DNA of 64,000 nt from Malus domestica (Eukaryota; Streptophyta; Magnoliopsida; Rosales; Rosaceae). The position numbers and the translations under genes were made by a program. Below are positions 1 to 64,000 of the stretch, one piece after another; position 1 is the first letter of the stretch; each line of letters starts with the position of its first letter. Location of the stretch: contig NC_091669.1 in assembly GCF_042453785.1 (NCBI RefSeq), positions 15,235,001 through 15,299,000 of the forward strand, written 5' to 3'. A model generated the notes under the pieces. The model was not told where the DNA came from, did no database searches, and was given only the letters and a program-made list of their open reading frames with translations.

Positions 1-319
1 GTAACGATAATATTTTATTATAATATTAGGAGAAAATTCGAGATAACATCCAAAATGACCTCAATCAAAGAAAAACAGTGGCACCAAATTCATGCTTAAT
101 TCATTATTAACATCTACCATCTCCCATACATGCAGAGTTAAATTTACCTTTAGTGCTCAATTCTTGTTCATTAAAGTGAGATAGAGTTGAATTTATGATC
201 AAATATAGCTTTCATAATTTCTAAGGACTGGTTTGGAATGGTGGTGCTGTCAATAACAGTATAAAAGCATAAAAAAGTAGAATAGGGTCTACTATGCTTC
301 TAAAAAAAGTGTTGTTGGT

Positions 320-529
320 CGCACAACCACGACAAGTGGCCCAATGGAAAAACATGAGAAAACCAACTCCCTAAAGGAAAAAAATGGGAGGTTTTGGGTT
401 CGATGCTTGATAAGCTGTGAATCTACTTAATTGTGGCCACATCCCACAGGTATGGTGCAATTCCAACTAGCCTCCTCTGGGCCTGGAGGAAAACTGTGTT
501 TCACCACCAATTGACTTTTTTTTAGGGAC
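320..529 (+). mobile_element. SINE-like tRNA-derived element
   Basis: A Pol III A-box-like motif (TGGCCCAATGG, about 337-347) is followed about 50 bases later by a B-box-like motif (GGGTTCGATGC, 396-406). The unit ends in a T-run (515-523). This is the layout of plant tRNA-derived SINEs. Boundaries and target duplication are not resolved. Confidence 0.5.
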
Positions 530-667
530 GTGATATCCACACACCCATTTTTACTTCTTTCACACCCTTTTAATTTTCAGTCATCGGATCGGATGAATTG
601 AAAAAGATCAAAGGACATAAATTAACAAGGGATGTGGGAGAAGTAAAAATGGGTGTGTGGATAGCAC
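530..667. mobile_element. MITE with long inverted repeats
   Basis: The two ends are inverted copies of each other over about 35 bases. The left end reads GTGATATCCACACACCCATT, and the right end reads the same in reverse complement apart from one base (GTGCTATCC...). Length is 138 bp with no coding capacity. A diverged relative may lie at about 895-1015. I could not settle a target duplication. Confidence 0.65.
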
Positions 668-1310
668 TCCTCTTTTTTTAAAGGTTGTGGGTCACACTTT
701 TAACTTTTGAGTTACATCTAAATTTAAATATAACTTAGCGTATAACTCCAAAATCACTCCAACTATTCTGATGCATCGAAGAGGGACTGACAAATTTAGA
801 GTTAAAAATAACATTTGACTCTCAATTTATCGCCCTATTGGAGATACTCTTATGAGTTAGACTATATAGAATTCAAAAGTTATAGAATCTTTAAAGGTGG
901 TGCTATCCATTTTACCATTCACACACTCCTCTTTAATTTCCGACAGTCGGATTGAATAAATTTAAGATATTCAAATGACATTAATTAACAAGAGGTATGT
1001 AAATATCATCACTCTCTTTAAATGATGATTAAGAAAATGAACGGATTTGACTATAAAATTTGTATAGTGCAAATGGATAAATGCAAGAGGTGGACAAGGT
1101 GGTTCCTTAATGAAGTGGATGCAATATAAAAAAATACAGAATAATGGCTTGAGTTGTCATCTGAAGGTAATTATTTAAATTAATTTTCTTGCAATTGTAA
1201 CTAAATTTTAGCATAAACATAGAGAGTTGTTAGAGTTGCACAATGCACTACTATTATACAGATGATATCAAGATCTCAACTGCGTTATAATATTTTCATC
1301 AATTTACATT

Positions 1311-1460
1311 GAGAAATTATATTTACACACCCCAAATTACTTCTCCCACACCCTTTTTAATTTTTTAATATTTTCTACACACCACTAACACTTGATAGAA
1401 AAATATTAAAAAATTAAAAAGGTGTGAGAGAAGTAATTTGGGGTGTGTGAATATAATCTC
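1311..1460. mobile_element. Near-perfect foldback MITE
   Basis: About 60 bases at each end are inverted copies, sharing the core CACACCCCAAATTACTTCTC. They are separated by about 20 unpaired bases, so the whole 150-bp unit folds into one hairpin. It is non-coding. The core resembles the 530-667 element (repeated CACACCC and TTACTTCT), so the two may be related. Confidence 0.7.
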
Positions 1461-1622
1461 CCTTTACATTTGTGCTTAGTCTAAATAAACTTTATTCATC
1501 ACCTACCACATCGTTCATTAATTGGATTTTTTTTTTTTAATCCATTAATTGGATTTTTTGGTAGTTAATAAATTAATATTGCGTGAAGCAGGTTTGCCAG
1601 AGAGGTTAAGGGGCCAGACTTA

Positions 1623-1832
1623 GGACTTGGATTGTCTGCCCTCCCCATCCCATACCCTCCCCATGCCCTTCTATATTATGTGGTCACGGTTAAGCCACAT
1701 CAACATTTTATATTCCCATTACTTTTTGTCTTATTATTTTTATAAAAAAATCAATATAAAATGTTGACATGGCTTAACCGTGACCATAGAATATAGGAGG
1801 GTATGGGATGGGAGGGCAGAAAATCCAAGTCC
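1623..1832. mobile_element. Foldback MITE
   Basis: The left arm (GGACTTGGATTGTCTGCCCT...) and right arm are inverted copies over about 80 bases. Both include GGTCACGGTTAAGCCA and AACATTTTATATT next to a short AT-rich loop. It is non-coding. The left arm has an extra CTCCCCATGCCC relative to the right. Confidence 0.65.
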
Positions 1833-1914
1833 GCAAACTTAAGATCTGATGTACTATAAGTCATGTACTACAAAAGAAAAAAGTAAAATTAATTAATTTT
1901 GTCGTTTAGTATTA

Positions 1915-2040
1915 CAATCTATTAGTATTTTTCTTCAATTGTAAGTGAGAGATCTTAGGTTCGATTCTCGCCAAATGCGAATTTGAACCATATTATTGTT
2001 AGTTCATTGCTAGGCTAAGCTCATCCCCTTCCCCCTTGAG
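1915..2040 (+). mobile_element. SINE-like relic (B box only)
   Basis: The motif TTAGGTTCGATTCTCGCC contains a canonical Pol III B box. It is followed by a GCTAGGCTAAGCTCATCCCC tail that recurs in degraded form near 57760-57850, with related B-box relics near 45920, 53850 and 54260. No clear A box or target duplication, so it is treated as a fossil. Confidence 0.35.
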
Positions 2041-2490
2041 AAATTATAATATAGTATTGTAATACCCACATCAGCCGTGATACTTCCATTCAAATTTAGC
2101 CATGTGTCATTATTTTTATACAGCTGAAATTTAATATCATTTTTACTTTTTAAATAAATCTAAAAATGAAAAACAAAAAATAGGAGATCGTATTCCTTCC
2201 CATGATGTGGATCTCTCTCTTTCCCTCATCTGGGTCTCTCAAAGACGCAAGAACAGAGTCACAGAGGACATCGTATTACTCCTGCGTTTTTTGTCTTTGG
2301 AAGAAGCAAAACATGCAAGAAAGCAACCCATGATTTCAATATCTCTCTCTTCCCCTCCTCTGGGTCTCTCAAAGATTGTGTCTTTCTGCAAAACATGACC
2401 CAAACTTCATTTCCTACTCCCTCTCTCTCCCTGTTTATTTTATTTAAATTTCATTTCATTTGGGATAGGTGGTTTTTGGAATTGGGGTTA
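2041..2490. other. Intergenic, no gene recognised
   Basis: A CT-rich stretch holds two similar blocks (TCTCTCTTTCCC / TCTCTCTTCCCC, each followed by TCTGGGTCTCTCAAAGA, about 2211-2245 and 2341-2376). This is a local duplication. The 63-codon open frame across it looks like low-complexity sequence rather than a gene. Confidence 0.4.
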
Positions 2491-2495
2491 GAGTG

Positions 2496-2689
2496 TGATA
2501 GGATACTGCCAAGTGGCTTGATAAGATGATGACATGTGTACATGGTTGTTAGTAGTTAGTTAGTAGGTAGAAGATAAATAGCAGGTTGTAGCAATTGGAA
2601 AGGCGGTTAATGAAATTGTATTGTTGTTCTCATGTTCTGTTTCCTATCTCTCTGTGCAATTCTGGAGGATGTAGAGTAGGGTTCTAACA
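2496..2689 (+). mobile_element. Solo LTR, 194 bp
   Basis: The segment begins TGATAGGATACTG and ends GGGTTCTAACA (5'-TG...CA-3'). It is flanked on both sides by the 5-bp direct repeat GAGTG (2491-2495 and 2690-2694). No internal domain or second LTR is present, which fits LTR-LTR recombination. The short length suggests a copia or TRIM family. Confidence 0.7.
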
Positions 2690-2851
2690 GAGTGGGATAG
2701 GTAGTTTCTAGAATTGCGAAAGGTTTTCTTTGGTTTTTACAATTTTTAATTTTTAATTATTTAAATTAAAAAGGTAAAAAAGCAAAACCAGTTCATTTCC
2801 AACTGTACAAAATAGGAACACATGTCAGATTTTAAGTGGGAGTACCACAAG

Positions 2852-3509
2852 TGTAACATCCCACATCGCCCAGAGGAGTGGATCTTGTAAGCCTTATATG
2901 TATATTCACATCTTTACCTAGCACGAGGCCTTTTGGGAGCTCACTAGCTTCAGATTCTATCGGAACTCCGAAATTAAGCGAGTTCGCGCGAGGGCAATCC
3001 CATGATGGGTGACCCACTGGGAAGTTTTCGTGTGAGTTCCCAGAAAAAAAATCGTGAGGGCGTGGTCGAGGCCTAAAGCGGACAATATCGTGCTACGGTG
3101 GAGGCGGGGCCTGGGATGTGTGGGGGCCGAGGCCGTGATATGACAATTTGGTATCAGAGCCAATCCCTGGCTGGATGTGTGCCGACGAGGACGTCAGACC
3201 CTTAAGGGGGTGGATTGTAACATCTCACATTGTCCAAGGGAGTAGATCATGTAAGTCTTATATGTATATTCCCATCTCTACCTAGCACGAGGCCTTTTGG
3301 GAGCTCACTGGCTTCTAGTTCTATCAGAACTCCGAAGTTAAGCTAGTTCGAGCGAGAGCAATCCCATGATGGGTGACCCACTGTGAAGTTCTCGTGTGAG
3401 TTCCTAGAAACAAAACCGTGAGGGCGTGGTTGGGGCCCAAAGCAGATAATATCGTGCTACGGCAGAGTCGAGCTTGATATATGGTGCGAGCCCGAGCCGG
3501 GATGTGACA
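2852..3509 (+). mobile_element. Complete Cassandra-type TRIM retrotransposon
   Basis: Two 294-bp LTRs (2852-3145 and 3216-3509), beginning TGTAACATC and ending TGACA, flank an internal region of only 70 bp. The target duplication is ACAAG (2847-2851 and 3510-3514). Two bases after the 5' LTR, a primer site TGGTATCAGAGC (3149-3160) matches the initiator-tRNA-Met 3' end. A purine run lies just before the 3' LTR. Each LTR carries a 5S-rRNA-like block (about 2936-3045 and 3299-3408) with the recognisable GTTAAGCGAGTT and GATGGGTGACCCACTG internal promoter and structural segments. Known Cassandra elements are non-autonomous TRIMs defined by this 5S cargo. The 3' LTR has decayed more (CATCTCACATTG at its start). 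Confidence 0.93.
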
Positions 3510-3514
3510 ACAAG

Positions 3515-3878
3515 TGACGTGGTATTACTGTACCACACTATGTAAATAATAGTGTTTGGTAAAAAAAAAAAAAATCTTTGTTTTGTTTTTATTTTTTATT
3601 TTTTGTCAAAATAAATTATCTTTGTTAATTTGTTGAGGATTAGAGTATTTATGATAAAATACTTAGTTGTTGACTGCAACGCCTCTTGACTTTGTATCGC
3701 ATGATAAATGCTTGAGTATTTTATGAATTTACATGCCTTAATCTTTACCACGATCCATTTTTTTTTTATTAAAATCCCATGTTATCATTTATATAATTAT
3801 GTTAAATTTAATCAAGCCAGTAACCTCTCTCTGCTACAAAAACTAGTGATTTCCTCGGTCTAATTTATCATCATTTCC
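3515..3878 (+). promoter_or_regulatory. Upstream region of the hydrolase gene
   Basis: AT-rich non-coding sequence. A TATA-like TTTATATAA lies at about 3788-3796, roughly 83 bases before the start codon at 3879. It leaves room for a short leader that includes the pyrimidine-rich CCTCTCTCTGC. The promoter assignment is positional only. Confidence 0.45.
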
Positions 3879-5337
3879 ATGGCTTACCAAAAGTTGTGGA
3901 ATGCTTTCTTCTTCTACCTCTCAACCGCATCAACAATTTTCCACACCCTCTTATCTTTTTTCCTCAAAACCAACTGGGATCTAGTGTTCTTCAAACTCCC
4001 AGATACTCTTGTAGCTTTATATTTCAGGCTATGTGGTCTCTCTCCTTGTACAATCGACGTTGACGACCAAACCACCGTGCACTTCTGGACTGCCAACCAC
4101 CGGCGCTTCGATAAACCCGGTCTCGTTCTGGTTCATGGCTACGGAGGCAATTCTCTGTGGCAGTTTGTGTGTCATGTGGGTGCCTTGTCCAGGAACTTCA
4201 ACTTGTACGTGCCGGATTTGCTGTTCTTTGGGAAGTCTTACACGAACCGGTTGGACCGGAGCGAGGTATTCCAAGCGAAAAGTGTTGTGGACGGGTTGAA
4301 GAGATTGGGTGTGGACCGGTTCTCGGTTTACGGTCTGAGCTACGGTGGGTTTGTGGCGTATCGGATGGCTGAGATGTATCCGGAGACGGTGGAGAAGGTT
4401 GTGATTGTGAGTAGTGGGGTAGTGTGGACGGATGAACAGAAGGATGAGCTGTTGAAGGTGGAATCAGATACTTTGGAGATTCTTTTGCCAAGAAGTCCAC
4501 ATGATCTACGGTTGTTAATGAACCGGTCTTTGTACAAGCATGATGTTTTCAAGTGGGTTCCTGACTTTGTCCTCGGCAGACTCATCAAAGTATAGTTTTT
4601 CTATCAAACATTGTTAGAAGTGTTTTAATTTATTTACAAAACGCTTTCAGTTTTTGTTATTGGAATTAAATTTCCCAATCTTATAGAGCGTTCAACATTT
4701 TTTTAGGCTAACAATGAACACCGAAAGGAGAGAATGGAGCTACTTGAACACTTGGTGGCCAAGAAACAAGATTCAAACCTTCCTATCCTAAATCAGGTAA
4801 CAAAAGCTTATATGTTTAATCTTTTTTTTTTTTAATCCATGCATCCAAAAATTTAAGGTTTGAATTTTCTCAAAAGCAACTTCTGGCTTCCAAATTGTAA
4901 CTAGTGTTTTATTTAATTGTGTGAAGGAAACGCTAATAATTTGGGGTGACAAAGATAAAGTCTTCCCGTTGTTCTTGGCCCATCAGTTGCAAAGGTACAT
5001 AATTTAATTGTTTATTATTTTATATTTTGAGGTAGGTACATAATTTATAAGTCGTTGATGTTCTAAGAAGGGGTTTAAACAAGGATTTATTTTCCTAATT
5101 ATCTTATATAATTACGGATTTATTTGCTTTAGTTTCAATATATATGGTACTTACAAAGCTTCTTTTATACATGCTTTTTCCAGGCATTTGGGTCCCAAAT
5201 CAAAATTAGAGATAATCAAGGACACGGGTCATGCAGCAAACTTTGATTCACCAGACACAGTCAATGCATTGATAAAATCATTTGTTTTGGATAGTTATCC
5301 CTCCAATATTATTGGAATTCCGATGGAGGTCAAATGA
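3879..5337 (+). CDS. Alpha/beta-hydrolase superfamily protein (four exons)
   Basis: Exons 3879-4589, 4707-4796, 4927-4994 and 5184-5337 join with GT-AG introns to give 340 residues. The order is as in the soluble plant hydrolases often annotated as epoxide-hydrolase or lipase-like. An N-terminal hydrophobic stretch (residues about 10-30) precedes the oxyanion-hole loop HGYGGN (86-91). The nucleophile elbow GLSYGG has Ser154. WGDKDKVFP supplies the acid, probably Asp277, and DTGHAAN supplies His306. A complete catalytic triad argues for an active enzyme. Substrate cannot be told from sequence; relatives act on esters or epoxides. The N-terminal segment could be an anchor or signal. No stop or frameshift is seen. 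The start is the first ATG in frame, in good context (CC ATG GC). The lone exon-1 open frame runs a few codons into intron 1, so exon 1 alone would miss the acid and histidine. Confidence 0.9.
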
Positions 5338-6086
5338 AAAAATCTCATCAAAACATGGTTTATTGGTCACAGACTATTCGGTTTAGAATATTCTAAACCG
5401 AATACGGTGTTTATAAAGTTGTCATTGGAGTGATTACGCCATACTCGGAGATATATTTCCGTTTCAGTATCTCAATCATCCCGCTTTGTAAAATTTCATG
5501 AATTGGTTGTGTGTTGGCTTGAGCTTAGGATTTGGAACAAGGCAGAAGAAGCATGAATTTGCTGTTATCCATAATTTCGGGAAAGTGTCTTTATTTGTAT
5601 CGACAACCAATCGATAAGGTTTGGTATTATAAAGTATTAAATATTAATTGTTGGAATGAGCAATTTTCTATATAAACAATGGAATGAAATGGACATTCTA
5701 CTTAACTAAATATTATATTTAAAAAAATAAAATAAAATAAAATAAAAAACTGAGTATTATCTTAATGTTGGAATATCACATAGTGGATATAAATTCAGAA
5801 GTTCAAAAAATTGAACTCATAATTTTATTAAACCCTAGAGAAGTGCAAGTGGTGTTACCACACATGGCTTTCCATTTTTTTTTTCTTCTCAACATATCAT
5901 ATCATATCATATATTAACAACCAGATTAATTACATTAACACTTTTTGAAGTTTATCAAGTTTTATACAAATCTCTCGTGTTTGAGACAAACACCCTCAAA
6001 GATATATGTTGACCCTAAAAATTACCAAACCTACGTGACACGCAAGCCGAGTAATTAATAAGCTAACTACGTCATTCGGTTGTGTG
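5338..6086. other. Intergenic, no gene recognised
   Basis: 3' flank of the hydrolase gene. It contains a short palindrome GGTTTAGAATATTCTAAACC (5380-5399), an AAAAT-type simple repeat at about 5720-5750 and an ATATC repeat near 5897-5912. Nothing coding is supported. Confidence 0.5.
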
Positions 6087-6091
6087 CGGGG

Positions 6092-8196
6092 TGATCGGAT
6101 CATATTTATATATATTTTTACTTCAAATTCACTCGTCTTTTCTTAGTCAGTTCTTTATATTTTTGAGCTATTTACGTTATTTTTGTGTTTATAGGATTTG
6201 TTATGCAAAGAAAATAAAAACAGCACAAATGAGTTTTAAATAATAAACAGAATAGTTACTTCGAACATTATGATTTTTTTTTGTAGGTCAATTCATTGCG
6301 ATTATAATCGAACTAAATCTCTGTCCTTAAATCTATGCAGAATGTATATATGCACCACGCATTGATTTTTCCAATATCTGTTTACGTGTATAAAGTGCAT
6401 GCAGACGGTACTCACTCGTTTTCTTTTTGGTCAGCAAGCGTGGATTTCCAACTAGACAACAAAAGAATCCAAGGAAGGCAAGTCAGACGTGGGGAAAAGT
6501 GGGAGTGTGCTGGCTGAGACCATGTTCTATGTTCCAGCTGAGAACCGAGAAAAGAAAGCTGCTTTGCAGCTGGAGAGAAAAAAATAGGAGCTGTAAAGAG
6601 GAAACAAGGGGTCAACGTGAAAAGGAAAGCAGAAGACAGCTAAGAAAGAAATAAAATAAAAGAAAGGCAGCAGATATCACGGGACAGGGAAGAGGACCGA
6701 AAAGGGAAAACGCTGCCTTGGCAGCGTGTGAGAGAGTGAAAGAAATAGAGGGGGGGAGCTGCCTTTGGGCAGCTCGCAGAGAAGAGGCGCTGCCTTTGGC
6801 AGCGAGAGAGGCCCAAGGCGCGGCATTGGTGGAAGGAGAGAGCTGCCTTTGGCAGCGAGCAGCAGGGGACAGGAAAGAGCTGCCTTTGCAGCACAAGGAA
6901 AAAGGGGGAGAGCAGTCAGCGTGGAAGGCTGACGGGGCAAGTGAGCACGGGTAGGAAAGGAGTCAGTACGGGGTGAGGGCGGTCTTGGGCGCGGAAAAGG
7001 AAAGGCTGCCTTGGCAGCAGAATTGAGGACGGTCAGAAGGTGGGAAGGCGCAGAGAGGGATAGAGAGAAAGAGTCAGACGCCAGAAAAACAGAAAAAAAA
7101 GATAGAGAGAATGAGGGGGACTGACGCAAGGGCAGCATGGGCAGAAGCAGCAAGCACTCTCCTCTCTCTCGGTTAAATCTTTCTAAATCTATATTTTATT
7201 TCTGTTTTTAATAATGTGTAATTAAATTTATTTTGGCTAGAGGTTAATTCGAAACCATGGATATATTTGTAATATGAATTGATTACCTTCGGTTGTGATT
7301 TCATAAGTTGTGAATTCAATTTACTTATCCGTTCGTATAAAAACTGATTTGTGTATGTTGGTTGAGAGTGCACGCTTAATTTACATGCATGAATTTGATG
7401 CTAGAATATAAGTGAATTTCACCTAATCGTTATGAACTTATTTTCACAAGTAGTAAAGGTTGCTAGTCACAATCACGTTAAGTAAATTCTTGGCAAGAGT
7501 ATCATGCTTTTCATAGTTACGAATGCCTCGTCAATGCTTATAGTTTTCACAAAGTTTAATGATCTTTGATTGTATCTCTATTGTGCTTTTCACGTAGGGG
7601 ACTTTTGAAGAATGTTTTGAATTGTTGTATGCGTTTTCCCGTCCAATTCAATAACTTAAGGAAAACTTGAAGATTAAAAAAGTGTTGTTCACGGTTAATC
7701 TGAAGTGTTGAGTTTCACAACTTATTGAAAGAACAACTGAAAATCAATTTAGGTTGCATATGTGTCATGTGTAGAGAAGAACCCTCTAGCTAATCCATCA
7801 CCTATCCTTTCACCTTAATTTCATGTTTTTGTAAATTCTGTAATTTATTTAAGTTTAATTTACTTCTAGTCAAAACCAAACACCCTTCCATTATTAAATT
7901 ATATTATTTAGTTAGTTTTCTTTATTGTTAGTCTCTTAATTTAATTTCCGTCCATTTCAGTTCCTAGTGTTTAATTTAATTGTTTTCATTATTTTGAGTC
8001 ATTTTAAGTGTGTTTCGAGTTATTAGAGTTTTTAGCCTAGTTTTGTGTCCTTGAGTCTTATTTAATATTTTTAAATTAATTTAGAATAGATTAGCAATCC
8101 CTCCTAATCCCCGGCCTAGAACGATACCCTACTTACATCTATACTACAATTGTCAAAAAGAGGGTTTAATTTGTGTGCTTAGTTATTTTACCATCA
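6092..8196 (+). repeat. 5' LTR of the Athila-like element
   Basis: TG...CA bounded and nearly identical to 12583-14689 (offset 6491). It contains a GC-rich, purine-rich block (6540-7150) with seven short GCTGCC/GGCAGC palindromes, then an AT-rich half. Long open frames on the minus strand across this block are purine-bias artefacts and are not called as genes. Confidence 0.93.
6558..7019. repeat. Cluster of seven GCTGCC-type hairpins in the LTR
   Basis: Palindromes lie at 6558-6572 (AGCTGCTTTGCAGCT), 6711-6726, 6756-6775, 6788-6804, 6841-6856, 6877-6892 and 7005-7018. Most read GCTGCC-TT(T)-GGCAGC. The loops are two to three bases and the spacing is irregular. The same set recurs in the 3' LTR at plus 6491. 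Confidence 0.85.
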
Positions 8197-8201
8197 AATT
8201 T

Positions 8202-8219
8202 TGGCGCCGTTGCCGGGGA
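8202..8219 (+). other. Primer-binding site (tRNA-Asp)
   Basis: TGGCGCCGTTGCCGGGGA lies five bases after the 5' LTR. It is complementary to the tRNA-Asp acceptor-side 3' end plus CCA, and so marks the minus-strand DNA start of the Athila-like element. Confidence 0.9.
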
Positions 8220-8756
8220 TTAGTAACTTTGCTAATCCTTTTATTTTTGTTTTTGTTTATGTTTATATTGGTGTTTGTGTATTTTACTTTTGATATTTGA
8301 TTTATTTTTCTTTCTTTGATTTTAGGTTCAAATGGAGCCGAGGGAAATTTAAAGGAAAGATGCGTCCGGCTAAAGACGTTAAATCAAGCGCTTCTTGGGA
8401 GGCAACCCAAGCATTCAACGAAGGGAGACTTTGGAATCACTAACCCAATCAGCTTTGCATTCTTCCACCCTTATCTTTACTGCTTTCATTTTGTTTTGTT
8501 TAGTTAGTTGTGTTATTTGGTTGATTTCTGTGAGTTTGTGTTATTTAGTTTAAGTGTGGGGGAAGGTTAACCAAAGTCTTTCTACTTTAATTTACTTATA
8601 AAAAAAAAAAAAAAAAAAAGATAAAATTTAAAATTAATGATAAAAATAAATAAATAAATAAATAAACACTTAAAAAAAAATAAATAAATAAATAAAAAAT
8701 AATAAAAAAAAAAAAAAAAAGTACAAATATTTTACAATGATGTAAACTAATAGTAT

Positions 8757-9383
8757 TCATTGGTCGGGTGGTGCTTCAGTAGTAGGCGGGGCTTCAGCAG
8801 TCGGCGGGGCCACAGAAGGAGGAGGCGGCAGAGGTTGATCAGTTGGAGCTTCACTACGCGGTGCCGCTCCAGAAGACGAAGGCAGATGTTGTTGGAACAA
8901 ACCCACAAACCTCCGATGATCAAGTAAAATTTGACCATCGGTGTCCTGCATCTGGTCAATCTTCCTCTTCATGCTGGTGGCATAGCTGTGTGCGAGCTTG
9001 TGCAATTCCTTATTCTCATGCTTGAGCCCTTTAATCTCTTGCTTGAGACTTTGTATTTCAGCCACCAAGGATTCAACGTGACGGGTTCGGGCATATAGGC
9101 GTTGGGCCATGTTGGATACGGAACCCGCACACTGCACACTGAGAGCCAGAGACTCCTTGACCGCCAATTCATCAGACCGCCTTGCGAGCAGTCTGTTATC
9201 TCTGGGAGTGACAAGGTTTCGGGCCACCACCGCAGCGGTCATGTCATTTTTCATCACCGAATCCCCAACAGTAAGAGGACCAGTTGGGGATATGAAAGAT
9301 GGGCGCCATATGTTGTCTGGTGAAGGCGGAGCTGCCTCTTCACCACGGTTCAGGTCAAAACGACGATCGGAAGGGCCAGACAT
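8757..9383 (-). CDS. Antisense coiled-coil ORF inside the LTR element, unknown function
   Basis: An intact 208-codon frame lies opposite to the direction of the retrotransposon. I do not recognise a named domain. The N-terminal 60 residues are mixed, with FDLNRGEEAAPPSPD. Residues about 100-150 form a heptad-like coiled coil rich in Lys, Glu and Leu (VESLVAEIQSLKQEIKGLKH). A Pro/Ala/Glu/Thr-rich low-complexity tail follows, with repeated APPT and EAPP units. No zinc finger, transmembrane segment or nuclease motif is visible. Antisense extra ORFs are known in some Ty3 lineages such as Tat/Grande. Whether this is homologous cannot be told by eye. Its survival without stops in an element that lost all pol sequence hints at selection or simply youth. 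Confidence 0.55.
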   Translation of the reverse strand: MSGPSDRRFDLNRGEEAAPPSPDNIWRPSFISPTGPLTVGDSVMKNDMTAAVVARNLVTPRDNRLLARRSDELAVKESLALSVQCAGSVSNMAQRLYARTRHVESLVAEIQSLKQEIKGLKHENKELHKLAHSYATSMKRKIDQMQDTDGQILLDHRRFVGLFQQHLPSSSGAAPRSEAPTDQPLPPPPSVAPPTAEAPPTTEAPPDQ

Positions 9384-9439
9384 TTTTCAGAGGTGGTGAA
9401 GAAAGAAGAGAGTTGGACTGATCAAGATTAAACAAGTGC

Positions 9440-10762
9440 AAGATGGGAGTGTTTACTAGAGGGAGCTCAAGTGTGTTGTGGAACAAAATTAACGCCTCTA
9501 TAAAAAGAAGAAATCAAAGAGGCGCTCCTCAGAGAAGCGTCATCTCGCAAATCGAAGAGTCGGGGCTCCTTTCTCAAAAGCCGGATTCTTTTCTCAAAAG
9601 AGGCGTTTCATTTCTTAAAGGCTGGGCTTGCTCAGAAACCACGAGCCGAACCCCGGATTTCAAAAGATCAATTTGTCCAGACGTGTCGTCACTTGTCACA
9701 CGCAAATTGCTTTGCGAAATTCTCGGGCAGTTTGTCGAAGCACCAATTCAGAAATCGAAGAGGGAAATTCAACAGTCAAAGACACGCTAGCTTTCTCAAA
9801 AGCTGGGCTTCAACCCACGGGCAAATCTTCTTTTCCAGATTTATCCGCACGTGTCACATGCTACCTCTACAATCGACGATGCTCAGAGCTCGAAGCGCCG
9901 ATTCCAGATATCAATGAGGAATCTGCTTTGCGGAAATTACGGGCAGCTTTGTCAGAAAGCGCGTAATTTGTACTATTCATCCATCCACCGGCTGCCGACA
10001 ATGAGTGAGAGAACAGTTCCGGTTGTGAAGGCAAGTCCTATAAGTTTCTACCTTCGCCTTCCACAGCAAAAGCACATTCTCTCAGCACACCCTCTCAACA
10101 CCTCTTCATCTCCGAAAATGCATTCCCAAAGAATCCTCTCGAGTCACTCTGTGTTCCTCATTCCTTGGGATACTCCTGCGAACAACCCATTCAAAGCAAA
10201 AGTATTTCATATCATAAAGGTTGAAAGCAAGAGTATCTCATATCATGCTTTCTCCATGTCCTTCTCCTTGTCTTTGTTTTCCGACAAGGAGAAAGAGAGC
10301 AATCAGCCAGCATTTGGTATCAATCTTCCAATCTGGAGCCAACTGCCTGGAACCCCTTCCTGATTGCTTACCTAGCCTTGCTCTCGAGTACTCATCTTCA
10401 TCATTTTATGCTTTCTCTTCGTCTACCACATCTGCCTGGGGGACAGTAAGGGAAGTGAAAATGATACCTCGAAGCATGTGGAGACAATTCAGCTAGGGAC
10501 AAGGAGAAAGAAAGCAAGAGGTGGGCACTTGGAAAGATTGAAGAAAGAAATAAGGACCAACACCTTTGCCTCGTGCCTGCCCGCCGTGCTGAAGAAACAA
10601 GCAGAGAAGAATGCAGCTCGTACAATCAACCCAGCACAAGAAGTCCGAACTGAAGACCTAGAGAAGCTGGCACATCTGCTTGGAGAACAAATAAGGAACT
10701 GCAACATAACCAAAGAGCAAAGCTTCGCCGTACAATATCATAAAATCATCACTTGCAAGTGA
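9440..10762 (+). other. Interior of LTR element, no retroviral domains recognised
   Basis: Several overlapping plus-strand frames of 90-170 codons occur here. They include 10478-10762, whose product is Lys/Glu-rich with no recognised domain. Two diverged repeats share GCTTTGCG and TCGGGCAG / ACGGGCAG (about 9711-9731 and 9927-9947). A TATA-like CTATAAAAAG lies at 9498-9507 on the plus strand. No gag or pol similarity is seen; coding status is doubtful. Confidence 0.35.
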
Positions 10763-11900
10763 AAAGCTAAGTGTCACCCTGTTCAAGAGGAAAGCTGTGG
10801 AAAGTCAACAAGCACGACCAATGATTACTTATTAGTTTTATTCATTATCTTTTATCGTAATTTTCAATTTTTCGTTTGCAATTTTTTTTTTTTAATTAAT
10901 TTTCTTGCGTACTTAACTGAATTATTTCTTTTCTTTGCAGGAACTTTTGGTTATTTCCACCCTTGAAGTTGATTGCAGAATTTTAGCTTGGGGGTCATCG
11001 CTTGATTTTACTGCAAATTAGGGAAGTTTTCAGTCCAATTGCGTTATTTTGTTTCTTATTATTTATTTATTTTATTTTATTTTTTTATTTGCATTATAGT
11101 GTTTTCTGACATTGGGGACAATGTCAAGTTTAAGTGTGGGGGTAGAAATCTCTAGAATTTCATTTGTTTCTGTGTTGTTGCTTTTTGTTTTCTTTAAAAA
11201 AAAAAAAAAAAAAAAAAATCGGAAAATTTAAAAATCCAAAAATATTGTCTTGTTTTCCTTATTGTTTTGAATTAGATTTTTGTTAGTTTCCCGACCCAAT
11301 GATATAATTGAATAAAATTTGAACCATGATCATCAAGAACTTAGTTAACATGTGTTTTGTGAAATTCCTAATTCTTTTGTTAGTTTTGTACATGTTTGAT
11401 CATCTTTGAAAAACCAAATGCACATAGCCTTGTTGATGTGAAACTAAAGCATAACGTAAAGCTTCATATGTGAATTTAGTGACCATATACATCCTATGTG
11501 AGTTTTTGAGCCTATTGAAAGTGTGTGCATTTTTCATACACTCCTATTCTTTCATGTGTGCTGAACTTATGTGAGATGCATCTCTAGAACTTGCGTAACG
11601 ATCTTTCGAAATGTTTGTCATTGATTACATGAACTTGGAAATGATAGAGGCATTAGGTTTACCACCATGGCCCAAATAACCATGTTTCCCAACAGAAAAA
11701 TGATATCATTAGATTGCCAATTTGAGCCGTGTTTGTTGAGCCTTTTATTTCTTATCACCAGATATGTCTACCCTTATACCTGAAATATTTTTCCTTACCC
11801 TTTCCAAGCGAGCAATGCGAGATTGTCTTATGAGAAATGTTTGTGAAGTACTTTGAAGGTGTTTGGCAAAAGAATAAGTGTGGGGGTATTTCATGTTTGT

Positions 11901-11940
<40 letters not shown>

Positions 11941-12582
11941 AAGAAAGATTGTATACAAAGAAAATAAAAAGTTTTTAAAGTTTCAGTTTAAGAGTATGGT
12001 TGGAGGTGCTAGAAGAATTGCTGGAGAGCTTGAGTTCTTATAAATCTAAAGAAAAGAATTGCTTGCAATGTAGCTTGGAACTTGTGTTTTCCTATTCTTT
12101 CATTTCAATAACCCTATCCCTAAGCCTCATTACATCCAATAAAAGTCCTCTTGATTTAAGTTTTGCAATTATGACTGTGGAGAAGTGATCTTTATGCAAG
12201 CTTATGGTAGAAATTTCACATTTGTTTCTTTGAGCGAAACACATTAAAACTAAACACATATGTGATTGAGTGTATATCCCGTGAGAAGGTTACTAGTTTG
12301 CATATGATGATTTTAAAAAATAAAAACTTGAAATTGCATTAGCATGGCTATCTCACACATTACACTTCAAGGATGATTCAAAGATTATTGCTAATATTTG
12401 AATAAGGAAGATGAACTTGGATTAACTTGTTTGGTGCTAGCTATGGTTCTTGATGATTTGTGTTCTCAAATGAAATTCTATGAGGGTCACATAGGGGGAA
12501 ACTAATGTTTTTTCATGTTAGTACTTTTTCATGTTTTCTTTGTTTTGCTCGAGGACTAGCAAAAGCTAAGTATGGGGGTATT

Positions 12583-14689
12583 TGATCGGATCATATTTAT
12601 ATATATTTTTACTTCAAATTCACTCGTATTTTCTTAGTCAGTTCTTTATATTTTTGAGCTATTTACGTTATTTTTGTGTTTATAGGATTTGTTATGCAAA
12701 GAAAATAAAAACAGCACAAATGAGTTTTAAATAATAAACAGAATAGTTACTTCGAACATTATGATTTTTTTTTGTAGGTCAATTCATTGCGATTATAATC
12801 GAACTAAATCTCTGTCCTTAAATCTATGCAGAATGTATATATGCACCACGCATTGATTTTTCCAATATCTGTTTACGTGTATAAAGTGCATGCAGACGGT
12901 ACTCACTCGTTTTCTTTTTGGTCAGCAAGCGTGGATTTCCAACTAGACAACAAAAGAATCCAAGGAAGGCAAGTCAGACGTGGGGAAAAGTGGGAGTGTG
13001 CTGGCTGAGACCATGTTCTATGTTCCAGCTGAGAACCGAGAAAAGAAAGCTGCTTTGCAGCTGGAGAGAAAAAAATAGGAGCTGTAAAGAGGAAACAAGG
13101 GGTCAGCGTGAAAAGGAAAGCAGAAGACAGCTAAGAAAGAAATAAAATAAAAGAAAGGCAGCAGATATCACGGGACAGGGAAGAGGACCGAAAAGGGAAA
13201 ACGCTGCCTTGGCAGCGTGTGAGAGAGTGAAAGAAATAGAGGGGGGGAGCTGCCTTTGGGCAGCTCGCAGAGAAGAGGCGCTGCCTTTGGCAGCGAGAGA
13301 GGCCCAAGGCGCGGCATTGGTGGAAGGAGAGAGCTGCCTTTGGCAGCGAGCAGCAGGGGACAGGAAAGAGCTGCCTTTGCAGCACAAGGAAAAAGGGGGA
13401 TAGCAGTCAGCGTGGAAGGCTGACGGGGCAAGTGGGCACGGGTAGGAAAGGAGTCAGTACGGGGTGAGGGCGGTCTTGGGCGCGGAAAAGGAAAGGCTGC
13501 CTTGGCAGCAGAATTGAGGACGGTCAGAAGGTGGGAAGGCGCAGAGATGGATAGAGAGAAAGAGTCAGACGCCAGAAAAACAGAAAAAAAAGATAGAGAG
13601 AAGGAGGGGGACTGACGCAAGGGCAGCATGGGCAGAAGCAGCAAGCACTCTCCTCTCTCTCGGTTAAATCTTTCTAAATCTATATTTTATTTCTGTTTTT
13701 AATAATGTGTAATTAAATTTATTTTGGCTAGAGGTTAATTCGAAACCATGGATATATTTGTAATATGAATTGATTACCTTCGGTTGTGATTTCATAAGTT
13801 GTGAATTCAATTTACTTATCCGTTCGTATAAAAACTGATTTGTGTATGTTGGTTGAGAGTGCACGCTTAATTTACATGCATGAATTTGATGCTAGAATAT
13901 AAGTGAATTTCACCTAATCGTTATGAACTTATTTTCACAAGTAGTAAAGGTTGCTAGTCACAATCACGTTAAGTAAATTCTTGGCAAGAGTATCATGCTT
14001 TTCATAGTTACGAATGCCTCGTCAATGCTTATAGTTTTCACAAAGTTTAATGATCTTTGATTGTATCTCTATTGTGCTTTTCACGTAGGGGACTTTTGAA
14101 GAATGTTTTGAATTGTTGTATGCGTTTTCCCGTCCAATTCAATAACTTAAGGAAAACTTGAAGATTAAAAAAGTGTTGTTCACGGTTAATCTGAAGTGTT
14201 GAGTTTCACAACTTATTGAAAGAACAACTGAAAATCAATTTAGGTTGCATATGTGTCATGTGTAGAGAAGAACCCTCTAGCTAATCCATCACCTATCCTT
14301 TCACCTTAATTTCATGTTTTTGTAAATTCTGTAATTTATTTAAGTTTAATTTACTTCTAGTCAAAACCAAACACCCTTCCATTATTAAATTATATTATTT
14401 AGTTAGTTTTCTTTATTGTTAGTCTCTTAATTTAATTTCCGTCCATTTCAGTTCCTAGTGTTTAATTTAATTGTTTTCATTATTTTGAGTCATTTTAAGT
14501 GTGTTTCGAGTTATTAGAGTTTTTAGCCTAGTTTTGTGTCCTTGAGTCTTATTTAATATTTTTAAATTAATTTAGAATAGATTAGCAATCTCTCCTAATC
14601 CCCGGCCTAGAACGATACCCTACTTACATCTATACTACAATTGTCAAAAAGAGGGTTTAATTTTGTGTGTTAACTTATTTTTCACATCA
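12583..14689 (+). repeat. 3' LTR of the Athila-like element
   Basis: Near-identical to 6092-8196. Differences seen include A for C near 12627 (the 5' copy reads CTCGTCTTTTC) and a divergent terminal 30 bases (TTAACTTATTTTTCACATCA here). It is followed directly by the CGGGG duplication. Confidence 0.93.
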
Positions 14690-14886
14690 CGGGGCATGCC
14701 AACTCGTCAACCAAACTCGATCGGGGAGTAAAATGTGTTGTGTGGCATTGGGCGCGTTGCTGACTTCTTAATCTTGCAACTGTGGTCGATGAAGGAACAC
14801 GTCTCGACCTTCAAGTTCTAGAGCCTGAAGAGAAGGCTGCTCGTTATGTGAAGTTCACAAATCGACGGCACCGGATTCGGTCACAG

Positions 14887-15777
14887 TGATTATATTTGTA
14901 AGAGTATAAGCACGTCGAATCAACACCAAACTATATAGGCACAAGTACTCAAAGCAAATGTACGTCTTAATCGTAAACGTAGTTCAGCCGTCAGAATGCC
15001 GAACTCTAAATCCCACTTGTGAGTATCCAATCATAAAATAACTTGGCGTTCAATGTGCCAAGCCCAGTAATCTGTAAAACCCCACTTCGCTGAGAAGGCT
15101 GATGAGATGACCTCTACCAACAAAGATTCAAAAAACCTTTGTCGATCGAGACTTGGATAAGTAATCAGTCGGCCGAGATGCAGTGCTGTTTATCCAAATT
15201 GAAGGTGTTTCATGATCGGCTAATTCTACGACAATAGTGATGTTTATCCAAACTGAAGGTGCCACCGGTTTCCTTCACAGTGCTGTTTATTTAAACTGAA
15301 GATGTGTCGGTGAAAAGAAAATAAAAATCCCAAGGTTGTTGAGAGGTTTCGCGTAGAGCGAAAGTTTGCGCAAGGCAGTTTGTGTGTTGAATTGGAGGGG
15401 CTTAGAATGATGCACCTCCTTCTTATTTATAGCAACCAATCTCATCATGGCCGAACCATAACTATACTCGGATTAGGATTCTTTATCCTAATCTAACTAA
15501 GTCTCGGCCAATCCTACCTCCATTTGGATCTTGAACCAAACTCTTTATCTAACCACATTCACTTCTCAAATCTTAGCATCCTTATTCCATTAAGACTCCT
15601 TATCATACTAGGACTCGGCCCATTTGCACTTATCCAGATCAATTATTCTTGCAATAGGACTAGGCCGACCTGACTGGGCGGCTCATGACCATTGGACGAC
15701 CAATAGAATTTTTAGAAGAGGTTTAGACCGAACATAAAACTACACTCGGCCCAATAATCTTATTTTGGGCCCAAACA
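14887..15777 (-). mobile_element. Older LTR, minus strand, interrupted family member
   Basis: Read on the minus strand, the unit starts TGTTTGGGCCCAAAAT and ends AATATAATCA. It has a TATA-box promoter (CTATAAATAAG, complement of about 15423-15433) followed by a CT/CA-rich leader, as in a plant LTR with U3-R-U5. Short repeats with TTTGGATAAACA or AATAAACAGCACTG (about 15190-15310) lie in the transcribed part. The sequence beyond 14887 (CTGTGACCGAATCCGGTGCCG on the minus strand) would be the start of its interior, which the Athila-like insertion may have split. No partner LTR lies in the window. Confidence 0.55.
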
Positions 15778-16266
15778 GTATCAAAACAATAATAAAAAAA
15801 TAAAAAATCCCTACCAACCAACCATCTCCAAGCACCCATCCCTTTACTGCTTTGCCATGGCTTCCGGCAAACCTCATCTACCCCCCCCCCCCAACTACTT
15901 TGCAATGGCTTTCGGCAAACCACATTCTAAAGCACGTCCTAAAGGGGCGTATGGTATGGGTTTCTCATAAAAAAATTGAAAAGTGCTTCATTTAGGAATT
16001 AGAAAATAATTCTGCTTACAAGTGGTTCTGCTATTGACACTTTTATTCAAATCACAGCAATTACAAATAGTGTGCTTCCTAAACAAACACTGAAAAGTTC
16101 TTCTTTAAAAAGCTTTGAAAAGCGCTTTTATAACATGTAAGCACTTCTACGTAAGTCTAACAAAAATGCTTTTGATTAGTTGAGAGTTTTTTAGTCATTT
16201 CAAAGACTACGTACAAGTTTGGACATTTCAATTAGCAAGCATCAAAGTTCTAAATTAACCTTGACA
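15778..16266. other. Intergenic between retrotransposons
   Basis: AT-rich sequence with a C-run (15883-15892) and partly self-complementary stretches around 15960-16190 (AAAAGTGCTT and AAGCACTT-type words) that resemble a decayed hAT-like MITE. No gene seen. Confidence 0.35.
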
Positions 16267-16271
16267 TAGCA

Positions 16272-18804
16272 TGTGACGACCCGTCCCTAATTTTCTATGT
16301 AATTCTATCCCCCGAGTGTGTAACTTGACATTTATGCCCTTGTTGGCAAAGTGACGTGGACGTACTCATTTGGTTTTTAATTATTTTTATCGTTATCGTA
16401 ATTAAATAGTACTCGTTGTTCCGAACGCGTGAGCTCAGGTTAGACCCGAAACAGACTTGTAACGAAAAGGTTACGTTTATTTAAAGTGCGTTAACAACAG
16501 GTAGAATTGTACACACATGTGCAAATTATCCAGTGTTGGAAACACTGTTTTAGATAGGGTCAGTCAGATTTTATAGATTTCTTGTAGTTTTTTTTATTAA
16601 ATGAAATATGATCCCTTATCTCTTTAAAATTGGACTCGTGACCTGTTTTCACCCACCAATCAGTCACTATCCTCAATTCTCTCACCCAATCAGATTTCTT
16701 CTTCTCTTCAGCCAATCAGAAAGCTTTCTCTCTCTATCTCGAGACCCTCTCCTCTCTGCAACACACATACACCACCACCAAACTTCACGAATCGAGCATA
16801 AAATTACCACCATCATTTTCCTCTTGTTCCCACGAACACATCCATACCAACCAATCACGAAATGGACAAGTTTTAAGTGTTCAACTCAAAGCAACTCGGA
16901 AGCTCTGACTCGGGGGTGATTTTCTCCACGATTTTCCATTCGAGTTGCACATTTTTAGAAGGTTTGGAAGCATCTAACGAGGCCACTAGCCTAGTTTTGA
17001 AGTGAACCCAACGAGGAAAACCATGGGTTTGAAACAACAAAAGTAAGGCCGAGAGTCTCGAGTCCATTTTGATCCATTTCCCATCCATTTTTGGACTTTT
17101 GGAAGGTACAACCTTATTCTCCTCTTCCTGAGCTTCATTTCCGTATAAAGTTTGTCAAAAAAGGTTGAGAAATGAAGAAGATATGAAGGTTTAAAATTTT
17201 TCCAGAATTCGGCCAAATTCTCCAGTTTCCGACAAACCAGACAAAGGCATCAGCATCGGCGGACGGGGTGACAATGGTAAAGGTCCACCGAAGAAAAAGA
17301 CGGAATATTCTGTCAGACTTAACAGAATATTCTGTGTCGTTAGGGTTAACGAAATATTCTGTCAAATCTGATAGAATATTCCTCTGTCAATCTGTCAAAC
17401 GTGTCAGGTGCGTGGCCTGCGTGTGTGGCCGTGACCTAGCGGCGCGTTACGACGTGTCCGACCACCGGTCGGCGAGTGGTTGACATGTACGGGTCCACGT
17501 CGTCGAGTAGAATGTTTTCGTATATTTAAACCCTCTGTTTGAGTAAACTATAAGGGTTTTTCCTAACCTTTTTGTTTATGTCCTTATTAATTAATTAGTT
17601 TAGTTATTTCCCACATAGGTGAGACTTATCCCGATGATGTACGAGGACAAGCGAGGCTAAGAGGCTACGATCCATTGATGTGTCAGTGAGTGGGCATTTG
17701 TTTTTATATATATGATATATAACGTTTTATAGTATCCACAAAAGCTTTTGAATTGACTTATGCCTATTATGCCATGATTAAATAATGTTATAAGAAATGT
17801 TGTACTATTGTGAAATACTAAAATAATACTACAGGATACGCAGGTAAGTTTATTATGTTGACTAGAATTATTGAATCATTATGGCATGCTTGTATTTATG
17901 TAGTCTACTCATCATTGTTGCACCCCGGTGTTAGTGCTCGCTTAGGGCCAAGGCCAGTCTTTCACGTGTATGTTCACTTCTGCACCGCACACTCGCCTTG
18001 AATCCAAGCAGGTGCCAGTCATGTTGTACAGGTTACAATAGGCAAGTCTGACATCCTGTCGCACATGTTGCAATAGACAACTCCGACTTATATGTGACCG
18101 CGAATAACGCCAGTTTTCACGTGATTGTAGCATTAGAGTGTATATTATGATTACACACTGCCCTGTCGTACATGTTGCATTAGGCAACTTCGGCTTGTGT
18201 ACTAGCATAGATTGATGAGCATCAGTCCAGTCGTACAGGTTGCATTAGGCAACTCCGACTTGTGTGCTAGCATAGATCAATGAGCATCTGATTTTATTAT
18301 GCTATTGTTAGGATATTGTGATTGGCATATTTCTGGAATTATTGTTGATTTGCATTTGATTTTATACTTATACGTAGTATGATTTTCTGGAAAATATACA
18401 TGTTTTACGGCGAGGGGTTAGTATGTTAAGAAAATAAATGGATTTTATAAACTTTTGTTTTTGCCCACTCACCCTTCTATTTTTCGCCCTTCCAGGCCCT
18501 AGTCAGCTGATTTACTCTCGTGTACGAGGAATATCCGGTGGTTTTGACATATCCATAAATAAGGTAGGGACTTTTCCCGGTTTTGTCTTAAGTACTTAAC
18601 TAGTTTCGAATGCATTACTTTATCATCTAGGCTCTGAACATTTGTATTCTATGGGTTTTACCCACTACTGCATACTCACTTTATTAGTTTAAACAAGTTC
18701 TAGTTTCGGTTTTAATTTATTCGCATTTTTACATCACTTACACTTTTGGTTATGTCACATTCTGGTGACACTTAGCATGCCTCGACTCAGGTCAGGGTGT
18801 GTTA
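16272..18804 (+). repeat. 5' LTR of the gypsy element
   Basis: Bounded by TGTGACGACC and GGTGTGTTA. It contains diverged tandem units around 18020-18290, each with a GTTGCATTAGGCAACTCCGA-type core and AGCATAGATYRATGAGCATC. An inverted motif GAATATTCTGTCAGACTTAA / ACAGAATATTC lies near 17303-17380. It has no gene of its own. Confidence 0.9.
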
Positions 18805-18889
18805 GTTTGGTATCAAAGCATAGGTTTTGGCAGTCCTGCATTCCCCATATGTGTCATAGGTCCTAATAATTTTTTATCTCTTATGTCTG

Positions 18890-19915
18890 AATCATGCCAC
18901 CTCGTAGAACGCCACATGTCATTTCTAAGACTGAGTTTCCCGATTTTAGGCAACTCGATGAGGCTATCGCCAGCGCCGTTTAGTCCACACTTCGCCTCCC
19001 CAGATGACTACCCTAGATACCGTATCCCATATTCAGATAAATAACTTCTTTGGCAATGAGAGACCTGAGAAATCTTTGGTTTGGATCGACCATGTTAAGA
19101 AGATTTTCCGAGTTATGCAGCGACAGGTGAATCTTCCAAATAAGTGATGGGTCGAGACAGCAACTTGGTTTTTTCTTTGGGAGCTGGATCATGGTGGGCT
19201 CAAGAGTCACGCTCGTTGTCTGCTCAAGATGCCATAAGTTGGGATGTTTTCAGGCATCTATTTGAGGTTAGATTCACACATTCGGAGTACAAGGATCGAA
19301 AGAGAGAAGAATTCATAGAGCTGAAGCAAGGTAAAATGTCAGTCACATAGTACCACTGAAAGTTCACTGACTTATCCCGTTGTTGTCCCGAAATCACTGG
19401 GAATCCCAGAAAAATGCTCCGTTAAGAAGGGGACTCATAAACGACTGCGTTCATTGGTGACTTTTACTCCATGGTCTACCTGCCAAGAATTCTTTGAGGT
19501 TCTGCTTCGTGTTGAAGATTCTAAGAATGCTCCTAATGATGACGATGATGAGGAGGACAATAATAATGCTTAAAGAAATAATAATAAGGGCAGTCATCCT
19601 TTGACCGATGAAAAACTCAGAGTTTCAAGATAAGCAGTAATATTACTGGATCGTCAATCGGTGGTTCAAGTTTCAATACACCGCTAATGGAAGGGAAGTC
19701 CACAGGCAGTTCCCGCTTTCAAAATCAAAGGAACTCTAATAATTCTGGTGTTCCGCTCTGTCGCAGATGCAATAATCGTCATTATAGTGAATGTAAAAGG
19801 GTAAATAGTGGGTGCTGCGGTCATATGGGACACAGAGCTACTCAATGTCCTATGAATCAAAAACCTCAACCTCTTACTCTACCATCTACAGTTCCACTCC
19901 AGCAAATTCAATGAC
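18890..19915 (+). pseudogene. gypsy gag remnant with zinc knuckle
   Basis: Frames interrupted by stops encode a Ty3-type capsid. Around 19170-19370 it has the conserved WDVFRHLFEVRF and ELKQGKMSVT segments, followed after a stop by KFTDLSR. A zinc-knuckle region (19760-19860) reads CRRCNNRHYSECK then CCGHMGHRATQC, a recognisable but altered CCHC pattern. An Asp-rich stretch sits at about 19535-19560. The gene is dead: several in-frame stops and frame changes. Confidence 0.85.
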
Positions 19916-20236
19916 TTGGTACCAAACATCAAATAGGTTATGAGGGTGTTTTTCATTATCAGGGTGACATACCCCAATACTAATGAGGAGCATATTAGTA
20001 CCCGCATGAAGTTCCCTATTACCAGGGTGGCTATCCACAGTATCAGGGGGTTATACGTCGTATCAGGATGGTGGAGTACAGTGGTACACTGGAGGATAGT
20101 CCCAGAATCTTAATGTAGCCTTTAGTAGTGGCGGTTCGACCAGGTAGACAAATTAGACCAATTAAGGTCGAGACAATCAGGGATGGGACAACGAGGGAAA
20201 TAGGGTTATGGAGGCTGACAACAGGCACAGGGCCGT

Positions 20237-22010
20237 GTCAATCACATCACCTTGCAGGATGCTCAAGCTAACCCCGACTTGATTATGGGTACATTAAATG
20301 TTCTTGGCCATTTTGCTAGAATTTTAATTGATTCAAGTGCTACTCGTTCAGTCATTTCTCATACGTTTGCTCAAAAAACTCAACCTCACACCACTCCCTT
20401 CAGTTATGAGTTGGAGTTCTCGATGCCTAGAAGGTGAAGTTTGCTATGTTAGTTGGGAGTATCGAGGATGTTGTAATGCCAGCTAATCTTGTTTCCTTGA
20501 ACATCGTTGATTTCGATGTTATCTTGGGCATGGATTGGTTAGATTATAATCGTGCCATGTTGAAATGTCACCAGAAGATTGTTACTTTCCATCAACCGGG
20601 CATGCCGATTGTAACTTTTATCGGCAAAGTGGTCTGAAAGATGGAGTTTTCTCTGCCATGAGAGCGAAACGGATGTTGAGGAAAGGTTATCAAGGCTACT
20701 TAACTCATGTAGTTATGACTGAGGAGACTCCTGCTGGTATGGAAGACGTTCGGGTAGTTAGACAATTTCATGATGTTTTTCCCAATGACTTACTTGGCCT
20801 ACCATCGGATCATGAAGTGAAGTTCACCATCGACCTAATTCCAGGTACCGACCTTATTTCTTTAACTCCTTATCGTATGACTCATACGGAGTTAAGGGAA
20901 TTAAAAACCCAGTTGCAAGAACTTGTTGAAAAAGGGTTTATTCAACCGAGCACTTCCCCTTGGGGAGCTCCAGTCTTGTTTATGAAGAAGAAGGACGGAA
21001 CGCTGAGGCTATGTATTGATTACAAATAGCTAAATCGGGTGACGATTAAAAACCGCTATCTGTTGCCTCGCATCAATGATCCTTTTTATCAGCTTTGTGG
21101 TGCTTATGTTTTCTAAAAAATTGATCAAATGTCTGGCTATTATCAGTTGAAGATTAGAAGTGATGATGTTCCATAAATAGCCTTTCGAACTCAATACGTC
21201 ATTATGAGTTTCTCGTGATGCCATTCGGGTTAACTAATGTTCCAACAACTTTTTGAACTTGATGAATTGGGTATTCCATCCATACCTTAACAGGTTCATA
21301 ATTGTTTTCATCGATGCCATTATGGTGTATTCTAATAGCGAGGCTAACTATGCTAGACATCTACGTCTGGTTTTGAAGAAGTTAAGGGAGAATCAGTTGT
21401 CCGCTAAATTCAGTAAATGTCAGTTCTGGCTGGATCAAGTGTCATTCTTGGTACACGTGATATCAGCTCAAAGTGTTCCCGTGGATCCTCAAAAAGTAGT
21501 AGCAATGGAAAATTGGGAGCAACCTCAGATGATCACTGAAGTTCGGAGTTTTCTTGGTCTTGCAGGCTACTATCGACGCTTTGTGAAATATTTCTCAACA
21601 ATAGCCTTGCCTCTGATAAGGTTGACCAGGAAATGAGTTAATTTTGAATGGAATGATGAATGTGAACGGAGTTTTCAACAGTTGAAGTACTGTCTCATTT
21701 ATGCGCGTGTTTTGGTACTTCCCGATGACAGTGGGAATTTCGAGATCTATAGTGACGCCTCTCTGAATGGTCTGGGCTGCATGTTGATGCATCATGGAAA
21801 GGTGATCGTGTATGCTTCACAACAATTAAAGCATCATGAAATGAATGCCCTATTCATGATCTCGAATTGGCAGCTATTGTTTTTCGCTTTGAAATTTTGG
21901 CAGCACTATATTTATAGGAAAACATGTCAAATCTTCACTTACCATAAAAGCCTCAAGTATATCTTTACTAAAAAAGAACTTAATCTCCGATAGCGTAGAT
22001 AGATGGAATT
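20237..22010 (+). pseudogene. gypsy protease, reverse transcriptase and RNase H remnant
   Basis: Protease motif appears as LIDSSATRSVIS (canonical DSG changed to DSS). RT follows with [16 protein letters not shown] and CIDYK interrupted by a stop, then further stops near 21117 and 21176. The catalytic YIDD box is altered to FIDA (about 21307). RNase H follows with IYSDASLNGLG (about 21745). The frames are broken many times, so no active enzyme can be made. Domain order is that of Ty3/gypsy (RT-RH before integrase). Confidence 0.9.
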
Positions 22011-23430
22011 GATCAGCGATTATGACTTCACTATCGAGTATCACCCTAGTAGTGCAAATATTATAGCAGATGCTCTTAGCATGAAGTTTCACAGTCGACT
22101 CAATACTCTTTATGCATGTCGTGTTCCTCTTCTCACCGACCCAAGATCTACTAGAACCACTTTGGGAGTGGATCACCAGGGAGCTCTACTTACCAACTTT
22201 CAAGTTAGACCAGTTTTATTGGATCGTGTTCTCGAGGCTCAGATGAATGACTCAGAATCCTAGGAGTTAAAGCAAGCGATGTTAAACAACAATAGGGGAG
22301 ATCTCAGCTTATGCAATGCATCTGAGGAGTACTAAAATGTATCATACTATTTGACCTTTCTATTACTAGCTAGGAATGAAAAGAGAAATTGCGAAGTACA
22401 TGAGTCATTGTTTGGTCTGTCAGCAGGTCAAAGCAAAAAGAAAGAAACCATTCTGATTGCTACAACCATTTCCCATACCCCAGTGGAAATGGGAAGACCA
22501 CAATGGATTTCGTGTACAAGCTGCCTTGTACACATAATGGCTACGACGGTATTTGGGTGATTGTAGATCGACTTACCAAGTCAGCGCATTTCCTACTTGT
22601 TCGTGAGAACTATCAGTTAAATCGGTTGGCTGAACTTTTCATCTCTGAAATTATCAAGTATCATGGTGTTCCAGTTAGTATTATTTTTTATCGAGACCCC
22701 AGATTTACTTCGAAATTCTAGGTACCTTTTCAAGAAGCTTTAGGTTCGAAGTTACTCAACAGCATCGCCTATCACCCTCAAACAAGCGCTTACATTTGAT
22801 ATAATTCGCCTACAACAATAGCTTTCACTCCAACATTGGTATGTCATCATTTGAGGTGCTTTGTGGGAAACCATGTCGTACATCGTTGTATTGGTCTGAG
22901 GTCGACGAAAGAGTTTTGGTTGGTCCTGAAATCATAGATGAGACGACACAGAACATTCAGGTGATAAAAGCTAACCCGAAAGCAGCCCAAGATCGGCAAA
23001 AAAGTATAGCAAACAGACATTCGACCGACATAGTATATGAGGTTGGAGATTGGGTATTCTTAAAGCTGTCGCCGTGGAAAGGCGTTGTATGATTCGGGAA
23101 GAAATGAAAGCTAAGCCCTCATTACATCAGGCCATACCAGATAATTAAGCGAATAGGTGAAGTTGCTTATCGACTGGATCTACCTCCAAAGTTGTCGAGA
23201 GTGCATAATGTGTTCCACGTGTCTATGCTACGGAGATATGCCTCTGATCCGTCACATGTGATTCATCTGCAACTATTAGAGATTAATCCAGATTTGACTT
23301 ATGAGGTTCCAGTGATGATTCTTGACTGGAAAGACAAAGTTCTAAGGAACAAAACCATTCGTATGAGGAAAGTTTTATGGAGAAATCACTTTGTTGAGGA
23401 AGTTACTGGTAGACAGAGGAGCGTAAGCGA
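22011..23430 (+). pseudogene. gypsy integrase and chromodomain-like remnant
   Basis: Integrase core pieces include VIVDRLTKSAHF (first Asp) and a changed second block YRDPRFTS, followed by a stop near 22720. The C-terminal part reads VAYRLDLPP, VHNVFHVSMLRRY and then LDWKDKVLRNK with KVLWRNHFVEE, the chromodomain-like tail typical of Tekay-type chromoviruses. Stops at about 23090 and elsewhere disable it. Confidence 0.88.
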
Positions 23431-23513
23431 GATCTTTATCCACATCTGTTCTTTAATTATGATTTTCAGTAGTGTTGAAATTTCGGGGATGAAATTTTCT
23501 TAAAGGGGTAGGT

Positions 23514-26500
23514 TGTGACGATCCATCCCTAATTTTCTATGTAATTCTATCCCCGAGTATGTCAGTTGACATTTATGCCTTTGTTGGCAAAGTGACGTGG
23601 ACGTACATATTTGGCTTTTAATTATTTTTATCGTTATCGTAATTAAATAGTACTCGTTGTTACGAACTCGTGAGCGCGAGTTAAACCCAAAACGGACTTG
23701 TAACGAAAACGTTACGTTGATTTAAAGTGCGTTAACAACGGATAGAATTGTACACACGTGTGCAAATTATCCGGTGTTGGAAACACTGTTTTAGATAGGG
23801 TGAGTCAGATTTTATAGATTTCTTGTATTTTTTTAATTGCATGAAATCTAATCCTTTCCCTCTTTAAAATTGGACCTGTGACCAGTTTTCACCCACCAAT
23901 CAGTCACTCTCCTCAATTCTCTCACCCAATCAAATTTTTTGTTCTCCTCAGTCAATCAGAAGGTTTTTTTTTTTTTCTCTTGCTCTCTCTTCTTCTTCTT
24001 CTTCTTCTTCTTCTTCTTCTTCTCCTTCTCTCTTTATCCCGAGACCCTCCCCTCTCTGCAACACACATACACCACCACCAAACTTCACAAATCTAGCATA
24101 AAATTACCACCACCGTGTTCCTCTCGTTCCCACGAACACATCCGTACCAACCGATCACGAAGTGGACAAGTTTTGAGTGTTCAACTCGGAAGATCCGACT
24201 CGGGTGTGATTTTCTCCATGATTTTTCGTTCAAGTTGCACATTTTTAGAAGGTTTGGAAGCATCTAGGCAACTCCCCGAGGCCACTAGCCTAGTTTTGAA
24301 GTGAAGCCGATGAGGAAAACCATAAATTTGAAACAACAAAAGTAAGGCCAAGATTCTTGAGTCCATTTTGATCCATGTCCCGTCCATTTTGGACTTTTGG
24401 AAGGTACAACCTTATTCTCCTCTTCTTGAGCTTCATTTCCATATAAAGTTTGTCAAAAATGGTTGAGAAATGAAGAAGATATGAAGGTTTGATTTTTTTT
24501 TTTCCAGAATCCGACCAAATTCTCCAGTTTCCAATGAACCGGACGGCGACAGAGGTCCACTGGAAAAGAAGACAGAATATTCTGTCAGACTTAACAGAAT
24601 ATTCTGACAATGTTAGGGTTAACGAAATATTCCTTCAAATCTGACGGAATAGTCCTCTGTCAGTCTATCAAACGTGTCAGGTGCATGGCTCGCGCATGTG
24701 GCCTTAACCTAGCGGCGCGTCCGGCTACCGGCCGGTGAGTGGTTGACGTGTACGGGTCCGCGTCGTTAAGTAGAATGTTTTCGTATATTTAAACTCTCTG
24801 TTTGAGCAAACTATGGGGGTTTTTCCTAGCCTTTTTGTTTATGTCCTTATTAATTAATTAGTTTAGTTATTTCCCACATAAGTGATACTTATGCCGAGGA
24901 CATATAAAGACAATCGATGCTAGAAGGCTACGATCCATCGACGTATCAGTGAGTGGGCATTTGTTTTTATATATATGATATATAAAGTTGGGTAAATTAC
25001 ACTTTAACACCTCAGGTTTGAGGTCTATTGCAACATCATACAACGTCTTCAAAACATTTCATTTTCATACCTCAAGTACTATTTTATTTCAATATAATAC
25101 ATCCATTACATTTCCCATCTATTGATCCGTTAAGAGCTAACATGGATGCCACATTTTTGCCACGTGGCTGCCAAATTTGTGCCACATGGCAAATTTTTAT
25201 TTTAAAAAATTAATTAAAAAAAAAAACTAAATACCCATTTTCTTCCATTGCTTCTGCCATAGGAATCCAACAACCCCTCCCCCTCTAAACTATCCTCCAT
25301 CCACCCCACAAAATATCCCTGAAACTCTAATCTTCCTCTCAATCCAGTTCAACGAACTGGCAAGACTCTAAAGAGAAATACAACCCTGCAAACTCACGAA
25401 ATTGCAGAAAGCAACCCTACTCCACCAGTGGACACCCCTTCCCAAAACCATAACCAAAATTTATAATTTGAGTTGGGGGTCCCTGAATTTGTGCAATGCC
25501 AGCCCACATCTTCTTCTCCATTTTTCTTCTCCCTAGCTTCTTCTCCAGTAACTCCACAACGTCTGCAGGCTTCCCAATGCGAATTTAAAAAACTCCCGCA
25601 CCAAAATAAAACCCAGATCTCAAAACCAATAAAATTACCGAATAATTACTGACAAGGAAGGGGAAAACCCTCAACCAATTCGAGCTTTGCACATGATCTT
25701 AGGTTTTTGAGCAGCTTCTCCAAATAAAATATTTGAACTTAGCGATGGTAGGAAAGCCGGACGGCGACCAGACGAGGCTTTTTTTATCTCTCTTGCTCCA
25801 TCCCTGCTCCCTCTGATTAGATGATGAAGCCGACACCAGTTCCTCGTGCTTTTCGATTCTCAAAATCCACGACTCGCCTCCAACTTTGGCCTCGCCGTCG
25901 TGCACTGCGTTTCGTCGATCCCCTATACCCATTCGTTTGAGTGGAATGAGTCGGTGTCGTGCTCAAAGGTTGGCGATGGCCACAAACCACCGTGGACGAA
26001 GACTCTAAGCCCTCAATTCCTATCCATTGATACTTCTTCTCCACCGGATTTAGTTTGGCTGCTGGGAGAAAGATCTCCACCAGATCTTCTTCTTTTTTTT
26101 TTTTTTTTTCTTTTTTTCCATATTAACATTTAAAATAATTATTTTTATTTTCTTATGTGGCATATTATTGACTGCCACATCATCAAAATAGTGGAACCCA
26201 CTTGCCACAACATCACTTAACAGTCAAAATTAACGGTTTGACTAACGAATGTACGAAATTGAACAAAAATATAAGTTTGTGTATGAAATTGAAATGTTTT
26301 AAAGATGTTGTATCAAGTTGTAATAACATCCAAACTTGAGGGGGTAAAATGTAATTTACCCTATAAAGTTTTATAGTTTCTACAAATGCTTTTGAATTGA
26401 TTTATGCCTATTATGCTACGATTAAATAATGTTATAAGAAATGTTGTATTGTTGTGAAATGCTAAAATAATATTACGGGATGCACATATATGTTTATTAT

Positions 26501-27450
26501 GTTGACTAGAATTATTGAATCGTTATGGCATGCTTGTATTTATGTAGTCTGCTCATCATTGCTGCACCCTGATGTTAGTGCTCGCCTAGGGCCAGGGCCA
26601 GTCTTTCACGTGGATGTTCACATCCGCACCGCACGCTCACCTTAGATCCAAGTAGGTGCTAATCATGTCGTACAAGTTGCAATAGGCAAGTCCGACATCT
26701 TGTCGTATAGGTTGCAATAGGCAACTCCAACTCGCATGTGACCACAAATAGCGCCAGTTTTCACGTGAATGTAGCACTAAAGCGTATATTATGATTACAC
26801 CTAGTCCTGTCGTACATATTGCATTAGGCAACTTCGACTTATGTGCTAGCATAGATTGATGAGCATCAGTCCAATCGTACAGGTTGTATTAGGCAACTCC
26901 GACTTATGTGCTAGCATAGATCAATGAGCATCTGATTTTATTATGCTACTGTTGGGATATTGTGATTGGCATATTTCTGGAATTATTTTTTATTTGCATT
27001 TGATTTCATACTTATACATAGTATGATTTTCTGGAAACTATACATGTTTTAAAGCGAGGGGTTAGTATGTTCAGAAAATAAATGGATTTTATAAACTTTT
27101 GTTTTTGCCCACTCACCTTTCTGTTTTTCTCCCCTCCAGGTCCTAGTTAGCTGATTTACTCTGTGGATTCCGAGGAATATCCGGTGATTCTAACATATCC
27201 ATAAATAATGTAAGGACTTTTCCCGGTTGTGTATTAAGTACTTAATTAGTTTCAACTGCACTACTTTGTCATTTATGCTCTGAACATTTGTATTCTATGG
27301 GTTCTACCCACTATTGCGCACTCACTTTATTAGTTTAAATAAGTTCTAGTTTCGGTTTTAATTTATTCACATATTTACATCACTTACACTTTTGGTTACA
27401 TCACATTCGGGTGACGGCCAGTATGCCTCGACTCTAATCGGGGTGTGTCA
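23514..27450 (+). repeat. 3' LTR of the gypsy element (interrupted)
   Basis: Homologous to 16272-18804 but carrying a (TTC)n microsatellite at about 23990-24023 that the 5' LTR lacks, and a 1372-bp Mutator-like insertion at 24990-26361. It ends in GGTGTGTCA and the TAGCA duplication. Confidence 0.9.
24990..26361. mobile_element. Non-autonomous Mutator-like element nested in the LTR
   Basis: The ends are long, diverged inverted repeats of about 220 bp (left GGGTAAATTACACTTTAACA, right in reverse GGGTAAATTACATTTTACCC). The 9-bp target duplication TATAAAGTT occupies 24981-24989 and 26362-26370, the signature of Mutator elements. The uninterrupted 5' LTR proves the insertion site. The interior (25240-26090) has higher GC and minus-strand open frames of 77-87 codons but no transposase motif. 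It may hold captured gene sequence that I cannot name. Confidence 0.88.
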
Positions 27451-27455
27451 TAGCA

Positions 27456-27846
27456 CTTATTTTTGTGCTTTTGGCTGAAGCAATCCACTTTTAATACTTA
27501 GTTGCTGAAATTTCAGCAATAAAATGTCAAAGTTGGATCATTTTAGCTAGAAATACAACTTCACCGGGTTTGTTTTTTGTTATTTTTTAAATATGGGCCT
27601 TGTTTTGACAAAAAAAAAATATGGGCTTTGCTTATTGAGACGTATGGCTCCTTCAGGCCCAAAATAAAAAATAAAAAATTACCACCTGTCCCGTAAAAGT
27701 CGTCAATGTGTGCTAAATTACTAAACGATCCACGGTCTTTGAATTAATCTACTAACCGCCAAAGTTCCAAACCACCACCCCACCACCCCACCACGTTCTC
27801 TTTCATCACTCACTTTCGAATGTAAAACCAAACGACAACCACCGCG
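27456..27846 (+). promoter_or_regulatory. Upstream region of SPL2-like copy 1
   Basis: Only about 390 bases separate the gypsy element from the first SPL2-like start codon. The stretch ends in CCACCACCCCACCACCCC and a leader that shares the AACCAAACGACAACCACC block with the other copies just before ATG. No clear TATA is seen. Confidence 0.4.
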
Positions 27847-30551
27847 ATGTCGTCGCCAGTTCCAGACAATGTCTTCGTCTCCCAACTCTCCCGATTCGTC
27901 CTCTCCTGGGACGGCGCCGTTCTGGGCGTCTCCCTAGCTTGCGCCGCCGTGCACTCCGTCCTCAATTTCACCTCCACCTCCTCATCCCTAAGCAAGCTCC
28001 GTGATGCCCCCGCCGTCAAAGTCTCCGATCTCCGCTCAATCCTCCCCCTCGATCAATCCGACAAGCTCGTCGTTGTACGCGGCACCGTCGAAGCCAAGTC
28101 CGCCGTCGACGGCACGTGGACGGGCCTCCAGTCCGGCGTACTCGTCTCTAAAGAAACAAATCACAGAGCCGTCATCGTTGACAGTACCAAAACGGTACGT
28201 TTGCTTTCTTTCATGGCTCAGAAAATTCAGTTTCTGTTATTTCTTGCGGTGTGTTTGGATGAAAAATTGAATTCAGAATTGTTTTTGTGCAGTGTATAGT
28301 TCAGGAGTGGAAGGGCTTAATCGGATGGTCGTCTGATTTGAGAGCGATAATTTGGAGGTATTGGAGAGAGCACGAATCGAATTTGGTCAGAAAGGTACTC
28401 GAATGCCTTAATTTTTCTGTATTTTCTGTGAATTTTGATGGCAATTTAGTTTACTTGAATGCATTAAATTATGAAAAGAAATGGTAATTTTGATTTCATA
28501 TTTGTGTAGGTTCCTTTCGTTCTTGTTGATGGTGATCAATGGCCGATTCGGGATATTGTGGTTGTGAATGTGGAAGGATCAAGGCATCCTTTACCTCTTA
28601 CGATAGCTTATCATCATTTGCAACCTGTACATGCTTCTCCCTATTCTTTCTTGGAAGCACTTTTTGGCACTAACTACCCTGTGAGTTTTGCAAGTTTTCG
28701 CTCTCAATGTGCTTTTTAGTATCTGAGTTATTTGCTTTGGCGTTCTTTAGCTTATCAATTTTTGTTTCCGATTTGAAGGTTGCTTTCCTCAATGTTGAGA
28801 AGATTCTTCCGGTGGGAAAGGAGATTAGTGCTGTAGGTCTCTGCAGTTTGAGAAATGGAGTCCCGGAAATCAAGTCCTGCAAGGATCTTCCCTATTTTCT
28901 GTAAGTGGGTTTATTCTTCAACATGTTCTTTTCTTTTTTCGGGGTTAATATGTGTAGGATTTGTGATGAGGATGATTGACGTCAACATTGCTACCATTCC
29001 AGTTTAATGGTTGTTGAATAATATGATATACTAGCTATGATATTAGATACTTAGATTCCTTAACTAGTCAGTGGTAACTTAATTTGAACAGTCTGGTATA
29101 ATCTTCTCTCTCTCAGGAGTGTTTCCATCTTTGAAATAGCTAACGCCACTACGAAAAGCTTCTCTCTCTCTCTCAGAATCAGTTGCCACTTTTTTCACGA
29201 AGTATGACGTGCATCCTAAGATGGATTAGATTAACAATAATTATTGTTTTATTGGGTAAGTAAAGGAAGATTTTGATTCTGCCAATGTGTGAGGATGAAG
29301 AGAAGGCACAGCAAGGGGGTGATACAGAGAAGAGAAAGAAATAGAAAGAAAAGCGTAAAAGCTTCCAGTAACTTCTTGTTTACTCTATCATAATGTATCA
29401 GTTTAGCAGTGCTCTCATCCATTATAAAATCTGGTTCCGGAACTAAGTTTCAGTCTTGTCATCTAGAGGAGAGAAATATTATAGCTTTTTATAAACTTTA
29501 TTAGTTTGTTTTGAAGATTCCAGGTTTTTTTTATTGATAATATGTGGCCGTAGGAAGGTCCATTTCGTCCGAGGGCCCTATCTTATCTATACTTCTTTTT
29601 TTGTAATTTTCAGTCAGAAGCGTATTTATACTGTATTTTATCTGATATTGTATCTTTTGAAGCTCTGAGATGTCTAAGGACGAGATGGTTGCAGATCTTG
29701 CATCACGTGCAAGAATGCTGTTCTGGGTTGGGATTGTTCTTGGTTCAATGTCAATTGGAGTCCTTGGCTATGCTGTTGTGAGGTAAATATTTTCCTTGAA
29801 ATGTTAAATTCCTTTACCCTATTCTGCTTGCATCTTCCTGTTCAATCTTGATAGCTAGTAAATGTCTCTAGGGTGGTAACAAGGAGAACATTTTGCAACG
29901 TTACTGAATTTCCTCGGGTGCCATTTAACTATGTTGACTTCTGAATGTTCAGTTTCTTTTAATATCTCTCTCGTATGTCTTGCATGGCTAGAGATATCCT
30001 TTAAATGGTGTTTAACTTAACTTTCATTGTCAAGGAGCGGTGGAGAAAGGAAATTATGTTCAGTGAAATACAGGAATGCACGACATGCATCATGAATAAT
30101 TTTTTATTTTTTCTTTCAAGATTTGATATTACAACTTCAGTAATTACAAAACTGTCGCGTACTTGATGTTTGAATTTAAGAGACGAAATGGAAATGGTTA
30201 ACCAATGATGATCACAGCGATGTGAAATGAGTTTCAAGAAACTGATTAACAAATTGTTTCAGGAATTGGAATAGATGGAAAGTGGAGAGGCAACAACGGC
30301 AGTTACAGCAATCAAGCCGGGATGCTGACAGCAATGCGGAAGCTCAAATTGAAGACGAGGATGCAGGAGATGTTCCAGAGGGGCAGTTTTGTGTCATATG
30401 TCTGACGAGGAGAAGGCGGTCAGCATTCATTCCTTGCGGGCATCGAGTTTGTTGCCACCCCTGCAGCATATCAATCGAACGGGACATAGCACCGAAGTGT
30501 CCTGTTTGTCGGCAGGAGATCCGCACTTCACTGCGAATATATGATTCTTAA
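27847..30551 (+). CDS. SPL2: SPL2-type membrane RING E3 ubiquitin ligase, tandem copy 1
   Basis: Six exons (27847-28194, 28293-28394, 28510-28680, 28779-28900, 29663-29782, 30263-30551) give 383 residues. The protein has the SP1/SPL (mammalian MUL1/MAPL-like) layout. A first hydrophobic segment (about 16-38) is followed by an intermembrane-type GIDE/BAM domain containing VVVRGTVEAKS and KILPVGKEISAVG. A second transmembrane helix spans about 266-287. A cytosolic C-terminal RING-HC finger (about 331-371) has all ligands: CVIC, CGH, CCHPC and CPVC. Relatives sit in the outer membrane of chloroplasts, peroxisomes or mitochondria and ubiquitinate import machinery or other membrane proteins. The length and domain spacing match Arabidopsis SPL2 better than SP1. 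All splice sites are GT-AG and no defect is seen. It heads a direct tandem array with copies 2 and 3. Confidence 0.92.
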
Positions 30552-31013
30552 CATGTCTAGTATTTTGGAGAAACTGTGGCATGTTCGGTGTATATAAAAG
30601 TTGGAAGTAGATTCATCTCGTATGTACTTGTGAAGCCTTATGCGAAGCGTAAGCCAATTTCGTTATTGGTAATTTCGGGCCACATAGCAAACATCATTTT
30701 CTTTTTCTTGAGGGTTGCAGTACTTGGACACGAACGCAAATGCAACACGATTCACAAAATGATGAATAGTAATAGGTCGGGTTGGTGTCATGTCACTCGT
30801 AACTAGATTGTGAGCGGGGGAGAGTTTGACTTTGGAACATGAAGAAAACTTATCCCATCCAATCCTCTATATCAATCAACTGCGTTTGTAACCTGTTTGG
30901 TAAAAGTGAAATTTACTTGCATTGGTGTTGCAAAATTAACCGCCAAATTCCAAACCACCCTACACGCATCACCCACATATCCGAGTGTAAGAAACCAAAC
31001 GACAACTACCACA
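30552..31013. other. Spacer between SPL2-like copies 1 and 2
   Basis: 3' UTR of copy 1 and promoter of copy 2. The last about 60 bases before ATG 31014 (GTAAGAAACCAAACGACAAC and on) align with the copy 1 leader. No other gene is supported; an upstream in-frame ATG at 30897 is judged leader because family homology begins at 31014. Confidence 0.5.
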
Positions 31014-33503
31014 ATGTCGTCGGACAGCAATGCCATCATCTCCCTACTCTCGCAACTCGTCCTCTCCTGGGACGGCGCCGTTTTGGGCGTCGCCCTCGCT
31101 TGCGCCGCCATGCGCTCCGTCCTCAACTTCACCGCCTCCTCCTCAGCTCTAAGAAATCTCCGTCAGGCGCCAGCCGTCAAAGTCTCCGATCTCCGCTCAA
31201 TCCTCCCCCTTGATCACTCGGACAAGCTCGTCGTTGTACGCGGCACCGTCGAAGCGAAGTCCCTCGTCGACGGCACGTGGACGGCCTTCAAGTCCGGCGT
31301 ACTCGTCTCCAAAGATAGAAATGACAGAGCCGTCATCCTTCAGAGTACTAAGACGGTGCGTCTTTCTTTCTTGGCTCAGAAAATTCAATTTCCGTGATTT
31401 CTTGTGGTGTGTTTGGATGAAAATTTGAATTCCAAATTTGTTCTCCCAGTATATAATTCACAAGTGGAAGGGTTTTATTGGATTCTTTAATTTGAGATCG
31501 ATAGTATGGAGGTATTGGAGACACTGGAAAGACTCGGAAGAACACGAATCGAATTTGGTTAGAAAGGTACTCGATTGCCTTAATTTTTCAGTATTTCTGT
31601 GAATTTTGACGATGATCAAGCTTATTTTGCGTTAAACTATGAAAAGAAATGGTAATTTTGTTTTACATTTATGTAGGTTCCTTTCGTTCTTGTTGATGGT
31701 GATCAATGGCCGATTCGGGATATGGTGGTTGTGAATGTGGATGGATCAAGCCATCCCATACCTCTTACGATAGCTTATCATCATTTACAACCTGTAAATC
31801 CTTCACCATTTTCATTCTTGAAGGCACTTTTCGGCACTAACTACCCTGTGAGTTTTGCAAGCTTTCGCTCTCATTGTGCTATTTGCTTTGGCGTTCTTTA
31901 TCTTATCGTTTTTCTTTCCGAATTTGAAGATTGGTGTCCTCACTGTTGACAAGATTCTTCCGGTGGGAAAGGAGATTAGTGCTGTGGGTCTTTGCAGTTT
32001 GAAAAATGGAGTCTCGGAAATCAAGTTCTGCAACGATCTTCCCTATTTTCTGTAAGTGGGTTTGTTCTCCATCATGTTCTCTTCAGTATTGTGGTCGGGT
32101 ATGAAGAAATCATTATTTTTAATCTGCCAAACACTTTCTGGTGTTGTGTCTAGGACTCTCCTTTTTCGGGGTTATCTGTCTTGGATTTGTTAAATGGTTG
32201 ATTGCTTCAATGCTGCTACCCTTCCATTTTAATGGTTGTCAAACTGTATGGTTTACTAGCAATCAATCCTAGTGTTTTCATCTTTGAAATATCTAACGCC
32301 ACGCTAGCAATCCTCCTAGCACTACAAAGCTTGGTCTTAATGCTCCTATTACTGCTTTGCAATATATACGGTCAGGATCAGGGACACTTTTTACACAAAG
32401 TACGACACAGCTAGTGAGAAGTTTTTAATTTTGTTCACACTGAGAAGAGAGAAATTTTCTTTTATAATGTACCCGTGCAGTAGTACTGTCACCCTTTATA
32501 GTAGCCAGTGCTGGATTTAAGTTCAATCCTTCTCTTTTCTTTTCCTTTTCTTTCCGTGATTGATAATATGTGGCAGTAGGAAGGTCATTTTACGCTTGAG
32601 AGCCCTAAAGATTTTTTTTTCTGTTTTTAATTTTCTGTCAGAAGCGTATTTATACTGTATATTATCTGATATTGTATCACTTGCAGCTCTGAGATGTCTA
32701 AGGATGAGATGGTTGGAGATCTTGCATCAAGCACAAGAATGCTGTTCTGGACCGCATTTGTTCTTGGTTCAATGTCAATTGGAGTCCTTAGCTATGCAGT
32801 TGTGAGGTAAAACTTTTCCCTGAGATGTTAAGTTCTTTTACCCTATTCTGCTTGCAAATCTTGATAGTTGTTAAATGTCTCTAGGCTGGTATAACGGGCA
32901 GCCTTGTATAGTGCTCTGAATTACCATGATGTGTAATATCCTATTGATCCTTCATCGGGTTGTTAACAGTTTCTTTTAACATTTCTCTCGCATGTCTTGC
33001 ATGGATAAAGCTGTGCCTCCTTTGAAGGGTTTTTTTATCACAAGCAATATTCTACGCTATTCTAAACTAAGGGGAGGGGGGAAGGCCCTAACCACTAGGA
33101 ATTTGATAATTTATTTTCTCCACCGGGCCTGGACAATGAAAATGGTTTTTAACTCAACTTTCATCGCCAAGGAGCGGTGGAGAAAAGTCATTAAATTCCT
33201 AAATTTCCACTCTCTTGTTTCAGGAATTGGAATAAATGGAAAGTGTGGAGGCAACAAAGGCAGTTACAGCAATCAAGCCAGGCTGCTGACAGCGACGCTG
33301 AAGCTCAAATTGAAGAAGAGGATGTTCCAGAGGGACAGTTGTGTGTCATATGTCTAATGAGGAGAAGACGATCAGCATTCATTCCTTGTGGGCATCGAGT
33401 CTGTTGCCACCCCTGTAGCATATCAATCGAACGGGACATAGCACCAAAGTGTCCTGTTTGTCGGCAGGAGATCCGCACTTCACTGCGTGTATATGATTCT
33501 TAA
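31014..33503 (+). CDS. SPL2: SPL2-type membrane RING E3 ubiquitin ligase, tandem copy 2
   Basis: Six exons (31014-31355, 31450-31566, 31677-31847, 31930-32051, 32687-32806, 33224-33503) give 383 residues. Domains are as in copy 1: N-terminal hydrophobic segment, GIDE/BAM region, second membrane helix encoded by exon 5, and an intact RING (CVIC...CGH...CCHPC...CPVC). It is close to copy 1 even within introns, so duplication was fairly recent. Differences: exon 2 has five extra codons (RHWKDSEEHE region), and exon 6 has three fewer in the acidic linker before the RING. The start was set at 31014 because the homologous block begins MSS there; a longer frame from 30897 would add 39 unrelated residues. 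Intact and probably functional. Confidence 0.92.
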
Positions 33504-34403
33504 CATGGTATCCTAGTATTAGGAGAAACGATGTGTGGGAATTTTGCTTCTGGGGTTAAGTGGTAAGAGTTGGAAGGATTATAGTTTAGGTATGTTTTGG
33601 TGTATGTAAAAGTTGAAGTAGATTCATCTTGTACGTAATTGTGAAGCTTTGTGCTACACGAATGTTTTAATTGGTACTGACTACTCTGAGTAAGAAGCTT
33701 TAACCATTGGAAGTGTATTAGATAGATGACCCTCTAAGGGGTGTAAGTTTTTACCAAATTACCGTATCAACCAAATTACGACTTAGAATCGTACATAATT
33801 GTGTCCAAAATTATTATACCATAACCTATGTTATATAATTTATTTATTATATTTGTACAATTATATGTATTGTAATTACTATTAGTTAAATTGTACAGAA
33901 AAATAAACTTATAAAGATGGACGATGAATATTGATATCATGACACCTTTAGGGCTACTACAAAGTATGGGGGCTAAAGGCATATAAATTGACAAAATATG
34001 GGTGTTACTGGGATAGCAACAATGTGATTTAAATTCGTTTTTGGTGAAGGAATCGAATTTAAGATTTCTTATTTATAAGTGAAGAGGATTACTATGAAAC
34101 CGTAGTATCAAGTGGTATCGTAAATATATTATTCTGTCAAAATTTCCTAATTAATTAGGACTTCACAATGTCCTTAAATGAGCATAAATTAAAGTTGAAC
34201 CGCCTCAAATGCGCACCAAAATGGTGAATCGCTAAATCACCCATGTCTCCGATTAAATCTACTAAAAGACCACCACTTCCCGAAAACTCCCACCGTCTCT
34301 CCTCCAGCCCGCCACTCCACCAGTCGCGGCGCCAAACCACCACCTTCCCTTCTCACACCGTTTCCCCTCTGATACATGTAGAACCCAAACGACAATCATC
34401 GCA
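33504..34403. other. Spacer between SPL2-like copies 2 and 3
   Basis: AT-rich DNA with a SINE-like B-box relic on the minus strand (around 34040-34110). From about 34300 there is a CCAGTCGCGGCGCCAAAC block that recurs upstream of the decayed fourth copy at 38003. No gene is seen. Confidence 0.5.
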
Positions 34404-36571
34404 ATGTCGTTGCACGAGCGAGCCGTAATCAACCTAGTCTCCCAACTCGCCCTCTCCTGCGACGGCGCCGTTTTGGGCGTAGTCCTAGCGTGCGCTGCCG
34501 TGCGTACCGTCATCAAGTTCGCCTACACTTCCTCAGCCCTGCGCAAGCTCCGTAACGCTCCCTACGTCAAAGTCTCCGACCTCCGCGCAATCCTCGCCCC
34601 CGACGAATCTCAGCCCTCAGATGCAAAGCTCGTCGTCTTACGCGGCACCGTCGACGGCAAGTCGAATAGCCCCAAATCCGGCGTATTCGTCTCTCGGGGA
34701 ACAAAGAACAGTGCCGTCGTCGTTCAGAGAACTCAAACGGTGATTTTTTATTTCTGTCGTTGCTCAGTAAATTTAATCTTCGTTTTTGTTTGGAGGAAAC
34801 TGAACTGGAAATTTCAATTTTTGTAAAGTGTGTTTATAAGGATCGGAAGAACTTCATCGGATTTCCGTTTGATTTGAGAAGTTTAATTTTGAAGCCTTGG
34901 AGAGAGCAAGAGTCGAAGGATTTAAGAACGGTACTGGAACTGGTTAATTATTTTCAATATTTTCTGTGAATTTCTATGGTTATTTTAAATTTATTTGAAT
35001 GCATAAAATTTAGAAATTAAAGGGTAAATTTTGATTTATATTGGTGTAGGTTCCTTTTGTTCTTGTTGAAGGTAGTCGAAGGAGGGTTTCGGAATTTGTT
35101 GTTGTGAATGTAGATGAATCAAGACATCCCTTACCTCTTACTACAGTTTATCTTAATTTTCATCCTGTTAATGCTTCTCCCTACAAATATAAACTCGTTG
35201 ATGCACTCTTCCGGCATGAATACCCGGTGAGTTTTGCTAGTTTTGCCTCCCATTGTGTGCTTCTTAGGATCTCAGTTATTTGCTCCAGTGCTCCTTAGCT
35301 TCTCCTTTTTATGATGTCGTTTTTCGTTTCTGGTTTGGAAGATTGGTTTTCTCGATGAAGAGAAGATTCTTCCATTGGGAAAGGAAATTAGCGCTGTCGG
35401 TCTCTGCAGTTTAAAAAATGGAGTGCCGGATATCAAGTCGTGCAAAGATCTTCCCTATTTTCTGTAAGTGAGCTTGTTCTTGAACATGGTCTCTTTAATC
35501 TCTATATTTCAGTATTGCCGTCGGATATGAAAAGTTTATTAATTACTCTGGAAAATGCCTTCTCTATCCTGTTAATGGTTGTCAAATAGTCTGGTATATT
35601 AGCTAGGACATCAGTAACTTGTAGTTTATTCTATCATAATATACCTGTGCAGCAGTGCTCTCATCCATTGGATTTATTTTGTGGCTAAAACCTTGAACTC
35701 GGATTTAAGTTTCAGTTCGGTCATCCAGGGGACAAATATTCTGTTGTCAAATAATATATATTGCTTTACCTTCTTTCTTTTTGTGTTGAAGATTCCAATT
35801 CTCTGCTGTTCTTTTTTGTTATACCTCACTGTTTGATAGTATGTTGCTGTAAGAACGTGAGTTTATTTATTGCTCGACTTCCCTGAATGATATTGTGTCT
35901 TTTACAGCTCTGAGATGTCTAAGGATGAGATGGTTGTGGAACTTACTTCACGCACAAGAGTGCTATTCTGGAGTGGGATTGTTCTTGTTTCAATGTCAAT
36001 TGGAATCCTTGGCTATGCTGTTTCGAGGTGCACATTTCTTTCCAAATGTGACATTCTTTCACTCCATTCTACTTGCGAGTTCTTGTTCAATATCGATAGG
36101 GCTATTTGATGTTTCTAGGCCGATGTAAAGGACAACTTTTTACAGTCCACGGACATGAGTTGTAGATCTCATACTCACCCACTATAATTTAAGAGATGAA
36201 ATTGAAATGGTTAAACACTGATGATCACATTGATCGGAAATGTGAGTTTCGTTAAACTGATTTACATGTATTATTTCAGGAATTGGGATAAATTGAAAGC
36301 GTGGAAGCAAGGAAGGCAGTCACAGCAATCAATCCCTGCTGCTGACGGCAATACTGAAACTCAAATTGAAGAAGAGGAGGAAGTAGGAGAGGTTCCAGAT
36401 GGACAGTTGTGTGTCATATGTCTGATGAGGAGAAGGCGATCGGCATTCATTCCTTGCGGGCATCGTGTTTGCTGCCACCCGTGTAGCATATCAATCCAAC
36501 GGAATGTAACACCATGCTGTCCCGTTTGCCGGCAGGATATCCGCGCTTCAGTGCGAATATATGATTCTTAA
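34404..36571 (+). CDS. SPL2: SPL2-type membrane RING E3 ubiquitin ligase, tandem copy 3
   Basis: Six exons (34404-34739, 34829-34930, 35050-35226, 35342-35463, 35908-36027, 36280-36571) give 382 residues, beginning MSLHERAVINLVSQ. It is more diverged from copies 1 and 2 than they are from each other. The RING (CVIC, CGH, CCHPC, CPVC) and both membrane segments are kept. Oddities: exon 1 lacks about six residues after GTVDGKS, a stretch that copy 1, copy 2 and the decayed copy 4 all retain (EAKS...GKW or GTW); exon 3 has two extra codons (YKYKLVDALF); and the first intron donor is GTGATT. The lost piece lies in the first part of the GIDE/BAM region and may alter that domain. Otherwise intact. 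Confidence 0.9.
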
Positions 36572-36800
36572 CGTCGGTGTTCTAGTATTAGGAGAAACTA
36601 TGTGAGGGACTGTTCGTCTCGGGTTAAAGTGCTAGAGACTAGAGCTCAAAGTAGTGTGGTTTAGGCATGTTTTGTGTATTTAACAAAGATACTAATTTAT
36701 GTATTTTGTAGTTTTGAAAAGGAAAATTACACTAATTTCTGAAAATTGCTAGTTTGTTTTTTTTCTGCTGGATTGAAGACTCTAACCATTGAAATTAAGG

Positions 36801-37392
36801 AAAACTAATGAAAAAGGTCTGAAAACTTTGAGTTTTAATGATAAGGACAAAATAAAGGGTAAAGTGAATAGTACCAAGATTGCCTTTTTAGTGTAAAAAT
36901 ATGGTTTTTCGTTAAAGTGAACAGTACCAGATACTTTTCGTTAAAGTTCCCTTGAAATTATGGCAGTCCCACATCCATTGAATTCTGAAAGTCTGGAGAA
37001 ATGAAGAGAGAGAATAATCCTATTGGGTCTTGAATTATGTTTTGGGCTTAAATTAAGTTAAACATTTTAATCGGGCTATAAATGCACATAAATTGGGTTT
37101 CATAATTAAATATCCAACATAAATAAATAAATATTTATTTAATTTGGTCCGGTTTGATTTCTGAACTAAGAAAACTGAAACCGAACGAGCCATTTTAGTT
37201 CGGTTCGGTTTTTGACATTTGGGTTGATTTCGGTTTTCGATTTTTTTTAAGGGAACTTTAACGAAAAGCATCTGGTACTGTTCACTTTAACGAAAAATCA
37301 CATTTTTACTCAATCCTGGTACTATTCATTTTACCCTTTATTTTGTCCTTATCATTAAAACTCAAAGTTTTCAAGCCATTTTCATTAGTTTT
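36801..37392. mobile_element. Foldback element with about 150-bp inverted ends
   Basis: Left arm 36801-36955 and right arm 37245-37392 are inverted copies sharing AAAACTTTGAGTTTTAATGA and ACAAAATAAAGGGTAAA; only a few bases differ. The 290-bp middle includes a minus-strand Asn/Lys/Arg-rich frame that is not convincing as a gene. Non-autonomous DNA element; target duplication not resolved. Confidence 0.7.
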
Positions 37393-37978
37393 CTTTTTTT
37401 TAACCCTTATATGTTATATTCAACTAAGTTTTTTTTGTTACATTGAATTTTTTTTTATAAAAATTGACATTTTTGAAACTAGAGATTAAAATATAGTTAT
37501 CAATGATAAATACATGGATCAGTGTCACTCATAACTCAATTTTGACACATTAAACACGCTCAGCTAATGTGATATACATTTTTACGGGTTAGAACAATAG
37601 AATAATTATACTAAATTAATTTTATCTCAACTAAGGATATGTATAGGTGATATGCTGGAGTTTGAAAATTAAAGCAAAAATTAAACCGTCTCAGAGCATT
37701 TCCAAAAGAGATGTCAAAATGTTTAAATCAGCAGTAACGATAATAAAAGATAGCAATAACGTTTTCCAACCGAAAAACCAAATCTGATGTAACATGACAT
37801 GAAAATATATCTCTCCTCCTTGTTGCCAAATTTGATAGCACCTTCAAAAGAAATTTGATTAATTTTTAAATGCTTTTTATTATTTTTTTTATTGATTTAA
37901 AGCATTGCTTTTTTGTTTCTTCCCATCACCAATGCAATATTTAATACTTTAATACTTTTTAATTCATTTTCTTTTATT
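37393..37978. other. Intergenic AT-rich DNA
   Basis: No gene, repeat pair or RNA signal recognised between the foldback element and the duplicated promoter of the decayed fourth SPL2-like copy. Confidence 0.5.
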
Positions 37979-37979
37979 C

Positions 37980-38502
37980 TCCTCCATCCCGCCACTCCAC
38001 CAGTCGCGGCGCCAAACGACCACCTTCTCTTCTCACACCGCTTCCCCCTAATACATGTAGAACCCAAACGACAATGCAATGTCGTTGCACGAGCGAGCCG
38101 TAATAAACCTATTCTCCCAACTCGCCCTCTCCTACAACGGCGCCGCTTTGGGGGTAGTCCTAGCGTGCGCCGCCTCGCGTACCGTCATCAAGTTCGCCTA
38201 CACCTCCTCAGCGCTGCTCAAGCTCCGTAACGCTCCCTACGTCAAAGTCTCCGGACACCGCGCAATCCTCGCCCCTGACGAATCTCAGCCCTCCGATGCA
38301 AAGCTCGTCGTCTTACGCGGCACCGTCGAAGCCAAGTCCGCCGTCGTCGGCAAGTGGAATAGCCTCAAATCCGGCGTATTCGTCTCCCGGGGAAACAAAG
38401 AACAGTGCCGTCGTCGTTCAAAGAACCAAACCGCGCGTTTTGGTTTCTTTCGTTTCTCAGTAAACTGAATCGGAAATTACAATTTTTGTAAAGTGTGTTT
38501 AT
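37980..38502 (+). pseudogene. Decayed fourth SPL2-like copy (exon 1 and stub of exon 2)
   Basis: Homology to copy 3 starts in the promoter (about 37980). It continues through exon 1 (ATG 38079, MSLHERAVINLFSQLALSYN...) and intron 1, and stops a few bases into exon 2 (TGTGTTTA, about 38494-38502). An extra A in CGGGGAAACAAAG (about 38392-38396) shifts the frame, and the intron 1 donor is lost (CCGCGCG instead of ACGGTG). All later exons, including the RING, are absent. It retains the EAKSAVVGKWNSL stretch that copy 3 lost, so it derives from the ancestor of copy 3 rather than from today's copy 3. No functional product is expected. Confidence 0.88.
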
Positions 38503-38532
38503 TAGAGGCACGTATGGTAAGCTTTGTTGGGA

Positions 38533-38575
38533 ATCCCACATCGCTCACGCAAGGGTTCTTTGTGCTGTTTATAAA
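38533..38575 (+). promoter_or_regulatory. Pol III-type snRNA promoter: USE and TATA
   Basis: ATCCCACATCG (38533-38543) is an exact match to the plant snRNA upstream sequence element (RTCCCACATCG). A TATA box TTTATAAA (38568-38575) follows after 24 bases. That spacing is the one known for Pol III-transcribed plant U6, U3 and MRP genes; Pol II snRNA genes place the boxes about ten bases further apart. The predicted start is about 20-24 bases downstream, where the P1 stem of the MRP RNA begins. Confidence 0.9.
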
Positions 38576-38594
38576 GCTTGTTGGAGAACCTACT

Positions 38595-38862
38595 AATGAC
38601 ACCACTGGACGAGGCGATTGGGTCATATTTCTGTAAAAAGAATTAGACCCAGGAAAGTCCCCGGGCCCCTATCTGCAGAGATGCAGGCCTGGAAACAGGT
38701 ACCCTCCGTAGGCTTGGAGTCTTATCGCCCCGTGCGATGGGCTGAGACACGTGTGGAGCCTTTTAGGCTTCAAGCCCGGACTAATCTTGGCCGACTTAAC
38801 AGTTATTCGCTTGGTCCATTGGACTAACTGAACGGGGCTTACGTTTCAGTGGTGTCATTTTT
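38595..38862 (+). ncRNA. RNase MRP RNA gene
   Basis: The RNA component of RNase MRP, the nucleolar ribonucleoprotein that processes pre-rRNA; the call is from motifs seen in the sequence. The ends AATGACACCACTG (38595-38607) and CAGTGGTGTCATT (38847-38859) pair perfectly over 13 bp as helix P1. A P3-like hairpin has arms GGGTC and GACCC (about 38620-38650). Conserved region I, GGAAAGTCCCCGG (38652-38664), can pair with conserved region V, ACGGGGCTTA (38832-38841), to form P4 with a bulged U. Next is CTGCA-GAGA-TGCAG, a P8-like hairpin carrying a GAGA loop similar to the MRP GARAR motif. Promoter (USE and TATA at Pol III spacing) and T-run terminator flank it. Length of about 265 nt fits plant MRP RNA. 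Plants use protein-only RNase P, which makes RNase P RNA unlikely. A 69-codon frame inside it is fortuitous. All key elements look intact, so it may be active. Confidence 0.88.
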
Positions 38863-38865
38863 TTT
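38858..38865 (+). terminator. Pol III T-run terminator of the MRP RNA gene
   Basis: Eight consecutive T residues immediately follow the 3' strand of the P1 stem, the usual Pol III stop. Confidence 0.85.
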
Positions 38866-38953
38866 ATATTATTTTTCGATTGAAAATGATAAAATACACA
38901 TTTTTACTTATTCAACATAATAGTGAGAAAGAAAAGATTTGTGTGAGAAATTA

Positions 38954-39536
38954 AGAGCATATTTGGTACTTTACTTGAATCCAAATTTTTAAACTCAAAA
39001 GTAATTTTCAAGTTTTAGGCCTTAAAAACTTATTTGGTAGGACTATTTTCAAAAACTGAATTCAAGACTAACTAAAAAATATAGTCTATTCTCTAAAAAC
39101 ATAAAAAGTCAGTTTTTAGAGATTTTAAATTTAAACTCATTCATTTCTTTCTCCCTTCTCCCCTCTCACTCCAAATCTATCTCTCTTTTATTCTCTCTCT
39201 CCTTTTTTTCTTCCTATTTCGTCTCTCCTCAAATCCGTTCTCTTCATTCTTTCGGTTATTTCTCACACATCTTCCTCTCTATCTCGTCCGATCTTCTCTT
39301 CTTTCTCTTTCCTTTAATCATCTTTTACTTTCTTTCCTTCTCTTTCCTCTCTCTATCTTTCATGCGACCCCCTCTTTTTAGATCTCTTTGTCTAGTTTAA
39401 GTCATAAGATTTAAAATTTTTACATCGCAAACCAATCAAGTTTTTTAATCTTAAAGAAAATTGTTTTCAAAAAATGTTCTTAAGAAATGTTTTGAGAAAT
39501 GATAAAAAATTTCAAATAGGAAACCAAACAAGCTCT
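38954..39536 (+). mobile_element. hAT-like MITE, copy A
   Basis: Ends AGAGCATATTTGGTAC and, in reverse complement, TAGAGCTTGTTTGGTTTCC are similar inverted termini. The interior has a CT-rich stretch (TCTCTCTTTTATTCTCTC). A second copy in the same orientation lies at 48337-48917. Non-coding. Confidence 0.6.
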
Positions 39537-39561
39537 AAAATATGTGGAAATCACTTATTGA

Positions 39562-39732
39562 TTAGTTTGGATGTGTTTTTAAAATGACTGAAAACGTTTT
39601 TGGTGAAAATGTTATCTCTAAAAAGCATATAACTGGTGCTTCTTACAGAAAACGCTTCAAGTGTTTTTAAAACCTAAAAATATTTTCTCTAAAAAGTTTT
39701 CAATCGTTTTAAAAGCACATCCAAATAAGCTT
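39562..39732. mobile_element. Short foldback MITE
   Basis: Left end TAGTTTGGATGTGTTTTTAA and right end CACATCCAAATAAGC are inverted copies. GTTTTC and GAAAAC words repeat through the 170-bp unit. Non-coding. Confidence 0.5.
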
Positions 39733-40490
39733 ATGTTTTATATTTTGCAATTGTTCCCGTAATGTACAATCCGATTTTCAATCGATTGAATAGCAGGCTT
39801 GTAGTTGAATCGAGATTGGCGATTAGTACAAGATTGAAAATCTCTCTTTCTCGCAGCTCGTGCTTTATGGCGAACAAATGAGAAGGATCAAATATGATTA
39901 TCATCTTAATCATGACTTTTCACCCTTGCACATGACATACATACATAGGTAAAGCTAGAGAAAATTAAACTGGAAACTTTGAGGTGGACCGAAATTGGGT
40001 ATATTATTGCGCGGATTTGAAAACTATTTCGTTTTTAGTTTGTTTGGTAAAGATAAAGGAAAAATATGTGGAAGAAATTAACAATGAAAAAAGATAAAGG
40101 GATGGATGAGAAAGAAATGAAGGAGATTAAACGAATTTGGAAGAAAATAGCTTCAAATTAGTTTTCGATTTCATTTTGTGTTTCACTCAACTCATTTCAT
40201 CCACGTTCATTTCATATTTCTTCCACCATCCTCGTATACTACTTGAACCCAAAATAAGAATGAAAAAGTTCAGAATTTGTGGACCACTCCACAGATGGAG
40301 AAGTTAAAGGAGAAGGAGAAATCAAGTAGATATAAAGCTAGAACACTAAACTGCAAACCCAATCTTAAATTTGAAAAATAATAAATACACTCGTATCTAA
40401 TTATGTCGGTTGTTTTCGTTTAATTAAATACGATAATCAGGAATAAAAACCGTAAAGTTCAAAATAAAAATAAAAATATAACCACCTAGT
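39733..40490. other. Intergenic downstream of NSP1
   Basis: AT-rich DNA containing the 3' flank of the minus-strand NSP1 gene. No other gene is recognised. Confidence 0.5.
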
Positions 40491-42149
40491 TTAATTGTTG
40501 CCTTCTCTCTCATGAGGCTTCCACAATGAACAAAAAGAAACAGGCTGCCCCTTCCACCACAACCCTACACACCCATCCTTCTCATCCACTTTCATCTCCC
40601 AATTACTATCATACTTCCTCAGCAAGGCTCTTCCTCCATCAATGGCATCCTCCCCAAACACCTCCCCCACAAACCCTACCCTTCTCATCCTCTCACCCCA
40701 CTTCTCCTTCCCCTCATTCATCTCCCCCCGGTTCGTCAGTGCCTTCGCTGCCTCCCCTTCCATCACCCTCCTCTCCTCGCTCTCCCGCCCTTTGAACGCC
40801 GCGCTGGTCGAGTCCAAGAACCTCCACAAGTACTCCACCTGCCTCGAAAACCCCGTCGCAAAATCCCCGCAGTTGTTGCAGCTGCACTCCATGTTGTTCT
40901 CGCTTAGGATCACCCCCTTTGGCTCCATGCTCCTCAGGGACTTCAAGAACTCGGTTCTCTCATCCGGGGCGTTGTGGTTCAGTTGGTGTAGCCTGAATTG
41001 CACGCAAACGATCAGTGTTTCGTCATTGGAGGCATCGATCAGTTGAGCATTCAGAGTTTTCAATGGCTGATCGTCGAGGCGCTTAATTTGCAAATTGATG
41101 TTCATGTACTTGGCGAAACTGAGGAGTCTATTGGAGAAATTTTCACCGGGAGGACCTACTGCAAATGGGGTCCCTCTGTTTTGGTTGTTTTCAGCGCCGG
41201 CAATAACTGTGATCTTGACCAATGGCGGAGGGCCGCCTGGCCGGTGAGTCAGGGCCTCGAGCAGAGTAGGCCATTGCATACCATGAGACACACCGACATC
41301 GACAATGTGAAGGGTTCGAGTTCGATCAAATTCTTCCGCAATAAGTTGGAGAATTGAAGAGTTCGCAATGTTATTTGGAAATGCAAACCATGGACTCACC
41401 TCATAGAATTTCATCAGAGATTTTTGGAAAAATCTTGGTTCTGTGGAAGTGAAAGTAACCGGCGCCGCTGAGGCAGAGCCGTTAGGGGCAGAGGAGGAGG
41501 AGGAGGAGGACAGGTGCTGATTCAGCGCATGGAGCCCGTGAGCTGCCAAGCGGTGGTTGGCGTCGCCGGTGACTGAGGCAAGCTCGTGGAGAACGAAGAG
41601 GAGGTGCTGGACACGTGTCGAATTCCCACCTGTGATGGCTGAGGCACAAGGGTTTAGCAACTGCTCTGCCCACCTCCCTTCCTTGCTATTACCGTTATTA
41701 CAGTTATTCCCCGTACCCTTGGCTGTCCCTTTTTTGTTCCCATTTGATTTCTTAACTGGCACCACTACTACCTCTTCACCTGATTGGTTCCCCGGGACGG
41801 CAGGATTGATCGGACGGCCGTGGTGGTTCTTCCGATCAATGTGTTGCTGTTCCGGGGACGCCTTTCGCTTCTTAGATGAATCGGTAGGTGACGGATGATT
41901 CAAATTGGCTGGATTTGGGGGCCCTGTGGTGGTTGTTGGGATTGAAATGCCAGTTGGGTTGTTGAGACAAGTAGGATTGGTGGTGGGATGAACAAGATCA
42001 TGGCTCTCATCCCACCATTGAAGTCCTCCATCGATGTCATTTGAATGGTAAGGATCATCCCAGAAAGATGGGAAGAAAGTGACTGAATCTTCAAGCCAAT
42101 CCAAGATATGATCTGAGGTGGAGTTTGGCTCTGGTTGTTCAGTGGTCAT
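40491..42149 (-). CDS. NSP1: GRAS transcription factor NSP1 (Nodulation Signaling Pathway 1)
   Basis: Single-exon, 552 residues, about the family's usual length. The N-terminus has the NSP1-specific ILDWLEDSVTFFPSFWDDPY (15-34). A basic stretch KKRKASPEQQ (93-102) may serve nuclear import. Low-complexity Gly/Asn/Lys follows. The GRAS domain begins at EGRWAEQLLNP (about 157) with the first leucine-rich region, then the VHIID-type block LHIVDVGVSHG (280-290). PFYRE-like and SAW regions complete it, ending near QPVSFCSLW. Known role: in legumes NSP1 acts with NSP2 below the calcium-spiking pathway to switch on nodulation genes. In all plants it supports arbuscular mycorrhiza and strigolactone synthesis genes such as D27. 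A Ser-run (214-220) is low complexity. The leader on the minus strand is CT-rich. No defect is seen. Confidence 0.95.
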   Translation of the reverse strand: MTTEQPEPNSTSDHILDWLEDSVTFFPSFWDDPYHSNDIDGGLQWWDESHDLVHPTTNPTCLNNPTGISIPTTTTGPPNPANLNHPSPTDSSKKRKASPEQQHIDRKNHHGRPINPAVPGNQSGEEVVVVPVKKSNGNKKGTAKGTGNNCNNGNSKEGRWAEQLLNPCASAITGGNSTRVQHLLFVLHELASVTGDANHRLAAHGLHALNQHLSSSSSSSAPNGSASAAPVTFTSTEPRFFQKSLMKFYEVSPWFAFPNNIANSSILQLIAEEFDRTRTLHIVDVGVSHGMQWPTLLEALTHRPGGPPPLVKITVIAGAENNQNRGTPFAVGPPGENFSNRLLSFAKYMNINLQIKRLDDQPLKTLNAQLIDASNDETLIVCVQFRLHQLNHNAPDERTEFLKSLRSMEPKGVILSENNMECSCNNCGDFATGFSRQVEYLWRFLDSTSAAFKGRESEERRVMEGEAAKALTNRGEMNEGKEKWGERMRRVGFVGEVFGEDAIDGGRALLRKYDSNWEMKVDEKDGCVGLWWKGQPVSFCSLWKPHEREGNN

Positions 42150-43654
42150 TGTGCTTGAGAATTTCAGAAAGGGAAGAGGAAGTGAAGATGATGAAGAGAG
42201 AAAAGGGGTTTCTTAAGGTAGGTGACAAATTTTTTTTTTTTTTTTGTTTTTGTCAAAAGGTGACAAAGTTTGATCATTGACCAAAATGGATGGAGGTATT
42301 TTATGGGATACCCTCCAAGTTCTGAATGATTTTCAAAGTGATTCACAAAGTTTCAATTTTTCCGTATTGCACCATAATGTTTTGAAGTAATATCAATTTA
42401 TGCTTTTGATGTAATTGATTATTTGATATTTCATTAAATTGATGTTATGGTGAGAGTGGAATCACGAGTATGAGCTGATGTGACTCACATTTGCACCACA
42501 TTGATAGAAGAAAAAAAAAACCTAAAAATCCTAAAAAACTCGACATAGAGCTGCGTCTTCTCTTAAATCGATGCTTTGTTTTTCAAAATGACAATCAATC
42601 GGATCAAATCGTGCAAGGTATGTCACATCTCATATTCGGACTCCACATATGGCGCCTTGTCAATTTAATGAAGGGTTAGATGTTCAAATAGACGAAATAT
42701 TTGAATTAATACAATTTCAAAACTTCAGGGTGCAATGCAAGAAATTTAAACTTGATGACACATTTAAAAAAAAAAAAATTATAGGATCAAACGTTAAATG
42801 TGTTAAATGTTAAATTAATGGATTAAGGCAATGGGGCTGCATGAATGAGACAAGGGAAGGCATATTGTAATGTGGGGTGTGCTGTTAATTTGGACGATGT
42901 GATGTTTCATTAGGGATAATCAACTCTAATTAAGTAATTAACCCTTGTGTGTCTTGAAAGGTTAACTTATTCCTTGGCATGTCATGCCAATTGAGATCCA
43001 CTAATTACGATTAGATATAGAGATGAAGCTGCTGTGAAAATGTGATTAGCGTTGAATTTAAATAGTCTGCAGACGGCAGATACTGGTTCAAAAGAATTAA
43101 AAATTGTAAACACTTCGTTTGCTACTGGTTTGTGTTTTTGGAAAGACTCTTAAACATGTTTGGTTTTGAAGGTGGACCTTTTCTATTTCATTTGTCAATA
43201 TTTATGTTCTTCTCTTTGCCCCCTAATGTTTTAATTAAATCTAATGGTGATGTTGTGTGGTATTTCTTCTTGACACAAGAGGACCAATTAGCTAGAGAGT
43301 TTGAGTGGCTGTGCCTCCCTTTTTTGCCTACTCAAATTCAATCCTCTCTCTTGGCAGTTACCACCTCTTTTTCTGAGAAAATGTAAAATAAGGACGGAAT
43401 GTGACAACTTTAAATAAAGAATGTAAGAAAGGGAACCGGATTATCTAGCCCCCCAGTTGATATGATTCTTGTTTTTAGAGTTTGATTACTAAGTTCTTTC
43501 TTCTTCATTGTATCCCTGCATCACCGTCGTCGGGCTATCTCATCGTTGGTGGCCATCTTCGACGTTGGGTAGAGTCCGCCGCCTACACTCGGGGTTCTCT
43601 CTCTCAAGTTGGATCAGAAGTTGTGATTTTTTTTTTCATGAATATATTGAGTGG
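42150..43654. other. NSP1 upstream region and intergenic DNA
   Basis: The NSP1 5' leader (CT-rich on the minus strand) extends to about 42230, where a T-run occurs on the plus strand. The rest is AT-rich. A frame of 84 codons at 43132-43386 has no recognisable motif and is not called. Confidence 0.45.
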
Positions 43655-43855
43655 TTGTTGCCCTCTTTGATGACATATTGATTGAATATTGACGACATAT
43701 CAACTGAACACACTTTTATGAATGTAAGTTGTAACTATTCGTACTAAATAACCGTGATTGTTGCCCTCTTTGATGACATATTGATTGAATATTGACGACA
43801 TATTAACGCACTTTTGTATTTGTAAGTTGTAACTATTCGTACTAAATAATTTTAA
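43655..43855 (+). repeat. Tandem duplication, two units of about 100 bp
   Basis: TTGTTGCCCTCTTTGATGAC through ACTATTCGTACTAAATAA occurs twice (about 43655-43753 and 43757-43850). A deletion of a few bases and a handful of substitutions separate the copies. Non-coding. Confidence 0.85.
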
Positions 43856-44629
43856 ACCAACTGTAAAATAAATAAATAAAATCATAATTAACAGTCCAAT
43901 TTATCGGACGGCCCTTAAACATTTCACATTATATTACTTAATAAGGATTTCAGTGAATCAAACTATATTACTTAAAACACATTAGTTTCAGAAACTAAAA
44001 AAAATAAAAAATACGAGAAGGATTCTAAACAACATATTATTAGCACTGCCCTTTTTTTTTTTTGGGTGAAAGTACAGCAAAATTAGGCGAGATTAGCTAT
44101 TTGTTAATAGTTGCGTACGAGACACCTACTCTTCCCAAAGGAAAAATGACATTGCACCTTGAAACCCTCGCCCCTCCACTCTCTACCAAATTTTTTTAAT
44201 ATCTAAATTATATATTAATAAAATCATGTTTGTCAACCAAAACCTCAATAAATTACCATTCTAATCCTCTCACCAGAACTCAACAAAAATAAAAAATGTG
44301 GACAATTTAGTATACGCATAACACAAATTTTATTGTTTTTTATAATAACATCACAACCATGTAAATTACCATTCTACATTCCCCATGTTCTCCTACCTTT
44401 TCTTTTCCCACTTTTTTTATTTGTCTTTTTTTATTTTTGAGTTGTCATCCACGCTCATTCAGAATAAGTCGTACTAAAATAAAAAAAACATATTTAGTTG
44501 CACCCTTAGAGGGTGTGTGCCGATTGCTAGTAAGAATTATAAAAAGGTACATGTAAGGAGACTAGGCCAACACCATCAAACAGTCAACAAAAACGATGAG
44601 TAGGAAAAAAAGGCAAATTGCGTGTATGA
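43856..44629. other. Intergenic AT-rich DNA
   Basis: No gene or clear repeat pair recognised. Confidence 0.45.
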
Positions 44630-45610
44630 ACAGTGACTGCAAATGATAGGATAATTGACCACCAACGTCAAGCGTAAGCTGCAGCCTTATAAGAGTCTAG
44701 CAAGTAGGCGACCTGGTTGCCGTCCCGATAGATATGTGTAGGAACAAAACTCATCTGACGAAACCATGAAACTGTTGACAAAGCCTTATATAAGTAATGT
44801 TGAACCAAAGTGGAATCAGTTTTAATCCAAAGGTGTTTCCAGTCACAAACCCATGCTACACGAACTGCCTCAATAAAAGCTAAATTAAATTTTCGCTGTC
44901 ACCGAACTCACAAATTCTGTCCAAGAAGCAAATAGCGCCAAGGACTTGGCCTTAACTGGTATGGAAATCGCCTCCAAAACTCGCACACTCATTAGAATAA
45001 GAGCCATATATATTCACCTTAATCCACCCCAACTGCGAAGGATGCTAGTGAACAGGGGGCCGAAGCCAAGAGCGGCGAAATACCTAGCAATGAGAAAATA
45101 GGCAAAGAAGTAGAAGGAAGGTGCCGGCTAGAAAATCATATTGAAGACGATTCCCAAAAACAGTCCGTAAACCAATGCTTAGCATATTCCGAAGGAACCA
45201 AATGCCCCAAATAAAAGTACAAAGTAAAATGATCCAAAGCTGACGAGTTGATCTAGAGAAGCCAGCAAGGTAAGGCTATGAGAAGACAAATCTTTTAAAC
45301 CTAAGCCCCCCAAATGTTTTGGACGACAACAAAGTCTCCAAGAAACAATCGGAATGCCTCTGGAATCAGTATCCCCCGACCAAAAGAAATTACAAATCCA
45401 ACTGAACATGATTCAGTGAAGACGAGGCCAAGCATAAACCTGAAAGCTGTAGATAAGCACACTCCAAATCACTGACGAGATAAGCTGTTGATGACCCACT
45501 TGGGAAAGCATATGACTCTTCCATGCTGACAGTTTGCACCTGACTTTATTGGCAATGTCTTGGAAGAAAATTCTCAGAGGACGACCTTGAAAAATGGGGA
45601 CACCCAAATA
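44630..45610 (-). pseudogene. LINE (non-LTR retrotransposon) 3'-end remnant
   Basis: On the minus strand, frames at 45607-45413 and 45409-45179 encode the C-terminal side of a plant L1-type reverse transcriptase: GVPIFQGRPLRIFFQDIANK, KLSAWKSHMLSQVG, then ICNFFWSGD and LGGLGLKDL. Further downstream (about 44900-44660) are RNase H pieces: KTDSTLVQHYLY and HIYRDGNQVAYLL. The order RT then RNase H is that of plant L1 elements. The frames are separated by stops and shifts; the catalytic RT core is missing, so this is a truncated relic. Confidence 0.85.
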
Positions 45611-48336
45611 TTAAAAGGAAGAACCTATAAGCCAATATCAAGAAGAGTAGCGCCATCCACAAACCAATCTTTACTTCTTACTCACCCCTCTCACTTTTCG
45701 GGTCAGATCGAATGAATGAAGAAGATGAATAACAAAAAATTAACAAGAATATGTGAGAGATACAAATGAGCGTGAATAGCACTATCCTACCAAGAATACC
45801 CAAGATGGAACACTTTTTAGGCTGAGCATACTTCCCTAAGAAAGCCAAGGATTTCTCTTTGTTAACTTGCTGGTCAATACAACGATCTAGTCATATTAAT
45901 TTCACCTCTAATTGAGAGATCTAAAGTTCGAATCTCGTGAATGACGAATTACAGTAAATAATGTTTAGAACCCCTAATTCTAGACCATTGAAGATTGTTT
46001 TCTGGGGTGGGCTGCAAGAAAGTAGTACATCTTACTGGATTAGCAAACTACTCCTCAAGTTGCTCTAAACTTCGTGAAAGGCTTAAACCCCTTGTGCTTT
46101 TTGTTTGGACCCAAAATTAAATGGCCCGGTTTCTGGGAAACATGAGACGCCTCTTACCAGCCCTTCAGTCTGCCATTGCATGGACCAGCTGGAAATCGAA
46201 TGAATCTCTGCAGCAGTGGTCAGCAGCAACATCTCACGAGGCGATGCTGCTCAGAGAAATCAAAAGTTCCTTCAGAATGATCGGGTACAATTTTGGAACT
46301 TACTACTCATTTGTCATTTGGTTATAAATTGAACAATTTGTGGTACTGTTTCACAACACACAACATATTGATGTTCCTTTCCTGCAATATTTTTCTAATA
46401 GTTGAGAAAATCAACGAACAAAAGAGAGAAGAAAATAAATAGATGAGTAATTCAACCGCCTCTTCTGTACTTTAACTAGGTCTGCTATTTGATTGTTACT
46501 GAGGAGTTAATCTCGTCCATTTTAGTTATAAAATAAATAGGGTTGTTTTATTGACACCCCATATTTTTATGAAAACATTCCAGATCCAAAAGATTCCTCA
46601 AAAATTCTAACTTTGTCCTTCATTTTTCTGGAGACACCCCCCACCCCATAAAGAAGTTAATGGCAAACAAGCCCCAGTAAGACAGCCACCTATCTCCGAA
46701 AGCCTCCATCATCGACATCTGCACAACCGGCAACTCTTATACCGTAGGTAACAACACATCACCTTAACTCATCCAACTGGATAACCCTTCAGCCCCATCA
46801 CCTCCGTTGCGAAAGTTGTCGGTTAGCACCATTCAACCTTTCTCTGGCGCGAAAGTCTGTCGTCTGACACCCTAACTCGCCCACCCCATCACATAGAGAG
46901 AGAGAGCCCAGAATTTCTTCGATGGTTGGCTGCCGACATGTTGAATAGGGGGTGTGGATGGGTTTTTTTTTTGGAAAAATTAGTATCCGGTCCTAGTTTT
47001 TACTGTTTATTGACTAAGACCTTATTAGTTCTCAAATTTTGATTCAAGTCCCTATCATTAATGTGATAATGAATTTACATGTTTATTATATAATTTTTAA
47101 TATAAAAATTAGTAATTAATTTAGGGTTTAATACTCACACCTCTATTAAACTTCTAATTAATTTTCAATTCAAACATTTCCAAAACAATAAAAAATTAAA
47201 TTAAGTTTGTACCTATTAGTTATATATATATATATAAAGATTCTCAATTTTTTAATCTTAAATGTACCCATTCATATGATTTTTCAATTTTTAAATCTTA
47301 AATGTACCTATTCTCAAATATATCAATTTGTTATATGTAAAATGTACCCTTTTTTTAATATAAAATCCATTCAAATTTTTTAATCTATGTTTAAACTTAT
47401 ATGGGTACATTCTTTTTCATTGATTTGAGAATGTATCCATGTTTTGGTACAATACCTTTTTTTGTTAATTTTGGTTAATGTACCCATACATATATGTACA
47501 CACACACACAATATAATAGAGAGTATAATTTATATTTTATTATTTTTAATCCCATAAATTATGGATTTTATTTAAAATCTCATTAATATAAACAATTACA
47601 AATTTCAATTTTCAATTTTAATTTTTAATTTAAAAATATAGTAACTTACATTATTATATTAATGTCGGGGACCTTAATAAAAAACTAAAAACTAAAAAGG
47701 TTTCAATTAAAGAATATTGATAGTTAGGGACCGCATCCAAAGTGTCCCTTTTTTTTTGTCCATCTCAATTTAGTTTGAATAGGGGTAAAAGAGGAAGTTC
47801 ATGCAAGAAAATAAAAATATAGGGTGTATTTATAAGATTGTGGGGTCTTAGTAAAACTACCCAATAAATACTCTTTAAAAAGTCACACTAATAAAAAAAT
47901 AACCACTGGAAAATATCAGCAATAAATCAAAATAGATAACAAGTTTATTGTTTTTTTTTCTTCTTTTGATCAGCAACAAGTTTATTATTAGCTAATACTG
48001 TGTTATTGACTTTGAGCCTTGTTACCCAATTTCTGTATTTATATTTATCTTTAATCTTTCATTTATACATAGTTTTATAGTTTATTGTTTTTATTAGTTT
48101 GTTGGTTTTATTTTATTTTAATTTTTTATTTAGTGAAGACAAAGTGTCGTCATTGTAGAAAATTTGTGGAAAGTGCACCTACCCGTCTTCATTGAATTTT
48201 TCCATGTTCTCTTTATTCATGTTTAGATTCGGAATCTTTCACCAAGCTTCCCCTTCATTCCTTTCATTATTTAAGAGAGGAGAGCTTTTAAACCACTTTT
48301 TAACAAACTTCCAATTGTATTATTTGAAGAAAGTTT
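45611..48336. other. Intergenic repeat relics
   Basis: Holds a SINE-like B box (AAAGTTCGAATCTCG, about 45921-45935), a TA microsatellite (47221-47236) and an AT-rich stretch bounded by CGGTCCTAG...TTATTGACTAAGACC (about 46991) and GGGACC-containing sequence (about 47665-47730) that looks like a decayed DNA element. A 68-codon frame at 46121-46327 (SAIAWTSWKSNESLQQW) is not recognised. Confidence 0.35.
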
Positions 48337-48917
48337 AGAGCATGATTGGTATTTTATTTGAATCTAATTTTTTAAACTTAAAAACATTTTTCAAGTTTTA
48401 AGCCTTAAAAACTTGTTTGGTATGATTATTTTCAAAAACTAAATTCAAGACGAACTAAAAAATATAGTCTATTATTTAAAAACATAAAAAGTGAGTTTTT
48501 AGAGTTTTTAAACTTAAACTTACTTCTTTATTTTCTCTCCCTCCTCCCCTCTCACTCCAAATCTATCTCTCTTTTCTTCTTTCTCTCTCCCCCTTCTCTT
48601 TTTTTTTAAAACATTTTTCGTCTCTCATCCAATCCACTCTCTTCATTCTCTTGATTATTTCTCTCACTCATCTTCCTCTTTATCTCCTCCGATCTTCCCA
48701 CTTCTTTCTCTTTCCTCCAATCATCTCTTACTTTCTTTCCTTCTCTCTCATCTTTCTCTCTCGACCCCTTTTTATGGATCTTTTTGTCCAGTTTTAGTTA
48801 TAAGATTTAAAAAATTTAAATCATATACCAAACAAGTTTTTTAGTCTTAAAGAAAATTGTTTTCAAGAAAAATTCTTAAGAAATGTTTTGAGAAATTATA
48901 AAAAAATTCAAAAATAA
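48337..48917 (+). mobile_element. hAT-like MITE, copy B
   Basis: Begins TAGAGCATGATTGGTATTTT and follows the same sequence as 38954-39536, including AAAAAATATAGTCTATT and the CT-rich centre. Its right end is more decayed (AATAAGCCCTTAG). Confidence 0.6.
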
Positions 48918-49599
48918 GCCCTTAGATTCCACCATAAAACTAATTGACAATATGAAAAGAAATGAAACTTACTTATAAGTTGATACAAAGTTCTTTCTCC
49001 CATCAAAATGGAATTTATTGTCAACATCATTCATGTTGAGTTGCAACATGGAGAAGGCTGTTGTCAAGTTCTTAATGCGCCAATTGCATCGACAGATGTT
49101 ATATGAAATCACGATAAACCACTAATTACTATTAGGGTCACTTAAACATCATTTGCACAAACGGTACTAGATTGAGCCACTCAATCTAGCCCACTTTTGA
49201 CCAAAAACCCATCTTCAACGGTGGGCTAAATGGAATCTTAAAAAAAAGCCTTGATGGAGAAGATTTGTTCGTTCCATCCGTCGTCCACAACGAATCATAT
49301 TCTCCAGATTTCGATAGGTACTCCTCAGATTCTTATTGAATCGGCGTCCCCTCCGCTGTCACTCTTCTCACACCAACCTGATCTCTCTGTGCCTTAGTGC
49401 CTGACCCGCGCTACCTTGTCTTACCTAGGGCTCTCAGCTCTCCAGATCTCCGCCAATACCTTATTCCCTTCCGCCATTTACATGCCATCTTCAAGTGTCA
49501 CCTCAGTTTTCAACATCCACCACCACCTTCCGCTCCTAACCTCCACCTATATAGTTTTCCCTCCACTTTTACTGGTGCACCATCCATTTCAAATGGGCC

Positions 49600-50030
49600 C
49601 AAATACATGATTCGATTTTCCGACGACGATCCTTAGAGTTGGTTAGCTCTGGCGAATGAGTAGTTGGATTACCACTGTGTCGACACCAACAGCCGTGTCA
49701 CAGTAGCTGGCCTCAATCTCAGCGGCGATGCGTCTCTGTGGTTCAAATGGTGTAAGTTACACGTCGGGTACGCGTCATGGGCCACATTTACCTGTAAATG
49801 CCTCCTACAACGTTTTGGGCCCGGCGACCAATTGAACTTCAACATGTCATTTTCTCATGTCTCCCAAGAAGGCTCTCTCGAGGCCTACATTAACGGATTT
49901 ACTCGCTTATCTTGCCGGGCCCAAGGTTGGACCGATGAGAATAAAACCCATAATACTTGTAAGAGAAGCAATGGAGATGGAATAAAACTCAGGAGTCCCT
50001 TTCGTTCTGGTAGATTTGGGTGTTCTTAGG
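49600..50030 (+). pseudogene. Ty3/gypsy gag fragment
   Basis: Broken frames resemble Ty3 capsid. MIRFSDDDP is followed by a stop and SWLALANE. Then come VAGLNLSGDASLWFKW, WATFTCKCLLQRFGP and GSLEAYINGFTRLSCR (about 49695-49920), and finally a frameshift. The flanks hold no LTR or pol, so this is an isolated fragment, possibly partly captured. It ends near the PDCD5 retrocopy. Confidence 0.7.
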
Positions 50031-50407
50031 CCTAAGAAAGCATTAAAGTTGGAACATCTTGATAAGAAGCTGGGCATGTTTGAGCAATTCTCCGCCTTGT
50101 CCAAGCAGCACACCATGCCGCTTCCATGCACAATGATTTGCTGCATAAGCAAGCATCTCCACCCGCCCGCTGTATGAATTAGATCTAGCACTGTCCTGAC
50201 CTTCATGTTATGAACTTTAGTATCTTTTAGATGATGACTTCTGGGAAAGTCAAATGCCTCACATCTAGCACTGATCTACCTTTCTTTTTTGTTTAAGATG
50301 TCACTATAAATGTTGAATACTTAATTTTAAAATGCTGATAGATAAAACTTACAGTGTTCCCTCCACAAACACATTATTTACGGAGGTAATTTTTCGAAAA
50401 GATGAAA

Positions 50408-51001
50408 CGCAACCTGTTTCGGAGACTCGATCGCTCATCCGGAAGTCGAATCAATGGCTGATCCTGAACTGGAAGCAATTAGACAAAGAAGAATGCAGGA
50501 GCTTATGGCTCAACATGGTGTAGGAGGGTCTGGAGGGCAACAACAAAACCAGAGCAGCACAAGGCAAATGAAGATGCCAAGAGGGAGGCCGAAGAACGGA
50601 GGCAGATGATGCTTAGTCAGATTGTGTCAGGCGAAGCTCCTGAAAGAATTGCTAGAATTGCTTTGGTGAAACCTGAGAAGGCAAGGGGTGTTGAAGATGT
50701 TATACTGAGAGATGCTCAAATGGGCCAGATAGTTGAGAAGGTATCTGAGGAGAGGCTCATTTCGTTGTTGGAGCAGATCAACAACCAAACAAACAAGCAG
50801 ACCAAAGTCACTATTCCGAGGCGTCGGAGCGTCCTTGAGGATGATGATTGATTTTTTATGTTGCCGTTGAGGACATTTTGTTCTTGGTTGGTTGTATATT
50901 AGAAAAAGTACTTTGATTATTGGTTTGTGTAATGTTCAACTCTATCCATGCTTGTAGCCTGTGATTTCGACGTTTTCCGGTAAAAAAAAATTTAAAAAAA
51001 A
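50408..51001 (+). pseudogene. Processed pseudogene of PDCD5 (programmed cell death 5 homologue)
   Basis: An intronless copy of a PDCD5/TFAR19-like mRNA. It has 5' leader (50408-50453), coding sequence from ATG 50454 (MADPELEAIRQRRMQELMA...) to stop 50851, a 3' UTR and an A-rich tail (50982-51000). The 15-bp direct repeat TTCGAAAAGATGAAA flanks it (50393-50407 and 51002-51016), the hallmark of LINE-driven retroposition. A net loss of one base near 50553 shifts the frame after QQQNQSS, so the full protein cannot be made. The rest, from MMLSQIVSGEAPERIARIAL to SVLEDDD, stays open in the shifted frame. The parent gene encodes a conserved small DNA-binding, helical protein and is not in this window. 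Confidence 0.93.
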
Positions 51002-51016
51002 TTCGAAAAGATGAAA

Positions 51017-51594
51017 ACCCATGCCTCGATAGCCTTGGAGCTGTGCAAGTGATGATCTTTAAGTAATTTTTTTTTTTAAATTTTTTGGAGCATAAGATTG
51101 TTGATTTACAACTTTCATTTGTTAGCAAGAGCATGTTATGGGGTAATGAAAGTTTCACAGCTCCACACGTTTGGGCGTAGTCCACATTTAAATATCATAA
51201 TTTGAACCCTTAATTTAACCCTTATTAATTTTGCGAGTCCTCATTCAAATATCATTATATTTACGAAAACACCAGCGATTTTAACACTCCTCATGCAAAA
51301 AAAAATTGTAAAATATTCTGTTCAAAATGTAAATGGCTGAAAGAGAAGTCTCAAATCGCTACACTTTTAAAAAATCACTCAAGTAAAAAATCATACAAGT
51401 AGTACTCTAACTACTAGTTATCTTTTTTGAGAAGAATTGCTTGTCTTGTTGGCCAAGTTATCATTGCTCCTGAAAGCTTCATTATTATTAGGATACAACA
51501 CAAACGATAAAAATTGAACAAAACAAAAGCTTATGGATGCAAAACAAAAATTAAAATGTTACAATGAAGAATAGAAAAAACCTAAAGTAATTAA
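51017..51594. other. Intergenic, 3' flank of the germin-like gene
   Basis: AT-rich sequence with no gene recognised. The germin-like mRNA 3' UTR would extend into about 51400-51594 on the minus strand. Confidence 0.45.
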
Positions 51595-52236
51595 TTAACC
51601 AGTGCCACCAAGAACGCCCTTGAGCTTCTTGATTGTAGCAAGGTCGAGGAAAGTGGTCTGCGCCACCAATTCCGAAGGCAAGTCGTTGGCGAAAAGGGCA
51701 AAGTCAAGGATTTGGAGGCCAGGGCTTGCGCTACTGAAGCTAACAAAAGCATTGGAATGTATTTTTGCAACATTCACTTGGAAATGCAGCAACCCTTGTG
51801 GGAAAACCATGACCTCTCCTTTGTGAAGAGTTTTCAAGTAAACCGTGTTGGCAGACGAAACAAACCCGGCTTTGATAATACCCCTCGTCACAACGAGAAT
51901 CTCCGAAGCTCCGGGGTGTGTATGGAATGGGATAACACCACCTGGTGCTAAATCTAGCCTTGCGATAGAGATTCCAAGGCCATTGACTCCTGGGAACTGG
52001 GCAACAAATGCCGGGGTCACGGCGGCGCTTATTATGTTGGTGGTGTTCCCACCTTTGGCCAGGCCAGAGAACACAAAGTCACTGACAGTGACCATAGCAG
52101 CAGTCTTGCAGGTGTAGCCTGAAGGGCTGTCTGGGCCTTTCAGATCTGCCACACAGAAGTCATTGACAGAGGCATTGGAGGTGGAGGATGAGAGGAAAAT
52201 GAGAGAAAAGAGGAAGAGGATTTGACACCGAGGCAT
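51595..52236 (-). CDS. Germin-like protein (ABP19/ABP20-type cupin)
   Basis: Single-exon, 213 residues, the usual germin-like length. A signal peptide (about 1-22) precedes the mature start SVNDFC. The cysteine pair Cys28/Cys43 fits the conserved N-terminal disulfide. Asn64 (NTT) is a likely glycosylation site. Cupin box 1, [15 protein letters not shown], gives metal ligands His105, His107 and Glu112; box 2, [16 protein letters not shown], gives His151. All four Mn ligands are present. Family members are secreted hexameric cell-wall glycoproteins. Some show superoxide dismutase activity, and the ABP19/20 group was first isolated as auxin-binding proteins in peach. The actual activity here is unknown. 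A TATA-like TATAAAAC on the minus strand lies near 52300, about 65 bases upstream. Confidence 0.93.
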
Positions 52237-52295
52237 TTTCAGAAACAGTTCAGGGAAGTGATGAGTGATTGTGTGGAATTTTTTATGGTTTGGTT

Positions 52296-52310
52296 AGGGT
52301 TTTATACAGG
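52296..52310 (-). promoter_or_regulatory. TATA box of the germin-like gene
   Basis: Minus-strand CTGTATAAAACCC sits about 65 bases before the start codon at 52236, a normal distance for a plant core promoter. Confidence 0.6.
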
Positions 52311-54551
52311 TTTGTGCATAAAGGGATTGGGCATGCCCATGCAGGACACAATTGACTGATGAAGAAAAGAGAGCCATATATTTGTTGGGCTGATAGGGTT
52401 CTTGGTGATGAGACTCCCTTTTTCATTGCATGGGCAACAATAAAACAGGATGTCACTTTTGGCGGTTAGCAATAGAGGGTGACTTTTGGAGTAGGCATTG
52501 ATTTTTCCTCTCTGTCAAACAACAACTTGCATGCACAACTACATAGTGGATAATGGAGAATTAGAAACCTAAACATGAGTAGCATATTAGCTAAAGTTGC
52601 CACAAAAAGAAATTAATTTGGCATGTTCCATTAACCATCACAACGAGGGACTATTGATAAAGGTGATCATTTAGAGCAGGGCCACACCTTTTCTCTATTG
52701 ACCAATTTACATTCACGTTTAAAGATTCAATAATATAAGGGATATCAACTTATTACATCAGTGGATGCGAAAGTTTCTTATTTAGTTTCGTAATGGTTCA
52801 TGTTTAACAAAAAATAAATAAAACAGTGTCGCAGTAGTTGGTTTCTTAAAAGTTGGTTTTTGTTAAGAGAAATTCTCTCATGCAACTATGATTTGGTACG
52901 GTGACATCACTGTCCAATAAGAGCTTGCAACGTCTTCAAAATGTGCATTATCTGTCCAATCAGCAATTGACATGTGGTAAATTAGTGACATGAAAGAATC
53001 TCACGTTCTGAGAGGTACATCAATAGATTTTGACCTTTCATAGCATAATGTCTTAAATATTAGACCAATATTCCTTGATCATATATAAACAACCAATACG
53101 AAGCAAGCTTTCATTATCAATTTGAAGGCTTAATTGAGAAGTTATCGGTGGGCTAAAATCACTAAGCATGCATTAGTAGAGTTGAAGATATTGGTGAGGA
53201 ATGAGGAACTTTCTTGTTGTGGTCCAAATGGCCTTAGAATAGCACATGGGAAGAGAGAAGGAAAGTGCACAAGCAGACAGTTTGACAGCTAAAATATTCA
53301 AGTGTACACCCATGCAAATCTTGGGGTATACACTCTCAACTCTCTCCTTCAAATGGCTACCATGGATTTCTTGTGTGGACTATACTCATTTGCCTTCAAG
53401 CTAAGATTTCATCGAGATTTTTAAGAACTGGAAAGTTCAAGGAGATTTTAAGAGGAATTACACTGAAAACAATATTGAAAACACTAAGGATATTGGAAAA
53501 ACATTCAAACATTCGCATTGACGGTGACTCCTTAGAAAGTCAAGATACTTACTGAAAACATTAGAGACATTAGAAGAACCTTCAAATTTATTTTCTGGAC
53601 GTACATTTTTAGGAAGACAAATTTTTTTTTGCATTTGGTATTACAAATTCTGGACATCCCGTGAATGGAGTTTATATTTGGGATAGAACTATCCTAGTGT
53701 TGCTTGGAACATTCTCTCTTCAATTGAACTAAATAAGGAACCATAAGAGGCTTCTCTCTTTAATTTTAATTTTAATTTTTGGATATATTTACATTAGGGG
53801 GATAAATTGGTTCAAATCACTATCCACGAGATCCAAATTTAAGATCTATCATTTATAAATAGAAAAAAAAACACTAGACCGCAATATTAAATGACAAATT
53901 TCTCTCTTTGACTGATTTATTTTCTTATAGAATATTTGCATTTTTAGTTTTCTGTGGAAAAATATCAAATACTAATCGAAAATAAAACAAAGAATTGGTC
54001 TCAATCAACAAGACCATCCCACTTATAGCCCAATATTTCAAAGGAACAAAGGCCCAAAAAAAAAAACAAACGATACCCCAAAATGAAATTGCGTACTACA
54101 ATTATTCAGTTGATGTTTAACGGACGCTAGTACTACAGCTTAATTATGGGGCATTTTGATGTAGATATTTGGTTTTTTTTTTTTTAGTACATCGATATTT
54201 TTACATAAATGGGAGGGAGAGTTTGGCTAAGCCACACAATGGGCAACCTAATTTGGTATCAAATTTTCCATCCACGAGATTTGAATCTAAGACCTATCAC
54301 TTCCAAGTAAAAAAGAATACCTATTTTTTACAAATTTATTTAATTTCTTAATTAAGTCTAAAAAAAGATAACAGACTCTTAAAATCTTGCAAAAGAAAAT
54401 TTTGTTAATTTATGTATTATTAATTCAATATATTTCAAAAGAGAAAAGAAAAACCAATAAAATTTCTTTAAAAACAAAAATCCTATGGTATGTAAAAAGC
54501 TAACTGCACATTATGTGTAACCCTAAAAGAAATTAAGTATATAAAATCTCG
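52311..54551. other. Intergenic, SINE-like relics only
   Basis: AT-rich DNA. Two minus-strand B-box relics occur (about 53820-53860 and 54265-54300; each read as GATYCAAATYTAAGA-like on the plus strand). No gene is recognised. Confidence 0.4.
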
Positions 54552-55285
54552 TAATCTTTTGGTGTCATTCCAAATTGGTCTAAATATTTTTAAACATTTC
54601 AAACAAGTACTCAACCTATTGAAAATGTCACATCCGTTGGTCCCAGTTAATTTTCTCTACATAGATTATATTCAAAACTAACCAATTAAGTATATTATGG
54701 TCAACATTAATATTAGTTGCCTCAAAATCTGAATTTCAAAAAATAGATTATATAATATGGAATCCAATGATCAAATGGGTATTCAAATGAATCTAAAATG
54801 GATCCAAATTGAAATTACAATAGGAGGGCAATCTTCTCACAAAGAAGAAGGTTAAGAATTCATATAGGGTTTCAAAGAACTTGTTTCTGCTCATGTGATT
54901 TCCTCATTCATCGATTCTCGGCTGGTAAGCTTTCAATTCTTCTTTGTGGGTGGTGAACATGGTGGTGGCTGCATCATGACAGTCTATATTATTTCAGCAA
55001 CCACCATGACTTTCTTCTCGACGTTGGCCGCTTGAGTTGTAGGGCGAAGTTAATGGTTTAGTATTGTGTTTGGAGGTGATGGCATGATGGGGGTGGTGGT
55101 GGCCATTAGTTGGTGAAGGCTATGCTTTCATGACCTTCTATTGATTTTGGAGATAAAGTAAGCCCTTGTTAATTTAACAGATTTTTAACTGGAGCTTACT
55201 GGATATGACATTTTCAACAGGTAGAGTACTTGTTTAGAATGTTTAAAAAGGTTGAGAAAAGTTTGAAATGACACTAAATGATTGG
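54552..55285. mobile_element. Long-TIR DNA element without transposase
   Basis: Left (54552-54650) and right (55188-55285) ends are inverted copies over about 95 bases. Shared words include TTTAAACATT, AAACAAGTACTC and TGAAAATGTCA. The 540-bp centre includes GGTGGTGG-rich sequence but no transposase motif. It ends a few bases before the next element's target duplication. Confidence 0.7.
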
Positions 55286-55809
55286 GGGGTTGTAGGTACT
55301 TAAATTAATAGGTTAATCTCAAGTTACTACCCTCAAGTTTCGTGGTTTTCAACATTTAGCACATGAAGTTTTTTTTTTGTCTTAGAGTCATACCTAAAGT
55401 ATTAATTTCGAGACAGTCTCATACATCCGTTATTCTGGCTGTTAAGTCTCCCGTTAATTGATGACGTGGTGTTTACGTGAACAATGATTGACGCCACATG
55501 TCAATAAGAGTCCCATGTGGATATTAAAAATAAAAATAATTAAAAATTAAACATTAAAAAAATTACAAAAAAAAAAATGTCTTCTTCGGTTCTTCCTCAA
55601 CCCTCGACCCTCATTCCCTTATCCCTTCTTTCTCTCTTATGCACCTACCCAACCTATGCACATCCACATTCCCACTCCTTCTTCGACTCCACCCATTCAA
55701 CCCTCATCCTCTTTGACGGCCCCGTGAGCTCGAATGAGAGTGCCCCACCTACTAGGTTTGACGGAAAATCTCGAGAAATCGAGCACAAATTTGGAGAAAA
55801 GCAACGGAT

Positions 55810-56110
55810 CAAGGATAGGACCGAGATCGGTGGCAATCTGCATACATGAGGTCTACGTGGACAGAACCATGAAATTCAGGTTGTTGGGGTTACGCAGGCA
55901 AGCAGCCAGGCTGGTGCCGTGGACGAATTCGTAGACAAGGAATGTATGGTCGGTGGAGATGCTCGGGCCGATGAGATTGATGATGGAAGTGTGGTGGCTG
56001 CGACAGATGGTGGAGAGTTGGTTTTTGAGTTTGGTGACGGAGAGCTTGACGCGGAACTTGCGTTGGAAAATGACGGCGTCTTTTCCACATAGTTTGCAGC
56101 GCTAAGAGGG
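55810..56110 (-). pseudogene. Captured receptor-like kinase fragment (LysM-RLK-like)
   Basis: Minus-strand frame reads RCKLCGKDAVIFQRKFR, then LSTICRSHHTSIINLIG, then FLVYEFVHGTSLAACLRNP and FMVLST, a stop in place of Trp, then MQIATDLG. This is the N-lobe to hinge of a plant receptor-like kinase. The FQRKFR and ICRSHH...SIINLIG wording recalls a LysM-containing kinase family, judged from memory. The P-loop region, catalytic loop and activation loop are missing, and TAG at about 55853 breaks the frame. It was carried inside the Mutator element at 55310-56878. Confidence 0.7.
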
Positions 56111-56565
56111 GGTAGAGGTGGAAGGCTGTTCAAAGGAGGAGGATGCGACGGAAGTTGGGTGGGTGGATTGAGCGGATTGCTGGGTGCGTGGGGTGTAGCG
56201 AGGGGTGAAGACTGGATGAGCGATGTCGACTGACATTTTGGATTTGCACATATGGGTGGAGGCTGAGAATGGAAGGAGAAGGGGAGGAGGGTCGATGGTT
56301 GAGGAAGAAGATACTTTTTTTTTGTAATTTTGTAATTTTTTAATGTTTAATTTTTTTTGTTTTTAATATCCACGTGGGACCCTTATTGACACGTGATGTC
56401 CAGTCATTGTCCACGTGGGCGCCACGTCATTGGTTAATGGGAGACTTAATAGCCAAGCTAACGGATGTATGAGACATTCCCAAAATTAACACTTTAGGTA
56501 TGACTCTGGGACGAAATAAACTTCATGAACTAAATGTTGAAAACCATGAAACTTGAGGGTAGTAA

Positions 56566-56859
56566 TGTAACATCCCACATCGCCCAGGGGAGTGGATCCT
56601 TTAAGCCTTATATGTATATTCCCATCTCTACCTAGCATGAGGCCTTTTGGGAGCTCACTGGCTTCGGGTTCCTTAGGAACTCTGAAGTTAAGCGAGTTCG
56701 CGCAAGAGCAATCCCAGGATGGGTGATCCACTGAGAAGTTCTCGTGTGAGTTCCCAAAAACAAAACCATGAGGGCATGGTCAGGGCCCAAAGCAGACAAT
56801 ATCGTGCTACGGTGGAGTCGAGCCCGAGATGTGATGGGGGTCCGGGCCGGGATGTGACA
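56566..56859 (+). mobile_element. Cassandra solo LTR
   Basis: A 294-bp LTR, TGTAACATCCCACATCG to GATGTGACA, the same length as those at 2852 and 3216. The target duplication is AGTAA (56561-56565 and 56860-56864). It carries the 5S-like block at about 56649-56755 (GTTAAGCGAGTTCGCGC and GATGGGTGATCCACTG). No partner LTR or interior remains, which points to LTR-LTR recombination after insertion into the Mutator TIR. Confidence 0.93.
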
Positions 56860-56887
56860 AGTAAACTAAGATTAACCCTAAATTAAT

Positions 56888-57914
56888 TATTGAAATAATC
56901 ACTCGTACTTATTTTAAGAAAAGAAAAACGAGACTGACTAGATCTTTTTCCATGAATCGAATTTAGTTCATGTTTCTGAAAAGAAAAAAAATTGAAGTCT
57001 TAGAAAACAATTTTCATGAAATTAGGGACTTTTCGTTTTTAACAAACGATATTATCTACACTAAGGAGGTGTGGAATGGGTTAAACTTCACAATAAACTC
57101 GCAAAATACGATTCAAACTTTAGATTTCAGTATTAATAATAATAAAGCTCTTATTTTCTTTAAAATTCATATCATATATTGAGTTGGAACTTAAGAAAAG
57201 AACATGGATAAAACTAAACTAATTTAATCAAAATTTAGAGTGCTTTAATAAAAAACTATAAACCAACTAATGTTTAATTAATAAAATGTAGAATTTAAGA
57301 GATTGAACCGTTTGGTGTCAATGCAAGTTATGTAGTTAGACTGTGAATTAAGGACATTAATTAGGTCGAATTATGTCTCGAATGTGTAGTTCAAATTCAT
57401 TGTCCGGCAAAACTATACTCTCCTTTATATAGTATTGAAAAATATAAAGGAAAATGTTTTAGAGATTGACTTAATTAGGGAGTTGGTTTTATTTGACTTG
57501 GTCTAGGTTTTCTTGTTTTGTGGACAAAGAATTGTTTTGATTTATTTTCTAGCATTGCTCCATTGTATTCTTATAAGTACCTCATTATAGAGAAGAATAA
57601 AGTATTGAAGTTCTGTTTGAGAATTGTGAGATTATAGAGAATTCTTAAATTTATCCTAAACATTTTATTTTCAACTTATAGTTCATACATGGTGTATAAA
57701 GTGGTCTAAATAGTATCTGTAAAAGAAATATAATATTGAACAATGTTGTTGCTAGTATTATGGTCTTGTGGTGAGCTTCTCTACTCGTGAGTAGGAGATC
57801 TTAAGTTCAATGACGAGTTTAATATTAAGTTATTGCTAGCCTATTATATGGTTGTCCACCATCAACTATTCTATAAAAAGAAATTAAACAATACACAGAA
57901 AACAAGATATTCAT
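56888..57914. other. Intergenic, SINE-like relic
   Basis: AT-rich DNA with a SINE-like segment at about 57755-57860 (GTGAGTAGGAGATCTTAAGT and a TTGCTAGCC tail) similar to 1915-2040. No gene seen. Confidence 0.4.
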
Positions 57915-57917
57915 TCA

Positions 57918-58744
57918 GGGTGCGTTTGTTGCACCAAACTATCTCAAACTGGACTAACTTTATAGATTAAGCTGGACTAGCTTAAAATAGATTAAGCTAG
58001 ACTAACTTAGTGAAGCGTTTGGTACAATGTCAGATTAAAAAACAAGATAACTAACAAATTATATTATTATATTATTTAATATATATATATATTTTTTTTT
58101 TTATTAATTCTTTCCTTTTCATTTTTTCTTAAAACTCTTCGCCTTTCTCAAAAACTAATTCAACAATTTGAGATAAATATCACAATCAACTCTTAATTCC
58201 ACCGAAAGCAACAATTGTAGATCTCCCAAATCAAAGCCAATTCTAAAAATCTCTTCCTCTCTTTTGAAGGCAACTTGTCCAAGCGTCTCAGCCACTGCTC
58301 CCGTTTTCATCGCCGGCATCCTAGCATCTTAGATGGCGTTCTCGTCTCCATATTCCTTCCTCACCTACCACTGGGTTCACAAAGATCCCGTCCTTTGGGG
58401 ATATGGGTTTCAACAGTGGTGATGCATGTTTGTTGTCAATCGTGTGAAGCAGACGAGTCGAGGTCAAAACGAAGTAGATGAGTCGAGGTCGAAGCGAAAC
58501 AGATGAATTAAGGTGATGAGGTTGAAGTGAAGCAGACGAATCCCAGGTCGAAGTAAAGCACGGTCTTAGCTAGTCCAGTGCTTTTCGGGGCTCTCGCTAA
58601 GACCTTCTAACGAAGGTTTTAGTCAGGGGCGAGTCCTTTTTAGTCCCACTAAACTTAGTTTTGCGGCACAACAAACACGAGACTACTTTAATAAGTTGTC
58701 CAATCCAATTTAGTCCAAGTTAGCGAGGGTAAACAAACACGCCC
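57918..58744. mobile_element. PIF/Harbinger-type non-autonomous element
   Basis: Ends GGGTGCGTTTGTT and AACAAACACGCCC are imperfect inverted repeats, flanked by the 3-bp duplication TCA (57915-57917 and 58745-58747). Subterminal AAACTGGACTAACTT and AATTTAGTCCAAGTTAGCG are also inverted. The middle (58240-58560) carries short GTCGAGGTC/GAAGC direct repeats (AGACGAGTCGAGGTC and variants) but no transposase. Confidence 0.7.
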
Positions 58745-58888
58745 TCAGTGTTTAACTATTGGTTTCTCCTATGTTGCTGTATTTGGTGTAAACTTTTAAA
58801 ACTAAATTGAGGTTTTTATTTTGTTTCTTTTAATACAATGATATTTACATTCAATGGTAAGAAGTTTTTTTTTTATCAATTTCGTCAT

Positions 58889-59111
58889 GGGATCATTTTT
58901 GCTCACCATCATAAACTATGGTGTATGCTCACCATACACCTAATCAATTGACAAGTGTCATTTCACTTAATCTTGGTTAATTTTTTTCAAAATTGAAAAA
59001 CTAACATTTGATGTGAAAGTTAACTAGAGTTAGGTGAAAGAATACGTGTCAATTGATTAAATGTATGGTGAGCATACACCATAGTTTATGGTGGTGAGCA
59101 AAAATGCTCCC
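58889..59111. mobile_element. Foldback MITE with 10-bp target duplication
   Basis: Ends GGGATCATTTTTGCTCACCA and, in reverse, GGGAGCATTTTTGCTCACCA pair over more than 50 bases, including CATAAACTATGGTGTATGCT. The direct repeat ATTTCGTCAT lies at 58879-58888 and 59112-59121. A 9-10-bp duplication suggests a Mutator-mobilised MITE. Confidence 0.85.
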
Positions 59112-59442
59112 ATTTCGTCATTAGATCAACTCCAATCTTTAGAGTAAGTCCTATAATTTTCCTTATATTCTTCCCCCCTCGTTCCATTCCAACCCTAGTT
59201 CTAAAATGTAGTTAAGTGCTAGAACTCAAACCAAGGCCAGATTCTAACAAAAAAAAAAAAGGCCAAAGAAACCGATGGGCCACATAAGTGAGAGTGGAAG
59301 TCGGCGCATGAAGGCCAGACGCTAGGCCCATACGCGCACACTCGACCCACGCGCGAAGCCCGGCATCCGGCATGGCCCTAATGGCTAGTTTTCTAATCCA
59401 ACGGCTTGAATCAACTAGGTCGTTGGTTGATCTAATGGCTTG

Positions 59443-59990
59443 AATCAACTAGGCTGTTTGTCTGCCTTGCGTAGAAGCCTCTTCAAGTCTTCACTATTTG
59501 GCTTTCGGAGGTATGTGGCTCCATATATAGCTTCAATTGCCTTACAAAAGCGCTTGAGGTTCTCAATAGCAGTACTCTCAACAAATCGACAATATTCGTC
59601 AGTTGAGTCTACAGAGCACCCATTAGCTAGCATCCGAAATGCAAATGTGAGCTTCTGATGAGGTGATAGACTTTGTCGACCTACGACATTTATCTTCCTT
59701 GCAAAGTAGTGGTCATGATGAACAACTGTGTTCAAGATGCTTTCAAAAAGCTCTCTCCTCATCCGATACCGCCTCCAAAAATCATGAGGATGATATCTTG
59801 GACGTTCGATGAAATAATCTTTCATCATCCAGTCATGACAATCTTCTCTATCACACTGCACAAATGAATGCCCCGTGACAGAACCAAGATAGCTAGATTC
59901 GGCATGGTGCTCATATTGTATAAGCGAGTTTGCAAATTCAGCTTCTTCATTGTTTATTTATGTATCCCTAGTTGCAAGGCTTGCTTGGTA
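59443..59990 (-). pseudogene. PIF/Harbinger transposase N-terminal fragment
   Basis: The minus-strand frame, open from about 59970 to 59445, reads EEAEFANSLIQYEHHAESS, then DWMMKDYFIERPRYHPHDF, RRYRMRRELFESIL, and LTFAFRMLANGCSVDSTDEY. This is the N-terminal region of plant HARBI1/ALP1-like transposases. The frame stops near LLRKADKQPS before the DDE nuclease residues. Upstream reading has no clear ATG in frame before a stop. A truncated relic, not an active enzyme; its own element ends are not seen. Confidence 0.8.
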
Positions 59991-60099
59991 TTGTGCCATC
60001 TGCATTGCCAAGCTATACACCTTCTTCTATCACTCATTGATGAGATATTGATGATTTTGGGGAAACAAAAAACTATGAAAGTTGGATGATTGGTGAATA

Positions 60100-60400
60100 T
60101 GTTGTGTGATGGTTAGATATTCAACCTATGCTTATATAGAGGATGATTGAAGGTTTGCGTTTCATGTGTGTAGGTTTGTGTTTCATGCGTTTCATGTGTT
60201 TTGTATGTATTTAGTATGTGTTTCGTGTGTGTCATGTGTTTCAGATTTTTTATGTATTATACATCTCTATCATGTGTTTTGTTTGTGCTTTATATGTGTT
60301 TTGTGTCTTGTGTGTTTCATGTATTTTGTGTTTATACATCTCTATCGTGTGTTTCATATTCTTCCATAATATTTCACGAGTTTCATATGTCGATTTAGTG
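60100..60400. repeat. TG/TTTCATGTG-rich low-complexity region
   Basis: Variants of GTTTCATGTGT and ATACATCTCTATC(A/G)TGTGTTT recur (60250-60285 and 60330-60360). The overlapping frames encode only Cys/Phe/Val-rich runs and are products of the repeat. Confidence 0.6.
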
Positions 60401-62700
60401 ATTTTTCAATATTTATCGGAATTAAATATTTTTAGGCTAAAATGTTCATAAAATTAATTTAGGATAGTCTACATAATTTTTTTAAGTTAATTTAAAAAAA
60501 AATAGTCTAAATTTATTCTTTTATAATCTGGGGCTAAAATTTTAAGCTAGAAGGTCGGAGTAGAAAAACTATTTTTTTTTAAAACCTAAATTTTTTAAAT
60601 TTTACTCCAAATGTTGGAGATGGTCTTAACAAGATTCGAATTTAAAACATTATTAAAAATTATCACTATATTAAATTACAAAATGAAATTGTTCTGAACA
60701 TAACATAAACATAAACATTATCAACAAAGAATCCTATTTGATATTTCAATTAGTCTGTCTATGGCAGGATACTAGGCAAAAAGCTGTGGCATCTTTAATT
60801 ATATTTCCAAATTTGTACCTCCCTTCTGAGCGGAAACTGGAAAGGGTCTTGGATTTATTGGGCTATAGAGATTCTGGGAGTTCCTTTAATTGCAGGTTCG
60901 CAGTGGAATATGTCAGACCACCCGATACCATATCTAAGCAAAACCAAAGCTGCAGCTGATGATGATCCTAAAGAAACAAAAATAGTGTAGCAGCTGCAGA
61001 AAGATCAGTCCAATCAGTCTGAAACCCTAAACCCATTTGTAATTCAAGATTTTGTTTTCAGCTTAACTTCAATAACAATTAATAAACAAGAAAAATGCAG
61101 ACGAAGAGAATTAATAACAATTAATAAACAAGAAAATAGCAGACGGTGAAAATTAATCAACCTCCTAAAACGGTAAAACGTGCCATAACTTCTTCTTCAA
61201 CCCTGCTTCCTTTTTTTTCTCGCGAATCTCTCCAGAAGGTTCACGAAGTTATTGTCTTCTACAATTTATCTGGGTTGTTAATTCCGTAATAAATATTGGA
61301 GCGGCTAAACATAAAGCCAAATCATCCAAAGTTGGTCCACTGGTTGTCTGGTTGGTACAACTTCCGACATTGCAATTGCACTGAAATTAATTAGAAAGTG
61401 CAGGAAATACGCCAGCGTACACTTGTGGTGGGTATGAAAATTTACATGCAACCAGAAATATTAAAGTGGTGGCGTTTCAGTTTTACATAGTAATTGATTT
61501 GAACTACTCTCTCTGGTTTCTTCTAGATGGTGAGATAGGGTACACATAGGTATAAAGATGAAAGCGAACCTGCAGAAAACGTAGCAAATCCTACCTAGAC
61601 AAATTAGGCATCCAAAAACAGCAGGCCCGGATATAAGAGGCGGGTTCGTTACACAACTTTTTTATACAACTTTAGACACATTTTTTTGGCTCATTTAACT
61701 ATTCGAATTGTCAATTTTTTAGGTATTCCCTCAAATGTTATATTTATCAAAAAATCATCAAAATCTAAAATCATATGACTGTTAAATTAAGAATTTAGAG
61801 TTTCTTTGTAGAATATATTTTTTAATTTTTTTTAACTACAAATAAATGTTTGAATTTGTCTAATTAATGTTAAGATTCTAGTAAGATCGTGCATGCGTAA
61901 TTTCTCACCACTAGTAAAATGTGAACTCAGCAAGATCAACGTGCAAACATGCATGAACGACTAATCGTGCATAAACCACTGAACACATCGTTGTTCGTAT
62001 TCTTATTTCTTATGCCAAAGCCGACGATGTCGTATAAATGTGGTTCATGGACCCACAAAGTCTCTGTAACTCAGTTGAAGTCAAAAGCATCCTGAACAGG
62101 AGCTCTAGTCATTCTGAAATATGGAAAGAGGTGTGTTCAAAGAGATGTAATTAAGGAAATATTGGATTCATCGACCAAAGGCTGACTCTTTGATGCATAA
62201 TAAAGCAGAATAAGACGGAGGCATGTGTTTTGCCGCAGAGTAACAGGTGTGAACAGTCATCATACAGAAGAGAAGATTGTTTTGTTGTCTTGTGGGGTTT
62301 TTGCAAAATGTCAGCAATTCTCAACTGCACATTTTAGTGTTAAACTAGGCTTCTACCAAAAAGAAAAAAAAATATAATTAAATTAGGCCTTTAACGGTAG
62401 GCCAAAAATTTGATTTCAATTTTATAAGAATCAAACTCCTACAATAGATTAAAAAAATTTGAGTTTTATTATGAGAATAATTCTGATTGTTGAGTTCAAT
62501 ATATTGACTTCACAAGTTTGATTTGATTCATTTACAACAAATGACTAACCTTTTAAGAGGAAAAGAAAAACTAATAGTAGATTAAGAAGTATTATATTAC
62601 TGGGATACGTACTTGAAGGCCCTTTTTCTCTCTCGCACGAAACCCCCTGAAATCCCAAACTAGAAATACCTCCTTAAATTCACATCATCCATCGTGATAT
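60401..62700. other. Intergenic, one unrecognised possible exon
   Basis: AT-rich DNA. At 60740-60990 there is a locally less AT-rich stretch. One frame reads LYLPSERKLERVLDLLGY and another reads LGVPLIAGSQWNMSDHPIPY. I do not recognise either. It may be a gene fragment with a frameshift. Nothing else is coding. Confidence 0.3.
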
Positions 62701-62759
62701 TCTATTTCGAACTTCACCGAGATAACATGGTCAACGACTATGACATTGACAATTAAGAT

Positions 62760-63890
62760 CTATTATGAACTTGAGAATACGTATGCAGTGAAATATAAAG
62801 TAAATAAAACATAATTTTTATGAGGTTCATCAAGTGTGTCTATGTCATCGGTGCAGTATAGTGGTCTCTCTCCTTATCATACTGAAATTACAAAGTAATA
62901 GAAACAATAGATTGTATATCTTCTTCTCTAGATCATTTATGAGCTAATAGGCATTTATATAGGAAAATATATAATTCTCTGCTAAGACCAAAAAATCTGA
63001 AAGTAGCACATGCTACATGAGAGCAGTAGCACACCTTCAACATTTGTTGGCTGACAAGAACTACAACATTTATTGGATGATAAGAAGCGGTACGGTGACT
63101 AATTCTTCATGTGGATCATCCACTTTTATAACAAAATCTTCATTTTCCTTTTCCTCAATTATTATAGTTAACAATTTTTTTTTACTTCTCTCTTCTCGAA
63201 ATATTATTATCCATCTTTGTCTATTTCTTCTCCATTTCTTTTTCTTTGTCACCCGAATGCATAATTTTGCTTCTCCAAAACTTTCTGCTCAACCATAGAT
63301 GAGATGGCCTACCAAGTCACCTCAAAGTAAAGCGTGAGAATTAAAAGTAAAAACCTCCGCTAGGATAGAATTGTATTAACCATAATTTTCATACTTATGG
63401 AAACGGTCTTGGGACATAGCAAGTTAGCAACAAAGAAAACACTACTTCATGACCACAAAAGAAAATAACGAACTGTAGAAGCCAATGCAGAATATTGCAT
63501 ATACCTTGTCGACTGCATTCACTTTACAAGAGCATTTATAGTCAATTTTTTATGTGCATCACGACGAACATAGGTAAAACTACTGTCAAGATCCGATTTC
63601 GATTCCTTACGCAAAATCTTTCCACTGACTCGATCAAATTTAGGATCGGCAAGAAATATATTAACCCGAAATTTGATTGATCCCCGTCCGGAAATAATCA
63701 ACATCATATGGATGTTTTCTGTTGGGAGGACTTCGGTGATCTCCTTCCGTCTTGTTTCATCGTGAACGCCTTCTTGTCCAATTCGTAGATTTGGGACAAC
63801 AAATCCACCATAAAAGGCATTTTATACGGCATCCCGTATTTTCTTATCGTCTCATCAACCCTGGAGACATGGAATCTATCAATCAACAAA
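62760..63890 (-). mobile_element. Degenerate copia-like fragment (gag and possible LTR)
   Basis: Minus-strand frames at 63889-63704 and 63707-63519 encode a copia gag-type region: ADPKFDRVSGKILRKES, then FTYVRRDAHKKLTI, a pattern typical of UBN2/Copia gag. Further along the minus strand, CTATATAAATGCC (complement of about 62953-62965) looks like an LTR TATA box. No RT or integrase lies between, so the copy is deleted or non-autonomous. It runs toward the right edge of the window. Boundaries uncertain. Confidence 0.5.
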
Positions 63891-64000
63891 GCCTTAGCTC
63901 AAACTTCTCCATACACCATTTGTTGTAGGAAAAACAACAATTTTCATCTCTATGAGCACTTTAAAATATTATTTCTTCTGATGGGAACTCTAAGTTTAAT

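What the first reader, a model, noticed from the sequence alone, without database searches (positions are those of the whole stretch)
38533..38865. An intact-looking RNase MRP RNA gene hidden among repeats
Seen: exact USE (ATCCCACATCG), TATA 24 bp further, a 13-bp perfect end-to-end stem, a P3-like GGGTC/GACCC hairpin, CR-I GGAAAGTCCCCGG with matching CR-V ACGGGGCTTA, a GAGA hairpin loop, and a T8 terminator. Known: these are the defining parts of MRP RNA and of plant Pol III snRNA-type promoters. No protein-gene annotation would find it, and a spurious 69-codon frame covers it.
Basis: partly seen in the sequence, partly recalled or inferred. Interest (0 to 1): 0.85.

Follow-up and report, generated by a model that had tools for sequence, protein, structure and literature searches.

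The report
A plant RNase MRP RNA gene
This is an ordinary, intact-looking gene for the RNA part of RNase MRP, an enzyme that trims ribosomal RNA; the same plant genome holds a second, diverged copy, so the find is real but expected.

Summary
RNase_MRP (RF00030) is the only Rfam family that reaches its gathering score in the 64 kb window: 38599-38854 +, full length, 81.3 bits against a cut-off of 50, E 6e-21. Promoter, end stem, conserved motifs and terminator lie where stated. It is not the only locus. A search of the assembly (651 Mb, 19 contigs; 24 of 5375 first-look candidates scored) found one more match over the cut-off, on contig C7, 68 bits. The two copies agree at 216 of 264 aligned transcript bases. 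Outside the transcript, USE (11/11) and TATA (8/8) are fully kept while spacer (9/23), leader (9/19), upstream (11/33) and downstream (12/25) have drifted. Four base pairs, in P1 and P3, differ on both sides and still pair. This argues that both were kept as working Pol III genes; no transcript could be checked. The neighbouring GRAS protein is closest to Prunus proteins, so the plant is in or near Rosaceae. An exact USE alone is weak evidence: the window's other two lie in Cassandra-like LTRs, with another TATA spacing. A new member of a known kind; low surprise.

The parts
38533..38543 (+). USE (upstream sequence element) ATCCCACATCG
   Evidence: exact match to RTCCCACATCG (consensus seen in a passage of PMC9845283); 11 of 11 identical in the C7 paralog
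38568..38575 (+). TATA box TTTATAAA, 24 bases after the USE (26 to TATAAA)
   Evidence: 8 of 8 identical in the C7 paralog, whose gap is 23/25
38595..38859 (+). RNase MRP RNA, probable transcript (5' end inferred near 38595-38599, 25-29 bases after TATAAA starts; 3' end in the T run)
   Evidence: Rfam RF00030 at 38599-38854, 81.3 bits, model positions 1-266 of 266
38595..38607 (+). P1 5' strand
   Evidence: 13-bp perfect inverted repeat with 38847-38859
38612..38617 (+). P2 5' strand AGGCGA, pairs with 38807-38812
38620..38650 (+). P3: P3a GGGTC/GACCC with a short P3b hairpin TTCTGTAAAAAGAA at 38629-38642; shorter than the Rfam consensus P3
   Evidence: one double change each in P3a and P3b against the C7 paralog
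38652..38664 (+). CR-I GGAAAGTCCCCGG, 5' half of P4
38673..38686 (+). P8 hairpin CTGCA-GAGA-TGCAG with a GARA-type tetraloop
   Evidence: GARA variant of GARAR described in passages of PMC1796607 and PMC3737539
38688..38699 (+). P9 hairpin CCTG-GAAA-CAGG
38799..38805 (+). CR-IV ACAGTTA, one base before the P2 3' strand
   Evidence: published form AnAGUnA, 0-3 bases before 3' P2 (PMC1796607 passage)
38813..38825 (+). P19-type hairpin
38832..38841 (+). CR-V ACGGGGCTTA, 3' half of P4
38847..38859 (+). P1 3' strand
38858..38865 (+). T8 run, Pol III terminator (inferred)
   Evidence: the C7 paralog has a run of 9 T at the same place

Best explanation
An intact gene for the RNA subunit of nuclear RNase MRP in a rosaceous plant, most likely transcribed by RNA polymerase III from an upstream USE/TATA promoter and ended in the T8 run. 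The RNA folds into the MRP catalytic core (P1-P4 with CR-I/CR-IV/CR-V) plus the MRP-type P8 GARA loop, would bind the shared P/MRP proteins and help cleave precursor rRNA. Shown here: sequence, promoter geometry, family match, fold, a conserved paralog. Inferred: transcription, RNP assembly and catalysis.
For: Full-length Rfam match 81.3 bits, E 6.1e-21. USE-TATA gap of 24/26 bases against 32 at the window's Cassandra-like copies. Exact published P4 search patterns, once each in the window. Fold z -5.6. A second genomic copy over the cut-off with the same parts; USE 11/11 and TATA 8/8 kept while spacer 9/23, leader 9/19, upstream 11/33 and downstream 12/25 have drifted. Four pairs with a change on both sides that still pair, against 0 in five and 1 in one of the six slid versions.
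Against: No transcript evidence of any kind was available. P3 lacks 10 of the 14 Rfam P3 pairs through gaps and 2 of 67 consensus pairs are broken. The shuffle control for the paralog covariation is weak: 25 of 500 shuffles reach it, with only two sequences. No orthologous plant sequence could be fetched.
Confidence: 0.95

Rival explanations
1. A pseudogene: a silent duplicate, with the C7 copy doing the work.
For: There are two loci; flanks of the window copy are rearranged (a truncated gene copy ends at about 38505, 27 bases before the USE).
Against: The window copy scores higher (81.3 against 68.0 bits) and has the cleaner stem: P1 is perfect over 13 bp here, while the C7 copy has two non-pairs in the same helix. 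USE, TATA and terminator are complete, and only these are fully kept outside the transcript.
Confidence: 0.04
2. RNase P RNA rather than RNase MRP RNA.
For: The two families share P1-P4, CR-I, CR-IV and CR-V.
Against: Of overlapping clan matches only the best is listed, and that is MRP. The P8 loop is GAGA, a GARA-type loop described as MRP-specific (passages). A separate genome search with RF00009 did not complete.
Confidence: 0.01
3. A chance or repeat-derived stem-loop, or the 69-codon frame being a real gene.
For: Exact USE copies and T runs also occur elsewhere in the window.
Against: E 6.1e-21; the transcript matches nothing else in the window at E 1e-3; the frame starts with TTG and lies inside the RNA.
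Confidence: 0.001

Closest known systems
RNase MRP RNA, Rfam RF00030 (plant 7-2/MRP RNA)
   Same: Full-length model match with P1, P2, P3, P4 motifs, P8, P9, CR-IV and P19; type-3 Pol III promoter as described for plant MRP genes (PMC1796607 passage).
   Different: P3 is shorter than the family consensus (10 of 14 P3 pairs gapped); P8 loop is the four-base GARA form, not the five-base GARAR.
The second MRP locus of the same assembly, C7:26026523-26026783
   Same: 216 of 264 transcript bases, exact USE, TTTATAAA, T run.
   Different: 68.0 bits, weaker fold (z -2.5, 3 of 200 shuffles as stable), different neighbourhood.
Plant U6/U3 snRNA-type Pol III genes
   Same: USE and TATA at Pol III spacing, T-run terminator.
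   Different: The transcript is MRP RNA, not U6 or U3.

Membership tests
RNase MRP RNA (RF00030) | Covariance-model score over the curated gathering cut-off | tested here: met
   81.3 bits against 50, positions 1-266 of 266
RNase MRP RNA (RF00030) | P4 from CR-I and CR-V (gaaAGuCCCC ... acnnnanGGGGCUnannnu, 120-280 bases apart; PMC1796607 passage) | tested here: met
   both patterns exact, cores 171 bases apart
RNase MRP RNA (RF00030) | P8 hairpin with GARAR, or GARA, loop | tested here: met
   CTGCA-GAGA-TGCAG, 38673-38686; the GARA form
RNase MRP RNA (RF00030) | CR-IV AnAGUnA, 0-3 bases before the P2 3' strand | tested here: met
   ACAGTTA 38799-38805, P2 3' strand from 38807
RNase MRP RNA (RF00030) | P3 with two helices and an internal loop | tested here: inconclusive
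   P3a and a 4-bp P3b with a small internal loop fold here, but the Rfam P3b pairs are all gapped in the alignment
RNase MRP RNA (RF00030) | Three-base-pair P5 next to CR-I (PMC13184271 passage) | not tested
   no call made; the Rfam structure line holds no such pairs
RNase MRP RNA (RF00030) | Covariation that supports the helices | tested here: inconclusive
   32 of 67 consensus pairs changed on both sides (fitted alignment); 4 of 70 between two paralogs, 25 of 500 shuffles reach this; no orthologs
RNase MRP RNA (RF00030) | A transcript, in an RNP that cleaves pre-rRNA | not testable with these tools
   no RNA data held
Plant type-3 (USE/TATA) Pol III gene | USE RTCCCACATCG and TATA one helical turn closer than in Pol II snRNA genes | tested here: met
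   gap 24/26 here, against 32 at the window's Cassandra-like copies; rule seen in a passage of PMC9845283
Plant type-3 (USE/TATA) Pol III gene | T-run terminator just after the transcript | tested here: met
   T8 38858-38865
RNase P RNA | Better match to an RNase P model than to the MRP model | tested here: not met
   of overlapping matches within a clan the best is kept, and it is RF00030; no separate RNase P score was seen, and the RF00009 genome search did not complete

The most novel reading that the evidence does not exclude
The plant keeps two MRP RNA genes, about 18% diverged in the transcript, at unlinked loci, both under selection for promoter and fold. They could make two kinds of RNase MRP that differ in the variable domain, P1, P3 and P19, with different expression or substrate use.
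Probability: 0.08. Interest if true: 0.4.

Novelty: new member of a known kind. Interest (0 to 1): 0.13.

Why it matters
It gives a correct annotation of an RNA gene that protein-gene finders miss, and a pair of paralogs in one genome in which the promoter elements and helices stand out by conservation. It also shows that a reader without tools can recognise a structured RNA gene, and that an exact USE alone is not enough, since Cassandra-like LTRs carry it too.

Tried and rejected
Pseudogene, RNase P RNA and chance were considered and judged unlikely (see rivals). A homoeolog from whole-genome duplication as the source of the C7 copy was considered: three C7 stretches, 29,001 bases in all with a gap of 7,000 bases between two of them, share with the window only the MRP gene and repeats, and hold no match to the NSP1-like protein or the two RING-gene exons at E 1e-3. 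On each side of both MRP copies lie pieces of the same repeats in the same order, so a larger ancestral segment is not excluded. Literature searches by motif letters gave no plant MRP sequence (12 papers by listing, none opened); the search for 'RNase MRP RNA' with Malus and Rfam gave 0 papers. Alignment A2 used the wrong strand of L002 and was replaced by A3 and A4. In the A4 pair count, 8 of 70 pairs form only in the window copy, 1 only in the C7 copy and 1 in neither; four of the eight are in P19, where the alignment has a 4-base insertion and the C7 RNA can, by eye, pair GGTC with GACC in another register.

The genome-wide count of USE/TATA pairs, the DNA search for MRP fragments and the RF00009 search did not complete, so degenerate copies below the Rfam cut-off were not counted.

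Full report
Observation. A scan of the 64 kb window against 4227 Rfam families gives one match at the gathering score, RNase_MRP RF00030 at 38599-38854 on the + strand, 81.3 bits, cut-off 50, E 6.1e-21, model positions 1-266 of 266. A permissive scan of 33000-45000 lists 12 matches up to E 10; the other 11 all lie below their families' cut-offs. The RNA folds better than its shuffles (-112.6 kcal/mol, z -5.6, 0 of 200 as stable). Within the window the transcript matches only itself at E 1e-3.

Anatomy. USE 38533-38543; TTTATAAA 38568-38575; P1 38595-38607/38847-38859; P2 38612-38617/38807-38812; P3 38620-38650; CR-I 38652-38664; P8 38673-38686 with a GAGA loop; P9 38688-38699; CR-IV 38799-38805; P19-type hairpin 38813-38825; CR-V 38832-38841; T8 38858-38865. 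The gap from USE to TATA is 24 or 26 bases, depending on where the box is taken to begin. [quoted passage not shown] passages of PMC1796607 say that plant MRP genes have TATA and USE and that spacing sets the polymerase. The transcription start was not measured; 38595-38599 is 25-29 bases after the first base of TATAAA.

Fit to the family. Of 67 consensus base pairs in the Rfam alignment, 19 are the same as the consensus, 32 differ on both sides and still pair, 1 differs on one side, 2 are broken and 13 are gapped, 10 of them in P3. The alignment is fitted to that structure, so these numbers lean in its favour. Short stretches folded alone give P3 (z -3.9) and P19 (z -2.6) as stable hairpins; P9 alone is unremarkable (z -0.5), and the piece 38676-38694, which cuts P8, does not fold (z 1.0). 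The P4 search patterns of PMC1796607 are exact. The P8 loop is the four-base GARA form, which passages of PMC1796607 and PMC3737539 give as a known variant of GARAR.

Copies. In the assembly that holds the window (C9:15235001-15299000; 651,096,769 bases, 19 contigs) the RF00030 search scored 24 of 5375 first-look candidates and returned two matches, both over the cut-off: the window copy and C7:26026523-26026783 on the minus strand, 68.0 bits. Among the 14 control genomes one (Thermotoga maritima) gave a match, below the cut-off. Two is thus a lower bound, and weaker fragments were not counted. A passage of PMC3324470 gives two MRP RNAs for Arabidopsis and one for rice, so two is usual. The C7 copy has an exact USE, TTTATAAA 23 bases later and a run of 9 T.

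Paralog comparison. Identity by part: upstream 11/33, USE 11/11, spacer 9/23, TTTATAAA 8/8, leader 9/19, transcript 216/264, downstream 12/25. Within the transcript CR-I to P9 is 51/54. Of 70 named pairs (Rfam pairs plus outer P1, P3b and P4), 51 are the same, 4 changed on both sides (two in P1, one in P3a, one in P3b), 5 on one side, 8 pair only in the window copy, 1 only in C7, 1 in neither. Six versions with slid partners give 0 double changes in five and 1 in one; 25 of 500 shuffles reach 4. With two sequences this is supportive and not proof, and P4 never varies between them, so its pairing gets no covariation test here. The C7 RNA folds less well (z -2.5, 3 of 200 shuffles as stable).

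Setting. Upstream, 37978-38505 is a truncated copy of a gene repeated in tandem in the window (best match 34298-34840, 88% over the main piece; further copies near 27.9 and 31.0 kb). A downstream exon of that gene carries a RING domain (PF13920). The similarity ends 27 bases before the USE. Downstream, 38946-39516 is 83% like 48328-48912, with ends that look like terminal inverted repeats by eye. The intronless frame 40491-42149 on the minus strand is a GRAS protein (PF03514); its named best relatives are Prunus proteins at 80-83% identity, several called nodulation-signaling pathway 1 (434 proteins, 120 listed). It has one full-length match in the assembly; the next best is 33% identical.

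USE is not specific by itself. Two other exact USE copies, at 2858 and 56572, lie 6 bases inside ~295-bp repeats (2852-3146, 3216-3510, 56566-56860). These have the marks of Cassandra LTRs: the TG...CA ends, a 5S-like domain (RF00001, 37.2 and 31.4 bits for the two LTRs scanned, just under the cut-off 38), a TGGTATCAGAGCC primer site after the first LTR (site given in a passage of PMC7215508), and 5-bp target duplications ACAAG and AGTAA. In all three the TATA gap is 32, near the Pol II rather than the Pol III geometry. A fourth such LTR, on C7 (L004), also has the exact USE, so 3 of 4 seen have it and the fourth has two mismatches.

Verdict. A real, ordinary and probably working RNase MRP RNA gene, one of at least two in the genome. 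Transcription and function are inferred.

Noticed in passing
window 2852-3510 (two LTRs and an internal part) and 56566-56860 (single LTR); L004 about 418-707: Cassandra-like elements carry the plant snRNA-gene USE near the start of the LTR, exact in 3 of 4 LTRs seen, with a TATA-like box 32 bases on in the three window LTRs, besides the known 5S-like Pol III domain. In three Cassandra/TRIM papers searched for these terms (PMC10886601, PMC10853983, PMC7215508) 'snRNA', 'upstream sequence element' and CCCACATC do not occur; one search found no listed paper with Cassandra and these terms. It may be a second, snRNA-type promoter.
   Followed up: partly
window 27804-38505: A tandem array of RING-finger genes (copies near 27.8, 31.0 and 34.3 kb) that ends in a truncated first-exon copy 27 bases before the MRP promoter. 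The resemblance to SP1/SPL2-type ubiquitin ligases is recall.
   Followed up: partly
window 38946-39539 and 48328-48912; L003 3683-3888: A dispersed repeat with GAGC..TTTGGT-like inverted ends, found downstream of both MRP copies in the same order, together with a second shared repeat upstream of both (window 36801-36956, L003 5493-5648).
   Followed up: partly
window 40491-42149, minus strand: An intact GRAS frame of the NSP1 type (named relatives in Prunus at 80-83%), the only close copy found in the assembly.
   Followed up: partly
window 6092-8196 and 12583-14689: A 2.1 kb direct repeat at 99.4% identity, probably a recent duplication or a young LTR pair.
   Followed up: no
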